DNA of 64,000 nt. Origin: Bacteroides sp. ET71 (GTDB lineage Bacteria > Bacteroidota > Bacteroidia > Bacteroidales > Bacteroidaceae). The stretch spans positions 1-64,000 of the forward strand of contig NZ_JAMBLS010000014.1 of NCBI RefSeq assembly GCF_023336905.1. The letters run 5' to 3'. The first letter of the stretch is position 1; every line of letters begins with the position of its first letter. The translations under genes were made by a program, and so were the position numbers. Positions 1 to 64,000 of this stretch are shown here, piece by piece. The notes beneath the pieces are model-generated. The model was not told the origin of the DNA, searched no databases, and saw only the letters and a list, made by a program, of their open reading frames with translations.

Positions 1-624
1 CCCCTCCCAACGGGATGCTAAATAGATGATATACCGTGATTCCGATATTTCGTGGTTTTGAAGGTTTTGGTACACTTTTCGGTATGCTTCCCAATCTGCA
101 TTACGGAATGAGTCCGGTGCATTCTTTTGATATAAATGTTTGAAATCTGGTAAGATGTCATCAAAACTAAAGCGTGAGAGTAAATATCCGAAAGTCAGAT
201 GTTCTCTATCAAGATCAGCCAAACCGTTACGTTGGGCGTATGTGATTTCCCAGAGCAAACCGGCCGCCAGTTCTTGCAGAGTGAGCGTAATACCATTGCT
301 GATTGTTATCTCCATACCCAGAATCTCTGACAAGAAAGGATATCCGCCTATTGCTCGGTAATCGTAATTGTCTCCCTCCTCATACCCTACACAACAGTTT
401 GAACCGGGATATGAGGCATCTTCCCAATGTTCGAATATCAGGATAGAATATTGGGACGTGTCAGCCTCGTGTGTTCGCAGGTCTTGGTATATATCTCGAT
501 AAATGTTCCAATCTATTTGTTCAAACAAATCCGGCCTTAGTTTTTGGAATATGGCCTTAAACGCTGGGAGAATGTTATCGAAACTTAACCGGGATGACAA
601 GGACTTAAAAGTATTTTGCTCCAT
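1..624 (-). CDS. Partial protein with internal duplication, DUF6557-like
   Basis: Open reading frame starting ATG at 624 and running off the left edge; no stop is seen, so the C-terminus is missing. About 208 residues are visible. Two segments are clearly related: SFDNILPAFKAIFQKLRPD near residue 14 and SFDDILPDFKHLYQKNAPD near residue 152, each followed by an I/A-Y-R-x-x-Y-Q-x-L pattern. Between them lies ILGMEITIS and LWEITYAQ. The layout resembles proteins I know as DUF6557, but that match is from memory. It follows the Sel1/LRR gene on the same strand by 42 bases and is probably the last visible gene of the rtcB operon. Function unknown. Confidence 0.7.
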   Translation of the reverse strand, partial: MEQNTFKSLSSRLSFDNILPAFKAIFQKLRPDLFEQIDWNIYRDIYQDLRTHEADTSQYSILIFEHWEDASYPGSNCCVGYEEGDNYDYRAIGGYPFLSEILGMEITISNGITLTLQELAAGLLWEITYAQRNGLADLDREHLTFGYLLSRFSFDDILPDFKHLYQKNAPDSFRNADWEAYRKVYQNLQNHEISESRYIIYLASRWEG

Positions 625-635
625 AATATGTGGTA

Positions 636-679
636 TTTGTTGTTCTTATTATTTTTGTTGTTCTTATTATTTTTGTTGT
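636..679. repeat. 18-bp tandem repeat at a gene 3' end
   Basis: The unit tttgttgttcttattatt occurs twice and begins a third time. The repeat spans the stop codon of the leftward 754-residue gene and the spacer before the next gene. Because 18 is a multiple of three, copy-number change would keep the frame; each unit carries in-frame stop codons on the minus strand, so the protein end would hardly change. Confidence 0.85.
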
Positions 680-2931
680 CCGCGAAGCCATTCCCAGAAT
701 TCCTGCTCGCAGCGTATAATTTTTTCTGTTTCTTTCCAATGTGAGTATGTCATTTCTGAAAAACAAGCACAAAACACATCTGCCCATGTAGCCAAAGGAA
801 ACATCATCCACCCTTCTTTCTCCCTCATCAGCACGGGCATGTCAAGAGTTTCGCTCCAGGGAGTGGAGTTGATTAACATATCTTCTAAATCTTGGTGTAC
901 ATATTCTTTCTTTTCTGCGTGAAAACATTCACAATGGGTATAGCCGCCTTCACAAACAATGCGACTGGAGCCATCATAATGAAAATCATTCCGTGATCGC
1001 ATATCGTCGAACGCAGCTTTATACTTCGTCCAAGAATGATTTATACTTATAGGATATCCTCCCTTTTTCATCTTGGCTTTTACACCGCTCCATGTCATAC
1101 AACGCATATAATAAGTAAGTGGAAGACATATCAGCTGGAGCGGAGTTTCCATGATTGTATCGCACATCCCGCCTTTATTAAGCTTTAACAGTTCGGTAAG
1201 AGGAGCAAGCTGTTCAGTATAAGCGGTGTTCTTCATACAAACCATAGACAGCGCAGCATATCGCGGATGCCAATCTACATGACGTAATCCAGGATTATCG
1301 GAACAGTCTAATTGGGTAAGACGATAATTCTTCCAGATATTCAATGTTCTCAATCTGTTTCCCCGGCAAACCAGACGTTCCAGTCTCGGATTATTCGAGA
1401 CATTCAAATATCGCAAACCTTGGTTTACGCAATATAGGTCAAGGAGTATCGGACATTGTGTGACATCCAATACTTTAAGTACACAGGTTTCACAGTTATA
1501 ATGCAAGGCAGTAAGCGTGTGTGTTTCATTACTCTTTAAATGAATATGCCACTTCCCCGCTTTCTCATAAGAATGCGTCAGGTGGATTTCTCCACCTTTT
1601 TCATTGTTCACCTTTTTTACATAGCCATCGCCCCAATCTATCGTAAAAGCACAATCATTGTAGCTGGTGAACGAAAAGGAACAAATGGCATCTTTCTTAT
1701 TTGCAACAACCGTCATGATTACCTCGTCCTTTTGCTTATAAAGCACTTTCTTTAAGCGACGGAACGAGCGACGGGCGTAGAGAATTTTTTCATTGCGTTC
1801 TTCATACTCGGAAGAGTTGATAAGTAGGCCATCTATGTAGTGGCGGTAACAATCCAATGCTTTCCACAAATCTTTTTTTGTGCCAAGACCCTGTTCATAC
1901 ATTCGCCCCATGTTGAAATGATCTTCCGCTTCTTCATAATATTGGAACGCTTTTTCCATATCGGGTGTGGTACCTTCGCCTCGCTCGTACATTTCACCGA
2001 GATTATATACTGCGTCTCCCGCCAAATAGCATTCCAAAGCCTTCTTGTATTCCTTGCGTTCATAATAGATGTCTCCGGCCCAGCAAGCAGACAAGCCTTT
2101 CGTTTTCATTCCGATATCCGTCAACATATTCAGTGCTTCTGAGTTGCCGTTCTTGGCCAGATCAGATAATAAACGAAGAGCATCTTTCCCAGAATACTTC
2201 TTTTCCTTCTCACATTCCGCCTCGTGGTCTAACAATAACTGGAACCAGTCTGCATGCAACAATTCATATTCGTCTATCTCTATGTCATAATAGGGTTTAT
2301 GTTCAGGAAAGCGCAATTTGGTTTCTATTATTCTGAAAATCGAATCAGCTGCATGCCAGCTTCCTTTCTCTGCCCAATCATAAAATATACCCACGATTTT
2401 ATCTTTTATTTCTTTAGGCACATGGCGCGAATGGAGCAGATTACTTGCTTGCAGCGTCAAAAAGCTATCATCCCCGGCATCCAATGCCTGCATGTACAAA
2501 GACAACGCCCGTTCCAAGTCGCTTTTCAGGGCGAAAGATGGCGATTGATTGATGATTCTCCCTACTTGGGAAGAATCGCAAGAAAACGGAATATACCACC
2601 CGGCAAGTTCCACTATTGCCTTTAAGTGTCCTTGCTTAGCAGCTTCCTCGTACCAATAAATCATTTGATTGGCATCAGGGTAATCTTCCGGGCACACCGC
2701 TTGTTGTTTTTCCTTGTTCATCCAGTAGGCAACGTCTTCCAACACAAAACGCGCTCCTGTATAAGTCATTTTTTTGTAAAACAGTTTTCCCATCTTATAT
2801 TGCGCATCCGCATTTCCCTTACGGGCGACGGGCTCCAATAATCTTATGGCCTCGTCGTATTGCCTATTGCTTACTAGTTCGTTCAATTGCTTTTGCAGGC
2901 ATTTGCTTACCACATTGTTTCTCTTTTCCAT
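667..2931 (-). CDS. Sel1/TPR, PKD-like and leucine-rich-repeat protein
   Basis: 754 residues, no signal peptide, so probably cytoplasmic. Residues about 15-380 hold Sel1/TPR-like helical repeats (ARKGNADAQYKMGKLFYK, AAKQGHLKAIVELAGWY, YNLGEMYERGEG, FNMGRMYEQGLGTKKD). Residues about 403-465 look like a PKD-type beta domain (IDWGDG, then HSYEKAGKWHIHL). Residues about 495-555 are leucine-rich repeats of Bacteroidota type (LRYLNVSNNPRLERLVC, LTQLDCSDNPGL). The last 150 residues are not recognised. Such repeats usually bind proteins. Placed fifth in the leftward operon headed by the Trp-repeat protein and rtcB; a scaffold or sensor role is inference. Confidence 0.8.
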   Translation of the reverse strand: MEKRNNVVSKCLQKQLNELVSNRQYDEAIRLLEPVARKGNADAQYKMGKLFYKKMTYTGARFVLEDVAYWMNKEKQQAVCPEDYPDANQMIYWYEEAAKQGHLKAIVELAGWYIPFSCDSSQVGRIINQSPSFALKSDLERALSLYMQALDAGDDSFLTLQASNLLHSRHVPKEIKDKIVGIFYDWAEKGSWHAADSIFRIIETKLRFPEHKPYYDIEIDEYELLHADWFQLLLDHEAECEKEKKYSGKDALRLLSDLAKNGNSEALNMLTDIGMKTKGLSACWAGDIYYERKEYKKALECYLAGDAVYNLGEMYERGEGTTPDMEKAFQYYEEAEDHFNMGRMYEQGLGTKKDLWKALDCYRHYIDGLLINSSEYEERNEKILYARRSFRRLKKVLYKQKDEVIMTVVANKKDAICSFSFTSYNDCAFTIDWGDGYVKKVNNEKGGEIHLTHSYEKAGKWHIHLKSNETHTLTALHYNCETCVLKVLDVTQCPILLDLYCVNQGLRYLNVSNNPRLERLVCRGNRLRTLNIWKNYRLTQLDCSDNPGLRHVDWHPRYAALSMVCMKNTAYTEQLAPLTELLKLNKGGMCDTIMETPLQLICLPLTYYMRCMTWSGVKAKMKKGGYPISINHSWTKYKAAFDDMRSRNDFHYDGSSRIVCEGGYTHCECFHAEKKEYVHQDLEDMLINSTPWSETLDMPVLMREKEGWMMFPLATWADVFCACFSEMTYSHWKETEKIIRCEQEFWEWLRGQQK

Positions 2932-3032
2932 ATTTTTCTGATTTTAGTTGCACATTGAGAAAAATAAGACCTCATCTTTCCATCTGTCATGATGCAAAGA
3001 TGAGGTCTGGTTGCGCCAAAGTGGTTCACAAG

Positions 3033-3899
3033 TTATTCTTTTTTCAATAATTGGTCGATGTTTTCTTTGATGTCGGCAAGGATGGCATGATAATTATCCC
3101 AATGGGCTTTATCTGATATTGTAGAGTTGGGATGGTGGGTTTTGTAAGCCAACTCCACTTCCTTGATTGGCAATTTGGTCACATCGTGTACAGATAGGGA
3201 GGCTAACGGTAACGGTTCGCCATCCATGGTAAAGTTTTCCTGAATATATCTATAATACGTATTCTCACCTGGTCCTGTGAAGAAGATTAGAATGTTTGGT
3301 TTAAGAATCTCGATTTCTTTAGGAATGACATGAAAATATTCATGTTCAATCTCATGTACTGAAGCATCGACTGGTCCACCGCCCGACTTTGTAATGGCTG
3401 ACATTTTGGAGATATTGTTCCAAATCATTGAGATGGTTTTACCTGGATAAGATTTTCCCATCTCTTCCATTAGACATGAAAGAATTCCATTTATGGAGAA
3501 TTTAAATAACCGGCTTCTTAGCTTGTCTTGGTCAAAGTATCCACCGTTCTTGTGCGTTACATAATTATCATCCAAGAATTTTTCATATGTATACATCAGG
3601 TCACCCACATCTGGAGTTTTCATGTCCTCATCCCATTTCTCCCACATATAAGGTTCCTGACCGAAAAACATTATTCTAATGTCTGCGTCAGTATACCAAG
3701 CTTCATTTTCAGGATTTTCTTCTACATCCAATTTATTTTCTTCACGCTTTTTTTCAATGTCAGCTATTCGTAATGCAGAAATCAAGAAGGGGCATTGCAG
3801 TTGGTCTCTCAATCCGTTGGTTTTCAATTGTTCTATTAAGCCGCCCCACTTACGTTTGTAGAGTTCGGTTAATTGTTCTGATAGTGTTTCCATACTCAA
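3033..3899 (-). CDS. Uracil-DNA-glycosylase-fold-like protein
   Basis: 288 residues. Three blocks match the order of motifs in the uracil-DNA glycosylase superfamily: FGQEPYMW at residues 79-86 (compare the water-activating GQDPY loop), the hydrophobic strand PNILIFFTGPG at 201-211, and THHPNSTIS at 254-262 (compare the HPSPLS loop). The catalytic Asp of UNG is Glu here and HPSP is HPNS, so it may be a divergent glycosylase, a family variant acting on another damaged base, or a non-catalytic nucleic-acid binder. Start could be Met1 or Met3. It lies between the 248-residue gene (69-base gap) and the Sel1/LRR gene (101-base gap). Family call is from motif reading only. Confidence 0.6.
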   Translation of the reverse strand: MSMETLSEQLTELYKRKWGGLIEQLKTNGLRDQLQCPFLISALRIADIEKKREENKLDVEENPENEAWYTDADIRIMFFGQEPYMWEKWDEDMKTPDVGDLMYTYEKFLDDNYVTHKNGGYFDQDKLRSRLFKFSINGILSCLMEEMGKSYPGKTISMIWNNISKMSAITKSGGGPVDASVHEIEHEYFHVIPKEIEILKPNILIFFTGPGENTYYRYIQENFTMDGEPLPLASLSVHDVTKLPIKEVELAYKTHHPNSTISDKAHWDNYHAILADIKENIDQLLKKE

Positions 3900-3968
3900 T
3901 AAGTTTTATAAAGTTCCTACAAATATACCTTTTAGTTGTTAGTTTACCAATATTACTCTGTTTTATTG

Positions 3969-4715
3969 TTACTCCCACCACTCCCTCATCTTGTAAAGAC
4001 GTATCCGGTAATACAGCCGCTCCATTTTGCGGACATATATTTTCTTGCCATAATAGAGCTTGTCGGGAAGACCGTCTTTTTCATCACTTGGTGTAGGCGC
4101 TTCTTCATAAGCGTCCACTAGGGCGGAAGAAACTATATCCCCTACATTTCTGATATTCATCCGATCAATTTGCTGTCGGGAGATGTGCAAATCATCATCC
4201 TTGATATATTTCAATAGACTGATACAAGTGTCTATCCAACGATTGAAGCCGAAGTTGCCGTTCTCGTCCGCTATCAGGGAATGTGAGAAATAAGCCCTCA
4301 TGCAACGTAGTTTGGCATACTCCAAGGCATACAGATATTGCCAGTCATATTGCGGGTCATGAGCAGCGTGTTCCACCAATTCGTCAATGAGAGGTTGCAG
4401 GTGTTCTTTCTTCCACTCGTTGAAACACTTGCGGTGATACCACAATCCACGTTCATAACTTGCGGTAAGCATTTTTTCGAAGCTTCTTTCTCCTTCTTCC
4501 GTAGGCTTATGCCCGTTGCTGTAGCTGTACGTGTTCCATTCAGCAAATAGTGTTACCCATTGTTCAAACTCCTCGTCGGAATGCAGTTCCTTCGGTATGC
4601 GCATTCCTCGTCTTAGCAAGTCCTTTTTCTCTTTTTCAGAAAGATGGGAAACGTCGGCCAGCGGATAGTCATAATTGCCAGGATCCAGTCCTGTCAGTTC
4701 TTTGGGGTTATCCAT
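3969..4715 (-). CDS. Unrecognised 248-residue protein of the rtcB operon
   Basis: No family recognised. The protein is rich in Trp, Tyr and charged residues (EFEQWVTLFAEWNTYSYSNG, EWKKEHLQPLIDELVEHA) and looks mostly helical and soluble; the C-terminus is basic and aromatic (RKMERLYYRIRLYKMREWWE). Its ATG follows the rtcB stop codon after a single base (TGA-T-ATG), so translation is coupled to rtcB. That tight coupling suggests it works with the ligase, for example as an accessory or substrate-handling subunit, but nothing in the sequence fixes a function. Confidence 0.75.
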   Translation of the reverse strand: MDNPKELTGLDPGNYDYPLADVSHLSEKEKKDLLRRGMRIPKELHSDEEFEQWVTLFAEWNTYSYSNGHKPTEEGERSFEKMLTASYERGLWYHRKCFNEWKKEHLQPLIDELVEHAAHDPQYDWQYLYALEYAKLRCMRAYFSHSLIADENGNFGFNRWIDTCISLLKYIKDDDLHISRQQIDRMNIRNVGDIVSSALVDAYEEAPTPSDEKDGLPDKLYYGKKIYVRKMERLYYRIRLYKMREWWE

Positions 4716-4716
4716 A

Positions 4717-5982
4717 TCATTCTGCAGCTTTAAAGTTATACACAGGCTTTATCACATTCACAATGCTCACCGTTTCGCGGATGTTTCCGATGATTTCATC
4801 CTTCGGCTTGTACACCATGGGCGACTCATCTTTGGTCTCTTCCGACAGGCTTTCGCTGTATATGCCCTGCATGGAAGCCCGGTAGTCATCCATGGATATA
4901 CTCTTGAAGGCCTGGCTCCGGCTCATGATGCGTCCGGCACCGTGTGGGGCGGAACAGTTCCACCCCGCATTACCTTTACCGATGCAAATAAGCGATCCGT
5001 CTCGCATGTTTAGCGGGATGATGCACTTTTCCCCCTCATAAGCGGCAATCGCCCCCTTACGGATGATGTTGTCGTCGCCGATGTAGTTATGCACGCTCTC
5101 AAATGCCAGTTCATTTTGTTTCAATTCGACATAGCCTTGGGAGATGAAGTAATCCATGATAAGATTGGCAATCAGACTGCGATTCATCTTGGCCCAATGC
5201 TGGCAGAGGCGCATGTCATGCAGGTAATCTTCCCGATAAGTGCCTTCCAGATAGGACAAGTCGGGCGGTATCGCGGGTTTGCGCATCTTGAACGAATTAT
5301 GCAGTTGGCGAATGGCATCCTGCAACTCGTCCTTACGCCCCGCCGCTTTGTATTCGGCAATCATGCGGTTTTGTTCTTCCATCAGTTCCGCCCATCCCGA
5401 CTGGCATTTCACGGCCAGCTTCTGATAGATCTGCGCCACCTGTTTCCCAAAGTTGCGGCTTCCGGTGTGAACGACAAGATAGGTCATGCCGCATTCATCC
5501 TTATCCAGTTCGATGAAATGGTTCCCTCCGCCCAGTGAACCGATGGAGGCGTTCAAGCGTTTAGTTTCCTTCAGCTCGCGATAGCAGCGTAACTGTTTGA
5601 TGATGTCCTTGGCTTCTCGATATACACCCATATAATTTTGCGGGAGCGGCGCATATCGGTTGTCCCGGTAATTGCGTCCTGACGGGATGTGGTGAAGGAT
5701 AAACTCGTTGAGAGCATGATAATCTATCTCATTCACGCAGACGAACGGCTGCACAAGAATGCCGCAACCTATGTCAACACCTACGATATTGGGGATAACC
5801 TTGTCTCCCAAGTCACCTGTAAAGCCAATGACACAGCCTGCCCCTGCATGAACATCAGGCATGATGCGGATTTTACACTTGCTGAACACATCGATGGACA
5901 GCAACTCCTTGATTTGTTCGCTGGCACTGTCCTCGATATTGTCCGTGTAGATTTTTACGTTATAGCCTTCTACGGTTTTCAT
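4717..5982 (-). CDS. rtcB: RNA-splicing ligase RtcB
   Basis: 421 residues, full length for the family. RtcB joins RNA ends bearing a 2',3'-cyclic phosphate or 3'-phosphate to 5'-OH ends using GTP and Mn2+. Visible signature residues: MPDVHAGAGCVIG at 41-53, VGVDIGCG at 67-74 with the metal-binding Cys73, GGGNHFIEL at 151-159, VVHTGSRNFG at 170-179, and HGAGR at 347-351 with the His that takes the GMP in known RtcB enzymes. All appear intact, so the enzyme should be active. It is second in a leftward operon, 6 bases after the Trp-repeat gene, and diverges from a WYL regulator. No archease or RtcR (CARF/sigma-54 activator) gene is nearby. Confidence 0.95.
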   Translation of the reverse strand: MKTVEGYNVKIYTDNIEDSASEQIKELLSIDVFSKCKIRIMPDVHAGAGCVIGFTGDLGDKVIPNIVGVDIGCGILVQPFVCVNEIDYHALNEFILHHIPSGRNYRDNRYAPLPQNYMGVYREAKDIIKQLRCYRELKETKRLNASIGSLGGGNHFIELDKDECGMTYLVVHTGSRNFGKQVAQIYQKLAVKCQSGWAELMEEQNRMIAEYKAAGRKDELQDAIRQLHNSFKMRKPAIPPDLSYLEGTYREDYLHDMRLCQHWAKMNRSLIANLIMDYFISQGYVELKQNELAFESVHNYIGDDNIIRKGAIAAYEGEKCIIPLNMRDGSLICIGKGNAGWNCSAPHGAGRIMSRSQAFKSISMDDYRASMQGIYSESLSEETKDESPMVYKPKDEIIGNIRETVSIVNVIKPVYNFKAAE

Positions 5983-5988
5983 TTTGTT

Positions 5989-6534
5989 TTATGAAAGGAT
6001 ACGTATCTTCAGTTGTTTCTTCTCGTCTTCAACCAATTTGTCCCACAGGCGTGAACGTTGCAAAGCGGATGCTGGAATATAATCCTGGTATTTCTCCAGA
6101 AACTCCATGCTATACAATTCGTCCCGGTGATAGCAGTCTATGATTTCGTTCCAATCCCAATACTCGGCAAACTGTTCCAAGAGTGCGGAAGTAAGTTCGA
6201 TGTCGGAGTTTCTTGATAATTCACGCCAATTCCAATATTCCTTGTATTTATCCAGATTCTCCGCCGTAAACAGATGCTCATTGTCCGAACTGGAAAGTTC
6301 CTCCCAGTCCACTTTGTTCTTAAACTTCTCAATCATGGATGCAGTCCAAAGGATGTTTCTGTTGCCGGAAATCTCTTTCCACGCCACTTTGTCCTTGTAC
6401 TTTTCCAGCAGTGGCTCATTCCACGCAAACTCGCTTGACAGTTCTTTCCATGCGGCTTCTTCCAATACCTTAGCCATAAAATCGTTGTTCCAGTTCTTTG
6501 TTGCCATACTACTTGTCATTAAAAGGTTTAACAT
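5989..6534 (-). CDS. Tryptophan-repeat protein heading the rtcB operon
   Basis: 181 residues from the first Met; Met6 (6519) or Met10 (6507) may be the true start because the likely promoter lies only about 10 bases upstream of Met1. The body is five imperfect repeats of about 25 residues with the pattern [L/I]-[I/L]-E-K-[Y/F]-K-[D/N]-K-V-x-W-x-E-[I/L]-S (KYKDKVAWKEISGN, KFKNKVDWEELSSS, KYKEYWNWRELSRN, QFAEYWDWNEI). Similar Trp repeats occur in many unannotated bacterial proteins. No signal peptide or catalytic motif. Probably a helical binding repeat; its function with RtcB is unknown. Confidence 0.8.
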   Translation of the reverse strand: MLNLLMTSSMATKNWNNDFMAKVLEEAAWKELSSEFAWNEPLLEKYKDKVAWKEISGNRNILWTASMIEKFKNKVDWEELSSSDNEHLFTAENLDKYKEYWNWRELSRNSDIELTSALLEQFAEYWDWNEIIDCYHRDELYSMEFLEKYQDYIPASALQRSRLWDKLVEDEKKQLKIRILS

Positions 6535-6648
6535 CTATTCTGCTGCAAAGTAAAGAGTCTTAAATGCCAAAACGCGGCATAACATAAAAGAAATGCAGGA
6601 AAAGAGAAAAAATTAAGATTGGGCTACGATTTGGCACAGGAGAATACG

Positions 6649-6656
6649 TAACTTTG
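6649..6656 (+). promoter_or_regulatory. Promoter -7 box for the WYL operon
   Basis: TAACTTTG fits the Bacteroidota -7 consensus TAnnTTTG and lies 26 bases before the WYL start codon. It sits in the 149-base divergent spacer, so a regulator bound here could control both directions. A well-spaced -33 TTTG is not obvious. Confidence 0.6.
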
Positions 6657-6682
6657 TGGCATAACCATAAAATGATAGTAGC

Positions 6683-7648
6683 ATGGCAGCAAATCTTTTG
6701 GGACGATATGTCTGGCTGATGGACATTCTGCGAAGACATAAGCGTTTGACGTTTGAGGAAATCAACGAACTTTGGCAGGAAAGCGGACTGAGTTATGGCG
6801 AGGAATTGCCTTTGAAGACTTTTCATAACCACAAGAAGGCTATCAAAGACATATTCGATGTATATATAGAATGTGACCGGAAGGATGGATACCGTTATTA
6901 TATTGATGAGCCGGAACGCATCGAAGGAAACAATCTGCGCAGTTGGCTCATCAGTTCATACGCCACATTGAATCAGATAAAGGCAGACAATAAGTTGGAA
7001 GAGCGAATTATTTTTGAAGAAATCCCTTCAGGACAGACTTGGCTGACCTGCATTGCGGATGCCATGCGGCGTAATCGAGTATTAAGCATTACGCACCAAG
7101 GTTTTGGCAAGCCGGAACCCAGCACGTTTGAGATTGAACCATACTGCCTGAAAGTTGCGAAGCGTCGTTGGTACGTGGTGGCACGTAGCCCGTACTATTC
7201 GGAGCGAAACAAAGAGAAAGGCATTAAGCCTGCTGATGTCTACCGAGTGTATGCTCTCGACCGTATTTCAGACATTCAGGACACGGGCAAGACATTCAAG
7301 ATGAAAAAGGAATTTGATATTAATCACTATTTTGAAGGATGCTGTGGAGTAATCACTTCAGACGCCCCCATCCAACGTATCGTGCTTTTGGCTTATGGTG
7401 GTTTTGCCGACTATCTACGTACTTTACCTCTACACGAATCGCAACGGGAGATAGAGGGTGATGATGAGTCCACACTCTTTGAATACCATCTGAAGCCGAC
7501 TTTTGACTTCTATCAGTTGGTTCTTGCCCAAGGCGACCAAGTAGAAGTGCTGGAGCCGGAATCCGTGCGCAACGAAATGCGCAATTTTGCAAAAAACATG
7601 TTGGACTATTACACTTGGAAAGAGGAGGATAAACCATGCAAGGAATAA
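6683..7648 (+). CDS. WYL-domain transcriptional regulator
   Basis: 321 residues. The N-terminus (about 1-85) is a winged-helix-like DNA-binding segment (LTFEEINELWQESGLSYG, then FHNHKKAIKDIFDVYIEC). The middle carries the WYL core (EPYCLKVAKRRWYVVARS, then VYALDRISDIQDTG) typical of ligand-sensing WYL proteins. Family members commonly regulate defence loci and are proposed to sense nucleic acids or nucleotides. It is transcribed away from the rtcB operon and overlaps the next gene by 13 bases, so it probably controls both the operon it heads and the divergent rtcB operon. The ligand is unknown. Confidence 0.9.
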   Translation: MAANLLGRYVWLMDILRRHKRLTFEEINELWQESGLSYGEELPLKTFHNHKKAIKDIFDVYIECDRKDGYRYYIDEPERIEGNNLRSWLISSYATLNQIKADNKLEERIIFEEIPSGQTWLTCIADAMRRNRVLSITHQGFGKPEPSTFEIEPYCLKVAKRRWYVVARSPYYSERNKEKGIKPADVYRVYALDRISDIQDTGKTFKMKKEFDINHYFEGCCGVITSDAPIQRIVLLAYGGFADYLRTLPLHESQREIEGDDESTLFEYHLKPTFDFYQLVLAQGDQVEVLEPESVRNEMRNFAKNMLDYYTWKEEDKPCKE

Positions 7649-8184
7649 ATTTCATAGCCATCGATTTTGAGACAGCTACGGGCAAACGTGCTTCCATCTG
7701 TGAGGCGGGCATCTGCGTGGTGCGTGACGGAGAGATCGCAGAAACCCGTTCGTGGCTTGTCCGTCCGCAAGGGAACAGCTACAGTTATTGGAACATGCAG
7801 ATACACGGTATCCGACCGAATGATACCGTCAATTCACCGGAATTCCCGGAAGTGTGGGCGGAAATCTGCGGATACCTTAAAGACATACCAGTGCTTGTGG
7901 CCCACAATGCCGCTTTTGACATAGGTTGCATCCGTCATTCGTTAGAACTCTATGGTATGGAGAAGCCTGACATCACTTATTATTGTTCCCTCCGTGCCGC
8001 ACGCAGACTTTACAACTTCGGTTGCAACAGTCTGGACTATCTCTGTGACCAGTTCAAGATACCTTATGGGCAACACCATCGGGCTGGAGATGATGCGGAG
8101 ATGTGTGCGAGGTTGTTTCTGACGGAGTTGGAGGATGCAGGGTGCGAATTGGAAGAAATGGGATATTGTGGTGGGAAGCTGTAA
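7636..8184 (+). CDS. DEDDh 3'-5' exonuclease (DnaQ-like)
   Basis: 182 residues, a stand-alone exonuclease domain. Catalytic motifs of the DnaQ/RNase T class are complete: FIAIDFETATG (Asp10, Glu12), VLVAHNAAFDIGCIRH (ExoII Asp) and HHRAGDDAEMCARLF (ExoIII with the H-x4-D of the DEDDh type). It would remove 3' nucleotides from DNA or RNA. The start overlaps the WYL gene by 13 bases, which indicates translational coupling. In the context of RtcB on the other side, trimming of damaged RNA 3' ends is an attractive but unproven role; DNA degradation in defence is the alternative. Confidence 0.9.
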   Translation: MQGINFIAIDFETATGKRASICEAGICVVRDGEIAETRSWLVRPQGNSYSYWNMQIHGIRPNDTVNSPEFPEVWAEICGYLKDIPVLVAHNAAFDIGCIRHSLELYGMEKPDITYYCSLRAARRLYNFGCNSLDYLCDQFKIPYGQHHRAGDDAEMCARLFLTELEDAGCELEEMGYCGGKL

Positions 8185-8297
8185 ATGTAGCACATTTTCG
8201 GTAAACAATGTAAGTGCTGTAATCCCGATAAAATAGGAACTATGTATGTCATGTTTTTTATGCTAAATACACGATTTGACCGATTAAACATATTTAT

Positions 8298-10733
8298 ATG
8301 AAAACGGAATGGACTTTGAAAGAAATATCAGAATGGGTAAAAGATAATTCGAAAGTGAGAATACCTGCTATACAACGAGGGTTGGTATGGAAACCAAATC
8401 AGGTAGAATTACTATGGGACTCCATTCTGCGCCAATTCCCTATTGGCGCTTTCATGCTTTCATACAAAGATGAAATGTACGACCTGATAGACGGTCAACA
8501 GCGTTGGAACGCCATAGCATCAGGATATAGCACATCGAACGATGGTTGTATCTTATGGATTGACTTAAAACCTGAAAGCGTTTGGAAGGAAGGCAATACT
8601 ACTAGGAAATATTTCATACGTGTCACCACGAAGGCACATCCCTGGGGCTATGAGGCTGACGATAAATGTAATCCGCTTAAGACGGCACAAAAGAGAGCTG
8701 CACTTGAGGAGTTTGGAGTAAACACAGACGACGAATACAAAGGCATAATCAGCCTGACTGAAACTTATCCTATAGAATCAGGGGTGCCCATCCCTCTGTG
8801 TTGGATGGTAGCTGCAGGAGAGGAATATAGTGAGGACAAATATGGTTTTGCGGAATACATTATGGATAAAATAGGAGAGAATAAAGTATCCCGAATGTTT
8901 AAACTGAAAAATGTGGACGAAATTAATGCTTGTTTGATAGCCAAATACCATGATGTTTTCAAAAGATTGTCGTCCTTTAAAGTCCCGACCATTCGTATAG
9001 ACCAAGAAACTATCAACAAAGAAAGTGAGAATAAAAGTGGAAATGGAACACTCTCGGACATAGAGATACTTTTCAACCGTATCGGCACCGGTGGTACCCG
9101 TATCACCGAACGCGAGTTGATGTATTCAGCGGTAAAAGCTTATTGGCCGGAACTGACGAAAGAGAACGATAGGTTGGCAGCACTCTACATGCCTCCACAT
9201 ACGCTGATATCATTGGCTTTCCAACTTGTGCTTTCCGATACAAACAAAGGACTTGAACGAACACCGGATGTGACGAAAATCAGAAAGTTGGCTGGTAATG
9301 ATGGCGTACGTAATGCGATAAACAATCTGTACCTTACTGATGGAAATAAATCTGTAATGAGCCGCATACTTTCTTTAGTAGATCAATGGTTGACAGATTG
9401 TGATAAGATACCTAAAGTATTAAGAACCACAATTGCCCGTGAGTCGTCCGTAGTTTACTTGTTGCTGATGGCATTTGCCAAGTGGAAAGAAGAGGGACAG
9501 ATAGATCCGACGTTAAAGGAAGAGGCGCTATTTCGGGCAACGGCTTACTATCTTCATTGGATGGTAGGCGATAAGTTTGGTGTGGCAAATAGTATATACC
9601 AGGCTGTAGCAAACAATCCGCTAAACGAATGGGGAACCATTATAAAGCAAGTGTTGTTGGTGTCATGTGTGAAAGGAACCATCACCCCTTTGTTATCGCC
9701 AGAAGCATTCAAGGGCTTGTTTACAATTGAGGGAGATAAAAACTGGCGACCTAATGAAAATGGACGTAGCAGTATGCCGTGGTGGCTGCTGTGGGATACC
9801 GTATCGTATAACAGAGAAATGTTACTCTACGCGCAACGGGAATATATGTGTAAGAGATTCCCTAATTACGACCCGGCACGGCAAGATTTATGGGAAGACA
9901 AAAACAGACCGTGGGATTTCGACCATATCATACCCCAAGATTGGATACATAAGCAATGGAGTAAAAGACAGGCATACACCGATTATTGCGAAGCTTGGAA
10001 AGATAACAATGGAAACATGGCTGCCATTCCATTTTGGGTGAATAGAGCAAAAAGTAATGAGGCAAACTGGGATGAGTATGAGCATAATTCTGCAAATCTG
10101 CTGGCAGATGAGGAAATAACCAGATTCGGCGAACTGTTTAATGGAATGTTAAATGGTAAAGTAGAGCAAGCAAAGCGCTTCGCAGAAAAGACCTTCACTC
10201 GTATGTGCAAGATTTACAATGAAGTATATACTCTGCTTAAACCGGTAGATTTTAGGGTAGGAGAAATTACTTTCACCGAAGAAGGAGGAATAAAGGATCG
10301 TAAGGAGAGAATGACGGATATCTGCGACATATTGGTAAATGAGGGTTTTACAGCCGGTATATACTTCCTTTACAATAATATTATGGAGTATCCGCAAGAA
10401 AATATTGATGACTGGACTTGGGAGTGGATGTCGTGTGGTTGCATCACCGAAAACAAATATTATGCGGCTTTTACGATGGTACTAAATCAACAAGATGGAA
10501 GCATTGTTAACCAAATAGAGATAGGACTGAGACGGTTGCCCAAAACAGCCGAACGCATCGGAGAAGTAACAAATATGCAGTTGCTACAGTTGAAAGGATA
10601 CGAAACGTACGATCTGTATAAGGATAATTCGTGGTGGCATATCTGTAAAGTAATCAGTATAGATACTGATAATAATGTAATAATCAATGAACTAAGAGAA
10701 TTAGCAAAATTTGCATCTACTAAGTTGCAATAA
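8298..10733 (+). CDS. DUF262/DUF1524 (GmrSD-like) HNH nuclease protein
   Basis: 811 residues. N-terminal DUF262 domain: RIPAIQRGLVWKPNQVELLW at 21-40 and the DGQQR motif at 65-69, which in GmrS-type proteins belongs to a nucleotide-binding, ParB-like fold. Around residue 540 lies an HNH-type nuclease core (WDFDHIIPQDWIHKQW, then NMAAIPFWVNRAKSNEANW), matching DUF1524. The last about 150 residues are not recognised and may read substrate. This two-domain order is that of type IV restriction enzymes that cut modified phage DNA. It follows the exonuclease by 113 bases on the same strand; the spacer has no clear terminator. Confidence 0.88.
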   Translation: MKTEWTLKEISEWVKDNSKVRIPAIQRGLVWKPNQVELLWDSILRQFPIGAFMLSYKDEMYDLIDGQQRWNAIASGYSTSNDGCILWIDLKPESVWKEGNTTRKYFIRVTTKAHPWGYEADDKCNPLKTAQKRAALEEFGVNTDDEYKGIISLTETYPIESGVPIPLCWMVAAGEEYSEDKYGFAEYIMDKIGENKVSRMFKLKNVDEINACLIAKYHDVFKRLSSFKVPTIRIDQETINKESENKSGNGTLSDIEILFNRIGTGGTRITERELMYSAVKAYWPELTKENDRLAALYMPPHTLISLAFQLVLSDTNKGLERTPDVTKIRKLAGNDGVRNAINNLYLTDGNKSVMSRILSLVDQWLTDCDKIPKVLRTTIARESSVVYLLLMAFAKWKEEGQIDPTLKEEALFRATAYYLHWMVGDKFGVANSIYQAVANNPLNEWGTIIKQVLLVSCVKGTITPLLSPEAFKGLFTIEGDKNWRPNENGRSSMPWWLLWDTVSYNREMLLYAQREYMCKRFPNYDPARQDLWEDKNRPWDFDHIIPQDWIHKQWSKRQAYTDYCEAWKDNNGNMAAIPFWVNRAKSNEANWDEYEHNSANLLADEEITRFGELFNGMLNGKVEQAKRFAEKTFTRMCKIYNEVYTLLKPVDFRVGEITFTEEGGIKDRKERMTDICDILVNEGFTAGIYFLYNNIMEYPQENIDDWTWEWMSCGCITENKYYAAFTMVLNQQDGSIVNQIEIGLRRLPKTAERIGEVTNMQLLQLKGYETYDLYKDNSWWHICKVISIDTDNNVIINELRELAKFASTKLQ

Positions 10734-10749
10734 GTATTCAATTTGAATA

Positions 10750-11346
10750 ATGATGTCCATCCTTCACCTCTCCGATACCCACAGTCAGCATCGGCGGCTC
10801 ATAGAGCTGCCCGGTGCTGACATCCTTGTGCATTCAGGTGATTTCACCATGAACGGAAGCGAACAAGAAGCCATTGATTTCATGAATTGGTTTTGCGATC
10901 TCCCTTACCCGCACAAGATTTTCATCTGTGGCAATCACGATGCCTGCCTATATGGAGCCAAGATAGACGGGTTGGATAAGAATGTGTATTACCTATGCAA
11001 TTCCGGCGTAACAATTGATGGCGTTAATTTTTATGGCGTTCCCATGTTTATGGAAGATTGTATCTCTGAACGTCAGAGCCGTAACTATGCCGCCATACCT
11101 GCCGACACAGATGTATTAATTACCCATTGTCCGCCCTATGGCATTCTTGATTTTGACGATGAGATAAACTATGGTTCGACAGAACTTCTGGCGAGGGTGG
11201 AAGAAATAAAGCCTCGTTTGCATCTGTTTGGCCATATCCATAAACAGCATGGTATAAAGAAAGATGTTTTAACTATTTTCTCAAATGGCGCGATCATGAA
11301 TGGAGATTACACGAACTTCAACCTTCCGAACCTGATTGAAATCTAA
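10750..11346 (+). CDS. Calcineurin-like metallophosphoesterase
   Basis: 198 residues with all five metal-binding blocks in order: LHLSDTHSQHR, DILVHSGDFT, ICGNHDACL, VLITHCPPYG and LHLFGHIHKQHG. Such enzymes hydrolyse phosphomono- or diesters, including cyclic phosphates and nucleotides. Start is ATG at 10750 or the adjacent ATG at 10753. It begins 16 bases after the DUF262/HNH gene and is followed by a terminator, so it closes the rightward operon. Next to RtcB a phosphodiesterase acting on RNA ends or on a cyclic nucleotide signal is plausible; the substrate cannot be read from sequence. Confidence 0.9.
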   Translation: MMSILHLSDTHSQHRRLIELPGADILVHSGDFTMNGSEQEAIDFMNWFCDLPYPHKIFICGNHDACLYGAKIDGLDKNVYYLCNSGVTIDGVNFYGVPMFMEDCISERQSRNYAAIPADTDVLITHCPPYGILDFDDEINYGSTELLARVEEIKPRLHLFGHIHKQHGIKKDVLTIFSNGAIMNGDYTNFNLPNLIEI

Positions 11347-11390
11347 TGAAAGTATTGATTATTCAGAAAGGGGTATTTAAGGAAATGGCG

Positions 11391-11425
11391 GCGAAGTTCA
11401 GTCGCTTTTCCGAACTTTGCTTTTT
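11391..11425 (+). terminator. Rho-independent terminator of the WYL operon
   Basis: Stem gcgaagttc (11391-11399) with gaactttgc (11412-11420), one G-T wobble, 12-base loop, followed by five T. It lies 45 bases after the metallophosphoesterase stop. Confidence 0.75.
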
Positions 11426-11509
11426 AATTTGCTAACAAGTTGTTGGTAAAGACTGGAGCATGTTAGAGGCAGAAAACCGTCCATATTGGATGGCATCGCA
11501 CATGACACT

Positions 11510-12052
11510 TCACGCGACACAATATACAATCAACCCTAATGCCATCGTATAAACGAACAAAAATATCACCAAAACTTTCATCCAGAAGTCAGAGAACCAA
11601 ACGCCTTCATTTCGCCTAAGGATTTTGCGCATATTGGATTCATGTTCCGTTAACATTTTCGTCTGTTCGGAACGATGATTTTCCAATAGGGTTTTCCATG
11701 TCTCAATGGCTTGGTTTAAGAGTTGTTGAAGCTGGGCAAGATGTTCAGACTTTATAGTTGCCTTGAACTGTGTGTTTTGCTCTGCTTTTACAATCGCATT
11801 GCAAATACCGTTAATGATATTGCCGAAACTATCAATAGCAGTTTTCAATATCATTGCAGCATCACGCTCTGCTTTAATAGCGTCTTGAAGGTCTTGATGG
11901 ATTTTCAACAATGCCTCTTTTGCTTCACGGATTTCTGTGAGCCGCTTGTCTGCATCCTGCTTTTCAGCCTCTAATTCATGATTGCTTTCAACCTTTTTCA
12001 ACATATCATCAACGTCTATTGATGGAGTAATTTTTGATTTGCCAATTCCCAT
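11510..12052 (-). CDS. Coiled-coil, C-terminally membrane-anchored protein of the mobilization module
   Basis: 180 residues. Residues about 15-150 are strongly charged and helical with coiled-coil character (ELEAEKQDADKRLTEIREAK, QLLNQAIETWKTLLENH). A single hydrophobic segment (VLVIFLFVYTMALGLIVYCV) ends the protein, giving a tail-anchored topology with the body in the cytoplasm. It follows the relaxase gene by 24 bases on the same strand, as small membrane-coupled proteins often do in Bacteroides mobilizable elements. It might help link the relaxosome to a coupling protein at the membrane; this is inference. Confidence 0.75.
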   Translation of the reverse strand: MGIGKSKITPSIDVDDMLKKVESNHELEAEKQDADKRLTEIREAKEALLKIHQDLQDAIKAERDAAMILKTAIDSFGNIINGICNAIVKAEQNTQFKATIKSEHLAQLQQLLNQAIETWKTLLENHRSEQTKMLTEHESNMRKILRRNEGVWFSDFWMKVLVIFLFVYTMALGLIVYCVA

Positions 12053-12076
12053 GATTCTTGCCTTTTGATTGTTAAT

Positions 12077-13288
12077 TTATCTGTGAAGTCCTTTCCTGCG
12101 CTTGCACATGCTGTTTGCCATTCTTGCACAGCGGCGTGCCCATTCAAGATCATCCTCATCTTTATCCCGTCCCCAGCTACTTGTGTCAGAACTACCACCG
12201 CCACTTGACGCCGCCATACTTGTGGCAGCATCCAAATACCCAGCAAAGAGCAAAAGGGCCGTGTGCTGTATTTCTTCAATCTTAGCCAACGGATGTGCTT
12301 CCTCCAAAGAACAATTCTGCCGAATGATAGTATCAGCGGCTTCGGATACCTCGATATGGAAACTGTGATATTCGTCTGTCGCTATATCGTAATGCTTCAT
12401 AACAGGCTGCGAAGCAGTCGAAGGTTGTATAACAGGAGTCGTGTCTACTATCCATGTTTGTTGGGGAACAGGCTTTGCCGGATCGGATTTCCTTTCCTGC
12501 GGATGTAGTTTTGCCCAAGTAGCTTCAATCTTTGATGGAGTCAGGTTTCGCCCGATACCCAACATGGATGACTTGTAAATGGAGTTGCCACGCTTGATAG
12601 AATAGCCATAAATTCCGCCACCGTCTTTTTCTTGCAGGTGCACTTTATAGCCCCGTTTCACCAGTTCCATTTCATACCTCTGCCAACTGAATTCATCCAT
12701 CGTGCGGAGTATCTCCATGCAACTGTCTGAGATTTCTTGTCTATGACGTATGCCTATTTCTTCAGATTGTACCCAGCCTCGTCTCTCGTTGATGATATTC
12801 GCAGCCATGACAGCCCTCTCACCAATCTTATGGCTATCATTGACTTTACCGTTCATGTCCACACGGTTAGCGTCAATGTGCAAGTGGAGAATGCCACTTT
12901 TGGAATCACGATGCAGGGCGACTATGTATTGCGAGCCTTTGAGGTTGACCTGCTTTGAAGAAGCCCGTTTGGTTTTGCCAGAGAGGTCAATGGAATCAAA
13001 CACGCGGATGAACTCGTTTGATAAACGTTCCCAATCATCCATCGTCCAATCCCGACTTTCTTCTTCGGATGGGGAAATCTCAATTCTTATCACATTTCTA
13101 CTAAGAGGCCTGCCTTTGTTGATATTCTCAGCAAACTTTTTCTGTACGAGCATCATCCGTCCATACATTGCTTCCGGCGAAATATCATCGGGCAAGAAGT
13201 TGGCTTTGACTATATCCGCTTTCTCCTTGTTGACGGAATATCTTATGGCATTTGCGCCATGCGATATGGTGGAGGCTTTTGCTATCAT
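12077..13288 (-). CDS. Relaxase/mobilization nuclease
   Basis: 403 residues, matching the relaxase family PF03432 as found in Bacteroides mobilizable transposons. The signature is the His-rich metal motif HLHIDANRVD after ALHRDSKSGIL around residue 125; the N-terminus (MIAKASTISHGANAIRYSVN) also fits. It should nick oriT and stay bound to the 5' end for transfer by a helper conjugative element. The C-terminus has a low-complexity SSGGGSSDTSSW stretch and a basic tail. It lies in an operon with a MobC-like protein upstream (15-base gap) and the tail-anchored protein downstream. Confidence 0.9.
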   Translation of the reverse strand: MIAKASTISHGANAIRYSVNKEKADIVKANFLPDDISPEAMYGRMMLVQKKFAENINKGRPLSRNVIRIEISPSEEESRDWTMDDWERLSNEFIRVFDSIDLSGKTKRASSKQVNLKGSQYIVALHRDSKSGILHLHIDANRVDMNGKVNDSHKIGERAVMAANIINERRGWVQSEEIGIRHRQEISDSCMEILRTMDEFSWQRYEMELVKRGYKVHLQEKDGGGIYGYSIKRGNSIYKSSMLGIGRNLTPSKIEATWAKLHPQERKSDPAKPVPQQTWIVDTTPVIQPSTASQPVMKHYDIATDEYHSFHIEVSEAADTIIRQNCSLEEAHPLAKIEEIQHTALLLFAGYLDAATSMAASSGGGSSDTSSWGRDKDEDDLEWARRCARMANSMCKRRKGLHR

Positions 13289-13303
13289 AATAGGTGAGGG
13301 AAT

Positions 13304-13702
13304 TTATTCAGTAAGGTAATTTTCTATCTGGCTCCAACGATTGATAAGCTGAGTAGCGGCCCTCATCCATTGTTCCACAAATCGGGTATCGCTGAAATAC
13401 ATAGCCCGTTTGTCCGCTTGGATGGATTTCACGGCTGCCGCGATGCGAATAAGGTCACCCCTTGCATCCGTCAGACTACACAGGGCTTCCACTTCATGGT
13501 CAGACAACCGTTGCCGTGGATGTTGCCCCAAGGCGGTACGCCGCACATACTCGCTCATGGATAAGCCGCAGGTTTTGGCAAGTTCTGCCGCTTGAGCATA
13601 TTCCTGTTCTGTCACCCTGGCTTCAAGCCGCAGGGTGCGTCTTGTGACTTTTTTCTCGTTTTCTTCATCAATTTCTTTGTCGGTATTCTTTTTCTTCTTC
13701 AT
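13304..13702 (-). CDS. MobC-like relaxosome accessory protein
   Basis: 132 residues. After a very basic/acidic N-terminus comes an RHH-like segment (RTLRLEARVTEQEYAQAAEL, then CGLSMSEYVRRTALGQ), the usual form of small relaxosome proteins that bind oriT and help the relaxase. The C-terminal half (LIRIAAAVKSIQADKRA, WMRAATQLINRWSQIENYL) is helical. It sits directly upstream of the relaxase gene, as mobC does in related elements. Confidence 0.85.
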   Translation of the reverse strand: MKKKKNTDKEIDEENEKKVTRRTLRLEARVTEQEYAQAAELAKTCGLSMSEYVRRTALGQHPRQRLSDHEVEALCSLTDARGDLIRIAAAVKSIQADKRAMYFSDTRFVEQWMRAATQLINRWSQIENYLTE

Positions 13703-13875
13703 ACTCTGTTATGCTATGGGTAAAACATCAATTCAAAAAGGGTCAGCACGGTGGGAGCTTGCGACTGCCGGAATATGCCTATGTAGTACGAATAAGCGAA
13801 GCGAATTTGTGCGACATAGGAACTTCTTGCAATACTGCATACAACAGCTTCGGACACACCAACTTTCTGGTACAG
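13703..13875. other. Candidate oriT/regulatory spacer of the mobilization genes
   Basis: The 173-base spacer upstream of the mobC-like gene holds no gene. It contains inverted arms CCTATGT (13778-13784) and ACATAGG (13814-13820), with a smaller symmetric core around AAGCGAAGCG between them. Upstream spacers of mob genes are the usual site of oriT in such elements. No nick site is assigned. Confidence 0.3.
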
Positions 13876-14406
13876 CTATATCTGGTTATCAACCGGAATA
13901 TCTCTTCCGAAATCTTCCGTTGCCGCAGTCTGTGGGGAAACTGAAACAGAAGGGAAAGAAGAGGGAGAAGGCTGTTTGCCTTCATCTGATATAGCAGACA
14001 TACTCTCCTTATCATCTTGCCGGTCTTTCAGTCGGACATAGAAAGGATTGTCTATGCGGTTTCCGTTCTGCATCCATGCCGATATACATTTCAGCGTATG
14101 GATGCTTGTCCGATTACTCTGTGTAGATGCGACAATTTCCAACTGGTTCATCTTGTCAAGCACACGGGATATGGTCTTTTTGTCATAGCCCAACTTGTTG
14201 GCCAAATCCACTTCTGAAAGAACAGCTTGCCCCACTTGCAAGGTTGTGGAGAAACCTTTTATGGTGTACTCGGTTTCTTTTAATACGGCTGCTTCAATCA
14301 GTTGGTGTAGAATCTTCATGCGGTCAATGCCGTATTTGCTCCCTGCCAGATACATAAGCTGCTCCGCCGAAAGCACTATACAATAATTCAAGTCTGTTTT
14401 CATCAT
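13876..14406 (-). CDS. Helix-turn-helix protein of the mobilizable element
   Basis: The frame is open upstream to 14472, but the start is taken at the tandem ATG codons 14406/14403 because the 22 residues before them look unlike protein ends. Residues about 1-110 contain a winged-helix-like segment (LSEVDLANKLGYDKKTISRV, then LDKMNQLEIVAST) of the MarR/replication-initiator type. The tail is Ser/Pro rich and probably disordered. It lies between a 115-residue unknown and the mob genes. Regulation of mobilization or a replication function is possible; sequence does not decide. Confidence 0.7.
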   Translation of the reverse strand: MMKTDLNYCIVLSAEQLMYLAGSKYGIDRMKILHQLIEAAVLKETEYTIKGFSTTLQVGQAVLSEVDLANKLGYDKKTISRVLDKMNQLEIVASTQSNRTSIHTLKCISAWMQNGNRIDNPFYVRLKDRQDDKESMSAISDEGKQPSPSSFPSVSVSPQTAATEDFGRDIPVDNQI

Positions 14407-14453
14407 CTGTCTGTTTGAAGATATTTTATAAATGGTGCAGCCAAAAGAGAAAG

Positions 14454-14801
14454 TCAGCGGTGTATTCCACATCCTCTCTCCGGCATATAATACTCCCTGT
14501 CGTACGCAATATGGTCAAGTACGTCTTGCAGCCTGGCAAGTTGGCGACTATCCAATACACGGATGGCGGTAATAGTGATGTTCTGCGAAGCGATACGTCG
14601 ATGTTCGCGGTTCCTCTCTGACATGCTGCCGTCCCCATCTGCATAGACGCTCCGCAGATAATCGTTCACAGCTTCGGTCTGTGCTTTGCTTGGATATGCC
14701 GCAGGGTAACGGCCTTGAATATACTCCACCATGTGGCAGACCGCGTTTGCCAGTAACGGTTCATGCTCTTGCAGTTGTTTGATAAGTTCTTCCTTTCTCA
14801 T
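14454..14801 (-). CDS. Unrecognised 115-residue element protein
   Basis: A small, charged, mostly helical protein (MRKEELIKQLQEHEPLLANA, then RVLDSRQLARLQDVLDHIAY). No family recognised. It lies between the VapE-type primase/helicase (135-base spacer) and the HTH gene on the same strand and is probably part of the element's replication or regulation set. Confidence 0.6.
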   Translation of the reverse strand: MRKEELIKQLQEHEPLLANAVCHMVEYIQGRYPAAYPSKAQTEAVNDYLRSVYADGDGSMSERNREHRRIASQNITITAIRVLDSRQLARLQDVLDHIAYDREYYMPERGCGIHR

Positions 14802-14936
14802 GTTTTCAATTATTTTGTCCCATGTCCCAGGTGTTTCTTATAACTTTCTCTTTTATCTGTCTTTGGTTTTCATCCTTTTTTAGGGGGAAAAGAGGGACAA
14901 AGGGACAGATATTCTTTTTTTCCCTTAGTTTGAGAT

Positions 14937-16322
14937 TTAAAATGGTAGCTCCTGTTCACTTGGTAATGAAGTACAGACTTCTTCGTTTGGTGCGTCCACT
15001 CTCACCCACGGATGCTTTGCTCGTCCGGTCTTGTCACAATAGGCAGGATGCAACCCTTTGACTTTTTCCTGATCACTCCGTTTCCAATTAGGAATCATGG
15101 ACATCAGGCGATTGATATATTGTGATGTGTATTTGGCAGGATTGCGTCTGACCAAGTCATTAGGCATTTCCTCTATAATCTGCCGGGCACAAACCATGTT
15201 GAGTGTGGTCATTGTTGAGTTTGGTTCTGAGTATGCTCCCTTTTGATAAGCCTGTCGGATCGGAATGGTCCAACTTGCATATTGGACGGGAATCTCACGC
15301 TCCAAATACATTTCCAGATCTTCTATGATGGGGTCAACAAGGATGTTGGAATGTTGTACCTGCACTTCATTGGCTTGAATTTCCATATCGGGTGTCAAAT
15401 AAAGTTTCATTCCTTGCCGATAATAGGCGTATGCTTCTGCCCAAAGCTGAGGAACAACACGTTGTAGCGCATCCAGCCATTCTGAAACATGGCCATTACC
15501 TTTTACCGGAATTATCCACCAGCGGCGGTTTCCGTTATCCCCTTGCAGGAAGTTTGTCTCATTGGTAGTAGCCGCAAAGACATTGTGCCGCATAAACTCC
15601 ACAACCTTATGTCCGTATGCCGGGCGCATATAGTCGCTGCAACGGCTCAGGAAAGCTTTGGCTGCCTCTGCATCATTCGCCCGTTTCAAACCATTCAGTT
15701 CACTGATTTCAATAATCCAGCCATTGGTTATGGTTTCTACCTTTTCCTTGTCACCACTGGCAAAAGAGAATGAATCGTTGAACCACTTTCCACTGATGGT
15801 TTTGAAAAAGGTGCTTTTCCCGATACCTTGCGGACCAGGCAAAGTCAGTACGTTGTCAAACTTGCAACCAGGGGTAAAAACCCGGGCAACAGCCGCCACG
15901 AACCATAGTTTTGTCTGTTCCCTGATAAGCGGCATGTCCTCCGCTCCCAAATAATCAATGAGGGTTGTGGCTATACGAGGCTGTCCGTCCCATGTCTCTT
16001 GGGTGATGAAATCCTGTACAGGGTTAAAACTCCGTTCTGAAGAGGTCGTTTTTAGCATTTCAAATACCTTATTCTGTGTCAGATGTAATCTGTATGTCCT
16101 TTCCAAATAGTCTTGTATCTTTCCTGCCGATTCTTCATCAATCTTGTTGCCATTGACATTGCGAAACAAAGGGCTGAAACATACATCGTCCTGACAAAAG
16201 GTATCATATCTTATCTGACTAAGATTCTCATCCAAAGTGAAAATAAGTCGGAGGTTGCTGATGGAACGGGCTGGATTTCCATAGCTGTCTGTTACCAAAT
16301 CTTTTTTCCAATTATCGTCCAT
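14937..16322 (-). CDS. VapE-family primase/helicase-type ATPase
   Basis: 461 residues from the ATG at 16322, which sits one base after the stop of the upstream gene with GGAACA just before it; a longer frame from 16349 would overlap that gene. Features of virulence-associated E proteins (PF05272): the P-loop GPQGIGKSTF around residue 163, the acidic strand GWIIEISELNGL, sensor-like VFAATTNETNFLQGDNGNRR with the arginine-rich RRWWIIPV. These SF3-like ATPases act with phage and plasmid replication modules. Its presence suggests the element can replicate after excision. The primase domain is not evident, so this is the helicase half. Confidence 0.88.
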   Translation of the reverse strand: MDDNWKKDLVTDSYGNPARSISNLRLIFTLDENLSQIRYDTFCQDDVCFSPLFRNVNGNKIDEESAGKIQDYLERTYRLHLTQNKVFEMLKTTSSERSFNPVQDFITQETWDGQPRIATTLIDYLGAEDMPLIREQTKLWFVAAVARVFTPGCKFDNVLTLPGPQGIGKSTFFKTISGKWFNDSFSFASGDKEKVETITNGWIIEISELNGLKRANDAEAAKAFLSRCSDYMRPAYGHKVVEFMRHNVFAATTNETNFLQGDNGNRRWWIIPVKGNGHVSEWLDALQRVVPQLWAEAYAYYRQGMKLYLTPDMEIQANEVQVQHSNILVDPIIEDLEMYLEREIPVQYASWTIPIRQAYQKGAYSEPNSTMTTLNMVCARQIIEEMPNDLVRRNPAKYTSQYINRLMSMIPNWKRSDQEKVKGLHPAYCDKTGRAKHPWVRVDAPNEEVCTSLPSEQELPF

Positions 16323-16323
16323 A

Positions 16324-16644
16324 TTATTGTTCCTTAATATGGATACCACCTGATTCCTTTGCTAAAGACAATGCAAGGTCTGCGTCCACAATGATTTTTC
16401 GTCCTATCTGCGTAATAGCCTTATCTATGATACCGCTCTTCTTAATGCGGTTTGCCGTGGGTACGCTGCATCCGAACACACGGGCAATACCCTCTATACC
16501 ATAATAGTTGCCTTTGGAGGCCATTGGAGATGTGGGCTTCTCGGCGGATTCTACACTTTTTGTAATGAGAAAGCAAAGCTCCTCGCCAGTCATCATGGCG
16601 ATAGGTTTTTGAAGTAATTGGTTAAAATTGAATCTTTCTTCCAT
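16324..16644 (-). CDS. DUF3853 family, excisionase-like DNA-binding protein
   Basis: 106 residues. The segment YYGIEGIARVFGCSVPTANR followed by IKKSGIIDKAITQIGRKIIV is the hallmark of DUF3853, a MerR/excisionase-type winged-helix family common in Bacteroides mobilizable elements. It ends one base before the VapE start, so the two are co-expressed. Probable role: excision directionality or control of the replication gene. Confidence 0.85.
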   Translation of the reverse strand: MEERFNFNQLLQKPIAMMTGEELCFLITKSVESAEKPTSPMASKGNYYGIEGIARVFGCSVPTANRIKKSGIIDKAITQIGRKIIVDADLALSLAKESGGIHIKEQ

Positions 16645-16823
16645 ACCTTTACTTGTTTAGTTATTAGATACTTTAAGTTTCGGCTCAACTCTGTGAAACC
16701 GATTTCACAAGCAAAAGTAGTTTATGAAACTCTGCGTATTGGTCGGTTTATTTATAGCTTAATTTTACCGACCGAATGACAACAGATGTTTGCAGTAAAA
16801 AAACGAATAGCTAGATTTCCCAA

Positions 16824-18068
16824 CTACCCGTTATTGATGAAAAAGTCCGTCCATCGGTCTATTATTCGTTTTGCCTTGACGAAGCTGTTCCCTCTTTGAG
16901 GCAAGTCTAAAACCATATCCTTGATTTCGCCATATCGCTTCTGTGGTATATCGTGTCCGTAATGCCGTTGAGAGAACTGTTCTATGGCACGATGGAATGC
17001 CATGTACTTTGTAGACGCTTTTATTCTGCCCGCTTTCGCCAATGATTTCAACAGATAGGCAAGGCTTATGTCCTCGGTATTCTCTTCAAGGAATAAACAG
17101 ATTCCTTGCTTGATGCGTTCCTTGTCCCCAATGAGGATATCATCCAATGATTGCATAACCTTTTTGTTCCCACGTCTACCTTTGACTTTTCGCAAGGCAA
17201 ATATAACTTCCTTCCATATTTCAGGGTTACACTTCTCTACAGTATCTTCCCAATCCGCTTTGGTTTCTGTGCCCATCTCTATACTTCCATTGACAAGCAT
17301 GGTAATGCATGACTTTACCAAAAGCATATCACCATGGTCAACCTCTTCACTGTTCAGCAGATGGTCAAGTAACTTAGCCATACGTGAAAGACCGTGGTCA
17401 AATACCACGAAATAGTACACGCAATAAGCCAAGTCTTCTTTCTTTTCCATCACACGGTCATAGAGGTTAGCCATAAATCCACCAATAAACACCGCATGGG
17501 AGAGGAAAACAATTTGAGAGATATAGGCCAGGAACTGATAGACCATTTTTCTTTCCAGTTTACTCAACAGATAACAACCTTTGCTGTTTTTCATAAGTAC
17601 ATCCAATTGCTCTATCAAATAGGATCTCGTTTCCTGCGGTAAGCGGTTCCAAATTTCAATAGGTGTTCCGGAATGAACCATCAATAATTCTGACTTTGGG
17701 GATGTGAGCAGCTCTACCGTACCCGTTTTTACATTGATACCTATCCATAACCGTTTGTTGGTGATACATTGGGCAATAATATCTGTATACTTGCCAGCCC
17801 ATTGCTGATTGGCTATATGCTGTACATCTTTACCGTTTATGAAATCAGAAAGCCAGTTATATAGTAACAAGGCTTCTGGCGGTGTACACTCCCGCATCAT
17901 CCGGTATATATCCATTAGAATAGATAAGTACCCTTTGCCTATAGCATCCATGCGTTTACAGAAATCGGCATACGATTCTTCATTGACTGATTTCCATGCA
18001 CGGATAGCCATATCTGCAGTGTCCTTTCTCTTGGAATAGGATTTTATCCTTTCTATGAAATTTTTCAT
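16824..18068 (-). CDS. Unrecognised 414-residue protein next to the integrase
   Basis: No family recognised. Largely helical, without signal peptide; one hydrophobic stretch (QFLAYISQIVFLSHAVFIGG) might be a membrane segment or a buried helix. It begins 12 bases after the integrase stop, so it is co-transcribed with it. Genes in this position are found in related Bacteroides elements without known function; a role in integration or element regulation is possible. Confidence 0.7.
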   Translation of the reverse strand: MKNFIERIKSYSKRKDTADMAIRAWKSVNEESYADFCKRMDAIGKGYLSILMDIYRMMRECTPPEALLLYNWLSDFINGKDVQHIANQQWAGKYTDIIAQCITNKRLWIGINVKTGTVELLTSPKSELLMVHSGTPIEIWNRLPQETRSYLIEQLDVLMKNSKGCYLLSKLERKMVYQFLAYISQIVFLSHAVFIGGFMANLYDRVMEKKEDLAYCVYYFVVFDHGLSRMAKLLDHLLNSEEVDHGDMLLVKSCITMLVNGSIEMGTETKADWEDTVEKCNPEIWKEVIFALRKVKGRRGNKKVMQSLDDILIGDKERIKQGICLFLEENTEDISLAYLLKSLAKAGRIKASTKYMAFHRAIEQFSQRHYGHDIPQKRYGEIKDMVLDLPQRGNSFVKAKRIIDRWTDFFINNG

Positions 18069-18080
18069 TGTCTTATGGTA

Positions 18081-19583
18081 TTAAGGTTGTCTGAACAGTT
18101 TGAGCAATTCTTCTGTGGACATGCTTGCCAACTTTGCCAACAGAGCATCCCTTTCAGAAGTATTACCCAGGTTTAGCAGCTTTGAATTGTTCTGCATCTG
18201 AATGTCGAGAGGATAATGCTCGATGTAGATTTGAGTGATAGCATGATCAGAGGATGCGTGCCCCATGCTTTCAGAAATATAATCCATGTCTACTCCGGCA
18301 TTATGCAGGTTGGTGGCAAATGAGTGTCGGCACCAAGTCCCGGACGGACAGATGGACTTATCCCAATTTAGAGCTTCATGGCATATCCTAATAATACGAT
18401 CTTTTACGTTTGAGTTTTCCTGCATGGTATATTTGCGGCGCAACTCTTCCGTTTCTGCCCCTTTTAATATATGAGGAAAAACAAGCCCACCCCGAGTCGG
18501 AGGTGCCGCCACTTCATCTAACACATATTGTAAAGGGGGGATAATGGGAACGATAACTTCAGAACCGTCAGCGCTTCTTCGGGAAGTTTTCTTTCGGTTG
18601 AAACGAAAAGCCTTGCCATCTGTCTGATAATAATAACTGTCATAAGTCAATCGCCCTGCATCTGCCATGTTGAAGCCATTGCACAGGTACTGGGCAAGAA
18701 ACAATCCCAATGAGTAGTGGGCACGTTTGGTATATTCTTCCGACCAATGTTCGGGATATTTCTTTGAGACAAAAAGGTTATATAGCTCCGTCATCTGGCA
18801 GACATTCAGAAAGCTCTGTTTGCGCTTTGCACTCTTGGGTATGCTCACAAGCCCTTTCTCCTTCTTGTTAGAAAAAGGATAAGGAACATCTTTGAGATAG
18901 CCTTCATGTATACACCTGTTCCATACAGCACGGCAACAACGGAGATAAATCCCGGCGGTAGTATCGCTGATTTTCCCGACTATCGCCCCATTCTCGTCTT
19001 TTACTCCATCATGCATTCCGTCTTTCCACTTCTGAATTTCTGCAGCACTGATGCAGAATCCTCTAATCATATTGCTTCCGAGAATTTTTCTGAATGATTT
19101 GAGTGCGCATTCGTAGCTCTCTGCTGTGGTAAAACGTGCGCCACCATCGTCTGTCCGTAATTCATGGATGATTTGTTCCCATACACCAACAAAGGTTTGT
19201 ACCTTGGTCGTATCTTCTTTGAATGGCATCACTCCCTCACCCATGATACATTGGCGTACCATTTCAAATGTCAGAATGCCACCTTTATTCAGGTTCATCA
19301 GAATTTCTTTGTATTTGGGGGCAAAGCTATCTTTCCACTCTTTTTGAAGTTTGTAATTCTCGCTCTTGCATTTAGTCGCATTACAGATGTCTGAGAACTT
19401 TCTTTCAGTGAAAGAACTTCCGACAATAAGATAAAAGAATTTGCGGTCTATCGTGAAACGGAGAGATAATGGAAACTCGCACGCGTTTTTCCTGCGAGTA
19501 CGTGAATCCAACACGACAGAAACAGAACAGTTCCGTTCCTTGAAAAGCGACAGGGACTTTGTCAGTTTTTCCATTGCATTCAT
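18081..19583 (-). CDS. Tyrosine recombinase (integrase) of element 1
   Basis: 500 residues with an N-terminal arm-binding region, a SAM-like core-binding domain (about 130-240) and a C-terminal catalytic domain. Visible catalytic residues: R419-H420 in TWCRHSFATNLHNAGV, H442 in SMGHASSDHA, and nucleophile Y453 in ITQIYIEHY. The box I arginine is not present at the expected place: the motif reads YLCNGFNMADAGRL with Asn302. Loss of that arginine is known in IntDOT of CTnDOT, so the enzyme may still work. It points away from the tRNA-like end at 20188-20230, which is probably its attachment site. Confidence 0.92.
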   Translation of the reverse strand: MNAMEKLTKSLSLFKERNCSVSVVLDSRTRRKNACEFPLSLRFTIDRKFFYLIVGSSFTERKFSDICNATKCKSENYKLQKEWKDSFAPKYKEILMNLNKGGILTFEMVRQCIMGEGVMPFKEDTTKVQTFVGVWEQIIHELRTDDGGARFTTAESYECALKSFRKILGSNMIRGFCISAAEIQKWKDGMHDGVKDENGAIVGKISDTTAGIYLRCCRAVWNRCIHEGYLKDVPYPFSNKKEKGLVSIPKSAKRKQSFLNVCQMTELYNLFVSKKYPEHWSEEYTKRAHYSLGLFLAQYLCNGFNMADAGRLTYDSYYYQTDGKAFRFNRKKTSRRSADGSEVIVPIIPPLQYVLDEVAAPPTRGGLVFPHILKGAETEELRRKYTMQENSNVKDRIIRICHEALNWDKSICPSGTWCRHSFATNLHNAGVDMDYISESMGHASSDHAITQIYIEHYPLDIQMQNNSKLLNLGNTSERDALLAKLASMSTEELLKLFRQP

Positions 19584-20151
19584 TGTTTATGTTCAACATA
19601 ACCTCTGAATACAGACGCTTTGCAATGTGAGGCATACATATACAAAACACTGCATATAACCACAGAGTCCCTATCCTTTAGGCGGATAAAAACATCGTTG
19701 TTATATGCAGCGGTGCAATCTCGTTGTCTTCTGTCGCTGACTGGTAACCGGGCTTATGCTAATCGGTCTCAACCCCTGAAGCAACTCTCGCGTTTCGTTT
19801 GTCATAGAGAACCCTCCGACTGGCACTCCCTCTACGCATTGATTCATCGGAATGGGATAACCCTCCCACGGCGGTTAGGCAAACTCACTTTTCTTTTTCA
19901 AGAAAGAGCACCACCAAGGTCATGGCTTGCCACAAATGCATTACGCGATACAAAAGTACGATATTATTCTATAAATCAAGGTATAAATGGAATATATTTG
20001 AGCTTATTTAACCGCCAAGTAGAGTCATATTAACAGAATATCTTAATGAATTATGTTATAGAATGGCATGGGATTTCATAGAAATTCTATGGGTAAACCG
20101 AGCCAACTCAAACCGTTTGTTTACGCATTGTTTACGCAGACAAAGAAAAAA
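19584..20151. other. Gene-free 568-base spacer upstream of the element 1 integrase
   Basis: No credible coding region. It holds perfect 11-base inverted arms CTGCATATAAC (19650-19660) and GTTATATGCAG (19700-19710) separated by 39 bases, between the integrase start and the attachment site. Such sites in this position are often arm-type integrase/excisionase or regulator binding sites. The rest shows no pattern I can support. Confidence 0.5.
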
Positions 20152-20175
20152 GCACTTGCGATTTCTCGTAAGTGC
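20152..20175 (-). terminator. Rho-independent terminator beside the left tRNA-end copy
   Basis: On the minus strand, gcacttacga-gaaa-tcgcaagtgc forms a 10-bp stem with one wobble, followed by TTTTTTCTTT. It lies 12 bases beyond the copy of the tRNA 3' end, exactly where a tRNA terminator is expected. It is probably the terminator of the tRNA as it stood before element 2 inserted. Confidence 0.8.
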
Positions 20176-20187
20176 CTGATTCTTAAC

Positions 20188-20230
20188 GTGGACCAGCCAG
20201 GGCTTGAACCTGGGACCTCCAGATTATGAG
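20188..20230. repeat. Attachment-site copy (43-bp tRNA 3'-end repeat), left
   Basis: Identical over 43 bp to 29982-30024, beginning gtggaccagccagggcttga and ending with the anticodon region attatgag. The 5' half of a tRNA is missing here (next bases gctatcag), so this is not a tRNA gene but a duplicated 3' end: the left boundary of element 2 and probably also the right boundary of element 1. Confidence 0.92.
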
Positions 20231-20440
20231 GCTATCAGAACATTTGCTTGAAACTACTGTATGTCAGTCGGTTAATACTCTCTTGAAAAGCCAATAGAAC
20301 AACTATTGACCAACATTGGCTTGTACTTATACTATGCCAATAAATGCACTTATTAGTGCTAAAGTTTCTTGCTTCTGTTTCATAAATCACTCTATTGTTA
20401 AATAGTTATGTATTGTACTCATCATCGAATTGACTAATAA

Positions 20441-20584
20441 CTATGGGTCTTTTGCAAATATTACGCCCAGCAGAAATACAAGGATTATACAAATCGCAGC
20501 AGCTTTTCTTTCATTTCTATATGAAAAATAGAATCCCAATATCATCAGAATCCATATAGATATACCAATACCTGTAGGCACCAT
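20441..20584 (-). CDS. Small two-helix membrane protein (47 residues)
   Basis: ATG at 20584, one base after the retropepsin stop, TAG at 20441. Two hydrophobic helices (ISIWILMILGFYF and ICIILVFLLGVIF) flank a basic loop (SYRNERKAAA), a classic helical hairpin with a positive turn, which would face the cytoplasm. The one-base spacing shows translational coupling to the protease-like gene. No family recognised. It could anchor the operon's products at the membrane or be an effector; this is inference. Confidence 0.6.
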   Translation of the reverse strand: MVPTGIGISIWILMILGFYFSYRNERKAAAICIILVFLLGVIFAKDP

Positions 20585-20585
20585 T

Positions 20586-21005
20586 TCATTTGGATGTTAT
20601 TTTGCACTTTTCAAAATCTATAATCCATTCATTTTCTACTAAAAAGCGAGTACCAATCACACCATGTATTTGTATTCCAGATTCATTCTCTATACTTTTT
20701 ATGGCATCAGAGACACTCAAAATCAAGAAACTGCCAGTAAAAGTTTCATTCTCGAAGTTAAATGTGGCTTGAACAAGTGGAGCTTCATATGTAGCCCCAT
20801 CAATGGACATTACAGAGCCTTGGTCATCTATATGTCTGAAACTGTTTTTGAACAAGCCATACACAAAGTTGAACAAAATGTTTTCTGTGGCACCTGTATC
20901 AATCATGAAACATAAGTTTCTCACATTGCCACCATCATCTTTGCAAGTTACAATGAAAAGGGGCAAACCAGTTTTGCTTAACCCCCAGCTTAAAGGAAAT
21001 TCCAT
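20586..21005 (-). CDS. Retropepsin-like aspartyl protease
   Basis: 139 residues from the ATG at 21005; a longer frame from 21065 would overlap the upstream gene by 32 bases and adds an unlikely leader. The active-site motif MIDTGATENILF (D-T-G-A) begins the catalytic region and a second conserved block, IHGVIGTRFLVENEWIIDF, matches the G-x-I-G-x-x-F-L element of bacterial retropepsin-like proteins. Such domains work as dimers because each chain gives one Asp. No signal peptide, so it would act inside the cell. It sits between WG-repeat genes and a tiny membrane protein in one operon; its substrate may be one of those partners. Confidence 0.8.
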   Translation of the reverse strand: MEFPLSWGLSKTGLPLFIVTCKDDGGNVRNLCFMIDTGATENILFNFVYGLFKNSFRHIDDQGSVMSIDGATYEAPLVQATFNFENETFTGSFLILSVSDAIKSIENESGIQIHGVIGTRFLVENEWIIDFEKCKITSK

Positions 21006-21033
21006 ATGAATCAATCTTTTTCTAATGTTATTT

Positions 21034-21867
21034 TTACTTGGATTCACTGTTATTATAGATACCAAATTTTTTGGTCAAATTCTCTATATCAAATTTTATG
21101 CACCTATGGTCTTTATTAGCATAAATTGTTGTACTACCATATTTAATGCGTGATATATTATCATAGATAGCAGGAAGTATTTCACGCCCTTGGGTATCTA
21201 TCATTCCCCATTTTTGAATGACCTCTTCACCTATTTTTTCTTCTATGATAACTCTAATTAACCCATACTCAACATCGCCAATCCACTTATATTGAATAGG
21301 AGTAATCCGTTTGCCAGTAGGAGTAATCAACCCCTTAAATTGTTTGCTAGAGGCTCTCAAAAGGCTGCCGTAATAGCTGAGGTCATTATACTCTCCAAAA
21401 GGTACTGTTGTTTTCTTTGTCATAATTTCAATAATACCTTTCTGCCGTTCTGAATTCATTACTATTGCATATTGCGTGTCAATAAGTGATATACTTTGAT
21501 ACTCTCCCATCAACATTTCAATACCATTGGCATTTAGTATTCCCCATTTACCTTCTTTACATACCGTAATCAAAGAGTCAGATGAAGAAAACTCTCCAAT
21601 AAACTCATCGTATTGCAGAGGAATAACTACGTCTGCAAAACTATTGATAAAGCCTATCTTACCATCCTGTACAACAGGATACAAATATGAGGGAATCTTT
21701 TCCAAGATTTCTTTTGTTGTAAAAAGTCCTATTCCTGTTTTATTTAGGTAACTAATACGCCCTTCTATGTACCAAGATTCACTGATTCTGCCCTTAAGTT
21801 CACCACCTGAATGAATTGTTATTGAAAGGTCTGGAGTTTGATTGAATCTTTTCATAAAGCTATCCAA
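21034..21867 (-). CDS. WG-repeat protein 1
   Basis: 277 residues. Several WG (KWG) repeats are visible: VVQDGKIGFINSFADVVIPL, VCKEGKWGILNANGIEML, KGLITPTGKRITPIQYKWIG and QKWGMIDTQGREILPAIYD. The repeat makes beta-propeller or beta-meander-like structures thought to bind proteins. No signal peptide. It ends 28 bases before the retropepsin start and follows the other WG-repeat gene by 71 bases. The two WG proteins are not close copies. Confidence 0.8.
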   Translation of the reverse strand: MDSFMKRFNQTPDLSITIHSGGELKGRISESWYIEGRISYLNKTGIGLFTTKEILEKIPSYLYPVVQDGKIGFINSFADVVIPLQYDEFIGEFSSSDSLITVCKEGKWGILNANGIEMLMGEYQSISLIDTQYAIVMNSERQKGIIEIMTKKTTVPFGEYNDLSYYGSLLRASSKQFKGLITPTGKRITPIQYKWIGDVEYGLIRVIIEEKIGEEVIQKWGMIDTQGREILPAIYDNISRIKYGSTTIYANKDHRCIKFDIENLTKKFGIYNNSESK

Positions 21868-21938
21868 AAACTAGAAAAAAGAAATGTTCTATTCCAATTA
21901 TAAGCACATTTATACTCACGGTAAAACCATTTTATGAA

Positions 21939-22766
21939 TTAATCAGTATTCCATCTTGCATCCAAATCACCTTCATAAGCATCTGCCAATCCACTTTCAA
22001 CATCCTCTCTACTCCATCCCCCATAATAAGCTTGTTCATCTCCATAAGGGTCACTCCAGTTATCAGCATTATCTGTTCTGGAATATCCTTTCTTTTTAAG
22101 TGTTACTGTAGCAATTGGTAATGTTGATTTTCCGATGTCTCCTTTTTCCATCCATAAAGGGAATATCTTGCCACTGCTATTCGTAACAATAGCAATTACT
22201 GGTTCTTTAGGAATTCCAATAGCTGCAGCTAACCCGATATTACAGCCATAAGTAAAATACAACTGATTAGTATTAGGCACTGTTCTGACAAATAATTTTT
22301 CGCAATTCACCAAATTCTTAAATTCTTCTATTGAGCATATCTTTAAGTATTTCAGGCCATCAAAAATGGTTTTATTGGCTAATTGGTGAAGATTCAATAT
22401 CTGTATTTCATCACCTATAAATGCTTTAATTGAGAAAATATATTCTTCTTTTATAGTCCAAATCTTATCATATTTCAATGGAACAACGATATTTCCTAAT
22501 GTATCAATGATGCCCCAATGATTATCCAATACACGTGCATAACCACAAACGAATTGGGGGTCACACCAAGAATATTCTCCAAAAGGAACCACCTGTTTAT
22601 TGTTTGTATTAACATAAGCATATTGATATTGGTCATTTCTGACCAAGGATAAACCACAACTGAAAGGTTGCATTTCTGTATATTGGGGAACAATGATAAC
22701 CTCTCCACTTCGATTCTTTGCTCCAAACAAACCATTTTCCTGAAAAATGATATAGTCCCTGTCCAT
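21939..22766 (-). CDS. WG-repeat protein 2
   Basis: 275 residues from the ATG at 22766, chosen over 22793 because AAAAGGA lies 7 bases upstream of it. WG repeats: FQENGLFGAKNRSGEVIIVP, YAYVNTNNKQVVPFGEYSW and NHWGIIDTLGNIVVPLKYDK. The middle resembles a different domain (NLVNCEKLFVRTVPNTNQL, GCNIGLAAAIGIPKEPV). The acidic, Trp-rich tail (YYGGWSREDVESGLADAYEG) recurs at the end of other Bacteroides WG proteins as I remember them. First gene of the cargo operon. Confidence 0.8.
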   Translation of the reverse strand: MDRDYIIFQENGLFGAKNRSGEVIIVPQYTEMQPFSCGLSLVRNDQYQYAYVNTNNKQVVPFGEYSWCDPQFVCGYARVLDNHWGIIDTLGNIVVPLKYDKIWTIKEEYIFSIKAFIGDEIQILNLHQLANKTIFDGLKYLKICSIEEFKNLVNCEKLFVRTVPNTNQLYFTYGCNIGLAAAIGIPKEPVIAIVTNSSGKIFPLWMEKGDIGKSTLPIATVTLKKKGYSRTDNADNWSDPYGDEQAYYGGWSREDVESGLADAYEGDLDARWNTD

Positions 22767-22793
22767 CTGATATTCCTTTTGTAGCCATACCAC

Positions 22794-23225
22794 AAAAAGA
22801 AAGGTGCAGGCTTAACCTTGAATGTCATTCTGAAGGTATCGCCAAACACCTATATCCATACAAACAAGGAAAGCCCACACCTTATGGTATGAGCATTCAC
22901 TTACCTGCTATTGATGGATATATTCTTACAAATTGGCGATTTTTCAGAACTCATCAAGCAAGAAGCAAACACTTCTTTTTCTAATATGTCTTGGTTAAAC
23001 TTTTATTTCATTAGCCATTCATTTAATTGTTCATGCTACAAAGTTACTACTTTTCGGCAAGTAACAATCATCTGAACACTAATTTTTCAGTTCAACTTCA
23101 ACACATCAGATACCATAGGTATGGGCTATGCCTTAATGACATACAAAAGTACTTTTATTCCTTGTTTCTCATGCGGACAAATGCAAATAATCATGCCAAG
23201 ACTTTCATAAATGCAATGCAGTAAA
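22794..23225. other. Gene-free spacer upstream of the WG operon
   Basis: About 430 AT-rich bases without a credible gene. It should hold the promoter of the leftward WG operon; I cannot name a clear -7/-33 pair. Confidence 0.4.
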
Positions 23226-23252
23226 AGCCCCAACCTATAATAAGTCGGGGCT
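23226..23252 (-). terminator. Terminator-like hairpin after the 36-residue ORF
   Basis: Minus-strand stem agcccc...ggggct with inner GAC/GTT pairing, followed by TTTTAC. It lies 30 bases after the stop of the small ORF at 23283-23393. Confidence 0.6.
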
Positions 23253-23282
23253 AAACAACACTAAACTACAAATATGGAACTG

Positions 23283-23393
23283 TTACCAGTCCAATATCTG
23301 CGCCATAACATAGAGGCTTATGACAAACATGACTATTCCTCCTGCAATATTCAATAATATGTCCATTTCTTCAAATGATAAATTGTTCGACAT
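23283..23393 (-). CDS. Small single-helix membrane protein (36 residues)
   Basis: ATG at 23393, TAA at 23283. The short polar N-terminus MSNNLSFEEMD is followed by one hydrophobic helix (ILLNIAGGIVMFVISLYVMA) and QILDW. It has its own terminator-like hairpin 30 bases downstream and an inverted repeat about 120 bases upstream, so it may be a real transcription unit. No good ribosome-binding site is seen, and Bacteroidota often lack one. Unknown function. Confidence 0.4.
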   Translation of the reverse strand: MSNNLSFEEMDILLNIAGGIVMFVISLYVMAQILDW

Positions 23394-23509
23394 AGTCAAT
23401 ATTTACATAGCTATTATGCTCCAGAAGGAAATATTTTAGTAAGGTGGTAAAGAATACCTTTCCAGATTATTCACTTCCTGACCACAATAGCCACTAGTAA
23501 ACAACAGGC

Positions 23510-23548
23510 GTATTCACTTTTCTATAATAAAATAAAAGAAGTGAATAC
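23510..23548. repeat. Inverted repeat copy 1 (GTATTCA family)
   Basis: Perfect 10-base arms GTATTCACTT (23510-23519) and AAGTGAATAC (23539-23548). A further half-like TTATTCACTT lies about 45 bases to the left. Related to copies at 26218-26260 and 28484-28524 in the same element. Confidence 0.75.
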
Positions 23549-23736
23549 AAACTCATTCTGCTGCATAGTCTGTATATTTCAATTATATAATATGTGACTT
23601 AGTGCGCTAATGTCGATTTTTTGTTTTCTTTCTTCTAAGGAATAGAACCAGTTTTTTCGACACTGCAAAATTTCCTACCATAATGGATAAGAAAGACTAT
23701 GCCACTATTTTCCTACTTCCTAAGGAGACAGCCATG

Positions 23737-24780
23737 CTAACTGATAAACCAGGTATACTCATTTTCTCCATAGAGGGCTTTATTCAGCCCCTCAGCAAGT
23801 TGTGTGGCATTATAAGCCCTGTCTAAGAAGTTATCAATGTAGCTGCTCTTATTGGCTCCTGTAAGCAGGTTATACACATTCCACATGCTGATTTCATTTC
23901 CACGCTCTATTACTGAGAAATTGCCATCATTGTAGAATGACTTGGCTACAAGACCTATCTGGGTATCTGTCATAAGCATCTGGGGAAGCCTTTTCTTCTG
24001 TTCCACAGGCAAATATTGATACAGCCTGCTTTTCCCAAGAAATTGTGCAAACTGATGTTCTGTCATATAGCTGTCTTTGAAAGCACCCATATAGTAAAGG
24101 TGTTTGGCTGCATTGTAGTCTTGAAAAAGCTGCATGGCAGCATTGAACAAACCATGTATATTCATCACCTTTAGTTCTGACTTGTAGCCATCAGTACTGA
24201 TACACATATTGCAGCATACCATGTTCTTGAAGCCTATGAAAAGTTTGAATTTCTCCATGCCTTTCTTGCTGTAGAGGTTCTCATGGTTGTATGCCCTTAC
24301 ACCACCAATAGTGAGGTTTAGCCTGTTACCTGCAATATCCTCATGGATGGTGGGTATCTCAAAACAGAACATCATCCTTTCATAATAGATGGTTTTGTCA
24401 GTTTCCAACAAATCTTTTACTGGCTTGTGGATGGCTTCTGGGGTTCTTCCCTTGATTACATGGCTTACCCTTATGGCTGGTTCTTCTATAGTTTCATGGG
24501 GAAATACCCTGTTGGCAGCTTCCCAGACTGATTCTATAAAAACAGGATGGCTGATGGTTATCTCATTGTCTTTACTGAATACAGGAACTACACAGTCATT
24601 CTTCAAATGTTCAATAGTGACCTCTTTTGTATTGGCTTCAATAAAAGGCAGTTTTACATCACTTCCTCTGGAGCCTGTGATTTCAGGTTCCAAGATTTCC
24701 ACTTCCTCATATTGAGGTTGGGGGATTGGCATGATTTGCCTGTTAATTCTGTGCACAGGCTGTAGTTGCATTGCTTCCAT
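23737..24780 (-). CDS. DUF3871 family protein
   Basis: 347 residues. Matches what I know as DUF3871, a Bacteroidota family found in mobile elements: the block FIEANTKEVTIEHLKNDCVV, then PVFSKDNEITISHPVFIES, is typical. No catalytic motif is known. It overlaps the end of the ATPase gene by 38 bases, so the two are translated together and probably act in the same replication or recombination step, for example as a single-strand annealing or nucleic-acid-binding partner (inference). Confidence 0.75.
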   Translation of the reverse strand: MEAMQLQPVHRINRQIMPIPQPQYEEVEILEPEITGSRGSDVKLPFIEANTKEVTIEHLKNDCVVPVFSKDNEITISHPVFIESVWEAANRVFPHETIEEPAIRVSHVIKGRTPEAIHKPVKDLLETDKTIYYERMMFCFEIPTIHEDIAGNRLNLTIGGVRAYNHENLYSKKGMEKFKLFIGFKNMVCCNMCISTDGYKSELKVMNIHGLFNAAMQLFQDYNAAKHLYYMGAFKDSYMTEHQFAQFLGKSRLYQYLPVEQKKRLPQMLMTDTQIGLVAKSFYNDGNFSVIERGNEISMWNVYNLLTGANKSSYIDNFLDRAYNATQLAEGLNKALYGENEYTWFIS

Positions 24781-25636
24781 ATCTTACGAAATTAGGTGAA
24801 TAATTAATAGATTGATTATTTGTCTTTTGCTCTTGAAGAAAGGCTTTCTTCTGCATGAAATCTGAGGTAAGCTGCTGATACCATTCTGGATATTGATGAT
24901 AGATGGAAGTCAGTTCTTCAATGGATTTACTGTTGTTTATCTTGCTTCTTATCATCTCAACAGTTACTCCATCATTACACCAATCAAGGATAATTTGTCC
25001 TGTAGTTGGGGTAATCATGAAGTCAGGTTTATTAATGAAAAGGTTTGTTCTGTCCTTAGACACCACACACTGATGCTTCATATTGATGTCAAAAACTATG
25101 GTAAATTCATAGTCTATTCCATCCCTCATAACAGCTTTCAATCCTACTTTCTCAGGCACCATTTTACCATTCTTCTCATTGAGGACATAATCCTGCTTGC
25201 ATCTCATGGTGCAGATGATATGTCTTTCACTTTGCAATATCTTCTGCATGAAGGCATTCATCCTTGGAGTAATCTTCTGCCAATTGGTGAATGAGTTTCC
25301 TTGCAGGTTGGCATGGTATTCCAACAAATTATCCCAGCATTGGGAAATGGAATCAATGATAATTACCTCCATGCCTGCATTTTCACAGATACCAATGGCT
25401 TCCATGTAGGTTTCAGGAGTAAAGTTCTCCAGAAGAGGCAACACATTATAATCCCCCAAATGTGCATAGAGGTCTGCACTCCCATTTTCAGAATCAATGA
25501 CTGCAATTTTAGTCCAGTCACTGCAAAGTCCATAAGCCAGCAATAAGGCTGAGTAGGTCTTTCCACTTCCTGCACAGCCTTGCAAGGCTAATTTGATTTT
25601 AGCCTGCTTCTTGGATGATTTTCTTAAATTCATCAT
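24743..25636 (-). CDS. RecA-fold ATPase, Sak4-like
   Basis: 297 residues from the tandem ATG codons at 25636/25633; the longer frame to 25687 overlaps a terminator. P-loop LALQGCAGSGKTYSALLLAY near residue 20, Walker B EVIIIDSISQCWDNLLEYH, and later CTMRCKQDYVLNEKNGK. This is the pattern of phage AAA ATPases of the Sak4 type, which aid single-strand annealing recombination. It forms an operon with DUF3871. In an element without phage structural genes it would serve element replication or repair. Confidence 0.82.
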   Translation of the reverse strand: MMNLRKSSKKQAKIKLALQGCAGSGKTYSALLLAYGLCSDWTKIAVIDSENGSADLYAHLGDYNVLPLLENFTPETYMEAIGICENAGMEVIIIDSISQCWDNLLEYHANLQGNSFTNWQKITPRMNAFMQKILQSERHIICTMRCKQDYVLNEKNGKMVPEKVGLKAVMRDGIDYEFTIVFDINMKHQCVVSKDRTNLFINKPDFMITPTTGQIILDWCNDGVTVEMIRSKINNSKSIEELTSIYHQYPEWYQQLTSDFMQKKAFLQEQKTNNQSINYSPNFVRYGSNATTACAQN

Positions 25637-25676
25637 AACTATACCATTTATTAAGTTAAACTCGCTGATAAACAAA

Positions 25677-25706
25677 AAAAGTGGCAAGCCTCAGCCTGCC
25701 ACTTTT
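25677..25706 (-). terminator. Rho-independent terminator between element 2 genes
   Basis: Minus-strand stem aaaagtggca...tgccactttt (10 bp perfect) followed by further T. It lies 20 bases after the stop of the 89-residue gene and 41 bases before the ATPase start, so it separates or attenuates the two transcripts. Confidence 0.85.
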
Positions 25707-25725
25707 CTGATTCTTACTGACTGCC

Positions 25726-25995
25726 TTAGAGAGTAGCCAGTGTAGGTGCCCCATTATCCCCTTTCTGATGAAGCATGTAGAACATATCACCTGTATCAGG
25801 CGAACATACTTGTGAGATAACAGGATTAGTGATTTCACCATGGATGAATTTCTCACTTACTGCCCCTGTCTCAAAGCCATACACAAAGAAGCATTTACCT
25901 GTGTGGGGATTCTGCTTCACTTCAATCTTGTTCACACTCATTTTGGACTTGAATTCTTCTACAGTCATAGTCTCCAGAAATTTCAGCTTTTCCAT
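25726..25995 (-). CDS. Unrecognised 89-residue protein
   Basis: Start taken at ATG 25995; a longer GTG frame reaches 26034. Sequence blocks are FLETMTVEEFKSKMSVNKIE, then VKQNPHTGKCFFVYGFETGA. The small beta-rich body recalls single-strand-DNA or anti-repressor-like accessory proteins but no family is recognised. It has its own terminator. It is adjacent to the Sak4-like ATPase, which suggests a replication/recombination accessory. Confidence 0.6.
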   Translation of the reverse strand: MEKLKFLETMTVEEFKSKMSVNKIEVKQNPHTGKCFFVYGFETGAVSEKFIHGEITNPVISQVCSPDTGDMFYMLHQKGDNGAPTLATL

Positions 25996-26172
25996 ATCTG
26001 TAATATTTAGTTGTTGCGGAGGGGAATATCCCACTCTAAAGTAAGGGGAGGGAGGGAAAAGTGAGTTACTGGGTGCTTGTGGTTATAAAGACGACTGAAA
26101 AAAATAAAATAATTTTAGTTAGAAATGACTTAGGGAGTAAATTCAGCTATTCATTACTATTTCAGAAACATA

Positions 26173-26206
26173 AGCCCCTGCTTCCAAAGGGTTGAAAACA
26201 GGGGCT
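26173..26206. other. Hairpin downstream of the helicase gene
   Basis: Perfect 8-base arms AGCCCCTG (26173-26180) and CAGGGGCT (26199-26206) without a strong T-run on either side. Related in its AGCCCC/GGGGCT ends to the hairpin at 23226-23252. May be an attenuator or weak terminator. Confidence 0.5.
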
Positions 26207-26217
26207 AATGGATTGTT

Positions 26218-26260
26218 TTGTATTCATATCCATTTTAATATATATGAGAAGTGAATACAA
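26218..26260. repeat. Inverted repeat copy 2 (GTATTCA family)
   Basis: Arms TTGTATTCA (26218-26226) and TGAATACAA (26252-26260), 25-base spacer, directly after the helicase stop. Confidence 0.7.
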
Positions 26261-26269
26261 TCAAGGATG

Positions 26270-28441
26270 TTAAAATCTAAAAAAAGTTTTCATGTTTTGG
26301 TTGGCAGTAATACGTTTTAAGGGTTCTCCCTCTAATCCAAAAGGATTATAATCTATTACTTTGTACGCTCCTATAGGTTTTCCTTCTACACGTTTTGACG
26401 TCCTCTCTGATATAGTACAAAAATTCCGAATAATAGGAATTGCCTGTCTCGGAGTTAAAGGAGCATAGCCTAACACTCCGCTATATACAGCATTAAACTT
26501 TTTTGTTAATTCTTCCCCCGTAAAAGGGGTATTTGTAGGTAGGTTCCTATGGATTGTAGATTTAATAGAGTGGGTATCATCTAAAGCCCAGAAAATGACA
26601 AAGTTATAGAATTTATCATAGCAGTAAGTATCAAAAGAATTTAGTTTTTCTATTAAGACGCTAAAAGGCACATATTCTTGTAATTCAACAAAATACTCAA
26701 GAAATAGTCTATTTTGTTGTGAGCAAATTCCCATAGATAAATTCTTTGCAATCATCTTTCTATCTTCTATCGTATTTGCTTCTTGTAATCGTAAAATAAT
26801 CTCTTCTCTTTGAATAATATTGGCTTGTTGGAATTCTGCATCTGTATTTTCTCTAACATCATCCGGTATTTCTTCACTCTCTGTATAATCATAACATTCA
26901 ATATAATGTCCAGTATTTTGCATTTTTTCTGCAAGATGTGACCCCTTTGAATATAAATAATTCAACATTTCAACTTGTATTCTAATAAAATCCAAATTAA
27001 AATATGAAGGTACGAATTTTTCATATATATCCTTCCGAACCATTCTTATATATCCACTTCTTCCATACTTTTTCTTGGATGATTCAATGAAATCTTTTGT
27101 TACAAATTCATCCCTAAGCAAGTATGAATTAGGGAACTTGCATTTAAGCTGAGGATATAAATTACCAAAATCAGACATTTGTTTAGCATCCTCCAATGCT
27201 CGTCTTTGTATATCCTGTAAATCAATATTTTCCTCAGTTTCTGTAGTTGTATATATTATGGTTTCGCTTAATAAACCTTCTTTATTCCTGCATCTTCCTG
27301 CAATTTGTTGTAACTTATCAATCGACAAGACAGTATAAGGTTTTTGGGTGTTGACAACGGAAATAAGATGAAATCTTTCTTTAATATCAATTCCTACAAA
27401 ATAAGTACAAGTCATAAAAGCTATCTGTTTAGGAAGATTTTCCTCTAGTATTTCGTCATAATATTCTGTTATCTCCTTGTTTGTAGAACTACATAAGATA
27501 GCACATTGGGATTTCAAATTTGCATCTAAACTATTTATGACTGTAGCACATCCCTTTACAGAATTGTATGCTATCAGTATCTTCTCATTGGGATTAGCCG
27601 AATAAATATCTTCAATAGTCTTTTTAGTTCTCACCTCGGCATCATTTGTATGGATGAGTTTAATATTTCTTGGTTGTGGATTACAAAATTCCACATTGAT
27701 TACAGGTTCTTCTTCTATTTTTTTGTTTGAAAAATTTCCAATAGTAGCAGATACTAAGCATCTTTTTGAAGGAGGAAATTGAAAATAGTAATCAATGACG
27801 TCTTCCATTTTAGGTCTATAACTACAATCATATTGGTATGAATCTATTTCATCAACCATAAAGAAGTAATCCTTGAAATTGTCCTTTCCTATCATATTTA
27901 ATAGGATAGGCAGACTGTCAGCAACAACAATAAATTTCTTATACCCTATAGAAGAATCTAATAAATAATCAGATATACTTGGTATATCAAAACCTGTAAT
28001 TTTTCCGCCAACATATAATATCTTATATTTATTCGTTTCTCCTTCTATTTTACTATTAACAGCCTTTCCATAAGCCAATGAACGGGTTGGTACAACCACT
28101 ATACTGTTTCTTGGAGAATTTAATTCCAATGTAGTAGCTCCAATTCCAGTTCGGTTCTTCTTTATTAGACCATATGGGGTGGTGACAAAAATATCCATCA
28201 AATGAGTTTTATCTTCAGGCATTAGAAAATTGACAGAAGAAATAGATTTCCATTTTTCCAACCAATTTATGGTATATTTCAAATCAATCTCACCATATTT
28301 AACTGCCGCATCATTCAAATATTGTATGACTTTCTTGTCATCCACCATATTGTTTTCCTCGTCATAATAAGGTGCTGTTGCAAATAGTATTTCATATCTA
28401 CCTACAGAAATGATACTCCCCGGCTCTATAATATTTTCCAT
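26270..28441 (-). CDS. SF2 helicase (DEAD-like) with altered P-loop
   Basis: 723 residues. Helicase motifs in order: motif I NRTGIGATTLEL near residue 97, motif Ia IVVVPTRSLA, motif II FMVDEIDSY (DEID), motif III CLVSATIGN, motif V-like FMTCTYFVGIDI, and motif VI QQIAGRCRN. The Lys of the usual GxGKT is Ala. The about 250 C-terminal residues are not recognised. Similar GATT P-loops seem to occur in related Bacteroidota element and phage helicases as I remember them, so this may be a family trait rather than decay. Probable role: replication of the excised element. Confidence 0.82.
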   Translation of the reverse strand: MENIIEPGSIISVGRYEILFATAPYYDEENNMVDDKKVIQYLNDAAVKYGEIDLKYTINWLEKWKSISSVNFLMPEDKTHLMDIFVTTPYGLIKKNRTGIGATTLELNSPRNSIVVVPTRSLAYGKAVNSKIEGETNKYKILYVGGKITGFDIPSISDYLLDSSIGYKKFIVVADSLPILLNMIGKDNFKDYFFMVDEIDSYQYDCSYRPKMEDVIDYYFQFPPSKRCLVSATIGNFSNKKIEEEPVINVEFCNPQPRNIKLIHTNDAEVRTKKTIEDIYSANPNEKILIAYNSVKGCATVINSLDANLKSQCAILCSSTNKEITEYYDEILEENLPKQIAFMTCTYFVGIDIKERFHLISVVNTQKPYTVLSIDKLQQIAGRCRNKEGLLSETIIYTTTETEENIDLQDIQRRALEDAKQMSDFGNLYPQLKCKFPNSYLLRDEFVTKDFIESSKKKYGRSGYIRMVRKDIYEKFVPSYFNLDFIRIQVEMLNYLYSKGSHLAEKMQNTGHYIECYDYTESEEIPDDVRENTDAEFQQANIIQREEIILRLQEANTIEDRKMIAKNLSMGICSQQNRLFLEYFVELQEYVPFSVLIEKLNSFDTYCYDKFYNFVIFWALDDTHSIKSTIHRNLPTNTPFTGEELTKKFNAVYSGVLGYAPLTPRQAIPIIRNFCTISERTSKRVEGKPIGAYKVIDYNPFGLEGEPLKRITANQNMKTFFRF

Positions 28442-28483
28442 TTTATTTTGGTATAAGTTGTTAATGTCGCGAAGTTAATCATT

Positions 28484-28524
28484 TGTATTCATTTCTTCTA
28501 ATTAAAGAAAAGGAAATGAATACA
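28484..28524. repeat. Inverted repeat copy 3 (GTATTCA family)
   Basis: Perfect 12-base arms TGTATTCATTTC (28484-28495) and GAAATGAATACA (28513-28524) in the spacer just upstream of the helicase gene and downstream of the integrase. The position suits an operator or replication-origin site. Confidence 0.75.
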
Positions 28525-28586
28525 GAAGAAGAATTTTTGTTACTCGTCGAAAATAACAAAAGATTCTTCTCTGTACTGTAACCTAT

Positions 28587-29852
28587 TCATTTGCCAAACA
28601 CAAACTCAATCACTTTCCTGTTGGCTTCATTCTCAATTCTAAAGTCCCTTTCAATATAAATATCAGTCACTTTCATAGCTTCATCTATGTGGTTGAGAGC
28701 TGAATGGACGGTATATTTGTCTATTCCTGCTTTGTTGATGGCTATGGTAGCCCAACTATGCCGGGCAGCATAATATTCCAAATCTTCTATTTGCAGGATT
28801 GTTCCTATCTGCTTTAAGCCATAATTGATGGCTTTGTTGAAAGCATCGGCTGTAGAGTAATGCTGATAGAAGTTGAACACCCTCTTTCCTGTTCTGTCCC
28901 TATACTTCTCTACCAAAGGTTTGATAACATCCATTACCTTTACTTTCATTTTTGCTTTATCATTTCTTCGGGCAGAAGTTTTTGCCCTATAATAAGTAAT
29001 GACATCCTCCTTTATATCTTCACATGAATAGAGGTCTGCTGAATTCATGCCTATAAGCCCAAATGAGAGGATGAAACAGTCTTTGGCAAGATTGAATCTA
29101 CCTACTCTTTCCCTGCCTTTACAGTCCAGAAGATAGGGCATTTCATATATCCTCAATATATCCTTAGCTGAAATGGCTCTTTTTCTTGTTGCCTCCTGCT
29201 TGGGTATCTTGAAGTTCTCAAATGGAGAGTGAGGGATGAGTATTATGTCCCTATCATAGTCATTATACTGCTTCTTGGCTTCATTAAACAGATGCTTGAT
29301 ACTGCCAAGATATAAGGAAACTACTCTATTGGATGGAATTCTTTTACCTTGCTTCCTGAGCAACTTGATTTTTTCTTCTCTCTTCTTGACAAGATAGTCC
29401 ATAAATTCCTTTAATAAGGAAGTAGTCAATTGCTGGACAAGCAACTTATCTTTACCAAGAAACTTCACAAAGGCATTGATGGCTGATGTGTAATTCTCTG
29501 CACCTTTGATGGTTGTATGAGCTATCCACTCTCTACTGAATTGGATGAAGTCTATCTCTTGGGATTTCTTTTGTTCTCCCTTCAAGAGAACTATAATATC
29601 ATCCAAAGTATAGTTGTTAATATCCACCTGCAATTTAGCACAGATTTCCTGATAATACCTTACTATGGTATCTGCCTCTTTAATAAACTTGGGGTTCTTT
29701 AGTTTGAATGATTTAGTTAAATCTTCTTGCCTAACAAAGATATTGGTAGACAGTCTTTTGACCTCCCTGTTATAGGTCATTCTAATCTTTACATTGTAAG
29801 TACCATCACTTTTTCGCTTACTCTTTAGTACTTCTACTCTGAATGTCAACAT
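28587..29852 (-). CDS. Tyrosine recombinase (integrase) of element 2
   Basis: 421 residues: N-terminal arm-binding-like domain (1-90), SAM-like core-binding domain (100-200) and catalytic domain. Catalytic residues visible: R364-H365 in YYAARHSWATIAI, H388 in SALNHIDEAM and Tyr399 in VTDIYIERD. At the box I position the sequence reads LSFGLIGMNSADLY, with Ile267 where many relatives have Arg. Its gene is next to the intact tRNA and it presumably recognises the 43-bp tRNA 3' end. Confidence 0.92.
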   Translation of the reverse strand: MLTFRVEVLKSKRKSDGTYNVKIRMTYNREVKRLSTNIFVRQEDLTKSFKLKNPKFIKEADTIVRYYQEICAKLQVDINNYTLDDIIVLLKGEQKKSQEIDFIQFSREWIAHTTIKGAENYTSAINAFVKFLGKDKLLVQQLTTSLLKEFMDYLVKKREEKIKLLRKQGKRIPSNRVVSLYLGSIKHLFNEAKKQYNDYDRDIILIPHSPFENFKIPKQEATRKRAISAKDILRIYEMPYLLDCKGRERVGRFNLAKDCFILSFGLIGMNSADLYSCEDIKEDVITYYRAKTSARRNDKAKMKVKVMDVIKPLVEKYRDRTGKRVFNFYQHYSTADAFNKAINYGLKQIGTILQIEDLEYYAARHSWATIAINKAGIDKYTVHSALNHIDEAMKVTDIYIERDFRIENEANRKVIEFVFGK

Positions 29853-29944
29853 GTTATCTCAAATAATTTGGGAACAACAATAGACCAACATCAGCAGATT
29901 TCAGGCAGATTCCTGTCAAGATTCATAAACAGAAGATAAAAAGA

Positions 29945-29977
29945 AAACTCCCATAAGTATTTAACTTACAGGAGTTT
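29945..29977 (-). terminator. Terminator after the tRNA gene
   Basis: Minus-strand stem aaactcc...ggagttt with an inner GTAAGT/ACTTAT pairing, followed by TCTTTTTA. It lies just beyond the tRNA 3' end, but inside element 2, so the element supplied a new terminator when it replaced the tRNA 3' end. Confidence 0.75.
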
Positions 29978-29981
29978 ATCA

Positions 29982-30024
29982 GTGGACCAGCCAGGGCTTG
30001 AACCTGGGACCTCCAGATTATGAG
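29982..30024. repeat. Attachment-site copy (43-bp), right, inside the tRNA
   Basis: Identical to 20188-20230 over 43 bp, covering the tRNA from the anticodon loop to one base past its 3' end. Marks the right boundary of element 2. Confidence 0.92.
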
Positions 30025-30056
30025 TCTGTTGCTCTAACCAACTGAGCTACAAGTCC
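29983..30056 (-). tRNA. tRNA with anticodon CAT (Met likely)
   Basis: Minus-strand 74-base cloverleaf: acceptor GGACTTG/CTGGTCC, D arm GCTC...GAGC, anticodon loop CTCATAA, T arm CCAGG-TTCAAGC-CCTGG, discriminator A; CCA is not encoded. Anticodon CAT could be elongator Met or Ile with lysidine; initiator features (CCC/GGG anticodon stem) are absent. The 3' 42 bases lie inside the element repeat, so integration preserved the gene. Confidence 0.9.
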
Positions 30057-30138
30057 AATGCATCCTCTCTGCGGGATAGCGGGGGCAAAAGTAGTGCTTT
30101 TCCCTGACTTGTGCAAGACTTTGGCGGATATTTTTCTG

Positions 30139-30450
30139 TCAGAACGTGTACTTCCGACGCGGATTCTTCGGAAACCAACCCTTACGGACACGCTCTTCCT
30201 GCTCGAATACCTCTTTGATGCTCCAGAAGGAAGAGAATGCAAAAACTCCGAGCAAGGACGACCAGAACAGGTCGGCCACGCAGACAGAGGCAAGCACGCC
30301 GGCCACGCCCAACAGCAGGAATGCCCACCAGCAGCGGGTGCCCCAATAATACTCGGCCTTAATCACGGCGGGGTGGAACAGGCCGATGATGAGAAACGTG
30401 CAAATGCCTATGACCAACCCGCCCACACGGTATTCCGTCAGAATCTCCAT
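30139..30450 (-). CDS. DUF4491 family membrane protein
   Basis: 103 residues with three hydrophobic helices (GGLVIGICTFLIIGLFH, WWAFLLLGVAGVLASV, LFWSSLLGVFAFSSFW) and a basic cytoplasmic tail (FPKNPRRKYTF). Matches DUF4491, a small inner-membrane family of Bacteroidota without known function. It follows the Lrp gene by 4 bases and is co-transcribed with it. Confidence 0.82.
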   Translation of the reverse strand: MEILTEYRVGGLVIGICTFLIIGLFHPAVIKAEYYWGTRCWWAFLLLGVAGVLASVCVADLFWSSLLGVFAFSSFWSIKEVFEQEERVRKGWFPKNPRRKYTF

Positions 30451-30454
30451 AGGC

Positions 30455-30916
30455 TCATTCCGGGCAAATGGGTACTTCTTTCTTGATGCTCTGCTCCAGC
30501 GAGATAAGGGTTTCGGTGGAGATGACGCCCGGGATTTCCTGCATCTTGCTGTTGAGCAGCTCCATCAGGTGTTCGTTGTCGCGGGCATAGAGTTTGGTCA
30601 GCATGGTGTAGGGGCCGGTGGTGAAATGACATTCCACGACTTCGGGGATTTTTTTCATTTCGGCCACGACGGACTTGTACATGGAGCCTTTTTCGAGTTT
30701 GATACCTACGTAGGTACACGTCCGGTAGCCTAAGGACTTGGGATTGACGTGGTATCCCGAACCAATGATAACGCCCAAGTCAATCAAGCGCTGCACACGC
30801 TGGTGGATGGCTGCACGCGACACGCCACATTCTGCCGCCACGTCTTTAAACGGGATGCGGGCGTTCTGCGAGATGATCTCGAGAATCTGCCGATCAAGGT
30901 TGTCTATTTTTTCCAT
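30455..30916 (-). CDS. Lrp/AsnC family transcriptional regulator
   Basis: 153 residues: N-terminal winged helix (LDRQILEIISQNARIPFKDV, then CGVSRAAIHQRVQRLIDLG) and C-terminal ligand-binding RAM/ACT-like domain (TCTYVGIKLEKGS, VVECHFTTGPYTMLTKLYAR). Such proteins form octamers and respond to amino acids. The target genes are unknown. A -7 promoter box lies 41 bases upstream. Confidence 0.92.
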   Translation of the reverse strand: MEKIDNLDRQILEIISQNARIPFKDVAAECGVSRAAIHQRVQRLIDLGVIIGSGYHVNPKSLGYRTCTYVGIKLEKGSMYKSVVAEMKKIPEVVECHFTTGPYTMLTKLYARDNEHLMELLNSKMQEIPGVISTETLISLEQSIKKEVPICPE

Positions 30917-30956
30917 GATGTTTGGTATAAGAGATAAACGATTGTCAAATAGTAAG

Positions 30957-30964
30957 CAAATATA
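30957..30964 (-). promoter_or_regulatory. Promoter -7 box for the Lrp gene
   Basis: Minus-strand TATATTTG, matching TAnnTTTG, 41 bases before the start codon. Confidence 0.6.
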
Positions 30965-31012
30965 GCGCTTTATTTTAATTTATCTATGCAAAACGAAGGA
31001 AAAATGCGGAAA

Positions 31013-31062
31013 AGGCAAAAAAAATGGGCAGAACACATGCTTTTGCAGCATTTGTCCTGCCC
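31013..31062 (-). terminator. Terminator of the FKBP operon
   Basis: Minus-strand hairpin with outer stem GGGCAG/CTGCCC and inner GCATG-type pairing (31026-31062), followed by eight T broken by G. It lies 38 bases after the stop of the FKBP lipoprotein gene. Confidence 0.75.
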
Positions 31063-31099
31063 TTTTGTTTTGCGAAACGGCGCGCGGAGAGCCTCGTCT

Positions 31100-31990
31100 T
31101 TATTTCTTCGGTTTCTCGATGCCCACCAGTTCTACTTCGAATATCAATGCGGAGAAAGGCTTGATCTTACCCGACTGGCGAGAGCCGTAGGCCAGGTCGT
31201 AGGGGATGTAGAGTTCCCACTTCGAGCCGACAGGCATCATGGTCAGTGCCTCGCTCCAACCCTTGATGACTTGTTTGGGCGAGAACGTAGCGGGTTTGCT
31301 CTTGCCGTTCTTGTCCTTGCGTTTGTAAGAGCTGTCGAACTCGGTGCCGTCGATGAGCGTACCTTTGTAGTTCACCTGCACGCGGTTCGTGTCAGCGGGG
31401 ATGGGGCCGTTGCCTTTGGTCAGAATCTTATACTGCAAGCCGCTTTCGGTGGTCTGCACGCCCTCTTTCGTCTTGTTTTCGGCCAGGAACTTCTCGCCGG
31501 CAGCCTTGTTGTCGGCAAACTCCACGGCCAGAGCCTTCTCGCGGATGGCTTCCATCTGGGTGCGCATGTAGCCTTCGGCCTCAATCTGCTTCATGACGTC
31601 TTCGCGGTGCAGGGTACCAGCCACGAATCCGGCCAACATGTTCTCGCGGCTCAGCGTCTGCGTAGAATCGTTGCCGAAAATCTGGCGGTTGAAGCCTTCC
31701 ACCCATTGCTTGCTGACCATGTTGCCCACCTGCAGGCCGACCACGTAGGCCACGTCTTCGGGGTCAATCATCGAAGCGCCCTGGTTGAAGCCCTTGATGA
31801 AATTGGACATTTGTGTCGAGTCGATGCCCTGCTGGCTCAGGAAAGCCTCCAGGCCCTGCGTGCGGGCCATGCCGATGGCATAGGACAGCGAGTCTACATT
31901 GTTTTCAAGATTTGCCTTCGGGCTTTGCGCCGTGCAGGATGCGAAGCCGGCAGCGATGGCTGCGACGGCCAGGAAAGATAACTTTTTCAT
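31100..31990 (-). CDS. FKBP-type peptidyl-prolyl isomerase, lipoprotein
   Basis: 296 residues. The leader MKKLSFLAVAAIAAGFASC is a lipoprotein signal with Cys19. Residues 30-180 form the helical N-terminal dimerisation domain of FkpA-type enzymes (VDSLSYAIGMARTQG). The FKBP domain follows (VQVNYKGTLIDGTEFDSSYK, VIKGWSEALTMMPVGSKWEL, YIPYDLAYGS). It catalyses prolyl cis-trans isomerisation and acts as a periplasmic chaperone, attached to the membrane. It follows the cytoplasmic-type FKBP gene by 21 bases. Confidence 0.93.
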   Translation of the reverse strand: MKKLSFLAVAAIAAGFASCTAQSPKANLENNVDSLSYAIGMARTQGLEAFLSQQGIDSTQMSNFIKGFNQGASMIDPEDVAYVVGLQVGNMVSKQWVEGFNRQIFGNDSTQTLSRENMLAGFVAGTLHREDVMKQIEAEGYMRTQMEAIREKALAVEFADNKAAGEKFLAENKTKEGVQTTESGLQYKILTKGNGPIPADTNRVQVNYKGTLIDGTEFDSSYKRKDKNGKSKPATFSPKQVIKGWSEALTMMPVGSKWELYIPYDLAYGSRQSGKIKPFSALIFEVELVGIEKPKK

Positions 31991-32011
31991 GTTGCTTTTC
32001 GTATTTATTTA

Positions 32012-32608
32012 TTATGATTTGATTACTTTCAGAAGTTCTATCTCAAACACCAGCGTGCTGTGCGGCGGGATGAGTTCGCCGGCTCCCTGCGCGCCATAGG
32101 CCAGGTTGCTGGGGATGTAGAGTTTCCACTTGGCGCCTTCGGGCATCAGTTGCAAGGCTTCCACCCATCCGGGGATGACCTGGTTGACGCCGAACGTGGC
32201 GGGTTGGCCGCGGCGCACGGAACTGTCGAACAGAGTGCCGTCCACCAGTGTGCCCTCGTAATGGCACTGCACGCGGTCGGTCAGCGTGGCACGCGGAGCG
32301 TCGGGGTTGCCCGGCACAATCACCTCGTACTGGAGCCCGCTGGGCAGCGTCACCACTTCCGGGCGTTGCTTGTTCTGCTCCAGCAGTTGCTTTCCCTTCT
32401 CTATGTTCTCGGCGTTGACTTTCTTTTCGAGTTCCTCAAAATACTTGTTCACAATCTCTCTGGCCTCCGTGTGGCTGATGGCGGTCTCGTTACCGTCCAA
32501 CACATCCTTCACTGCTTGGGCGAAATCTTCGACCACCAGGCCGCGTGCGCCCATACTCCAAAGATTCTGGCCTATCCCCAGGCCAATGGCGTAGCTGAAT
32601 TTGTCCAT
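32012..32608 (-). CDS. FKBP-type peptidyl-prolyl isomerase
   Basis: 198 residues, first gene of a two-gene FKBP operon. The N-terminal helical region starts MDKFSYAIGLGIGQNLW and has no signal peptide, so the protein probably stays in the cytoplasm, unlike its downstream partner. The FKBP domain is complete (VQCHYEGTLVDGTLFDSSVR, VIPGWVEALQLMPEGAKWKL, YIPSNLAYGAQGAG, LVFEIELLKV). The two neighbours look like a duplication with division of compartment. Confidence 0.92.
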   Translation of the reverse strand: MDKFSYAIGLGIGQNLWSMGARGLVVEDFAQAVKDVLDGNETAISHTEAREIVNKYFEELEKKVNAENIEKGKQLLEQNKQRPEVVTLPSGLQYEVIVPGNPDAPRATLTDRVQCHYEGTLVDGTLFDSSVRRGQPATFGVNQVIPGWVEALQLMPEGAKWKLYIPSNLAYGAQGAGELIPPHSTLVFEIELLKVIKS

Positions 32609-32672
32609 GTTTTCGTTTTAGTCTGCCGGCCGGTTCCGGTTCGTTGCCAGCCGGTTGTCATTTTGTAAGGCG

Positions 32673-32680
32673 CAAAAGTA
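32673..32680 (-). promoter_or_regulatory. Promoter -7 box for the FKBP operon
   Basis: Minus-strand TACTTTTG, matching TAnnTTTG, 65 bases upstream of the first FKBP start. Confidence 0.6.
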
Positions 32681-32831
32681 CGTCTTTTCTCCGAATGAAC
32701 TACCTTTCGCTGATTTAAAAAATCTTAGCATGACGAAAAAAGCGCACAAAAGAAACGGGACCATCCGCCCTTCTGCCGGCACCGGCGCCCTTTTCCGCCC
32801 GTCCTTTGCTTGGAAATCCGAATAGAATCCG

Positions 32832-32839
32832 TACATTTG
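32832..32839 (+). promoter_or_regulatory. Promoter of the sialidase gene
   Basis: TACATTTG fits the -7 box; TTGG at 32810-32813 lies 18 bases before it and can serve as the -33 box. Transcription would start near 32845, after the upstream in-frame ATG at 32841, which supports the start at 32871. Confidence 0.65.
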
Positions 32840-32870
32840 CGTGAAAAGAACTTTAATCCTTCGCTACCTT

Positions 32871-34502
32871 ATGAATACCAAAGCATCCCTCCTTCTGCTC
32901 TGCCTCATGGCAGCCTTGTCCGTACAGGCAGCGGGCGACACTGTTTTCGTACGCACGCCCGCCACTCCCATCCTGCTGGACCGTCAAGACAACGAACTGA
33001 TGTATCTCCGCATCCGGGCCACCGACTCCCGGCGGCTGGACTGCGTGCAGGTGCGTTTCGGAGACGAGACGGACCTGAACAGCATCGAAAGCGTCAAGCT
33101 GTACTATGGCGGCACAGACCGCATCCGCCAGCGCCCGGCCGACTTCTTCTACCCCGTCAGTTACATCCCCCTGCACCAGCCCGGCCAGACCCGCGCCGCC
33201 TCTCCGTCGTACTCGGTGCTGAAAGACGAAGTGAAGCACCCCGGCCGCGAAGTGACCCTGAAGGCGGGGCTAGACCTGTTCCCGGGCACCAACTATTTCT
33301 GGGTAAGCTTGCAGATGAAACGTTCGACCCCGCTGACCGCCCGGCTGACTGCCAGCCTGGCCGGGGCACAGTTGGACGGGCGCGAGGCTCCGGTGTCGGG
33401 CACGGGCCTTAGCACTACGCGCCGGATGGCCGTGGGCGTGCGCCACGCCGGCGACGACGGTGCGGCCGCCTACCGCATACCGGGACTGGCCACGACCAAC
33501 CGCGGCACGCTGCTCGCCGTCTACGACGTGCGTCACAACAGCAGTGTGGACCTTCAGGAAGACATCGAGATAGGATTGAGCCGCAGCACCGACGGCGGAC
33601 AGACGTGGGAGAAGATGCGCATCCCCCTGAGCTTCGGGGAGCACGGCGGACTGCCCCGCGCACAGAACGGTGTGGGCGACCCGGCCATCCTGGTAGACCA
33701 CACGACGGGCACCGCCTGGATTATGGCCGCCTGGACGCACGGCATGGGCAACGCCCGCGCCTGGAACCAGTCGAAGCCGGGCATGGACATCGAAGAGACG
33801 GGGCAACTGGTGCTGGCACGCAGCGATGACGACGGACGCACGTGGTCGAAGCCTGTCAACATCACCGCCCAGGTGAAACAGCCCGAATGGCACTTCCTGC
33901 TGCAAGGGCCCGGACGGGGCATCTGCACGACGGACGGCACGCTGGTCTTTGCCGGACAGTTCATCGCCGCCGACCGCACGCCCCATGCCTGCCTCATCTA
34001 CAGCCGCGACCACGGACAGACGTGGAGCATCAGCCAGCCGGCCCGCAGCAACACGACCGAAGCCCAGGTGGCGGAAGTACGACCCGGCGAGTTAATGCTG
34101 AACATGCGCGACAACCGCGGGGGCAGCCGGGCGGTGTGCACCACCACCGACCTGGGGCAGACCTGGCAGGAGCACCCGTCGTCGCGCAGTGCGTTGCAAG
34201 AACCCGTCTGCATGGCCAGCCTGCTGCATGTCCGTGCCGAAGACAATGCCACGGGGCGCGACCTGCTGCTCTTCTCCAACCCCGACAGCCCGAAGCGCCG
34301 CCACCGCATCACCGTAAAACTGAGCACCGACGGAGGCCTGACGTGGCCCGCCGCACAGCAAGTCCTGCTGGACGAGGGCGAGAGCTGGGGCTACTCGTGC
34401 CTCACGATGATTGACCGCGAGACGGTAGGCATCCTCTACGAAAGCAGCACGGCACACATTCTCTTCCAGGCCATCCCGCTGAAGGACTTGCTGGGCGACT
34501 GA
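32871..34502 (+). CDS. Secreted sialidase (GH33)
   Basis: 543 residues from the ATG at 32871, where a clear signal peptide begins (MNTKASLLLLCLMAALSVQA). An N-terminal beta domain (about 25-185) precedes the six-bladed propeller. The propeller has the YRIP motif (residue 201) with the substrate-binding Arg and several Asp boxes (SRSTDGGQTWEK, ARSDDDGRTWSK, SRDHGQTWS, TTDLGQTWQE, STDGGLTWPA). It releases terminal sialic acids from host mucins, giving access to the underlying glycans. No sialic acid uptake or catabolic genes are in the window, so it stands alone here. Confidence 0.95.
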   Translation: MNTKASLLLLCLMAALSVQAAGDTVFVRTPATPILLDRQDNELMYLRIRATDSRRLDCVQVRFGDETDLNSIESVKLYYGGTDRIRQRPADFFYPVSYIPLHQPGQTRAASPSYSVLKDEVKHPGREVTLKAGLDLFPGTNYFWVSLQMKRSTPLTARLTASLAGAQLDGREAPVSGTGLSTTRRMAVGVRHAGDDGAAAYRIPGLATTNRGTLLAVYDVRHNSSVDLQEDIEIGLSRSTDGGQTWEKMRIPLSFGEHGGLPRAQNGVGDPAILVDHTTGTAWIMAAWTHGMGNARAWNQSKPGMDIEETGQLVLARSDDDGRTWSKPVNITAQVKQPEWHFLLQGPGRGICTTDGTLVFAGQFIAADRTPHACLIYSRDHGQTWSISQPARSNTTEAQVAEVRPGELMLNMRDNRGGSRAVCTTTDLGQTWQEHPSSRSALQEPVCMASLLHVRAEDNATGRDLLLFSNPDSPKRRHRITVKLSTDGGLTWPAAQQVLLDEGESWGYSCLTMIDRETVGILYESSTAHILFQAIPLKDLLGD

Positions 34503-34511
34503 CGGCCTGCC

Positions 34512-34970
34512 CTACTCCACGGGCAGTTCTTCCGCACTGTCCCAACCGGTGCGCACGTCGAAGCGTCCCTCCGAGATGCGTCCGCCGGCAAACGTGCCAC
34601 TGAACACGAAGCCGTCGCGGCGACTGATGCTGGCACGCCCCGCGCCCAAGTCTTCGCCGCCGGAGGTGACTGCGGTGTAGTCACACTCCTGCCCCGCCAC
34701 GGGGTTCAGGAAGGTGAGGCTGACCGCTTCAAACGTGCCCACAGGAGCGGTCAGCACAAAGCGGCTCTCGCTGCCGCTGCTCTCGTCCTTCACTTGCGGC
34801 AGGCCGAAGCGGCCGCTGGCATACACCCACCCGTCTATCAGGCATCCGAACGTATTGGCCCCTTCCATCGTGGCCTCAGGCATCAGTGTGGGGTCGACCG
34901 ACTTGTCCTCTTCGCAGGAAACCAACCAGGCCGACAAGAGAATCAAAAAAAGAGAATAAAGGATTTTCAT
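34512..34970 (-). CDS. Lipoprotein, DUF6252-like
   Basis: 152 residues with a lipoprotein leader (MKILYSLFLILLSAWLVSC, Cys19). The segment GANTFGCLIDGWVYASGRFG resembles the start of DUF6252 proteins, beta-rich Bacteroidota lipoproteins without known function. It is convergent with the sialidase gene, 9 bases apart. Confidence 0.75.
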   Translation of the reverse strand: MKILYSLFLILLSAWLVSCEEDKSVDPTLMPEATMEGANTFGCLIDGWVYASGRFGLPQVKDESSGSESRFVLTAPVGTFEAVSLTFLNPVAGQECDYTAVTSGGEDLGAGRASISRRDGFVFSGTFAGGRISEGRFDVRTGWDSAEELPVE

Positions 34971-35004
34971 TGCGATTCAAGCATTTAGTTCATATTCATG
35001 GATT

Positions 35005-35070
35005 CCGTGCCTCTTGCGGACACGGGCCGCGCTTCTTCCAAACACGAGGCACGCTCCGTGCGGACAAGAG
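35005..35070. repeat. GC-rich dispersed repeat, copy R1
   Basis: Intergenic stretch with blocks gcttcttccaaacacgag and ctcttgcggacacgg. On the minus strand it shares GTGTTxGGAAGAAGC and GTCCGCAAGAG blocks with 56351-56411 and 63571-63636. Confidence 0.55.
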
Positions 35071-35108
35071 CCACGGCCGCCCCGCACGGGTGGGACGTTG
35101 GCAAAAAA

Positions 35109-35777
35109 TCAGAAACGCCAGGCCAGTCCGGCTTGCAGGGACAACTGACCGAAGTAGCCCTCGCCCGTGGCGGGATGCTCCACGTTCCAGTGTTCGTCGT
35201 GGTAGGAGACGTTGTAGCGGTCGGACGTCGACAGCAACCAGTGCAGGCGCAACGCCACCGCCCAGTGGTGGGTAAAGGCATACTCGCCGCCCGCCGACAG
35301 GTTGGCAGCCAGCTTGTTCATCGACACGCGGCGGTCGCGCCCGTACACCCGGCTGTGGTTCTTGAAGAACTGGTAGCCCGCGCCCACCGACGCCTGCCAC
35401 AGCCAGCGGTCCCGCCCGCCGAACAGGCCGAACTGAGGAGCGATGTAATGCAGATGCAGGCGGTCCGAACCGTTTTGCCACGAGCCGCTGTACGTGCTGC
35501 CCTGGTAGAGCAATCCCGGCTGCACGCGCACATGCCGCCCCTTGTCCCGCACGCCGCGCCACCAGTAGTCCACCGACCACGCTACTCCCCGGCGCAAATC
35601 GCCGCGATAGTCCGCCCCGGCATGGGTCAGCCCCAGGAAACGCCCCGTGTACCACGACGGACCGGCCTGCACGCTCAGCGACGAGCGCCCGGCAAACACA
35701 TTCTGCGCCCGCAGCGGAAGCCCGGACAGAGCCAGGAGCAATGCCGCACAGCAGGCAGATAAAATACGTTTGTCCAT
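35109..35777 (-). CDS. Outer-membrane beta-barrel protein
   Basis: 222 residues with a signal peptide (MDKRILSACCAALLLALSG, cleavage after LRAQ). The mature part alternates amphipathic strands (SLSVQAGPSWYTGR, WSVDYWWRGVRDKGRHVRVQ, YIAPQFGLFGGRDR, LSLQAGLAWRF) and ends in aromatic F, the usual barrel-insertion signal. It would make a small barrel of about 8-10 strands. Function unknown. Confidence 0.8.
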   Translation of the reverse strand: MDKRILSACCAALLLALSGLPLRAQNVFAGRSSLSVQAGPSWYTGRFLGLTHAGADYRGDLRRGVAWSVDYWWRGVRDKGRHVRVQPGLLYQGSTYSGSWQNGSDRLHLHYIAPQFGLFGGRDRWLWQASVGAGYQFFKNHSRVYGRDRRVSMNKLAANLSAGGEYAFTHHWAVALRLHWLLSTSDRYNVSYHDEHWNVEHPATGEGYFGQLSLQAGLAWRF

Positions 35778-35865
35778 AGTCTGTCAAGTTTGGTTCAACT
35801 GTCTGTAAAATGCAAAGAAACAATAAATACTGCACATTTCCTACTGCGAAGAAACGGGAAAAACG

Positions 35866-35873
35866 TATTTTTG
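35866..35873 (+). promoter_or_regulatory. Promoter -7 box for the Sir2 gene
   Basis: TATTTTTG matches TAnnTTTG. Transcription would begin near 35880, so translation starts at the ATG at 35912 and not at the upstream in-frame ATG at 35810. Confidence 0.65.
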
Positions 35874-35911
35874 TGGAAGAAGAAAAAAGGAAATCCTTAA
35901 ACAGAAAACGT

Positions 35912-36613
35912 ATGAAAAAGAATCTTGTCATCCTGACCGGCGCGGGCATGAGCGCCGAAAGCGGCATCAGCACCTTCCGCGACGCGGGAGGCTTGTGGGA
36001 ACAGTATCCTGTGGAACAAGTGGCCACGCCCGAAGGCTATGCGCGCAACCCGGGGCTGGTCATCGACTTCTACAACCAGCGGCGCAAGCAACTGCTGGAC
36101 GTGCAGCCCAACGCAGGGCACATCGGCCTGGCCGAACTGGAACGCGACTTCAACGTGACCGTCGTCACGCAAAACGTGGACAACCTGCACGAACGCGCCG
36201 GCAGCACGCACGTCATCCACCTGCACGGCGAGCTGACCAAGGTCTGCTCCAGCCGCGACCCCTATAACCCTGCCTACATCAAAGAGCTGAAGCCCGAGGA
36301 ATACGAAGTCCGCCTGGGCGATCTGGCCGGCGACGGCAGCCAGCTACGTCCGTTCATCGTGTGGTTCGGCGAGGCTGTTCCCGAGATTGAGACAGCCATC
36401 CGCTTCGTACAAAAGGCGGACATCTTTGTCATCATCGGCACTTCGCTCAATGTCTATCCCGCCGCCGGACTCTTGTACTACGTGCCCGACACGGCTCCCG
36501 TCTACCTCATCGACCCCAAACCCGTCGACGCCCACTCCGACCGCCCCATCCACGTCATTCGGGAAGGAGCGTCGGAAGGCGTCAAGGAACTGCGGAAGAT
36601 GCTCGTGCCGTAG
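35912..36613 (+). CDS. cobB: Sir2-family NAD-dependent deacylase
   Basis: 233 residues. Complete sirtuin motifs: LTGAGMSAESGISTFRDAGG (NAD binding), VTQNVDNLHERAGS, HLHGELTKVCSS with the catalytic His, RPFIVWFGEAVP and IGTSLNVYPAAGL. It removes acetyl or other acyl groups from protein lysines, consuming NAD. The zinc-binding Cys pairs of class III sirtuins are largely missing: only one Cys follows HGE (KVCSS), so the zinc module is degenerate or absent. Confidence 0.93.
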   Translation: MKKNLVILTGAGMSAESGISTFRDAGGLWEQYPVEQVATPEGYARNPGLVIDFYNQRRKQLLDVQPNAGHIGLAELERDFNVTVVTQNVDNLHERAGSTHVIHLHGELTKVCSSRDPYNPAYIKELKPEEYEVRLGDLAGDGSQLRPFIVWFGEAVPEIETAIRFVQKADIFVIIGTSLNVYPAAGLLYYVPDTAPVYLIDPKPVDAHSDRPIHVIREGASEGVKELRKMLVP

Positions 36614-36657
36614 CGCCCCGGCAGGGCAGTCCGGGCGTGCAGAGGCACGTCCGGCTG

Positions 36658-38274
36658 TCAGCGCGTGTACAACGTGATGCGCAATAACGTAGGCTTGTCA
36701 CCTATGTACGGTCCGCCCCAGTCTGTCTGGTCGCCGTTGAGCACGCGAATCATCTGGAACTCGCCATTCTCATAATACCCTTCCTCCACCCGGAGATACT
36801 GCCAGGGCTTCCCGGCGTTCTTCCCCACGGGACGGAAAGAGAAGCGGCAGTGCGTGCCCACGGCCAGGAACTCGTTGTCAGCCAGACGGACAATCATCGC
36901 CTTGCCGTCGGCAGGACGCGGCACAGTGTCGGGCCGCTGGCCCGCGTGGCGTCCGGTACCGAACTGAAGCACTGCCTCCCACTGGCCCAGGTCGATGCGG
37001 CTCTCGCTCTGCTTCTCCCGCTCGACGGCAGTGAAGATGCGCCCCTCGAAACTCCAGCGGGCCAGTTGCCGCGCCATCGGCGCCAAAAGCCGGTATTCCG
37101 CCGCGATGGCATCGTGCTGGCGCACGGCCACCTTCACCGGATTGTCAATGCCGAAGGGCGAATAGCCGATGCCTTTACCGACGATTTCGTACAAGTACTT
37201 CACACGGTCGCTGCTTGTTTCGGGCACCAGCAGGGCGTTGTCCGGACGGGCGTAAAGCTCGAGGACTTTCAGCACCGGCTCATCACCCTGCAAATAAATG
37301 TCAGGAGCCAGCAGACAGATGGACGGGGCGGCAACCTTCCAAATGGGAATCACGTTGTCCGTGGGGCCGCCGCTCTCGTAGTTGGTGGCCGGCGGGTTGC
37401 CGAACGGCCAGCGCAACGCCACGTTGACAAACATCGGCAGGGGATATTCCTCCCGTCCGGCGGCTGCCACGTATTCGATGTACGAAGCCACCAACCAGGC
37501 GTGGAAGTATTCGTCGGCCCGCTCGCCGAACACTTCGCTCCACGTGCCCTCAGACCGGGCATCCACACCCAGCGCCTTCAGCACCTCCGGCTTCAACAAT
37601 GCCTCGGGAACCGGCTGGCCGAACAGCCGTTCGGCTTCTTTCGAATAGTCGCGCACGCTGCCCCACGTGCCCGGTTCGTTCTCCACTTGCACCAGGATGA
37701 CCGTGCGCTGCGGGTCGGCTTCCTTCAGGTGACGCATCAACGCCGCAAAGGCTTTCGCGTCGGCCTCCCGCGTGGCCAGGGCATGCGGTGACGGAGAATC
37801 GACGGGACGCCCGTCCTTGCCGACGACGTTGGGATACTTCTTGGGCTGCAGCTTCATCCAGGCGGGCATGTAGTGGTTGCTGCCGTTCTTCCAAGTCCCG
37901 AACCAGGTCAAGATGAGCCGCACTTCGTGTTCACGGGCCTGCTTCAGCAACAGGTCGACCATCGAAAAGTCATACTTGCCCTCTTCAGGCTCCACCTGCT
38001 CCCAGTAGAGAGGTATTTGCAGCGTGTTGGCATGCATTTCTTCTATCACCCGCCACACACCCGGCAACATCTTGGGCCAGGTGGACGAGTTGTCCGACTG
38101 CCCGGCCAGAATCATATAAGGCTCTCCGTCCACCAGCAGAGCATGGCGTCCGTCTTTCGTTACCAACTGGGGAATGGGGTGTTCTTTCTCTTGCGCCCGC
38201 AGGACGCTTCCGGCCATCAAAGCCGCCAAAACCAGTACGCAGACCGCGCACTTTCTTAATAAAGGTTGTTTCAT
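36658..38274 (-). CDS. GH35-like secreted glycosidase (DUF5597 type)
   Basis: 538 residues with a signal peptide ending near SVLRAQ. A (beta/alpha)8 barrel of the GH35/GH42 clan is indicated by EPYMILAGQSDNSS, NTLQIPLYWEQVEPEEGKYD, VQVENEPGTWG (acid/base Glu in NE) and LLVPETSSD (probable nucleophile Glu). The C-terminal part from about residue 400 matches the DUF5597 domain of such beta-galactosidase-like proteins. Probably a periplasmic or surface beta-galactosidase; not part of a visible Sus locus. Confidence 0.82.
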   Translation of the reverse strand: MKQPLLRKCAVCVLVLAALMAGSVLRAQEKEHPIPQLVTKDGRHALLVDGEPYMILAGQSDNSSTWPKMLPGVWRVIEEMHANTLQIPLYWEQVEPEEGKYDFSMVDLLLKQAREHEVRLILTWFGTWKNGSNHYMPAWMKLQPKKYPNVVGKDGRPVDSPSPHALATREADAKAFAALMRHLKEADPQRTVILVQVENEPGTWGSVRDYSKEAERLFGQPVPEALLKPEVLKALGVDARSEGTWSEVFGERADEYFHAWLVASYIEYVAAAGREEYPLPMFVNVALRWPFGNPPATNYESGGPTDNVIPIWKVAAPSICLLAPDIYLQGDEPVLKVLELYARPDNALLVPETSSDRVKYLYEIVGKGIGYSPFGIDNPVKVAVRQHDAIAAEYRLLAPMARQLARWSFEGRIFTAVEREKQSESRIDLGQWEAVLQFGTGRHAGQRPDTVPRPADGKAMIVRLADNEFLAVGTHCRFSFRPVGKNAGKPWQYLRVEEGYYENGEFQMIRVLNGDQTDWGGPYIGDKPTLLRITLYTR

Positions 38275-38430
38275 GATAAAGATAAATTTAGAATGTTAGG
38301 ACAGCCGACTGCCACGCACGGAACGAAGCAGCAACCCGCAACAAACAACGGCCGGGATAAAAGTAAGGAAAAGCATCGGCAAGGCGCCGCCGGAATGTTT
38401 CGAAGATAGGTATGATTTGTTGCCGCAGGC

Positions 38431-39180
38431 TCACTTTTTCAGCAGCAGCCGCACGACAAACCACGCATGGTGCAGCACGGTGCTCAGCACGCCGTAGTGA
38501 CGGCACATGATGCGGAAACGCTCCAACAGCGAGGCACGGCGGTTGGCCGTGGTCAGTCCTTCGTCCAAGTAGTCGATAACCACCAGGTGGGCATTGTGCA
38601 ACACGTGCGCTTTCTTCATGACCCGGATGCACCAGTCGAAATCGGCCGAAAAACGGTAGCGCAGGTCGTAAGGCTCCACCAGGTCGCGCCGTGCGAAGAA
38701 AGCCTGATGGCAGACCAGCATGCCCTGGCGGAAACTCTTCCACGTCAGGACTTCGGGAGCGGACAGGCGACGCTTGCGCACGAAATGCCCTTCGCAGTCC
38801 ACCAGGTCCGTCTCGCCGTAGATGACGCCCGGCAGCGTGTCGTGCGGAGCCAGCGAGTGGACAATCTGCTGCAAGGTATCGTCCTCGTGAAAGCTGTCGC
38901 CGGCATTGAGGAAACAGAGGTAATCGCCCGTGGCCAGCGCGATGCCCTTGTTCATGGCGTCATAGAGTCCGCCATCCGGTTCGCTGACCACGCGGGCAAT
39001 GCGGTCGCGGTAACGGTCGATGATGCCAGTCGTCCCATCCTTCGACGCACCGTCCACGATGATGTACTCCACATGATGGTAGGTTTGGGCGATGACGCTC
39101 TGGATAGTGTCTTCCAACACAGCAGCGGCGTTGTAGGTGACGGTAATCACGCTGAATACGGGAGTCGGACGGTTGTGCAT
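38431..39180 (-). CDS. Family 2 glycosyltransferase
   Basis: 249 residues, GT-A fold: FSVITVTYNAAAVLEDTIQS at the N-terminus, IIVDGASKDGT, then EPDGGLYDAMNKGIALATGD and FLNAGDSF (the DxD-like acceptor region). It transfers a sugar from a nucleotide sugar, probably to a surface polysaccharide. It follows the GT4 gene by 14 bases, forming a two-gene operon. Confidence 0.9.
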   Translation of the reverse strand: MHNRPTPVFSVITVTYNAAAVLEDTIQSVIAQTYHHVEYIIVDGASKDGTTGIIDRYRDRIARVVSEPDGGLYDAMNKGIALATGDYLCFLNAGDSFHEDDTLQQIVHSLAPHDTLPGVIYGETDLVDCEGHFVRKRRLSAPEVLTWKSFRQGMLVCHQAFFARRDLVEPYDLRYRFSADFDWCIRVMKKAHVLHNAHLVVIDYLDEGLTTANRRASLLERFRIMCRHYGVLSTVLHHAWFVVRLLLKK

Positions 39181-39194
39181 CGTTCTGGGAAAAG

Positions 39195-40445
39195 TCAGAG
39201 TTTATTATAAAGGTCAATGAAGCGGCGGGCCACGGTGTTCTCAGAATAATAGGCCACGGCCTTTCGCCAAGCTTGTTCGGACAGGCCGGCATAGCCCGGG
39301 TCTGTCAGAATCCAATAGACCCCGTTGGCCAGGTCGTCAGCAGATTTGTAAGCAGCCACATAGCCGTTGTGCAGATGGTCTATCATCTCCGGAATCCCCC
39401 CGACATTGAAACCCACGCAGGGCGTCCCGCAGGCCATTGCTTCCATGACGGTATTGGGCAGGTTTTCTTCCAGAGAAGGGGTGACAAAGAGGTCGACAGC
39501 GTTGTAGATATCGACCAGACGGTGGTCGTCACGCACAAAGTCCAACGGATAAGTTTCGAACGGCAACATGGCTTTCAGTTGTTCCGAATACTTGCCAAAC
39601 GTGACTACGCCGAGCTTGTCCCGCAGTTCGGGATGCCGTTCGGCCAACAGGCGGCACGCTTCCACCAGATAATCAATGCCTTTGCGCTTGTCGGTAATCT
39701 TCACCGAACCAAACAGCATCAGCTTACGGTCTTCCGGAAGCAGGCACTTCCGACGTGCGGCAGCCTTATCATGAGGCCTGAAAAGATTGACGTTAATGGG
39801 ATTGGGGATAACGGTGACGGACTGCCCGACCAGCAACGCACTTTTCTTGGCCTGCTCACCCAACCAATGGCTGGGCGTAACGAAGTGTATGCGGTGATGG
39901 GCGTAAAGAGAGCGCTTCTTCACGAAAATGCGGTAAGCCAGGTCGTGTTCGCGACGTCCACCGCCGATGTAAGGACAGTTATGGCACATCGTGCGGTAGT
40001 AATCACACTGATTGGCGTGGTGGCAGATGCCTGTGCACGGCCACATATCGTGCATGGTCCATACCAAAGGTTTGCCCGATGCCAAGATTTTCTCCAGGTT
40101 GTGCAGCGAAAGCATACCTTGGTTGACCCAATGCAGGTGAATGACGTCGGCCTGCTGAAACTCGGGCAGTGAAGTGATGTCGGTACCGGTATTGGCTATA
40201 TCCACGGCGAACAGGTTGCGCTTGCGGAAACCGTTGGCACTCCAGATGACGATACGTTCCCACACAAATTTCCATACCAGCAGCCAACTGTGTTTCAGGG
40301 GTACGACCGTGATTTGGTCGGTCTGCTTGTCGCGTACCAGCAGTTTGGCTTTGATTCCGTGGTTCTTCAGTGCCTCCATCAGACGGCTGGCCGCAATGGC
40401 GGCGCCGCCCATGCGTTCGGATGTGTTGATAAGTAGGACTCTCAT
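39195..40445 (-). CDS. Family 4 glycosyltransferase
   Basis: 416 residues from the ATG at 40445 (MRVLLINTSERMGGAAIAAS), just inside the predicted transcript; the frame extends upstream without protein-like sequence. GT-B fold: N-terminal acceptor domain with VIHLHWVNQGMLS and WTMHDMWPCTG, C-terminal nucleotide-sugar domain with LFVTPSLEENLPNTVMEAMA and GTPCVGFNVGGIPEMI. Together with the GT2 partner it would add sugars to a lipid-linked glycan. No polymerase or flippase is nearby. Confidence 0.92.
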   Translation of the reverse strand: MRVLLINTSERMGGAAIAASRLMEALKNHGIKAKLLVRDKQTDQITVVPLKHSWLLVWKFVWERIVIWSANGFRKRNLFAVDIANTGTDITSLPEFQQADVIHLHWVNQGMLSLHNLEKILASGKPLVWTMHDMWPCTGICHHANQCDYYRTMCHNCPYIGGGRREHDLAYRIFVKKRSLYAHHRIHFVTPSHWLGEQAKKSALLVGQSVTVIPNPINVNLFRPHDKAAARRKCLLPEDRKLMLFGSVKITDKRKGIDYLVEACRLLAERHPELRDKLGVVTFGKYSEQLKAMLPFETYPLDFVRDDHRLVDIYNAVDLFVTPSLEENLPNTVMEAMACGTPCVGFNVGGIPEMIDHLHNGYVAAYKSADDLANGVYWILTDPGYAGLSEQAWRKAVAYYSENTVARRFIDLYNKL

Positions 40446-40471
40446 ATCGACAATGCGGTGGTTTTGGTTTG

Positions 40472-40479
40472 CAAAAGTA
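40472..40479 (-). promoter_or_regulatory. Promoter -7 box of the glycosyltransferase operon
   Basis: Minus-strand TACTTTTG, 26 bases before the start at 40445. Confidence 0.65.
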
Positions 40480-40631
40480 CGGTTTTTCTGCCGAAGAAAA
40501 ACGGTTTCACCGCGGAATCTTCCCCGACAAAGCAGAAAAAGACAGCAAACGCATCGTCCGCACGAAAAACGGCACGCTGCCCGGCAAAGAGACAACCCCT
40601 TGCCGAAACGGACGTGCCGTATCTGTTACGC

Positions 40632-40949
40632 TTAATCTTCGATGAAGACAGCCGTACCGGCGGCAGTCACCATCAGCATGGAGCCATTCACTGTCTCATA
40701 GTCCAGGTCGACGCCAATGACAGCATTGGCACCCATCAGGCGGGCTTGTTCCTGCATCTCTTGCAAAGCAGTCTCTTTGGCTTCGCGCAGCACTTCTTCA
40801 TACGAATGGCTGCGTCCGCCCACGATGTCGCGGACGCTGGCAAAGAGGTCACGGACAAAGTTGGCGCCGATGATGGTTTCGCCGGATACGATGCCGAAGT
40901 AACGCGTAATGCGCTTGCCTTCGACGGTGTTGGTGGTAGTTACTAACAT
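40632..40949 (-). CDS. YbjQ/UPF0145 family protein
   Basis: 105 residues: [20 protein letters not shown], then [20 protein letters not shown] and [19 protein letters not shown], covering the whole YbjQ family. These small pentamer-forming proteins are sometimes called heavy-metal-binding but have no agreed function. Confidence 0.92.
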
Positions 40950-41055
40950 AAATGTTGACGTTTAATATGATTGTTCTTTGCTATTAGACGCAGCGCGAGG
41001 CGAAAAGTTGCACCGCACACAGAATATAACTTCGAACCGTTCCTTGGACTTGCCA

Positions 41056-41424
41056 TCATTTCATGAAGACGAAGTACACGGCCAGGATGAGGCAGATGAA
41101 CGCCGCCAGATGGTTCCAGTGCAACGCCTCGCCCTTGAAGAACAGAGTGGTGAAGACGGTGAAGATGATGAGCGTGATGACTTCCTGGATGACTTTGAGC
41201 TGCATCAGCGAGAAGGGGCCTCCGTTGCCGGTAAAGCCGATGCGGTTGGCCGGAATCTGGCAGGAATACTCAAAGAGGGCGATGCCCCACGAGAAAAGGA
41301 TGATGGCAAACAAGGGCCAATGGGTGGTAATCTTCATCTCCTGCAGCTTCAGGTGCCCGTACCAGGCAAAAGTCATGAAGATGTTGGAGACGATGAGCAG
41401 GAGAATGGTGTAGAATCCTTTCAT
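41056..41424 (-). CDS. DUF486/DMT family membrane protein
   Basis: 122 residues with four hydrophobic helices (TILLLIVSNIFMTFAWYG, FAIILFSWGIALFEYS, VITLIIFTVFTTLFF, LAAFICLILAVYFVF) and the conserved CQIPANRIGF block of DUF486, related to half-size drug/metabolite transporters. Substrate unknown. Confidence 0.9.
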   Translation of the reverse strand: MKGFYTILLLIVSNIFMTFAWYGHLKLQEMKITTHWPLFAIILFSWGIALFEYSCQIPANRIGFTGNGGPFSLMQLKVIQEVITLIIFTVFTTLFFKGEALHWNHLAAFICLILAVYFVFMK

Positions 41425-41477
41425 ATAGTATAATAGTTACGAGTTACAAGCTACAAGTTACGAATACAGGTTAGGGA

Positions 41478-41600
41478 ATCTGTCATCCTGAGCGAAGCGG
41501 AGCGCAGCCGAAGGATCTCAAGATAGGCACGTGTCCTTATGTCGTGAGTTTAGGGAGATGTTTAGACTACGCCCTGTGGGCTCCGCTCAACATGACAGAT
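41478..41600. repeat. Palindromic dispersed repeat, copy A
   Basis: Begins ATCTGTCATcctgagcgaag and ends ctccgctcaacATGACAGAT; the two ends are reverse complements and much of the inside pairs imperfectly. Related copies: 45986-46099, 47590-47745 and a half copy at 47799-47830. Confidence 0.8.
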
Positions 41601-41685
41601 ACCTGAATTTCCATTATCATATAAACTTAAATTGAACATCTGATATAGTTACAAGCTACGAGTTACGAGTTATGGGGTACGGCTG

Positions 41686-42900
41686 TCAGAACATCTTCCT
41701 CACCCTATCAATCCCCGCCACCAGGGCGTCCACCTCTTCCTTCGTGTTGTACAGCCCGAACGAGGCACGCACCGTGCCTTCGATACCGAGGCGCGTCATG
41801 AGCGGCTGGGCGCAGTGATGGCCTGTGCGCACGGCGATGCCTAAGCGGTCGAGCAGGGTGCCGAGGTCGAAGTGGTGGATATTGCCCACGAGGAAGGAGA
41901 TGACACTGCCTTTTTGTTCGGATTCGCCGAAGATGCGCATGCCGGGGATTTCCTTCAGGCGACGGGTGGCATACCGGGTCAGTTCGTGTTCGTAGGCGGC
42001 GATGGTGTCCATGCCGAGGGCGGAGACGTAGTCCAACGCCTTGGCCAGACCGGTGGTGCCGATATAGTCGGGTGTGCCGGCCTCGAACTTGAAGGGAAGC
42101 TCGTTGAAGGTGGTCTTCTCGAACGAGACGTGCTGAATCATCTCGCCGCCGCCCTGGTAGGGGGGCAATTTGTCCAGCCAGTCTTCCTTGCCATAAAGCA
42201 CGCCTACGCCGGTGGGGCCGTAGACTTTGTGGCCGGAGAAGACGTAGAAGTCGGCATCGAGGGCCTGTACGTCGACGGGCATGTGGGGGATGCTCTGCGC
42301 GCCGTCGACGAGGACGGGGACGCCGTGGGCGTGGGCGGTGGCTATCATCTCCTTGACGGGATTGACGGTGCCGAGCACATTGCTGACGTGGGCAATGCTG
42401 ACGAGCTTGGTCTTCGGGGTGAAGAGGCGTTCGTATTCATCCAGGAGCAGCTCGCCGCGGTCGTCCATGGGGATGACGCGAAGCACGATGCCGCGCTGGG
42501 TGGCTTGCAGTTGCCAGGGGACGATGTTGCTGTGATGCTCCATGGTAGAGATGATGACTTCGTCGCCAGCCTGCATCTGCGACTGGCAGAAGGTGGCGGC
42601 CAGAAGGTTGATGCTCTCCGTGGTGCCGCGGGTGAAGACGATTTCGTTCGTCGAGCGGGCGTTGATAAACCGGCGCACGGTCTCGCGGCTGGCTTCGTGC
42701 AATTCGGTAGCCTGCTGGGAGAGGAAGTGTACGCCCCGGTGCACGTTGGCATTGGTGTTGTAGTATTCGTTGGTAATGGCCTCGACCACCTGCCGGGGTT
42801 TCTGCGTGGTGGCGCCGTTGTCGAGGTAGACCAGCGGCTTGCCGTAGACGGTGCGGCCGAGGATAGGGAAGTCGGCGCGTATCTGGTGGATGTCGTACAT
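41686..42900 (-). CDS. sufS: Cysteine desulfurase SufS
   Basis: 404 residues from the ATG at 42900 (MYDIHQIRADFPILGRTVYG). Group II desulfurase: PLP-binding His and Lys in MEHHSNIV and FSGHKVYGPTGVGVLYGK, catalytic Cys in RTGHHCAQPLMTRLGI. It takes sulfur from cysteine for the SufBCD scaffold. It is on the strand opposite cvpA-sufBCD, 278 bases away, with its own promoter. No sufE is nearby. Confidence 0.95.
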   Translation of the reverse strand: MYDIHQIRADFPILGRTVYGKPLVYLDNGATTQKPRQVVEAITNEYYNTNANVHRGVHFLSQQATELHEASRETVRRFINARSTNEIVFTRGTTESINLLAATFCQSQMQAGDEVIISTMEHHSNIVPWQLQATQRGIVLRVIPMDDRGELLLDEYERLFTPKTKLVSIAHVSNVLGTVNPVKEMIATAHAHGVPVLVDGAQSIPHMPVDVQALDADFYVFSGHKVYGPTGVGVLYGKEDWLDKLPPYQGGGEMIQHVSFEKTTFNELPFKFEAGTPDYIGTTGLAKALDYVSALGMDTIAAYEHELTRYATRRLKEIPGMRIFGESEQKGSVISFLVGNIHHFDLGTLLDRLGIAVRTGHHCAQPLMTRLGIEGTVRASFGLYNTKEEVDALVAGIDRVRKMF

Positions 42901-42927
42901 AAGTGTTTCTTCTTTAGTTATGCGGTG

Positions 42928-42935
42928 CAAAGATA
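42928..42935 (-). promoter_or_regulatory. Promoter -7 box of sufS
   Basis: Minus-strand TATCTTTG. Transcription would start near 42921, downstream of the alternative ATG at 42930, which supports translation from 42900. Confidence 0.65.
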
Positions 42936-43022
42936 CGCATATTGTTGCAAACCGCGGGGCGCGGCGGGCAGATAATTCGTCTGTCCGGTCCGCGCCCCGT
43001 GTGTGGTTGCGCCGTGCGTGGC

Positions 43023-43063
43023 GGTGTCATCCGAAGACGGCCAAAGCACCTTCGGATGACACC
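43023..43063. repeat. Perfect 14-bp inverted repeat between sufS and cvpA
   Basis: ggtgtcatccgaag (43023-43036) and cttcggatgacacc (43050-43063), 13-base loop, in the divergent spacer. No T-run follows, so it is not a simple terminator; it may be an operator or a relic of the dispersed palindromes nearby. Confidence 0.75.
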
Positions 43064-43146
43064 CTCTTCCCGCATTGTCGGTGACAAAGATAGGGTTTTC
43101 TGCTCAATATGCAAGAGCCGGTGAGGCTTTTCTTCGGGAATATTTG

Positions 43147-43154
43147 TATCTTTG
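43147..43154 (+). promoter_or_regulatory. Promoter -7 box of cvpA-sufBCD
   Basis: TATCTTTG, 24 bases before the cvpA ATG at 43179; excludes the in-frame ATG at 43152. Confidence 0.65.
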
Positions 43155-43178
43155 CCGTCTGATAAACAAAGAAGACGC

Positions 43179-43706
43179 ATGGCTACACTCGACATCATCC
43201 TCCTCTCCGTCATCGCCCTGGGCGTCGTGCTGGGCTTCCTGCGCGGGGCCTTGAAGCAACTGGCCAGCCTCCTGGGGCTGGTGGTGGGCCTGCTGGCGGC
43301 CCGGGCGCTGTACGCCTCGGTGGCCGAGCGGGTGTTCAGCCACGTCACCGACAACCCCTCCGTGGCACAGCTCCTGTCGTTCGTGGCCATCTGGCTGGCC
43401 GTTCCCCTGCTGTTCTGGCTGGCGGCCGCGCTGCTGACCAAGATGATGGAGGCCGTGTCGCTCGGCTGGCTCAACCGCCTGCTGGGCGCCGTGCTGGGCG
43501 GACTGCTGCATGCCCTGGTGCTGAGTCTGCTGGTGTGCGTGATGGAGGTGGTCGACACGGACAGCGTCCTGCTCAGCCGCGAAGCCAAACGCCAGTCTGT
43601 GCTCTACGACCGCCTCAAGCCCCTGGCCGGACTCTTCCTGCCCGCCGCGCAAGAATTTACCAGACAAATCTATAACGAGATAAACGATGCAACCCAACGA
43701 ATCTGA
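43179..43706 (+). CDS. cvpA: CvpA family membrane protein
   Basis: 175 residues. Four membrane helices ([78 protein letters not shown]) with the CvpA-type [13 protein letters not shown] start. Needed in other bacteria for colicin V production, but its true function is unclear. The 3' end overlaps sufB by 20 bases. In related genomes, as I recall, this gene stands between infB and sufB; here it heads the suf operon on its own. Confidence 0.9.
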
Positions 43707-45180
43707 CAAGAATAAAAATAAAGATACCCTCAAGGCGGACAACGAACTGGTGCGCCGCCTGGCCGAAGAGAAGTATAAGTACGGCTTCACCACCGACGTG
43801 CACACCGACATCATCGACCGTGGCCTCACCGAAGACACCGTGCGCCTCATCTCCGAGAAGAAGGGCGAGCCCGAGTGGCTCCTCGACTTCCGCCTCAAGG
43901 CCTACCGCCACTGGCTGACGATGGACATGCCCACGTGGGCACACCTCCGCATCCCGGAGATTGACTACCAAAGCATATCCTACTACGCCGACCCCACGGC
44001 ACAGAAGAAGGACGGCCCCAAGTCGATGGACGAAGTAGACCCCGAACTCATCAAGACCTTCAATAAGCTGGGCATCCCCCTGGAGGAGCAGATGGCGCTG
44101 AGCGGCATGGCCGTGGACGCCGTGATGGACTCCGTGTCCGTCAAGACCACCTTCAAGGAGACGCTCCTGGAGAAAGGCATCATCTTCTGCTCCATCAGCG
44201 AGGCGGTGCGCGAACATCCGGACCTGGTGCAGAAGTACCTGGGCAGCGTGGTGCCCTATCGCGACAACTTCTTCGCCGCGCTCAACTCCGCCGTCTTCTC
44301 CGACGGGTCGTTCGTGTATATACCCAAAGGCGTGCGCTGCCCGATGGAGCTGAGCACCTACTTCCGCATCAACGCGCGGAACACGGGCCAGTTCGAGCGG
44401 ACACTCATCGTGGCGGACGACGACTCGTACGTCTCCTACCTGGAGGGCTGCACCGCCCCCATGCGCGACGAGAACCAACTGCACGCCGCCATCGTGGAAA
44501 TCGTGGTACACGACCGCGCCGAGGTGAAGTACAGCACCGTGCAGAACTGGTATCCCGGCGATGCCGAGGGCCGCGGCGGCGTCTACAACTTCGTCACCAA
44601 GCGCGGGCTGTGCAAGGGCGAGTCGTCCAAACTCTCCTGGACGCAGGTGGAGACGGGCTCGGCCATCACGTGGAAGTATCCCAGCACCATCCTGGCGGGC
44701 GACAACTCCGTGGGCGAGTTCTACAGCGTAGCCGTCACCAACCACCACCAGCAGGCCGACACGGGCACGAAGATGATTCACCTGGGCCGCAATACCCGCT
44801 CCACCATCGTCAGCAAAGGCATCTCCGCCGGACAGAGCGAAAACTCCTACCGCGGCCTGGTCCGTGTGGGCCAACGGGCGGACAACGCAAGAAACTACAG
44901 CCAGTGCGACTCCCTCCTATTAGGCAGCCATTGCGGCGCGCACACCTTCCCCTACATGGACATCCACAACGAGACGGCCATCGTGGAGCACGAAGCCACC
45001 ACGTCGAAAATCAGCGAAGACCAGATATTCTACTGCAACCAGCGCGGCATCTCCACCGAAGACGCCGTGGGCCTCATCGTCAACGGCTATGCCAAGGAGG
45101 TGCTCAACAAGCTGCCCATGGAGTTTGCCGTCGAGGCGCAGAAGTTGCTCTCCGTGTCGCTGGAGGGGAGTGTGGGATAA
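43687..45180 (+). CDS. sufB: Fe-S cluster assembly scaffold SufB
   Basis: 497 residues, full-length. Family blocks: [79 protein letters not shown], and the C-terminal [20 protein letters not shown]. SufB with SufC and SufD forms the scaffold on which clusters are built. Start overlaps cvpA. Confidence 0.97.
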
Positions 45181-45215
45181 ATAGACTTGATAGACATACA
45201 ATAACCATATAGCTT

Positions 45216-45974
45216 ATGTTAGAAATCAAAGACCTACATGCCGAGATAAACGGCAAAGAAATACTGCGGGGCATCAACCTCACCATCCGCGACGGCGAGG
45301 TGCACGCCCTGATGGGACAGAACGGCGCGGGCAAGAGCACGCTGAGCAACGTCCTCGTGGGCCATCCCGCCTACCGCGCGACACACGGCACCGTCCTGTT
45401 CAACGGCAAGGACCTGCTGGCCATGTCGCCTGAAGACCGGGCGCACGAGGGACTGTTCCTGTCCTTCCAGACGCCGGTGGAGATACCCGGCGTGTCGATG
45501 GTGAACTTCATGCGCACCGCCGTCAATGAGCAGCGCAAGTACCGCCACCAGCCTGCCCTCTCCGCCTCGGAGTTCCTCAAGCTGATGCGCGAGAAGCGCG
45601 CCATCGTCGAGCTGGACAGCAAGCTGGCCAACCGCTCGGTGAACGAGGGCTTCAGCGGCGGCGAGAAGAAGCGCAACGAAATCTTCCAGATGGCCATGCT
45701 CGAACCGACCTTCGCCATCCTGGACGAGACGGACTCCGGCCTCGACGTCGACGCACTGCGCATCGTGGCCGAAGGCTTCAACAAGCTGTGCACACCGCAG
45801 ACCTCGGCCCTGGTCATCACGCACTACCAGCGCCTGCTGGACTACCTGAAGCCGGACACGGTGCACGTCCTTCTCGGCGGACGCATCGTCAAGACCGGTG
45901 GGCCGGAACTGGCGCAGGAGATTGAGCAGCGCGGCTTCGACTGGATAAAGAAGGAACAGGTAAATGAAGAATGA
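45216..45974 (+). CDS. sufC: Fe-S assembly ATPase SufC
   Basis: 252 residues, ABC-type ATPase without membrane domain: Walker A GQNGAGKSTLSNVLVG, Q-loop LSFQTPVEIPGVSM, signature GFSGGEKKRNE, Walker B TFAILDETDSGLDVDAL, H-loop VITHYQRLL. It drives conformational change in SufBD. 35 bases after sufB; a palindromic repeat separates it from sufD. Confidence 0.97.
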   Translation: MLEIKDLHAEINGKEILRGINLTIRDGEVHALMGQNGAGKSTLSNVLVGHPAYRATHGTVLFNGKDLLAMSPEDRAHEGLFLSFQTPVEIPGVSMVNFMRTAVNEQRKYRHQPALSASEFLKLMREKRAIVELDSKLANRSVNEGFSGGEKKRNEIFQMAMLEPTFAILDETDSGLDVDALRIVAEGFNKLCTPQTSALVITHYQRLLDYLKPDTVHVLLGGRIVKTGGPELAQEIEQRGFDWIKKEQVNEE

Positions 45975-45985
45975 ATTAGGCGCGG

Positions 45986-46099
45986 GGTATCTGTCATCCT
46001 GAGCGAAGCGGAGTGGAGTCGAAGGATCTCCTTCTTGCCGTTCCCTTCGGGAGATGTTTCGACTACGCCCTACGGGCTCCGCTCAACATGACAGATACC
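45986..46099. repeat. Palindromic dispersed repeat, copy B, inside the suf operon
   Basis: Ends are perfect 12-base inverted repeats (ggtatctgtcat and atgacagatacc); inner parts gagcgaagcggag and ctccgctc pair as well. It fills most of the 150-base spacer between sufC and sufD and would be transcribed as a long hairpin. Confidence 0.85.
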
Positions 46100-46124
46100 T
46101 GAGCGCCTAAAAATATGCAGATAT

Positions 46125-47492
46125 ATGAAACCCGAACAGCAATACATCGACTTATATACCCAGGCAGAAGCCTTGCTGCGTGCCCATAGCGCCGACCCGC
46201 TGAACGACCTGCGCGCCAAGGCCTTTGCCGACTTCGAGCGCTTGGGCTTCCCCACGCGGAAGCAGGAAGACTGCAAGTACACCGACGTGGCACAGGCTTT
46301 CGAGCCCGACTACGGCATGAACTTCAAACGCCTGCAAATGCCCGTCAATCCCTACGAAGTGTTCAAATGCGACGTGCCTAACATGAGCACCTCGCTCTTC
46401 TTTGTGGTGAACGACATGTTTTATAATGCAGCGGCAAGTGGTGCGGTTCAAGAACCCGTAGCTCGCAGCTCGTCACTCTTAGCAGACCAAGGCGTCATCC
46501 TCGGCAGCTTCCGCGACCATCCCGAACTGGTCTCCCGCTACCTTGGCACCCTGGCCGACACGTCCAACGACGGACTGACCGCCTTCAACACCGCCTTCGC
46601 GCAGGACGGCGTGGTGCTCTACGTGCCCCGGGGCGTAGTGCTGGAGAAGCCCATCCAGCTTATCAACATCCTGCGCAGCACCGTGCCCCTGCTGGTCAAC
46701 CGCCGCGTGCTCATCGTGCTGGAAGAAGGTGCCCAAGCCCGCCTGCTGGTGTGCGACCATGCCATGGACGAGGTAAACTTCCTGGCCACGCAGGTCGTCG
46801 AAGTATTCGTGGGCCGCAACGCCACCTTCGACCTCTACGAGCTGGAGGAGACGCACACCGGCACCACCCGCCTGAGCAATCTCTACGTCCGCCAGGAGGC
46901 CGGCAGCAATGTCCTGCTGAACGGCATGACCCTGACCTGCGGCACCACGCGCAACACCACCCGCGTCATCCTTGGCGGCGAGCAGGCCTCGCTTGACCTC
47001 TGCGGCATGGCCATCGCCGACAAGAACCAGCACGTGGACAACCGCACCGTGGTGGACCACACCGTGCCCTCGTGCACCTCGCGCCAGCTCTATAAGTATG
47101 TGCTGGACGGGCAGGCCACGGGTGCCTTTGCCGGGCTTGTCCTTGTCCGTCCCGGTGCGCAGCACACCGATGCCCGCCAGACCAACCGCAACCTCTGTGC
47201 CACCCGCGAAGCCCGCATGTACACCCAGCCCCAGTTAGAGATATATGCCGACGACGTGAAGTGCAGCCACGGCGCCACGGTAGGCCAACTGGATGAACAG
47301 GCCCTGTTCTACATGCAACAGCGCGGCATCCCCTTGCGCGAAGCACGGCTGCTGCTGATGTTCGCCTTCGTGGGCGAGGTGGTGGACAGCATCCGCCTCG
47401 ATGCCTTGCGCGACCGCCTGCACCACTTGGTGGAGAAGCGTTTCCGCGGCGAGCTGGGACGGTGCAGGGATTGCAAGATGGTGTGCCGGTGA
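46125..47492 (+). CDS. sufD: Fe-S cluster assembly protein SufD
   Basis: 455 residues. SufD/SufB-type beta-helix core with GVVLYVPRGVVLEKPIQLIN, YVRQEAGSNVLLNGMTL, PGAQHTDARQTNRNLC and the C-terminal KCSHGATVGQLDEQALFYMQ. Partner of SufB in the SufBC2D complex. Separated from sufC by repeat copy B, so its expression may be uncoupled from sufBC. Confidence 0.96.
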   Translation: MKPEQQYIDLYTQAEALLRAHSADPLNDLRAKAFADFERLGFPTRKQEDCKYTDVAQAFEPDYGMNFKRLQMPVNPYEVFKCDVPNMSTSLFFVVNDMFYNAAASGAVQEPVARSSSLLADQGVILGSFRDHPELVSRYLGTLADTSNDGLTAFNTAFAQDGVVLYVPRGVVLEKPIQLINILRSTVPLLVNRRVLIVLEEGAQARLLVCDHAMDEVNFLATQVVEVFVGRNATFDLYELEETHTGTTRLSNLYVRQEAGSNVLLNGMTLTCGTTRNTTRVILGGEQASLDLCGMAIADKNQHVDNRTVVDHTVPSCTSRQLYKYVLDGQATGAFAGLVLVRPGAQHTDARQTNRNLCATREARMYTQPQLEIYADDVKCSHGATVGQLDEQALFYMQQRGIPLREARLLLMFAFVGEVVDSIRLDALRDRLHHLVEKRFRGELGRCRDCKMVCR

Positions 47493-48015
47493 TTATGGAC
47501 CACAGATAACACTGAGGGGACAGATTTACACCGGTTCTTTATAATAAGTAACTGTTCATAATTAGTTTATACTATAATGGAGAATGAGGTGTCTGTCATT
47601 CTGAGCGTTGTTCTCCCCCGACAAACGGGGGAGCAAAGAGGGGGTTGAAGCGTAGTCGAAGAATCTCCCTAAGGTCTCTGTCCGTCTGGCAGCGCAAGAA
47701 GGAGATGTTTCGACTTCGCTGCGCTCCGCTCAACATGACAGACACATCAATAGTATAAACTAAAAAGGAATGATTATACTTAATAGATGAACATTGTATC
47801 TGTCATGTCGAGCTTGTCGGGACATCTCACGTAACATGTGGGGAAAGGCTGTATGTGAGACCTCTCGATACGCTCTCTCCCGTTATAGAGGGGGAGGACA
47901 ATGCTCGGGGGGACGGATGCATCTGCCCATCTGTGGTTAATCCTGGTGAATTATCAGTTAAGGACAAAAGATAAAAATCTTCCCCCCCTTCCCTTACATA
48001 TCTCCTGCAAATGCC
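47493..48015. other. Gene-free spacer with repeat copy C and a half copy
   Basis: 523 bases without a credible gene. It contains palindromic repeat copy C (47590-47745, arms GTGTCTGTCAT and ATGACAGACAC) enlarged by an inner ctcccccgacaaacgggggag hairpin, then a half copy starting TCTGTCATGTCGAGCTTGTC at 47799. Between and beyond these nothing further is recognised. Confidence 0.7.
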
Positions 48016-48023
48016 TAACTTTG
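48016..48023 (+). promoter_or_regulatory. Promoter -7 box of the fimbrillin-like gene
   Basis: TAACTTTG, 33 bases upstream of the tandem ATG codons at 48056/48059. Confidence 0.5.
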
Positions 48024-48055
48024 CGGGCATAATCAGTAACTTTAACCGAAAGCAC

Positions 48056-48150
48056 ATGATGAACCGAAAACTGACTTCCCGTTTTACCCCCCCCCTATTT
48101 ATTTAACCTTATTTAACTTCTGTATCCTTTGCCTGCTGCTTGCCGCCTGC
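48056..48150 (+). pseudogene. Out-of-frame leader of the fimbrillin-like lipoprotein
   Basis: From ATG 48056 the frame reads MMNRKLTSRFTPPYLFNLI and stops at TAA 48113-48115, passing through a run of eight C (48087-48094). A lipobox, ILCLLLAAC, is encoded at 48124-48150 but in the frame of the downstream gene, which has a TAA at 48103-48105 just before it. A single-base indel between 48106 and 48113 would join the two halves into a normal lipoprotein signal; changing the C-run length alone would not. Confidence 0.65.
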
Positions 48151-48165
48151 ACGCAGGACGAAGGG

Positions 48166-49761
48166 ATGGAGCAGGGCAACACCCTGCCCGACGGCGAATA
48201 CCCCTTGCAGATAGGCAGCGTCAGCATCACCGCAGAGAGCAGTGAAGAGCCGTGGACGCGCGTCAGCGAGAAGCCCGATGGCAGCGGCAGCGTGTGGCAG
48301 CCGGATGATGCCATTACCGTCAGTCTCGATGGTGAAACAGCCACTTATACTTACGATGGCAGCGCATGGACTTCCGATACTCCCCTCTATTGGAAAAACA
48401 CCCAGACTGCCGAAGTCACTGCCTGGTATCCCGCTACGGATGGCGCATTGTACCTCGGCGGCCAAGATAACGGCTTGGTGTATGTGCTGCGGGCCACGGC
48501 AGACAACGCAAGCCACAACACTCCTGTTAACTTGCAGTTCGAGCACCAACTTGCCAAGGTACGAGTGATGGTCAAGGGAACAGCCGATGTGATAGATGTT
48601 GAAGCTATAAATGTACCCATTGATTGTGATGTTAAAGAAGGAAAAATAGTAAATATTGGAACTATTATACCACGCAATCATCTAATGTTTAAAACCACTT
48701 ACGAGGATATAGGCCCCTGCTGGGAAATCAACCTGCCGCCAAGTCCTGATTATCAAATAGAAAATTTCATGGTTCTTACTTCAGATCCTATTAGCACTCC
48801 ATGTGACCTTACTACCCCCATAACCTTGGAGGCTGGCAAAGTCCATACCATCACGCTGACGGTGGACAGAAAGGACACGAAAACCATCGACCTCTCCAAC
48901 GGTGACTACATCATCAACGACGACGGCATCTACTACTTCAGCGGCACAGCCAGCCATGCCATACGGGTGACGGGCGGTAATCCGAACATCTACCTGGAAG
49001 ATGCACAGATAAGCGTGTCGGGCGGCAATGCCATCGACATCACGGGCGGCAACCCTACTATCCATGTAAGGGGTGAGGGCAACACCGTAACCTCCACCGA
49101 CAACACGGGCATCGCCGTTTCCGGCGGAGCAACTCTCACCATCGAGGGACGAAGCACGGCGGACATGCTGACGGCTACGGCAGGCAACGGGGGCGCAGGC
49201 ATTGGTTCTCCCCTTAGCGGTACAGTCGGCGGCAATATCACTATCGGCAATGTTACGATTCATGCCACCGGAGGTAGTGGAAATTCCGCTTTTGGAGGCG
49301 CAGGTATAGGCTCGTCCGGCAGCGGAACTTGCGGAGATGTCACAATCACGGACGCTGTGATAGTGGCCAATGGCGGAGATTATTCGTCGGGCATCGGCAT
49401 GGGATATGGAAATACTTCCCAGCCATCCATCGGCAAGATTACCATCACCAACTCCGATGTGACGGCTAAAGCAGGGCGTTATGCATCCGCCATCGGTTTT
49501 TCTTATACAGAAAGTGTGGTCAATCCTACGCCTGATTACAGGGCAGGACAGATAATCATTACCACGGATAATCTTGAGACTTTCTTGTCCAAGCTGACAG
49601 CCGGTGGTACAGCGCATGCGGAGTTTGCCGCGTATGCGCAACGGATAGGCGTAGGGTCACATGCAATACCGTATCCTCCGTCCTTGCTTAACCAAGATGG
49701 CTCAGGCCCGTGGGAAGGCGTGGTCATCAACGGCACGACCTATGCGGACGGTTATGAATAA
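48166..49761 (+). CDS. Fimbrillin-family lipoprotein body
   Basis: 531 residues from the first in-frame ATG; the natural protein almost certainly began upstream with a lipoprotein leader that is now out of frame (in-frame residues CILCLLLAACTQDEG precede this Met). Residues about 1-240 resemble fimbrillin/Mfa-like N-domains (WQPDDAITVSLDGETATYTY, LQFEHQLAKVRVMVKG). Residues about 260-450 carry Gly/Ile-rich carbohydrate-binding-like beta-helix repeats (GGNPNIYLEDAQISVSGGNA, GNTVTSTDNTGIAVSGGATL, VTIHATGGSGNSAFGGAGIG). Expected to sit at the cell surface. GC is lower than in flanking genes, especially 48590-48800. Export is doubtful in the sequence as given. Confidence 0.75.
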   Translation: MEQGNTLPDGEYPLQIGSVSITAESSEEPWTRVSEKPDGSGSVWQPDDAITVSLDGETATYTYDGSAWTSDTPLYWKNTQTAEVTAWYPATDGALYLGGQDNGLVYVLRATADNASHNTPVNLQFEHQLAKVRVMVKGTADVIDVEAINVPIDCDVKEGKIVNIGTIIPRNHLMFKTTYEDIGPCWEINLPPSPDYQIENFMVLTSDPISTPCDLTTPITLEAGKVHTITLTVDRKDTKTIDLSNGDYIINDDGIYYFSGTASHAIRVTGGNPNIYLEDAQISVSGGNAIDITGGNPTIHVRGEGNTVTSTDNTGIAVSGGATLTIEGRSTADMLTATAGNGGAGIGSPLSGTVGGNITIGNVTIHATGGSGNSAFGGAGIGSSGSGTCGDVTITDAVIVANGGDYSSGIGMGYGNTSQPSIGKITITNSDVTAKAGRYASAIGFSYTESVVNPTPDYRAGQIIITTDNLETFLSKLTAGGTAHAEFAAYAQRIGVGSHAIPYPPSLLNQDGSGPWEGVVINGTTYADGYE

Positions 49762-49922
49762 GGATATTAAACAACATACAGCCCCGGCCAGTGGCTGCAA
49801 CGACTGGCTGCCAAACCGGGATGGTGGAGAACCCGGCAAAAAAAGATACGAATAAAACCGAGAATTATAAATAATTCCTGACAGTCCTTTGACCGGAGGC
49901 GACGAGCTTAGGCAAGGTGGCC

Positions 49923-49985
49923 GACACTTATAAGAAGTGTGTCCGACACTTGTGCTAAGTGTCGCCGACACCTGTGCTAAGTGTC
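49923..49985. repeat. Three tandem palindromes, 22-bp period
   Basis: GACACTT...AAGTGT, GACACTTGTGCTAAGTGTC (49945-49963) and GACACCTGTGCTAAGTGTC (49967-49985) begin at 49923, 49945 and 49967. Each is a hairpin with a five-base loop. They stand 54 bases upstream of the HU-family gene and may be an operator array or a transcript-end structure of the fimbrillin gene. Confidence 0.8.
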
Positions 49986-50038
49986 AACACCTCTCCAGAA
50001 GGGCTTGCAGGGCATGTCTAACTTAAATTTTTGCAGCG

Positions 50039-50518
50039 ATGCCGATATTCAAAGCAATTTACAAGAAACTGTCCAAGAAGTGGCACCCGCAGGCCATCAC
50101 CGTGGGTGCGCCCGTAGAGATGGACGAACTGTGCAAGCACATCGCCCGCATGTCTACCGTCAGCATCCCCGACGCCAAGGCCGCCATTGAGGCCTTGGGC
50201 ATCGTAATGGGCGACCTGATGAACGCGGGCCGTTCGGTGCATGTGGACGGGCTGGGCACGTTCTATTACACCTGCGTCAGCAACGGTCAGGGCGTGGACG
50301 CGGAAGAGAAGGTGAACGCCAACCAAATCACCGGTACGCGCGTGCGCTTCGTGCCCGAATCCAGCCGCAAGGGCAACACCATCACGCGCGCCCTCATCAG
50401 CGACGACCTGGTGTGGACGAACATCAAGACCGTGTCCGCCCTCGACGGCACGGGCTCGGACGCCACCACGCCCGGCGGCTCGGATGGCAACGACGACGGC
50501 CAAGGGACGTTCGGATAA
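50039..50518 (+). CDS. HU-family DNA-binding protein with long tail
   Basis: 159 residues. The HU/IHF-like domain covers about 1-125 (IYKKLSKKWHPQAITVGAPV, DAKAAIEALGIVMGDLMNAG, RSVHVDGLGTFYYT), the form called HU-HIG in Bacteroidota. The last 25 residues are Gly/Asp/Ser rich and disordered (GTGSDATTPGGSDGNDDGQG). Probably binds and bends DNA. It is followed by a strong terminator. Confidence 0.88.
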   Translation: MPIFKAIYKKLSKKWHPQAITVGAPVEMDELCKHIARMSTVSIPDAKAAIEALGIVMGDLMNAGRSVHVDGLGTFYYTCVSNGQGVDAEEKVNANQITGTRVRFVPESSRKGNTITRALISDDLVWTNIKTVSALDGTGSDATTPGGSDGNDDGQGTFG

Positions 50519-50541
50519 CGAGGCCCCGAAGGCGTAAAATG

Positions 50542-50590
50542 AAGAGGAGAGGATGTGTGCGGGTGATGCACACATCCTCTCCTCTTTTTC
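50542..50590. terminator. Strong bidirectional terminator
   Basis: Perfect 19-bp stem aagaggagaggatgtgtgc (50542-50560) and its complement (50568-50586), 7-base loop, then TTTC. A run of A precedes it on the left side weakly. It ends the HU gene and also lies just past the toxin remnant on the other strand. Confidence 0.9.
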
Positions 50591-50603
50591 GTGCGGGGCG
50601 GGG

Positions 50604-50747
50604 TCAGAGGATGCCGTTGCGCTGCAAAGGATTCGCCAGCAGGCTTTCCACCAATGCGTCAGTGTCTGTCTCCAGCGACCGATATTTCTTGAATAATCGT
50701 TTGAACTGCTTCCGAAACGTGTGGTAGAGTCTAATTGTGTAGTTCAT
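50604..50747 (-). pseudogene. Truncated RelE/ParE-type toxin
   Basis: 47 residues: MNYTIRLYHTFRKQFKRLFK followed by KYRSLETDTDALVESLLANP and then a stop (TGA at 50604). This is the N-terminal half of the RelE-superfamily toxins of Bacteroides, which normally run to about 90-100 residues with catalytic Arg and Lys in the missing C-terminal half. The ATG overlaps the end of the antitoxin-like gene by 17 bases, the normal layout of such pairs. The toxin should be inactive. Confidence 0.65.
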
Positions 50748-51042
50748 GCTTAAACTCCTCCCAGGATTTTCCTTTCAACTTCCCGGCCCGAATCAGTTTG
50801 ATTTCCTCGCACATCTCATCCACATCGGCAATCAGTTCGGCCTTGGTCAGCGGGCGATATTCTTCCGCATCTTCCGCCACGACAGCCGATGAAAGGGAAG
50901 TCTCTCCGGCCTCCTCGCGTCTGCCGTATTGCTGTGCCGCCAGCTTCTTGACATACTCCAGCAACTTTTTCATGCTGCTTTCGTCGTCGGCTATATAGCT
51001 CAGTTCGCGAAACAGTTCAGCATTTAGATTCATGGTGTCCAT
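50731..51042 (-). CDS. Putative type II antitoxin
   Basis: 103 residues: MNLNAELFRELSYIADDESS, then MKKLLEYVKKLAAQQ and a C-terminal KLIRAGKLKGKSWEEFKHEL. The start is MDTMNL at 51042 or Met4. The small size, acidic/helical make-up and the 17-base overlap with a RelE-like toxin start identify it as an antitoxin. It may survive after loss of the toxin because it still represses or protects against relatives. Confidence 0.7.
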   Translation of the reverse strand: MDTMNLNAELFRELSYIADDESSMKKLLEYVKKLAAQQYGRREEAGETSLSSAVVAEDAEEYRPLTKAELIADVDEMCEEIKLIRAGKLKGKSWEEFKHELHN

Positions 51043-51095
51043 ATTGTGTACCTCCTTTCATTTTGTAATCAGGGCAGGTGACCCGCCCTCCGCCC

Positions 51096-51206
51096 TCAAA
51101 GCAAGTGGTTGGCTTTCAACCACCGCTTGCCGTTAGGGGTAAGAAAATAAATCAATGCAGCGGCACACGGAATGCCTACAAGCAAAAAACCGATAATCGC
51201 TCCCAT
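51096..51206 (-). CDS. Small membrane protein (36 residues)
   Basis: ATG at 51206 with a strong GGAGGAG 11-17 bases upstream, TGA at 51096. One hydrophobic helix (GAIIGFLLVGIPCAAALIYF) and a basic tail (PNGKRWLKANHLL), giving N-out/C-in topology. It begins 6 bases after the DUF6722 frame ends, so the two form a small operon. Function unknown. Confidence 0.65.
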   Translation of the reverse strand: MGAIIGFLLVGIPCAAALIYFLTPNGKRWLKANHLL

Positions 51207-51212
51207 AAATGT

Positions 51213-51398
51213 CTACTCCTCCTTTTTATTGGTTAGTATTAATCCTAATATCAATGCCAGCAATGCAGAGGTAAAACCTAATCCGTAGATTAGCTATTTA
51301 TTATCTCCCATATCCTTGAACAAGGAGGCGATGACCACGCCGGTAAAGATATATTTGGATATATCAATCAGGTAGTTTCCTAATTTCTCTTTCCACAT
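51213..51398 (-). pseudogene. DUF6722 family small membrane protein, in-frame amber codon
   Basis: A 62-codon frame starting ATG at 51398 and ending TAG at 51213. It reads MWKEKLGNYLIDISKYIFTG, VVIASLFKDMGDNK, then TAG (51294-51296), then LIYGLGFTSALLALILGL. The whole matches two-helix DUF6722 proteins with TAG where TGG (Trp) is expected. As read, only a 34-residue first half is made. A start codon remains 8 bases before the infB stop region. Confidence 0.7.
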
Positions 51399-51408
51399 AA
51401 TGCACGGA

Positions 51409-54393
51409 TTACAGCGTCTGCTTCACCTCCACCTCTTCGTAGGCCTCGATAACGTCGCCCACCTTCAGGTCGTTGCAGTTGGTCAGGCTGATGCCGCACT
51501 CGAAGTTGGTACCTACCTCCTTCACATCGTCCTTGAATCGCTTCAGGGCGTTGATGGCACCGGTGTAGACCACAATGCCGTCGCGGATAAGACGGGCCTT
51601 GTCGGTACGCTTCACCTTGCCGGTCTTCACCATCGCACCGGCCACCTGGCCCACCTTGCTGATGTTGAACACCTCGCGCACCTCGATGGTGGCCGTCACC
51701 TGCTCCTTCAGCGTCGGGGCCAGCATGCCCTCCATGGCGGCTTTCACCTCCTCGATGGCGTCGTAGATGATGGAGTACTTGCGGATGTCCACACCCTCCT
51801 GCTCGGCCAGCTTGGCGGCACCACCGGACGGACGTACCTGGAAGCCCACGATGATGGCGTCGGAAGCGGCAGCCAGCGATACGTCGGACTCGGAAATCTG
51901 TCCCACGCCCTTGTGGATGACGTTCACCTGAATCTGCTCCGTCGACAGCTTGATGAGCGAGTCGCTCAAGGCCTCTACCGAACCGTCCACGTCGCCCTTG
52001 ACGATGATGTTCAGCTCGTGGAAGTCGCCCAGCGCCAGGCGGCGGCCCACTTCGTCCAGCGTCAGCATCTTCTGCGTGCGCAGGCCCTGTTCGCGCTGCA
52101 ACTGTTCGCGCTTGTTGGCAATCTCGCGCGCCTCCTGCTCGGTCTCAATCACGTGGAACGTGTCGCCGGCGGCAGGTGCACCGTTCAAGCCCAGGATAAG
52201 GGCGGGTTCGGCGGGTCCAGCCTGCTTCATGCGCTGGTTGCGCTCATTGAACATGGCTTTCACCTTGCCGTAGTGCGTACCGGCCAGCACGATGTCGCCC
52301 ACCTTCAGCGTACCGTTGGACACGAGCACCGTGGCCACATAGCCGCGCCCCTTGTCCAAGGAAGACTCGATGATGGAGCCCGTGGCCCGGCGGTTGGGGT
52401 TGGCCTTCAGGTCGAGCATTTCGGCTTCGAGCAGCACCTTCTCCAGCAGTTCGTGGACGCCGATGCCCTTCTTGGCCGAGATGTCCTGCGACTGGTATTT
52501 GCCGCCCCACTCTTCGACCAGGAAGTTCATGTTGGCCAGTTCCTCCTTTATCTTGTCCGGGTTGGCTCCCGGCTTATCTATCTTGTTGATGGCAAAGACG
52601 ATGGGCACACCGGCAGCCATGGCATGGTTGATGGCTTCCTTGGTCTGCGGCATGACGTTGTCGTCGGCCGCCACAATGACGATGACCACGTCCGTCACCT
52701 TGGCACCGCGGGCACGCATGGCGGTAAAGGCCTCGTGTCCCGGCGTGTCGAGGAAGGTAATCTCCCGTCCGTCGTCCAGCGTCACATGGTAGGCACCGAT
52801 GTGCTGCGTGATACCGCCGGCCTCGCCTGCAATGACGTTGGACTTGCGGATGTAGTCCAAGAGCGAAGTCTTACCGTGGTCCACGTGACCCATCACCGTC
52901 ACGATGGGAGCGCGCGGCTGGAGGTCTTCTTCGGCATCGGCCTCTTCGACGATGGCCTGTGCCACCTCGGCGCTGATGTATTCGGTCTTGAAGCCGAACT
53001 CTTCGGCCACCAGGTTGATGGTCTCCGCATCGAGACGCTGGTTGATGGACACCATGATGCCCACACTCATGCACGTGCCGATGACCTGCGTGACAGGCAC
53101 GTTCATCATGCTGGCCAGCTCGTTGGCCGTCACAAATTCCGTCAGCTTCAGCACCTTGCTTTCGGCCTGTTCCTGGTTCTCCAGTTCGTGGCGGCGTTCG
53201 GCATCCTGTTCGCGTTTCTCCTTGCGGTACTTGGACGTCTTGCTCTTGCCTTTGGCAGTGAGGCGTGCCAAGGTTTCCTTCACCTGTTTGGCCACGTCTT
53301 CCTCGCTCACCTCCTGCTTGATGACGGGTTTCTTGAAGCGGTCTTTGTTCTTCTTGCCACCACCTTGTGCGGAAGCGCCCTTGCCGGCATATTCGCCGCC
53401 GCCTCCCTTGCCCTGGAAGCTGGAGACGTTATTGATGTCGACCTTCTCTTTGTTGATGCGGGCACGTTTCTTTTTGCTGTTGCCATCGGCATCCTTGGCG
53501 TCCTTGCCCTGCTTGGCATCGTCGCGGCGTATTTCCTTGATGATGGCTTCCTTCATCTGCTTGCGCTGGTCCTGACGCTGCTTCTCCTTTTCCTCGCGCT
53601 CGCGGCGTTTCTCCTCTTTCGATTTCTTGCGCGGGCGGGTAGACTGGTTCAGGGCAGCCAAGTCAATCTGGCCGATGATGTTAATCTTCGTGCCCAGGCC
53701 TTCGTGGTGTATCTTGAAGATTTCCTCTTCTTTCGATTGCGGAGCCGGTTCTTCGGCGGCCTCTTCTTCCGGCTGGTCGTCCGCATCCGAAGACATTCCG
53801 GCTTCGGTGGCCGGTTCAAGTTCTACGGGTTCCGGGGTTTCAACCGGCTCGTCCGGCATCTCTTCCGGCTGTGCCATAGGCTGCGGCTCCACGGGTTCGA
53901 CCACGGGCTCGGGTTGCGGTTCGGGTTCAACTACGGGTTCCGGCTCTGACGGCACCGGCATTTCCGGTTCTTCCACCACCTGGGGTGCCGGTTCTTCGGT
54001 TTTCTCCGCCTGCACGGCAGGCGTAGGTTTGGGATGATTCAGGCTATCCAGGTCAATCTTCCCTACGGGTTTAAATTTCGGCAACCGGTCTTCGGGGACA
54101 ACGGTTTTGATTTCCTCCGTCCGTTCTTTGTCGTGTGCCGCATTTTCGTACGCACGTGCCGCCGTAGCCTTGGTGCGTTCTTTAAAATTCTGCCGTTCCT
54201 GGCTGATGCGTTCTGATTTTATTTTAAGATCCTTATCTGTGCTGAACTCTTTCTTGAGCATTTCGAACTGCTCGTCCGTAATCTTCGTATTGGGGTTTGC
54301 CTCGACGGTAAACCCTTTCTTCTGCAGGAACTCGACAGCCGTCGTAATGCCTACATTCAAGTCTCTCGTTACTTTATTTAACCTTATTGTCAT
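51409..54393 (-). CDS. infB: Translation initiation factor IF-2
   Basis: 994 residues. N-terminal IF2N ([20 protein letters not shown]), a long Pro/Glu-rich linker (about 115-210) and basic region ([11 protein letters not shown]), then the GTPase domain: G1 [14 protein letters not shown] near residue 500, G3 DTPGHEAF near 550, G4 NKID near 606, followed by domains II-IV ([20 protein letters not shown]). It places initiator tRNA on the ribosome. It is 52 bases after nusA, in the classic rimP-nusA-infB order. Confidence 0.97.
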
Positions 54394-54445
54394 ATATTGC
54401 TTTTAATGTTTCGATGTGCCTTGTGCTACAGACGAGCACGTTCTG

Positions 54446-55711
54446 TTACTCTTCTTCAAATTCTTTTTTCAGTACACGGATAACCTCGTCGACGGTTTCT
54501 TCTTCCAGGTCGGCTTGTTCGATGAGCATTTCACGCGGAGCGTTCAGCACGGCTTTGGCCGTTTCGATGCCGAGGCCCTTGATGGCGTCGATAACCCATC
54601 CTTCTATCTCGTCGCGGAACTCGTCGAGGTAGATGTCCTCGTCTTCCTGCGGTACGCTGTTGTCTACCTCGCGGAAGACGTCAATGGTGTATCCGGTGAG
54701 CATGCTGGCGAGCTTGATGTTGAGTCCGCCCTTACCGATGGCCAGCGAGACTTCTTCGGGCTTCAGGAAGACTTCGGCCTTGTGCTCTTCTTCGTTGATA
54801 CGGATGGAAGAGACGCGTGCGGGGCTCAGGGCGCGTTGTATGAACAGTTGCGTGTTGTTCGTAAAGTTGATGACGTCGATGTTCTCGTTGCGCAGCTCGC
54901 GTACGATGCCGTGTATGCGGCTTCCCTTGACGCCGACGCAGGCTCCGACGGGGTCGATGCGGTCGTCATAGCTCTCGACGGCTATTTTGGCCCGTTCGCC
55001 GGGGATGCGTGCGATTTTCTTGATGGTGATGAGTCCGTCGTTAATCTCGGGCACTTCCAGTTCGAAGAGGCGTTGCAGGAAGACGGGCGAGGTGCGGCTC
55101 AGGATGATTTTCGGGTTGTTGTTCTTGTTTTCCACGCGGTCCACGACGGCACGGACGGTTTCTCCCTTGTGGTAGAAATCGCTGGGTATCTGTTCGGTCT
55201 TCGGCAGCAGGAGTTCGTTCTGCTCGTCGTCCATGAGGAGCATTTCCTTCTTCCATATCTGATAGACTTCTGCACTGACGATGGTGCCCACCTTGTCAAT
55301 GTACTTATTGTAGAGGGTGTCCTTCTCCAGTTCCAAGATTTTGGAGGCAAGCGTCTGGCGCAGGTTGAGGATGGCGCGTCGCCCGAAGCTGGCAAAGTTG
55401 ACTTCGTCGGTCACTTCCTCGCCCACCTCATAGGAAGCGTCTATCTTCTGTGCCTCGCTGAGTGATATTTGCAAGTTGGGGTTGGTCAGGTCTTCATCGG
55501 CCACTACCTCGCGGTTGCGCCATATTTCCAGGTCTCCCTTGTCCGGGTTGACGATTACGACGTAATTCTCATCGGTTCCGAACATCTTGGCGATGACGCT
55601 CCGGAAGGAATCTTCCAGTACGCTCACCATGATGGCGCGGTCGATGTTCTTCAACTCCTTGAACTCGGCGAAGGTATCCACCAGGCTGATTGTTTCTTCT
55701 TTCTTGGCCAT
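54446..55711 (-). CDS. nusA: Transcription termination/antitermination protein NusA
   Basis: 421 residues: N-terminal RNA-polymerase-binding domain (MAKKEETISLVDTFAEFKEL), S1 domain (about 140-200), two KH domains (ARIPGERAKIAVESYDD, VDPVGACVGVKGSRIHG-type block, KPEEVSLAIGKGGLNIKLAS) and a short acidic tail. Modulates pausing and termination. 5 bases after rimP. Confidence 0.96.
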   Translation of the reverse strand: MAKKEETISLVDTFAEFKELKNIDRAIMVSVLEDSFRSVIAKMFGTDENYVVIVNPDKGDLEIWRNREVVADEDLTNPNLQISLSEAQKIDASYEVGEEVTDEVNFASFGRRAILNLRQTLASKILELEKDTLYNKYIDKVGTIVSAEVYQIWKKEMLLMDDEQNELLLPKTEQIPSDFYHKGETVRAVVDRVENKNNNPKIILSRTSPVFLQRLFELEVPEINDGLITIKKIARIPGERAKIAVESYDDRIDPVGACVGVKGSRIHGIVRELRNENIDVINFTNNTQLFIQRALSPARVSSIRINEEEHKAEVFLKPEEVSLAIGKGGLNIKLASMLTGYTIDVFREVDNSVPQEDEDIYLDEFRDEIEGWVIDAIKGLGIETAKAVLNAPREMLIEQADLEEETVDEVIRVLKKEFEEE

Positions 55712-55716
55712 AGTCT

Positions 55717-56184
55717 TTATTTAAAACTGATTACGTATTTAGTATATTTTATGTCGTCATAGGAAAAAGCGAGGTCTTCGTCCACCATCTTGGGGCGCTT
55801 GGCTCCTTCTTCCTTCACTTTCTTCTGTATCGTCAGCGTGAAGTGTTCGGCATCGGCCTCTTTCAGCACGCCGTGCAGTTTGCGCCCGTCTTTCGTCAAG
55901 ACTTCCACTTCTTCGCCCACATGGATGAGGTATTGTTGCAGCACCTTGAAGGGCTGTCCGATGCCGGCCGAACCCACTTCCAGTTCGTAGTCTTCCTGTT
56001 CGCGGCTCAGGCGAGACTCGATGTATCGGCTCAGGTCCACGCAGTCTTCTATCCAAACTCCCTCTTTGTGGTCTATTTCCACCACGATTTTGTCGTCGGG
56101 GCCGATGGTCACTTCTACCAGGAAGTAGTCTTTCCCCTCCAGCCATTCGTCAACGATTTGGCAAACAGTTTTCTTTTCTATCAT
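55717..56184 (-). CDS. rimP: Ribosome maturation factor RimP
   Basis: 155 residues: FLVEVTIGPDDKIVVEIDHK, CVDLSRYIESRLSREQEDYE, LEVGSAGIGQPFKVLQQY and the C-terminal SH3-like LKEADAEHFTLTIQKK. Needed for 30S subunit maturation. First gene of the rimP-nusA-infB operon. Confidence 0.95.
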   Translation of the reverse strand: MIEKKTVCQIVDEWLEGKDYFLVEVTIGPDDKIVVEIDHKEGVWIEDCVDLSRYIESRLSREQEDYELEVGSAGIGQPFKVLQQYLIHVGEEVEVLTKDGRKLHGVLKEADAEHFTLTIQKKVKEEGAKRPKMVDEDLAFSYDDIKYTKYVISFK

Positions 56185-56251
56185 AGATTAACAAACATAA
56201 GGAACAAAAAAGAGGAGCTCTGTCGCCCCTCCCCTATCATCCAATCCGCTG

Positions 56252-56259
56252 CAAAGATA
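56252..56259 (-). promoter_or_regulatory. Promoter -7 box of rimP-nusA-infB
   Basis: Minus-strand TATCTTTG, giving a leader of about 60 bases before rimP. Confidence 0.65.
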
Positions 56260-56350
56260 ATAATAATCCGTCCGACTGCAAAATATTAGGAAAAAAAAGC
56301 GCGAAAAGACGGGGAAACGACACAAAGAACGATGTTTCAGGGCCTTGTCC

Positions 56351-56411
56351 CGCATCCGGAAGAGCCGTGTTTCGTGTGCGGAAGAAGCGCGCTTCGTGTG
56401 CGGACGGGCCA
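56351..56411. repeat. GC-rich dispersed repeat, copy R2
   Basis: Contains two cgtgtgcgga units and cggaagaagcgcgcttcg, a short palindrome. Shares cggaagaagc and gaagagccgtg blocks with R1 and R3. Confidence 0.55.
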
Positions 56412-56432
56412 CAGCGCTTGCGGAAGGGCATG

Positions 56433-56478
56433 AAAAAACCGCAGGACTGCCCTCCGGCATGTGGAAGGAATCCTGCGG
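56433..56478 (-). terminator. Terminator of the galactan locus
   Basis: Minus-strand stem ccgcagga (56471-56478) with tcctgcgg (56439-56446), followed by TTTTTT. It lies 24 bases after the GH2 stop. Confidence 0.85.
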
Positions 56479-56501
56479 GAAAAGGATGCGGACACCGGCC
56501 G

Positions 56502-58979
56502 TCAGCGGCGGCACTCCAGCGTCAGGCGGGCGGGGCGGACACCCGGGGCGCGTGCTTCGAACTCGATGGTTCCCTCCGCTTCGCCACTCTGCACGATGGC
56601 GGTGAGCTGGCCGGAGAAAGCGTGCATGCGGGGCAGGTGGAAGAGGTCGAGGCAGGTGGGGTCGCCATTGGCCGCGGCGCGGAACGAGCCCTGACCTTTC
56701 ACCCGGAAGCTGACCAGGCGGCCGTCTGTCGGACAGAGGTTGCCGTCTTTGTCCACCACGCGCACGGTGAGGTAGGCCAAGTCCTTGCCGTCAGGAGACA
56801 GGCAGGTGCGGTCGGCCACCACCTCCAGATGATGGGGCCGCCCGGCGGTGTGCACCGCCAGCGTGTCGGCCGCCCGGCCTGTGGCGTCGTAGGCCACCAC
56901 CTCCAGCGTGCCGGGTTCGTAGCGCACACTGTCCCAAATCAACCGGAAGCGGCGTTGCAGGGCCAGCGAGTCCGTCGCCTCCAGAGCCCGGCTCTGTTCG
57001 GCAGTCAGCTTGCGTTGGCGGCCCTGGCTCTTGCCGTTCACGAAAAGTTCGGCTTCGGGATAGTCGGTGTAGACGAAAACAGGGGTCACCTCGCCCTCGC
57101 GTCCCGGCCACGTCCAGTGCGGGGCGACGTGCAGCGTGTGGTCTTCCCGGTTCCACTGGCTGCGGTAGAGGTAATAACGGTCTTTGGGGATGAAAGCCAG
57201 GTCGATGATGCCAAAGAGCGAGCTGTGGTTGGGCCAGGCATCGGTGTCATACGGCGAAGGCTCGCCCAGGTAGTCGAAACCGGTCCAGACAAACTGCCCC
57301 ATCGTCCAGGGATAGTCTTCGGCAAGGGCCAGGTCTTCGTCGGGCACGTTCGACCAACTGCACGCTTCCAAGTCGTAGGACGACGACTGGTGGTCGAGGT
57401 ACTTCGCGTCTTTCTTCGGAAGCGCGGGAAACTTGTACACGCCGCGCGAGCTTACCGTAGACGCAGTTTCCGAACCCAGCACGACAGACTGGGGCAGCAA
57501 GCGGTATGCCTCCAGGTAGCGGAAAGTGCGGTAGTTGAAGCCCGGCACGTCGAGCAGCGTGGCAAAGCCGTTGTCCAACACGCACGACACTTGGTCCATG
57601 CCGCACGTCACCAGACGGGTGGGGTCTTCGCGGTGGCAGATGTTTTGCAAGAACGCGGCCACCTTGTAGCCCTCGTCCTCGCACTGCGTGGGCACCTCGT
57701 TGCCGATGCTCCACATCACCACAGACGGGTTGTTGCGGAAGTGATGCAGCATGTTCACCATGTCGCGCTCGGCCCACTCGTCGAAGAAGCGGTGGTAACC
57801 ATTCGCACACTTGGCGATGTCCCACTCGTCGAACGGTTCCACTATCAACATAAAGCCCAGCTCGTCGCAAAGCTGCACCAGTTCGTCGGCCGGCATGTTG
57901 TGCGACGTCCGGATGGCATCGCAACCCATGTCCTTCAGCAGCGTCAGTTGGCGGCGCAGGGCGGACACGTTGACCGCCGCGCCCAGAGGACCGAGGTCGT
58001 GGTGGTTACACACGCCGCGGAACTTCCTCGGACTGCCATTCAGCACGAATCCCTTGTCGGCCACCACCCCGATGCTGCGGATGCCGAAGCGGGTGGTATA
58101 TTCATCCACCTGCTCGTCCCCCACATAGATACGCGACACGGCCCGGTACAGGTGCGGCGTCTCAGGCGACCAGAGCTGCGGCCGCTCCACCAGGAAATTC
58201 TGTTCGAAGGGGATGTCCGTGTTCACCCGGCGCGTATGGTCTTTCGTGGCCACCACGCGGCCGTCCGGACCGATGATGTCGGTCGCGATGCGTACGTCAC
58301 GGCCATCGGCACCGTCCAGCTTGGTGAGAAGTTTCACCGAAGCATAGTCGCGGCTGACATACGGCGTGACGATGTGCGTGCCCCAGACGGGTACGTGCAC
58401 GTCGTTCGTCAGCACCAGGCGCACCCTGCGGTACAGCCCCGCCCCGGGATACCAACGGGAAGACTGCGGACGGTTCTCCAGCCGGACTGCCAGCGTATTC
58501 TCGCCCCCGTCCTTGTTCAGCAAAGGCGTCACGTCGCAATGGAAGGCATTGTAGCCGAACGGCCAGTAGCAGGCCTCCTGACCGTTGACGTAGACCCGCG
58601 CCTCGCTCATGGCGCCGTCGAACAACAAAGTGGCACGCCGACCTTCGGGCACCCGGAACGTGGTGCGGTACCACCCGACACCCACGTAGGGCAGGCCGCC
58701 GGTGCGCCCCGTCTTCACCGAAGCCTCCGTCTCGAAGTTTTGCGTCACGGCAACGTTCTGAAGGTCATTGTCGCGGCTGAACGGCCCGTAGATGGCCCAG
58801 TCGTGCGGCACGCTGACCGCCTGCCAACCGCTGTCATCGAACGAAGGGGACACCGCTTCGGGCACATCGCCTTTCGTGAACTTCCAACCTTTCTCCAATG
58901 ACTGCACCGTGCGCTGTGCCTGCACGGACAAGGCAGCCATTATCCACACTCCCAACAGGAGCAAACCAGGTTTTTTCAT
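56502..58979 (-). CDS. Beta-galactosidase, GH2
   Basis: 825 residues with a signal peptide (MKKPGLLLLGVWIMAALSVQ, cleavage after AQ). Jelly-roll N-domain (GWKFTKGDVPEAVSPSFDDS, VPHDWAIYGPF), Ig-like domain, and catalytic barrel with RGVCNHHDLGPLGAAVN, acid/base Glu in MWSIGNEVP near residue 430 and nucleophile Glu in VLGSETAST near 505. A C-terminal Ig-like region follows. It is the last gene of the galactan locus, after GH53, and should release galactose from galacto-oligomers in the periplasm. Same family position as BT4667 in the B. thetaiotaomicron locus. Confidence 0.93.
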   Translation of the reverse strand: MKKPGLLLLGVWIMAALSVQAQRTVQSLEKGWKFTKGDVPEAVSPSFDDSGWQAVSVPHDWAIYGPFSRDNDLQNVAVTQNFETEASVKTGRTGGLPYVGVGWYRTTFRVPEGRRATLLFDGAMSEARVYVNGQEACYWPFGYNAFHCDVTPLLNKDGGENTLAVRLENRPQSSRWYPGAGLYRRVRLVLTNDVHVPVWGTHIVTPYVSRDYASVKLLTKLDGADGRDVRIATDIIGPDGRVVATKDHTRRVNTDIPFEQNFLVERPQLWSPETPHLYRAVSRIYVGDEQVDEYTTRFGIRSIGVVADKGFVLNGSPRKFRGVCNHHDLGPLGAAVNVSALRRQLTLLKDMGCDAIRTSHNMPADELVQLCDELGFMLIVEPFDEWDIAKCANGYHRFFDEWAERDMVNMLHHFRNNPSVVMWSIGNEVPTQCEDEGYKVAAFLQNICHREDPTRLVTCGMDQVSCVLDNGFATLLDVPGFNYRTFRYLEAYRLLPQSVVLGSETASTVSSRGVYKFPALPKKDAKYLDHQSSSYDLEACSWSNVPDEDLALAEDYPWTMGQFVWTGFDYLGEPSPYDTDAWPNHSSLFGIIDLAFIPKDRYYLYRSQWNREDHTLHVAPHWTWPGREGEVTPVFVYTDYPEAELFVNGKSQGRQRKLTAEQSRALEATDSLALQRRFRLIWDSVRYEPGTLEVVAYDATGRAADTLAVHTAGRPHHLEVVADRTCLSPDGKDLAYLTVRVVDKDGNLCPTDGRLVSFRVKGQGSFRAAANGDPTCLDLFHLPRMHAFSGQLTAIVQSGEAEGTIEFEARAPGVRPARLTLECRR

Positions 58980-59000
58980 CGTTACATCTATTTATAAGAT

Positions 59001-60077
59001 TCAGTTTTTAAAAGCATCCAACGCAATGGTGGGACGTCCGCTGTCGTCGAAAGCCCCCTTGAAATAACCGTTCCACCCGGCGTACGACTGGGGCTCCCAA
59101 TAGAACACACCCAGACAGGCGGGCAACTCGCGGCAACGTGCCAACAGCTCCGTCAGGCAAGCCAGCGAAGCGTCGGCCTCATCCCAGTTCATCCCCACCT
59201 CGCACACCATCACTTCCTTGCCGTAACGGGCGGAGACATCCTGCATGTTGGCCAGGCAAGCGGCGACCATGTCCTGCCAGTTGTCTGCGTCGGGATAGAG
59301 CGACATGCCTATGACGTCGTAGTCTGTCCCGTTGTCGCGCAAAATGTCGAATACCCAACGGAACAGGCCGTTGTCGTCACCGCTCTGCAGATGCACGATG
59401 ACTTTGGCCTCCGGGAACACTTCCTTCACGGCGCTGCTGCCCGTCTGGATGAACGCTGCAAAGTTAACTGTATTTGCCGGATAAGTCAAGCCGTTGACCT
59501 GCACATCGTAGGTAGCGCCGCTCAGTTCGCGGTCTTCGTCCCACAACATGCCGGGTCCCGTCTCGTTGCCCACCTGCACCCATTCGGGCGTGATGCCTTG
59601 CGCCTTCAGCGCTTCCAGCACATCCAAAGTATGCGCACGGATAGCGGCATGCAGTTCGTCCAACGTCAAGCCCTGCCAGGCCGCAGGCTTGTATTGCGCC
59701 GACGGGTCGGCCCACGTGTCGCTGTAGTGGAAGTCTATCATCAACCTATAACCCAACTGATGCGCCCTCCAGGCCTTGGCCAAGACGTCTTCCCGGTTGC
59801 ACCAACCGTCTTCAGGGTTTACCCACACGCGCAGGCGGATGGCGTTGAAACCCAAATCGCGCAACAGCGTCATGCACTCGGTGTCACGCCCGTCGGCCGT
59901 ATAGAACCGGACGCCGGACGCCTCCATTTGCGTCAACCAGCTTACATCGGCTCCCTTGGCAAAACCACTCATGTCGTAGACGGGGTCCTCGGGAAAGACG
60001 GGAGCATCGTTATCGTCGTTGCAGGCGGCTGCCCCCAACAGCAGCAGGCCCGACAAGAATAAATGTTTCAGTTTCAT
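59001..60077 (-). CDS. Endo-beta-1,4-galactanase, GH53 lipoprotein
   Basis: 358 residues. The leader MKLKHLFLSGLLLLGAAAC gives a lipoprotein with Cys19 followed by NDDND, so surface exposure is likely. GH53 barrel: GADVSWLTQMEASGVRFY, NAIRLRVWVNPEDGWC, LMIDFHYSDTWADPSAQ, acid/base Glu in WVQVGNETGPGMLW near residue 170 and nucleophile Glu in VMVCEVGMNW near 294. It cuts beta-1,4-galactan side chains of pectin. 21 bases upstream of GH2. Confidence 0.95.
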   Translation of the reverse strand: MKLKHLFLSGLLLLGAAACNDDNDAPVFPEDPVYDMSGFAKGADVSWLTQMEASGVRFYTADGRDTECMTLLRDLGFNAIRLRVWVNPEDGWCNREDVLAKAWRAHQLGYRLMIDFHYSDTWADPSAQYKPAAWQGLTLDELHAAIRAHTLDVLEALKAQGITPEWVQVGNETGPGMLWDEDRELSGATYDVQVNGLTYPANTVNFAAFIQTGSSAVKEVFPEAKVIVHLQSGDDNGLFRWVFDILRDNGTDYDVIGMSLYPDADNWQDMVAACLANMQDVSARYGKEVMVCEVGMNWDEADASLACLTELLARCRELPACLGVFYWEPQSYAGWNGYFKGAFDDSGRPTIALDAFKN

Positions 60078-60163
60078 ATCGTCGTATATTTCTTTTTAAA
60101 GGTAATAAGTAAAAGTGGCAACGGCGTCCGGCACGCCTCGCGCCGTTGCCCGGGTATATAAAC

Positions 60164-61867
60164 CTATTGAAGTGTCATCGTGTAGGTTGCTTGCACCAAG
60201 TCGACCGTCAACAGGTAAGTGCCATTCTCTCCGCTGAAGGGGATGTTGGGCACATCGTCCGCACCCTGGTAAACCAGGATGCCATCGCCGCCTCCCAAGG
60301 CCAAGCCCCAATCTTCATTCAGTATGATTTGGAATCCCCACGGTGTCTCGCCCGTAATTTCGACGGTAGCGGTGTAGACACCCGGCGTGTCCGAAGCAGT
60401 CATGGATTGCAAGTCCCAGTTGTCGTTGAAGCCACAGCAGGCCACCTCTTGCACCGCCGTCAGGCTGTAGGTCAGGGCGCCCAGCGAGACGTTCATGAAG
60501 TACAGGCCCGGTTCGGGAGCCGGCAGATTGGCGGTGCTCTTGAAGAGCAGCGTGCCCGCATAGGCATCGCCTTCGCCAAGGGCATAATAGTCGTTCCAGT
60601 TGTCGCGCTCGATGGCAATCTGGTAGCCCCATTCCGAGTTGACGTTGGCCACACCCGCATACGACTGCGTAGCCGCATCGTACAGGCGCAGGTAGTTGTC
60701 GAACGTCCAGGCGCCGCTGGTCAGGTCGTCCACTCCGGGAAGGAAGACCAGCGGATTGGCGGTCACTTCCCCGCTGCCGCTACCGCTCTGCACGGTGGCT
60801 GTCCAGTGTGCGGGGTCGCTCAGGTCGATAACCAAAGTACACTCGCCTGCCTCAGGGATATCTACGGCAATGTCTCCGGGCTGGTCGGCCAAGACAAGGG
60901 CATCGCCCTCCTGTGCGAAGGAGATGGACGTGGGTTTCGCAGCCGCATCGTCGGTGGCGCTGGTGCTGTCGTACAAGCTCCCGTCAGCCGAGAGGCGGAT
61001 ACGGGCCGTGCCTGCCTCGGCGGCCTGGAAGACAAGCGTCCAGCGGTTGTTCGGGCGGTCGAACTCGGGCGTGCCCGCGATGTCTCCCTCCAACGTCAGG
61101 GCCGGAAGCGACAGGGCGGTCCAATATGCCTCGTTCACATCGGCCACGACGTAATAGCAACCGGAAGGTTCCGGGAACCAAAGATTCCATTTGTTCTCTG
61201 CCTCGGAGAGCGTGAACGGATTGTCGTCGATGGGAGCGGCGCCCCAGATGCGGCCGTCGCCTTCGCGGAGGTAGAAGTTGTACCAGCCCGAAACACCGAG
61301 GAAGCCCTCGTAGTGACCGTCGGACTGCGGCGAGTAGAGGTTCATGCCTGTCTCTGCCTGCGAGCTGTCCAGCACGTACAGACGGCTCATGTCTATCTCG
61401 TAGGGCGTGACGACAACGGCCACGGTGTTGGTGTACACCGGTTGCATGTTAGCCCCGGAACGCGCGCCCAAACGGAAGTAAACAGAGGTAGCCGTACCTA
61501 CTTCGGCACCGACGTTCCGGGCCAGGGCATTCAGCGTGGCGCCGGTGTACGCCTTGGAATAGGATGTCTCGGAGGTTTCGACCACGGAAGAGAAGTTCTC
61601 GTCGGTCGAGGCTTCAAGGCTCATGCTCATCAGACCATCGGGAGCGGACAGAGCAGGGTCGCTCACGGCAAGGTTGTCGGTGGACCAGGCCAGGGACAGG
61701 ACGATTTCGTCGCTGCGTTCTTGCGTCAGCACAACAGCGTCCGACGAAGCGACCAGTTGGCCCGGTTCGATGCTGTTCAGGTATAGTTTGTCTTCGTCTT
61801 TCTCGCAGGCGGTCACTGCCAGCAGAGGCAGCAGGAAGAAGAACGTGTTTCGTAAGAATGTTTTCAT
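60164..61867 (-). CDS. SusE/SusF-family surface glycan-binding lipoprotein
   Basis: 567 residues. Lipoprotein leader with FFFLLPLLAVTACEKDED (Cys21). N-terminal SusE-like Ig domain with IVLSLAWSTDNLAVSDPAL, then repeated starch-binding-like beta domains, each ending in a pattern such as GTYLLTVDLVQATYTMTL or GLYFMNVSLGALTYSLTAV. Holds the polysaccharide at the cell surface. In the place of BT4669. 42 bases after SusD. Confidence 0.9.
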   Translation of the reverse strand: MKTFLRNTFFFLLPLLAVTACEKDEDKLYLNSIEPGQLVASSDAVVLTQERSDEIVLSLAWSTDNLAVSDPALSAPDGLMSMSLEASTDENFSSVVETSETSYSKAYTGATLNALARNVGAEVGTATSVYFRLGARSGANMQPVYTNTVAVVVTPYEIDMSRLYVLDSSQAETGMNLYSPQSDGHYEGFLGVSGWYNFYLREGDGRIWGAAPIDDNPFTLSEAENKWNLWFPEPSGCYYVVADVNEAYWTALSLPALTLEGDIAGTPEFDRPNNRWTLVFQAAEAGTARIRLSADGSLYDSTSATDDAAAKPTSISFAQEGDALVLADQPGDIAVDIPEAGECTLVIDLSDPAHWTATVQSGSGSGEVTANPLVFLPGVDDLTSGAWTFDNYLRLYDAATQSYAGVANVNSEWGYQIAIERDNWNDYYALGEGDAYAGTLLFKSTANLPAPEPGLYFMNVSLGALTYSLTAVQEVACCGFNDNWDLQSMTASDTPGVYTATVEITGETPWGFQIILNEDWGLALGGGDGILVYQGADDVPNIPFSGENGTYLLTVDLVQATYTMTLQ

Positions 61868-61909
61868 GTCAATCTTTGTTTATTGTTTAACAGATTAAAG
61901 GACGAAGCG

Positions 61910-63496
61910 TCAATATCCTTCGTTATAAAGGTTCGGATTGGCGGTCAGCTCGGTAGAGGGGATGGGATAGTAATTGAACTTGCCGTCCACCGCTTGTCCG
62001 TCGCGGGCGCCTCCCTTCCATTGCCACAGGTAGTCGGCTGTGGTGAAGCGGTTGTAGCGGATGAGGTCGGTGCGGCGCACGCACTCGGTGTAGAGCTCGC
62101 GGGCACGCTCGTCCAGCAGGAAGTCCGTAGTCATCTGCGCTTCGACGATGTTGCCCGACGTGTCTCCATAGGCACGCTCGCGCACCTGGTTCACACAACC
62201 CAAGGCTTCGGCGGCCGTGGCTCCCTGCCCGCCGCGCACGACGGCTTCGGCCAGCATGAGGTAGACGTCGGCCAGGCGGAAGACGGGGAAGTCGGTGCTG
62301 GCTCCGTCGGAAGTGGTGTTCGAGGCTGCCTGTCCGTCGTCGGTCAGGTTGGTCCACTTGACGGAGAGGTAGCCGTAGGCCTGGTTCTCGACGACGTCGA
62401 TGTCCAGTGTCTGTCCTTCGGTGTAGAACATGGCGCGGCGGTCGCCGTCGGAGAAGAGGGAGGGAAGTTCGCCGCGCATACGGAAGTTACCCCAGCCGGA
62501 CACGGCCCCGTAGTCGGCCGGATTCTGCGTATCGGAGGCGTTGTTGATGGCGCCGCAAATCAAGTAAGTGGTGGTTCCCCAAGACGTGGTGTGGAGGGCG
62601 TCGACGGGGAAGGCGAAGATGATTTCGTTCGTGCGCAGGTGGTTGTCGGCGTTGAACAGCTTGGCATAGTCTTCTTCCAGCTCGTAGCCGGCCTCCATTA
62701 CGTGGTGGCAATAGGTGATGCAGTCCGTCCAGCGGGCTTCGCCGGTATAGACCTCGGCGTTCAGGTAAAGGCGGGCCAGCAGGGCATAGGCGGCTTGCCG
62801 GCACGCGCGGCCATACTCGCAGGCGGTGCGGTCGAGCAGGTCGCCGTCTATGGCCTGGAGCTCGCTCTCGACGAAGGCGAAGACTTGCGCCGAGGTGTAG
62901 CGCGGCGGCACGTAGCCGACCACGGGGTCTGCCTCCGTCACGAAGGGGATGTTGCGGAAGAGGTCCATCGCATGGTAGTAGGCCAGGGCGCGGAGGAAGC
63001 GTGCCTCGGCGCGGTAGTGCCTGATTTCTTCCTGCTCGGCTTCGCTAAAGGAGGCGATGCGCTCGTCGGTCGCGTTGCGCAGGAACTCGTTGCAGAGGGC
63101 GATGTTGTAGAACAGGCGGTAGTACATGTCAGACACCAGCAGGTCGTTGGCGTCCCAGGTGAGGTAGGTCAGCCCGGTCATGTTGTCACCGGCCAGCCAA
63201 GTGTAGACGACCTCGTCCGTGCCGCACTCTTGCATGTTAAAGTAGTTACGCATATAGTCCCAACCCTTATTGGAAGTGAGGTCTGCTTTTCCGCCGCCCT
63301 TCTCCTGTCCCGCAATGGTGAAGGAGACGTAGAGCTTGCCGAGGACGGCCTTGTAGTTGTCGACCGAAGTATAGACCGTGCTCGAGGTCTGCTCGATGTG
63401 GGGCAATTGGTCGAGGTCGCCCACGCACGAGGTGGTCAGCACTGCGCCTGCCGACAGCAGGGCGAGGCTGAGCGTATGGAATATCTTTTTCATCAT
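61910..63496 (-). CDS. SusD/RagB-family outer-membrane lipoprotein
   Basis: 528 residues, lipoprotein leader ending VLTTSC. SusD features: helical TPR-like half (YYRLFYNIALCNEFLRNATD, AEARFLRALAYYHAMDLFRN, IPFVTEADPVVGYVPPRYTS) and the closing block LLDERARELYTECVRRTDLI with RYNRFTT. It is the lid of the SusC transporter and binds oligosaccharides. Likely substrate beta-1,4-galactan from its neighbours. Confidence 0.95.
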   Translation of the reverse strand: MMKKIFHTLSLALLSAGAVLTTSCVGDLDQLPHIEQTSSTVYTSVDNYKAVLGKLYVSFTIAGQEKGGGKADLTSNKGWDYMRNYFNMQECGTDEVVYTWLAGDNMTGLTYLTWDANDLLVSDMYYRLFYNIALCNEFLRNATDERIASFSEAEQEEIRHYRAEARFLRALAYYHAMDLFRNIPFVTEADPVVGYVPPRYTSAQVFAFVESELQAIDGDLLDRTACEYGRACRQAAYALLARLYLNAEVYTGEARWTDCITYCHHVMEAGYELEEDYAKLFNADNHLRTNEIIFAFPVDALHTTSWGTTTYLICGAINNASDTQNPADYGAVSGWGNFRMRGELPSLFSDGDRRAMFYTEGQTLDIDVVENQAYGYLSVKWTNLTDDGQAASNTTSDGASTDFPVFRLADVYLMLAEAVVRGGQGATAAEALGCVNQVRERAYGDTSGNIVEAQMTTDFLLDERARELYTECVRRTDLIRYNRFTTADYLWQWKGGARDGQAVDGKFNYYPIPSTELTANPNLYNEGY

Positions 63497-63570
63497 AGGT
63501 ATCTGTTGTTAAGATGATATTTGTTTCTTTCTAAACGATTGTTTTTCAATGTTTCGCGGCAGCGTTGCTT

Positions 63571-63636
63571 CCCGTCCGCAAGAGCCGTGCCCGCAGTGCG
63601 GACGGAGGCGGCCCCGTGTTCGGAAGAAGCAAGGGC
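63571..63636. repeat. GC-rich dispersed repeat, copy R3
   Basis: Lies between SusD and SusC; contains cgtccgcaagagccgtg and cccgtgttcggaagaagc, shared with R1 and R2. Confidence 0.55.
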
Positions 63637-63639
63637 CTG

Positions 63640-64000
63640 TCAGAAGTCGAAGCCCAGCGTGAGCGAATAGGTGCGCGGACGCGGATAGAACGAGGCGTCC
63701 ATGCCGCTGGGCACTTCGGGGTCGGCGCCGGAGTATTTCGTGATGCAGAACACGTTCTGTACCAGCAGGCTCGCGCTCAGGCCGAACCACCGGCAGACAC
63801 GGCCGAAGTTGTAGGACAGGGAGAGGTTGTCCATCTTCAGGAACGAGCCGTTCTCCACGTAGTAGTCCGACAGGTGCTGGCGGCTCTGGAAGCCGGTCTC
63901 CAGGTAGCTGTGGTGCAGGTTGTTCAACTGATAGGTGTTGTAGCTCATCGTTTCCCAGGCGCCGGTGTTCATGGCCATGCCGTTGTACACGTAGTTGCCC
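63640..64000 (-). CDS. SusC-family TonB-dependent receptor, C-terminal part
   Basis: Open from the right window edge to TGA at 63640; about 119 residues visible, no start in the window. The pattern DYYVENGSFLKMDNLSLSYN, then LSASLLVQNVFCITKYSG-like text and the ending YSLTLGFDF is that of SusC receptors, with the final Phe for barrel insertion. It imports galactan oligomers with SusD, powered by TonB. Confidence 0.93.
   Translation of the reverse strand, partial: GNYVYNGMAMNTGAWETMSYNTYQLNNLHHSYLETGFQSRQHLSDYYVENGSFLKMDNLSLSYNFGRVCRWFGLSASLLVQNVFCITKYSGADPEVPSGMDASFYPRPRTYSLTLGFDF

Follow-up and report, generated by a model that had tools for sequence, protein, structure and literature searches.

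The genes for a WYL-domain protein and an RtcB-family protein form a recurrent pair, which was found in two deep clades of RtcB. In the window, i.e., the whole 64-kb stretch of Bacteroides DNA that was analyzed, this pair is part of a locus carried by an integrative mobilizable element of gut bacteria that is inserted in tRNA-Met. The core of the locus consists of the genes for a tryptophan (W)-repeat protein, RtcB and a 248-aa protein (p248), located back to back with the genes for a WYL protein and a DEDDh exonuclease, plus a terminal phosphoesterase gene. The outer modules are swappable, namely the Sel1/"UDG" genes on the left and a DUF262 nuclease gene on the right. Given the recurrence of the WYL/RtcB neighborhood, a single sensor may turn on both healing and defense. 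The explanation that we prefer, and to which we give an even chance, is a modular defense-and-repair island on an integrative mobilizable element of Bacteroidaceae (family inferred from named relatives), in which a WYL sensor would control RNA repair and type IV-like restriction jointly.

The features are listed in Table 1. The first-pass annotation had described two tightly spaced, divergent gene sets, ten genes in all, and this was verified, with all reading frames open. The rtcB stop codon is followed by one base and then by the ATG of the p248 gene (4715-4719), the WYL and exonuclease genes overlap by 13 bases, and 16 bases separate the DUF262 gene from the phosphoesterase gene. The 13-base overlap was also present in five further loci (L018, L050, L052, L053, L054), and in two others (L055, L056) the two genes do not overlap. 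The divergent spacer, which had been given as 149 bases, is 148 bases long according to the listed starts (6535-6682). Several homologues of the W-repeat protein have a common sequence that begins at about MATKNW; since they are alike only from there on, the true start of the gene may be near 6507, which would lengthen the spacer to about 175 bases. Pfam confirmed the domain families RtcB, WYL plus WCX, RNase_T (DEDDh), GmrSD_N, Metallophos and Sel1. The arrangement is beyond chance, because the core was found again in other species.

Table 1. Features of the locus and of its carrier element (positions in the window).
Feature	Position	Strand	Evidence or remark
Sel1-repeat protein (754 aa), swappable outer module on the left	667..2931	-	Pfam Sel1 52.6 bits
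288-aa protein, earlier called UDG-like	3033..3899	-	no Pfam match
p248, uncharacterized core protein, 248 aa	3969..4715	-	35 positions invariant among 19 aligned sequences
Predicted RtcB RNA ligase, phage-like	4717..5982	-	Pfam 192.5 bits; PHROG 1075 409 bits; alignments
W-repeat protein, Trp every 23-26 residues	5989..6534	-	start possibly near 6507
Left half-site TGCCAAA, proposed operator	6565..6571	+	shared by several close relatives
Right half-site TTTGGCA, proposed operator	6630..6636	+	12 bases upstream of TAACTTTG box, 6649-6656
Putative WYL-WCX regulator, 321 aa	6683..7648	+	Pfam WYL 48.7, WCX 46.5 bits
DEDDh 3'-5' exonuclease	7636..8184	+	Pfam RNase_T 89.5 bits; PADLOC PDC-S48 94.1 bits
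DUF262 (GmrSD/BrxU-like) protein, swappable right module	8298..10733	+	Pfam GmrSD_N 74.3 bits
Metallophosphoesterase, PADLOC defense candidate PDC-S10	10750..11346	+	255.9 bits, residues 2-197
Relaxase of carrier element	12077-13288	-	Pfam
NikA-like mobilization gene of carrier element	13304-13702	-	Pfam
VapE-like protein, carrier element	14937..16349	-	Pfam 254.7 bits
Tyrosine integrase, carrier element	18081..19583	-	Pfam
Attachment repeat, part of tRNA-Met	20200..20230	+	second copy 29994-30024 inside tRNA-Met gene

On the repair side, family profile and motifs identify the predicted RtcB ligase. The motifs DIGC, GGGNHF, HTGSR, SVHN and SAPHGAGR are retained; an RtcB chain of solved structure could be aligned at DIGC, GGGNHF, HTGSR and HGAGR, and SVHN aligned only within the family. 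The motifs contain the catalytic His, Cys and Asp residues that bind metal and guanylate in RtcB ligases. For p248, profile searches for a family gave nothing convincing: there was no Pfam match above the cut-off and no PADLOC or PHROG match, and the NCBIfam matches were weak and each confined to one of 19 members. The possibility that p248 is a viral or plasmid gene was rejected, as two pattern-based scans of viral_contigs and the search of plasmids revealed no relative. A single match was present in phage records, in an unverified 7.9-kb fecal contig (MT837679).

On the other side, the exonuclease matches PDC-S48 partially, over the first 169 of 411 model positions. The phosphoesterase covers positions 10-215 of the 223 of the PDC-S10 model, i.e., nearly the whole length. 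The earlier reading of the locus as a defense candidate was backed by the phosphoesterase over its length and by the exonuclease in part. The DUF262 protein carries the motifs LLWDS, DGQQR and DHIIP, and its DUF262 domain together with DGQQR marks it as a putative type IV restriction protein of the GmrSD/BrxU kind. It matches a DUF262 protein of solved structure (PDB 7p9k, E 3.3e-5), namely BrxU. GmrSD_C scored 16.1 bits, below the cut-off of 23, with DHIIP present in the sequence. At three loci (L089, L091, L092) a DUF262 pair occupies the position of the right module.

In the preferred explanation, the WYL protein would act as a sensor and would regulate the genes on both sides, i.e., those of the divergent W-repeat/RtcB/p248 set and of its own operon, the predicted exonuclease/DUF262/phosphoesterase set with the WYL gene in first place. 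Incoming DNA would be attacked by the DUF262 nuclease together with the exonuclease and the phosphoesterase, and RtcB would reseal host RNAs that RNases cut during the conflict. The W-repeat protein and p248 may be RtcB helpers of an unspecified kind. We infer the regulation of both sides, the ligand, the substrates and an anti-phage action.

The anatomy and the co-mobilization of the locus were established. The proposal that a mobilizable element carries it was supported: relaxase, NikA-like gene, integrase and an attachment repeat in tRNA-Met are all present. The integrase is 98% identical in a Marseilla massiliensis element and 92% in a B. finegoldii element, and the core DNA identity over shared blocks is 83-93% and 87-90%, respectively. 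At both loci the DNA homology to the window begins at 3969, and the Sel1-repeat protein was not found. A fixed ten-gene system, as proposed originally, was rejected, because homologous elements exchange the Sel1/UDG and DUF262 modules. Several labels in the left module were not confirmed. For the Sel1 protein, "PKD" had no Pfam match and "LRR" reached 16.6 bits, below the Pfam cut-off. For the 288-aa protein, the profile comparison with the recurrent neighbor family UDG2 gave a probability of 16.9%, and the search of solved structures revealed no convincing relative (best E 0.28). The only likeness to UDG lies in its GQEPY and HHPNS motifs.

The pairing was surveyed in 201 genomes at the family level, with 40 RtcB places. 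The same WYL family was present within 10 kb at 19 of these, and within 1 kb at 14 (11 divergent, 3 tandem; two of the 14 RtcBs, L083 and L087, are remnants). The density of the 266 WYL matches leads to expectations of about 0.4 and 0.06 of 40, respectively, a binomial comparison that overstates the evidence for pairing, since the loci are related to one another. At 21 of the 40 places no WYL was found in the fetched stretch, several of which stop at a contig edge. A WYL gene lay within 2 kb in 8 of 14 rows of RtcB clade A and in 6 of 10 of the separate clade B. Near the clade B pairs most other core families were not seen; in one clade B locus (L175) an exonuclease gene is several genes away from the RtcB-WYL pair. 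A second WYL-RtcB pair is present in the same Bacteroides genome, at C50. At the class level, 3 of 30 further RtcB loci had the pair, with the WYL confirmed by Pfam, and 27 had no WYL within 1.5 kb, including the clade-B-like L202 and L203. The 21 places and the 27 class-level loci without WYL speak against the preferred explanation.

These distributions make it very improbable that unrelated genes merely accreted in a recombination hotspot and that the recurrence is only the spread of related mobile elements. The common integrase and att site of the close copies and the many variable neighbor genes would fit such accretion, but WYL adjoins RtcB both in two deep clades of RtcB and beyond the family, and three loci with p248 of only 44-47% identity (L014, L015, L016) still have WYL within 10 kb. 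It is also improbable, if less so, that the WYL-RtcB pair serves RNA repair as a housekeeping or stress function, with the restriction genes as later cargo without functional tie and without an anti-phage role of the locus. The small RtcB/WYL loci that occur in clade B and beyond the family agree with this; however, in the window clade the exonuclease gene directly follows WYL, most close copies share the 13-base overlap, and genes of the DUF262 and phosphoesterase kinds are repeatedly found together with WYL.

The link between the two halves held in part. They travel together on the B. finegoldii and Marseilla elements, but the WYL family was matched in 127 of the 201 genomes and RtcB in 34, so that most genomes with the WYL side have no matched RtcB. 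Among the 11 closest WYL loci, RtcB was absent at G140/An322 and G182, and in G011 the contig breaks off about 600 bases upstream; in Marseilla the RtcB gene is interrupted by a stop. The restriction side thus manages without RtcB, which speaks against the preferred explanation. Together with the module exchange, this favors a rival explanation, in which WYL would control only its own operon for type IV-like restriction, and RtcB with its partners would be a neighboring anti-ribotoxin repair cassette that is under separate control and lies in the same defense hotspot. We regard it as rather unlikely, as clade B has divergent RtcB-WYL pairs without these DUF262 and phosphoesterase families in the fetched stretch, and the half-sites in the spacer are mirrored toward both gene sets.

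The protein is a putative WYL transcription regulator by its WYL and WCX domains; the Pfam scan gave no HTH match, which counts against the best explanation. The spacer of several close relatives contains a mirror-image site, TGCCAAA and TTTGGCA separated by 58-59 bases. Thirteen half-sites were found in 19 close upstream regions versus 0.6 in shuffles. Eight regions have one or two, and L059 has the identical spacing, though its WYL is 51-54% identical. The other 11 regions, including the Marseilla locus, have none, which also counts against the best explanation. In 32 distant regions, five half-sites were found versus 0.9 expected, at varying positions. The site is thus retained in part of the close relatives, and this could reflect conservation of a promoter instead of an operator.

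A bolder form of the preferred explanation is possible but doubtful. The WYL protein would sense damaged RNA, and one mirror-image operator would induce both healing by RtcB, p248 and the W-repeat protein and the interchangeable restriction; the cell would cut the invader and repair its own RNAs at the same time. p248 and the W-repeat protein would be new RNA-repair partners, and WYL-RtcB would be the Bacteroidia counterpart of RtcR-RtcBA. If the preferred explanation is right, damaged RNA ends are a ligand that can be tested, the mirror-image site is an operator that can be tested, and the uncharacterized conserved proteins p248 and W-repeat protein are candidates for assays with RtcB.

Several known systems share single traits with the locus. 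The BREX island with BrxR (WYL) and BrxU (DUF262-DUF1524), as described in excerpts of PMC8565348, also combines a WYL regulator and a DUF262 nuclease in a defense island, but the ten genes here include no BREX genes, and RtcB, exonuclease and phosphoesterase are present instead. In the CARF/WYL-regulated systems of Makarova et al. 2014 (PMC4012209, in part), WYL is likewise a predicted sensor of nucleotide signals in defense loci, but there RtcB is tied to RtcR/CARF, not to WYL. The RtcB2-PrfH ribosome repair module (excerpts of PMC9223846) also uses RtcB for host RNA repair; in contrast to it, no PrfH is among the ten proteins of the locus, and PrfH adjoins three RtcBs of the same family (L163, L166, L168) that belong to a separate clade. 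No description of the WYL-RtcB gene pair was found in the accessible parts of the literature on RtcB with WYL, a body that does not take in Burroughs and Aravind 2016. The closest layout is that of RtcR, a regulator divergent to rtcBA (PMC12606134, in part), the CARF domain of which binds 5' tRNA halves that carry a cyclic phosphate (PMC7790460, in part). In this sigma-54 system and here, RtcB adjoins a divergent regulator with a predicted ligand-binding domain. The regulator here is WYL-WCX, not RtcR-type CARF, the Pfam scan of the ten proteins revealed no RtcA cyclase, unlike in the rtcBA operon, and the locus is tied to a DUF262 module on a mobile element. Joint WYL control of repair and restriction would resemble the control of rtcBA by RtcR; if it is real, a mobile element couples the healing of host RNA with the restriction of DNA, and some Bacteroidia run RNA repair by a WYL sensor instead of RtcR.

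The ten genes of the locus were present in the window as open reading frames, and the first-pass annotation had their places and spacings right except for the divergent spacer, which measured 148 bases instead of 149. A start near 6507 is possible for the W-repeat gene, because the shared sequence of several relatives begins only there, and the spacer would then be about 175 bases long. Pfam backed the assignments as RtcB, WYL-WCX regulator, DEDDh exonuclease, GmrSD N-terminal domain, metallophosphoesterase and Sel1 protein; the additional labels PKD, LRR and UDG were unsupported by Pfam in the ten proteins. The window RtcB also matched the phage family PHROG 1075 (409 bits), and its best match among phage records was 62% identical.

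The proximity of RtcB and WYL genes was analyzed in 201 genomes of the family. RtcB matches were found in 34 genomes, and 40 places were mapped, leaving out two tiny or weak fragments (G000:C9, G083:C287); at least seven of the 40 RtcBs were incomplete or disrupted (L083, L087, L154, L158, the first in L159, L179, L181). A gene of the window's WYL family was located within 10 kb at 19 places and within 1 kb at 14, in divergent orientation in 11 cases and in tandem in three, two of which were RtcB remnants (L083, L087). The density of the WYL family (266 matches in 127 genomes, at an estimated average genome size of 2.95 Mb) predicts about 0.4 of 40 at 10 kb and 0.06 of 40 at 1 kb, and P values for this proximity are not literal, because the loci are partly related. 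At the class level, a clade-B RtcB query (see below) matched in 62 of 295 genomes. Among 30 of the matching loci, checked within 1.5 kb, three had a divergent WYL gene by Pfam (L204, L218, L219), and none was seen at the other 27, including two of the three best matches.

An RtcB tree of 36 rows (proteins below 340 aa excluded, L091, L097 and L098 from named organisms added) revealed three main clades and three rows outside. The order of the clades is unsure, because long branches meet, as the program warned. Clade A, which holds the window RtcB, had WYL within 2 kb in eight of 14 rows and farther away in one; the values were six and one of 10 for clade B, and for clade C one of nine, with another at 4.6 kb. 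The label "WYL within 2 kb" required 8 changes on the tree versus 11.7 in shuffles (11/500 as low). Near the clade B pairs, most of the other core families were not seen. In clade C, PrfH above the cut-off adjoined all three RtcBs tested (L163, L166, L168).

Besides the window, the closest WYL loci were C50 of the same genome, G103, G140, G182, G196, G011, G118 and G069 (identity of at least 77%), and L089 and L091, which are about 93-94% identical to the G140 copy. RtcB was present at eight of these 11 loci, once broken. It was looked for and not found at G182 and at G140 (Bacteroides sp. An322), where a stop also splits the W-repeat frame; G011 is uninformative, its contig ending about 600 bases upstream. 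The exonuclease was present at 10 of 11, and the remaining locus, G196, stops at a contig edge. In G118 and G069 it is followed by paired phosphoesterase and ATPase genes resembling SbcD/SbcC (Pfam on the G069 copy only). The C50 locus (L018), 81-87% identical, is a second RtcB-WYL-exonuclease locus flanked by PDDEXK_4 nuclease, RNase H-like and UPF0047 genes. W-repeat relatives of at least 40% identity occurred at 10 places, seven with WYL on the fetched stretch, and the other three sit on contigs of 3.5-5.6 kb.

The uncharacterised protein p248 was found in seven of the 201 genomes, five of them with WYL within about 10 kb; the other two are G058, where the contig stops 152 bases beyond rtcB, and G035, with the gene on a contig of 9 kb. 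A profile scan of named genomes gave 19 loci, at least six from genomes already counted, and many of these stretches end at contig edges. DUF262 was seen in 10, DUF6557 in nine, Sel1/LRR in eight, WYL and exonuclease in seven each, RtcB, W-repeat, phosphoesterase and SpoU methylase in six each, the neighbour family UDG2 in four and the window's udg in one; L105 and L106 had none of the families sought. Judged by their labels, all loci were Bacteroidales-type except L099 (CALUZL010000159.1), labelled Erysipelotrichaceae. This contig has genes in common with the unverified phage record MT837679 at 96-100% identity and otherwise resembles Bacteroidales loci, so this contig is possibly misbinned or mobile. 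A SpoU-type RNA methyltransferase gene (Pfam on the L014 copy) adjoins p248 in L014, L015, L095, L100, L101, L102, L103 and L107, and this recurrence hints at RNA modification next to repair. Recurrent DprA-like, AAA/KaiC-like ATPase, uncharacterised, PLD-like and DUF6557 genes (Pfam on the L012 copy) adjoin the core in L012 and L050, and a tubulin/FtsZ-like GTPase gene (46.7 bits) lies close to the island in G182.

Coordinates of features in the window and in related loci
Feature	Position	Sequence
31-base tRNA-Met gene piece, first copy	20200-20230	window
31-base tRNA-Met gene piece, second copy, within tRNA-Met gene	29994-30024	window
Second segment	20231-29993	window
Integrase of second segment	28587-29852	window
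WG-repeat protein gene (Pfam, 73 bits)	21939-22793	window
Half-site TGCCAAA	6565-6571	window
Half-site TTTGGCA	6630-6636	window
DNA matches to B. finegoldii	3969-8185; 10750-20233	window
DNA matches to Marseilla massiliensis	3969-6589; 6653-8122; 10759-20233	window
SpoU-type methyltransferase gene	12146-12757	L014
SpoU-type methyltransferase gene	11760-12335	L015
DprA-like to DUF6557 gene set	3285-7748	L012
DprA-like to DUF6557 gene set	9139-13525	L050
Tubulin/FtsZ-like GTPase gene	14910-15893	L050

The window is the beginning of contig C14, and right of the cargo Pfam identified genes for a relaxase, for NikA-like and VapE-like proteins and for a tyrosine integrase. This integrase has a counterpart of 98% identity in Marseilla massiliensis and one of 92% in B. 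finegoldii. Both elements end in repeats of the same tRNA-Met piece, at a distance of about 24.5 kb in Marseilla (from 13574 to about 38045 in joined coordinates) and 23.2 kb in B. finegoldii (from 9265 to about 32512). The genome of the window has two further repeat copies, on C48 and C51, the latter at the left end of a similar element. Because a second integrase-bearing segment, which also carries a WG-repeat gene, lies between tRNA-Met repeats in the window, two elements appear to be in tandem at a single tRNA gene. The window matched the two related elements only in the tabulated pieces (at least 150 bases): all three share the genes for p248, RtcB, W-repeat, WYL, exonuclease and phosphoesterase together with the mobility genes, and the DUF262 slot and everything left of p248 are replaced. 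In B. finegoldii, the W-repeat, RtcB and p248 genes diverge from a set made up of WYL, exonuclease, a pair of DUF262 genes and phosphoesterase; the Marseilla rtcB has an in-frame stop near its end. In L168, the RtcB-PrfH pair adjoins a relaxase and accessory genes 31% and 36% identical to those of the window element, and thus similar carriers may swap differing RtcB cassettes.

The window spacer reads CAAAGTAA, 11 bases, TGCCAAA, 58 bases, TTTGGCA, 12 bases, TAACTTTG. The arrangement is mirror-symmetric. Outside each half-site stands a -7-like box, and the left box is one position off the Bacteroides -7 consensus TAnnTTTG. Among 19 close upstream regions, both half-sites, with starts separated by 65-66 bases, were present in the window, B. 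finegoldii, G182, G196 and L059 (WYL 51-54% identical), a single one in C50, G103 and An322, and none in the other 11, including Marseilla. The 32 more distant regions contained five half-sites versus 0.9 expected, at varying positions.

The anatomy of the locus, its recurrence and the conservation of a spacer site in some close relatives are the observations behind a mechanism in which the WYL regulator would act on both divergent gene sets and its ligand would be RNA with cyclic ends. RtcB would then heal host RNA, and the DUF262 and phosphoesterase side would attack phage DNA. The literature searched on RtcB and WYL, as far as it was accessible, yielded no description of an RtcB-WYL gene pair. 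The idea that WYL proteins sense RNA ends is not new in principle, because a review raises the general possibility that RNAs with cyclic phosphates are sensed by CARF and WYL regulators, some of which, it says, regulate RNA repair pathways (PMC9503650).
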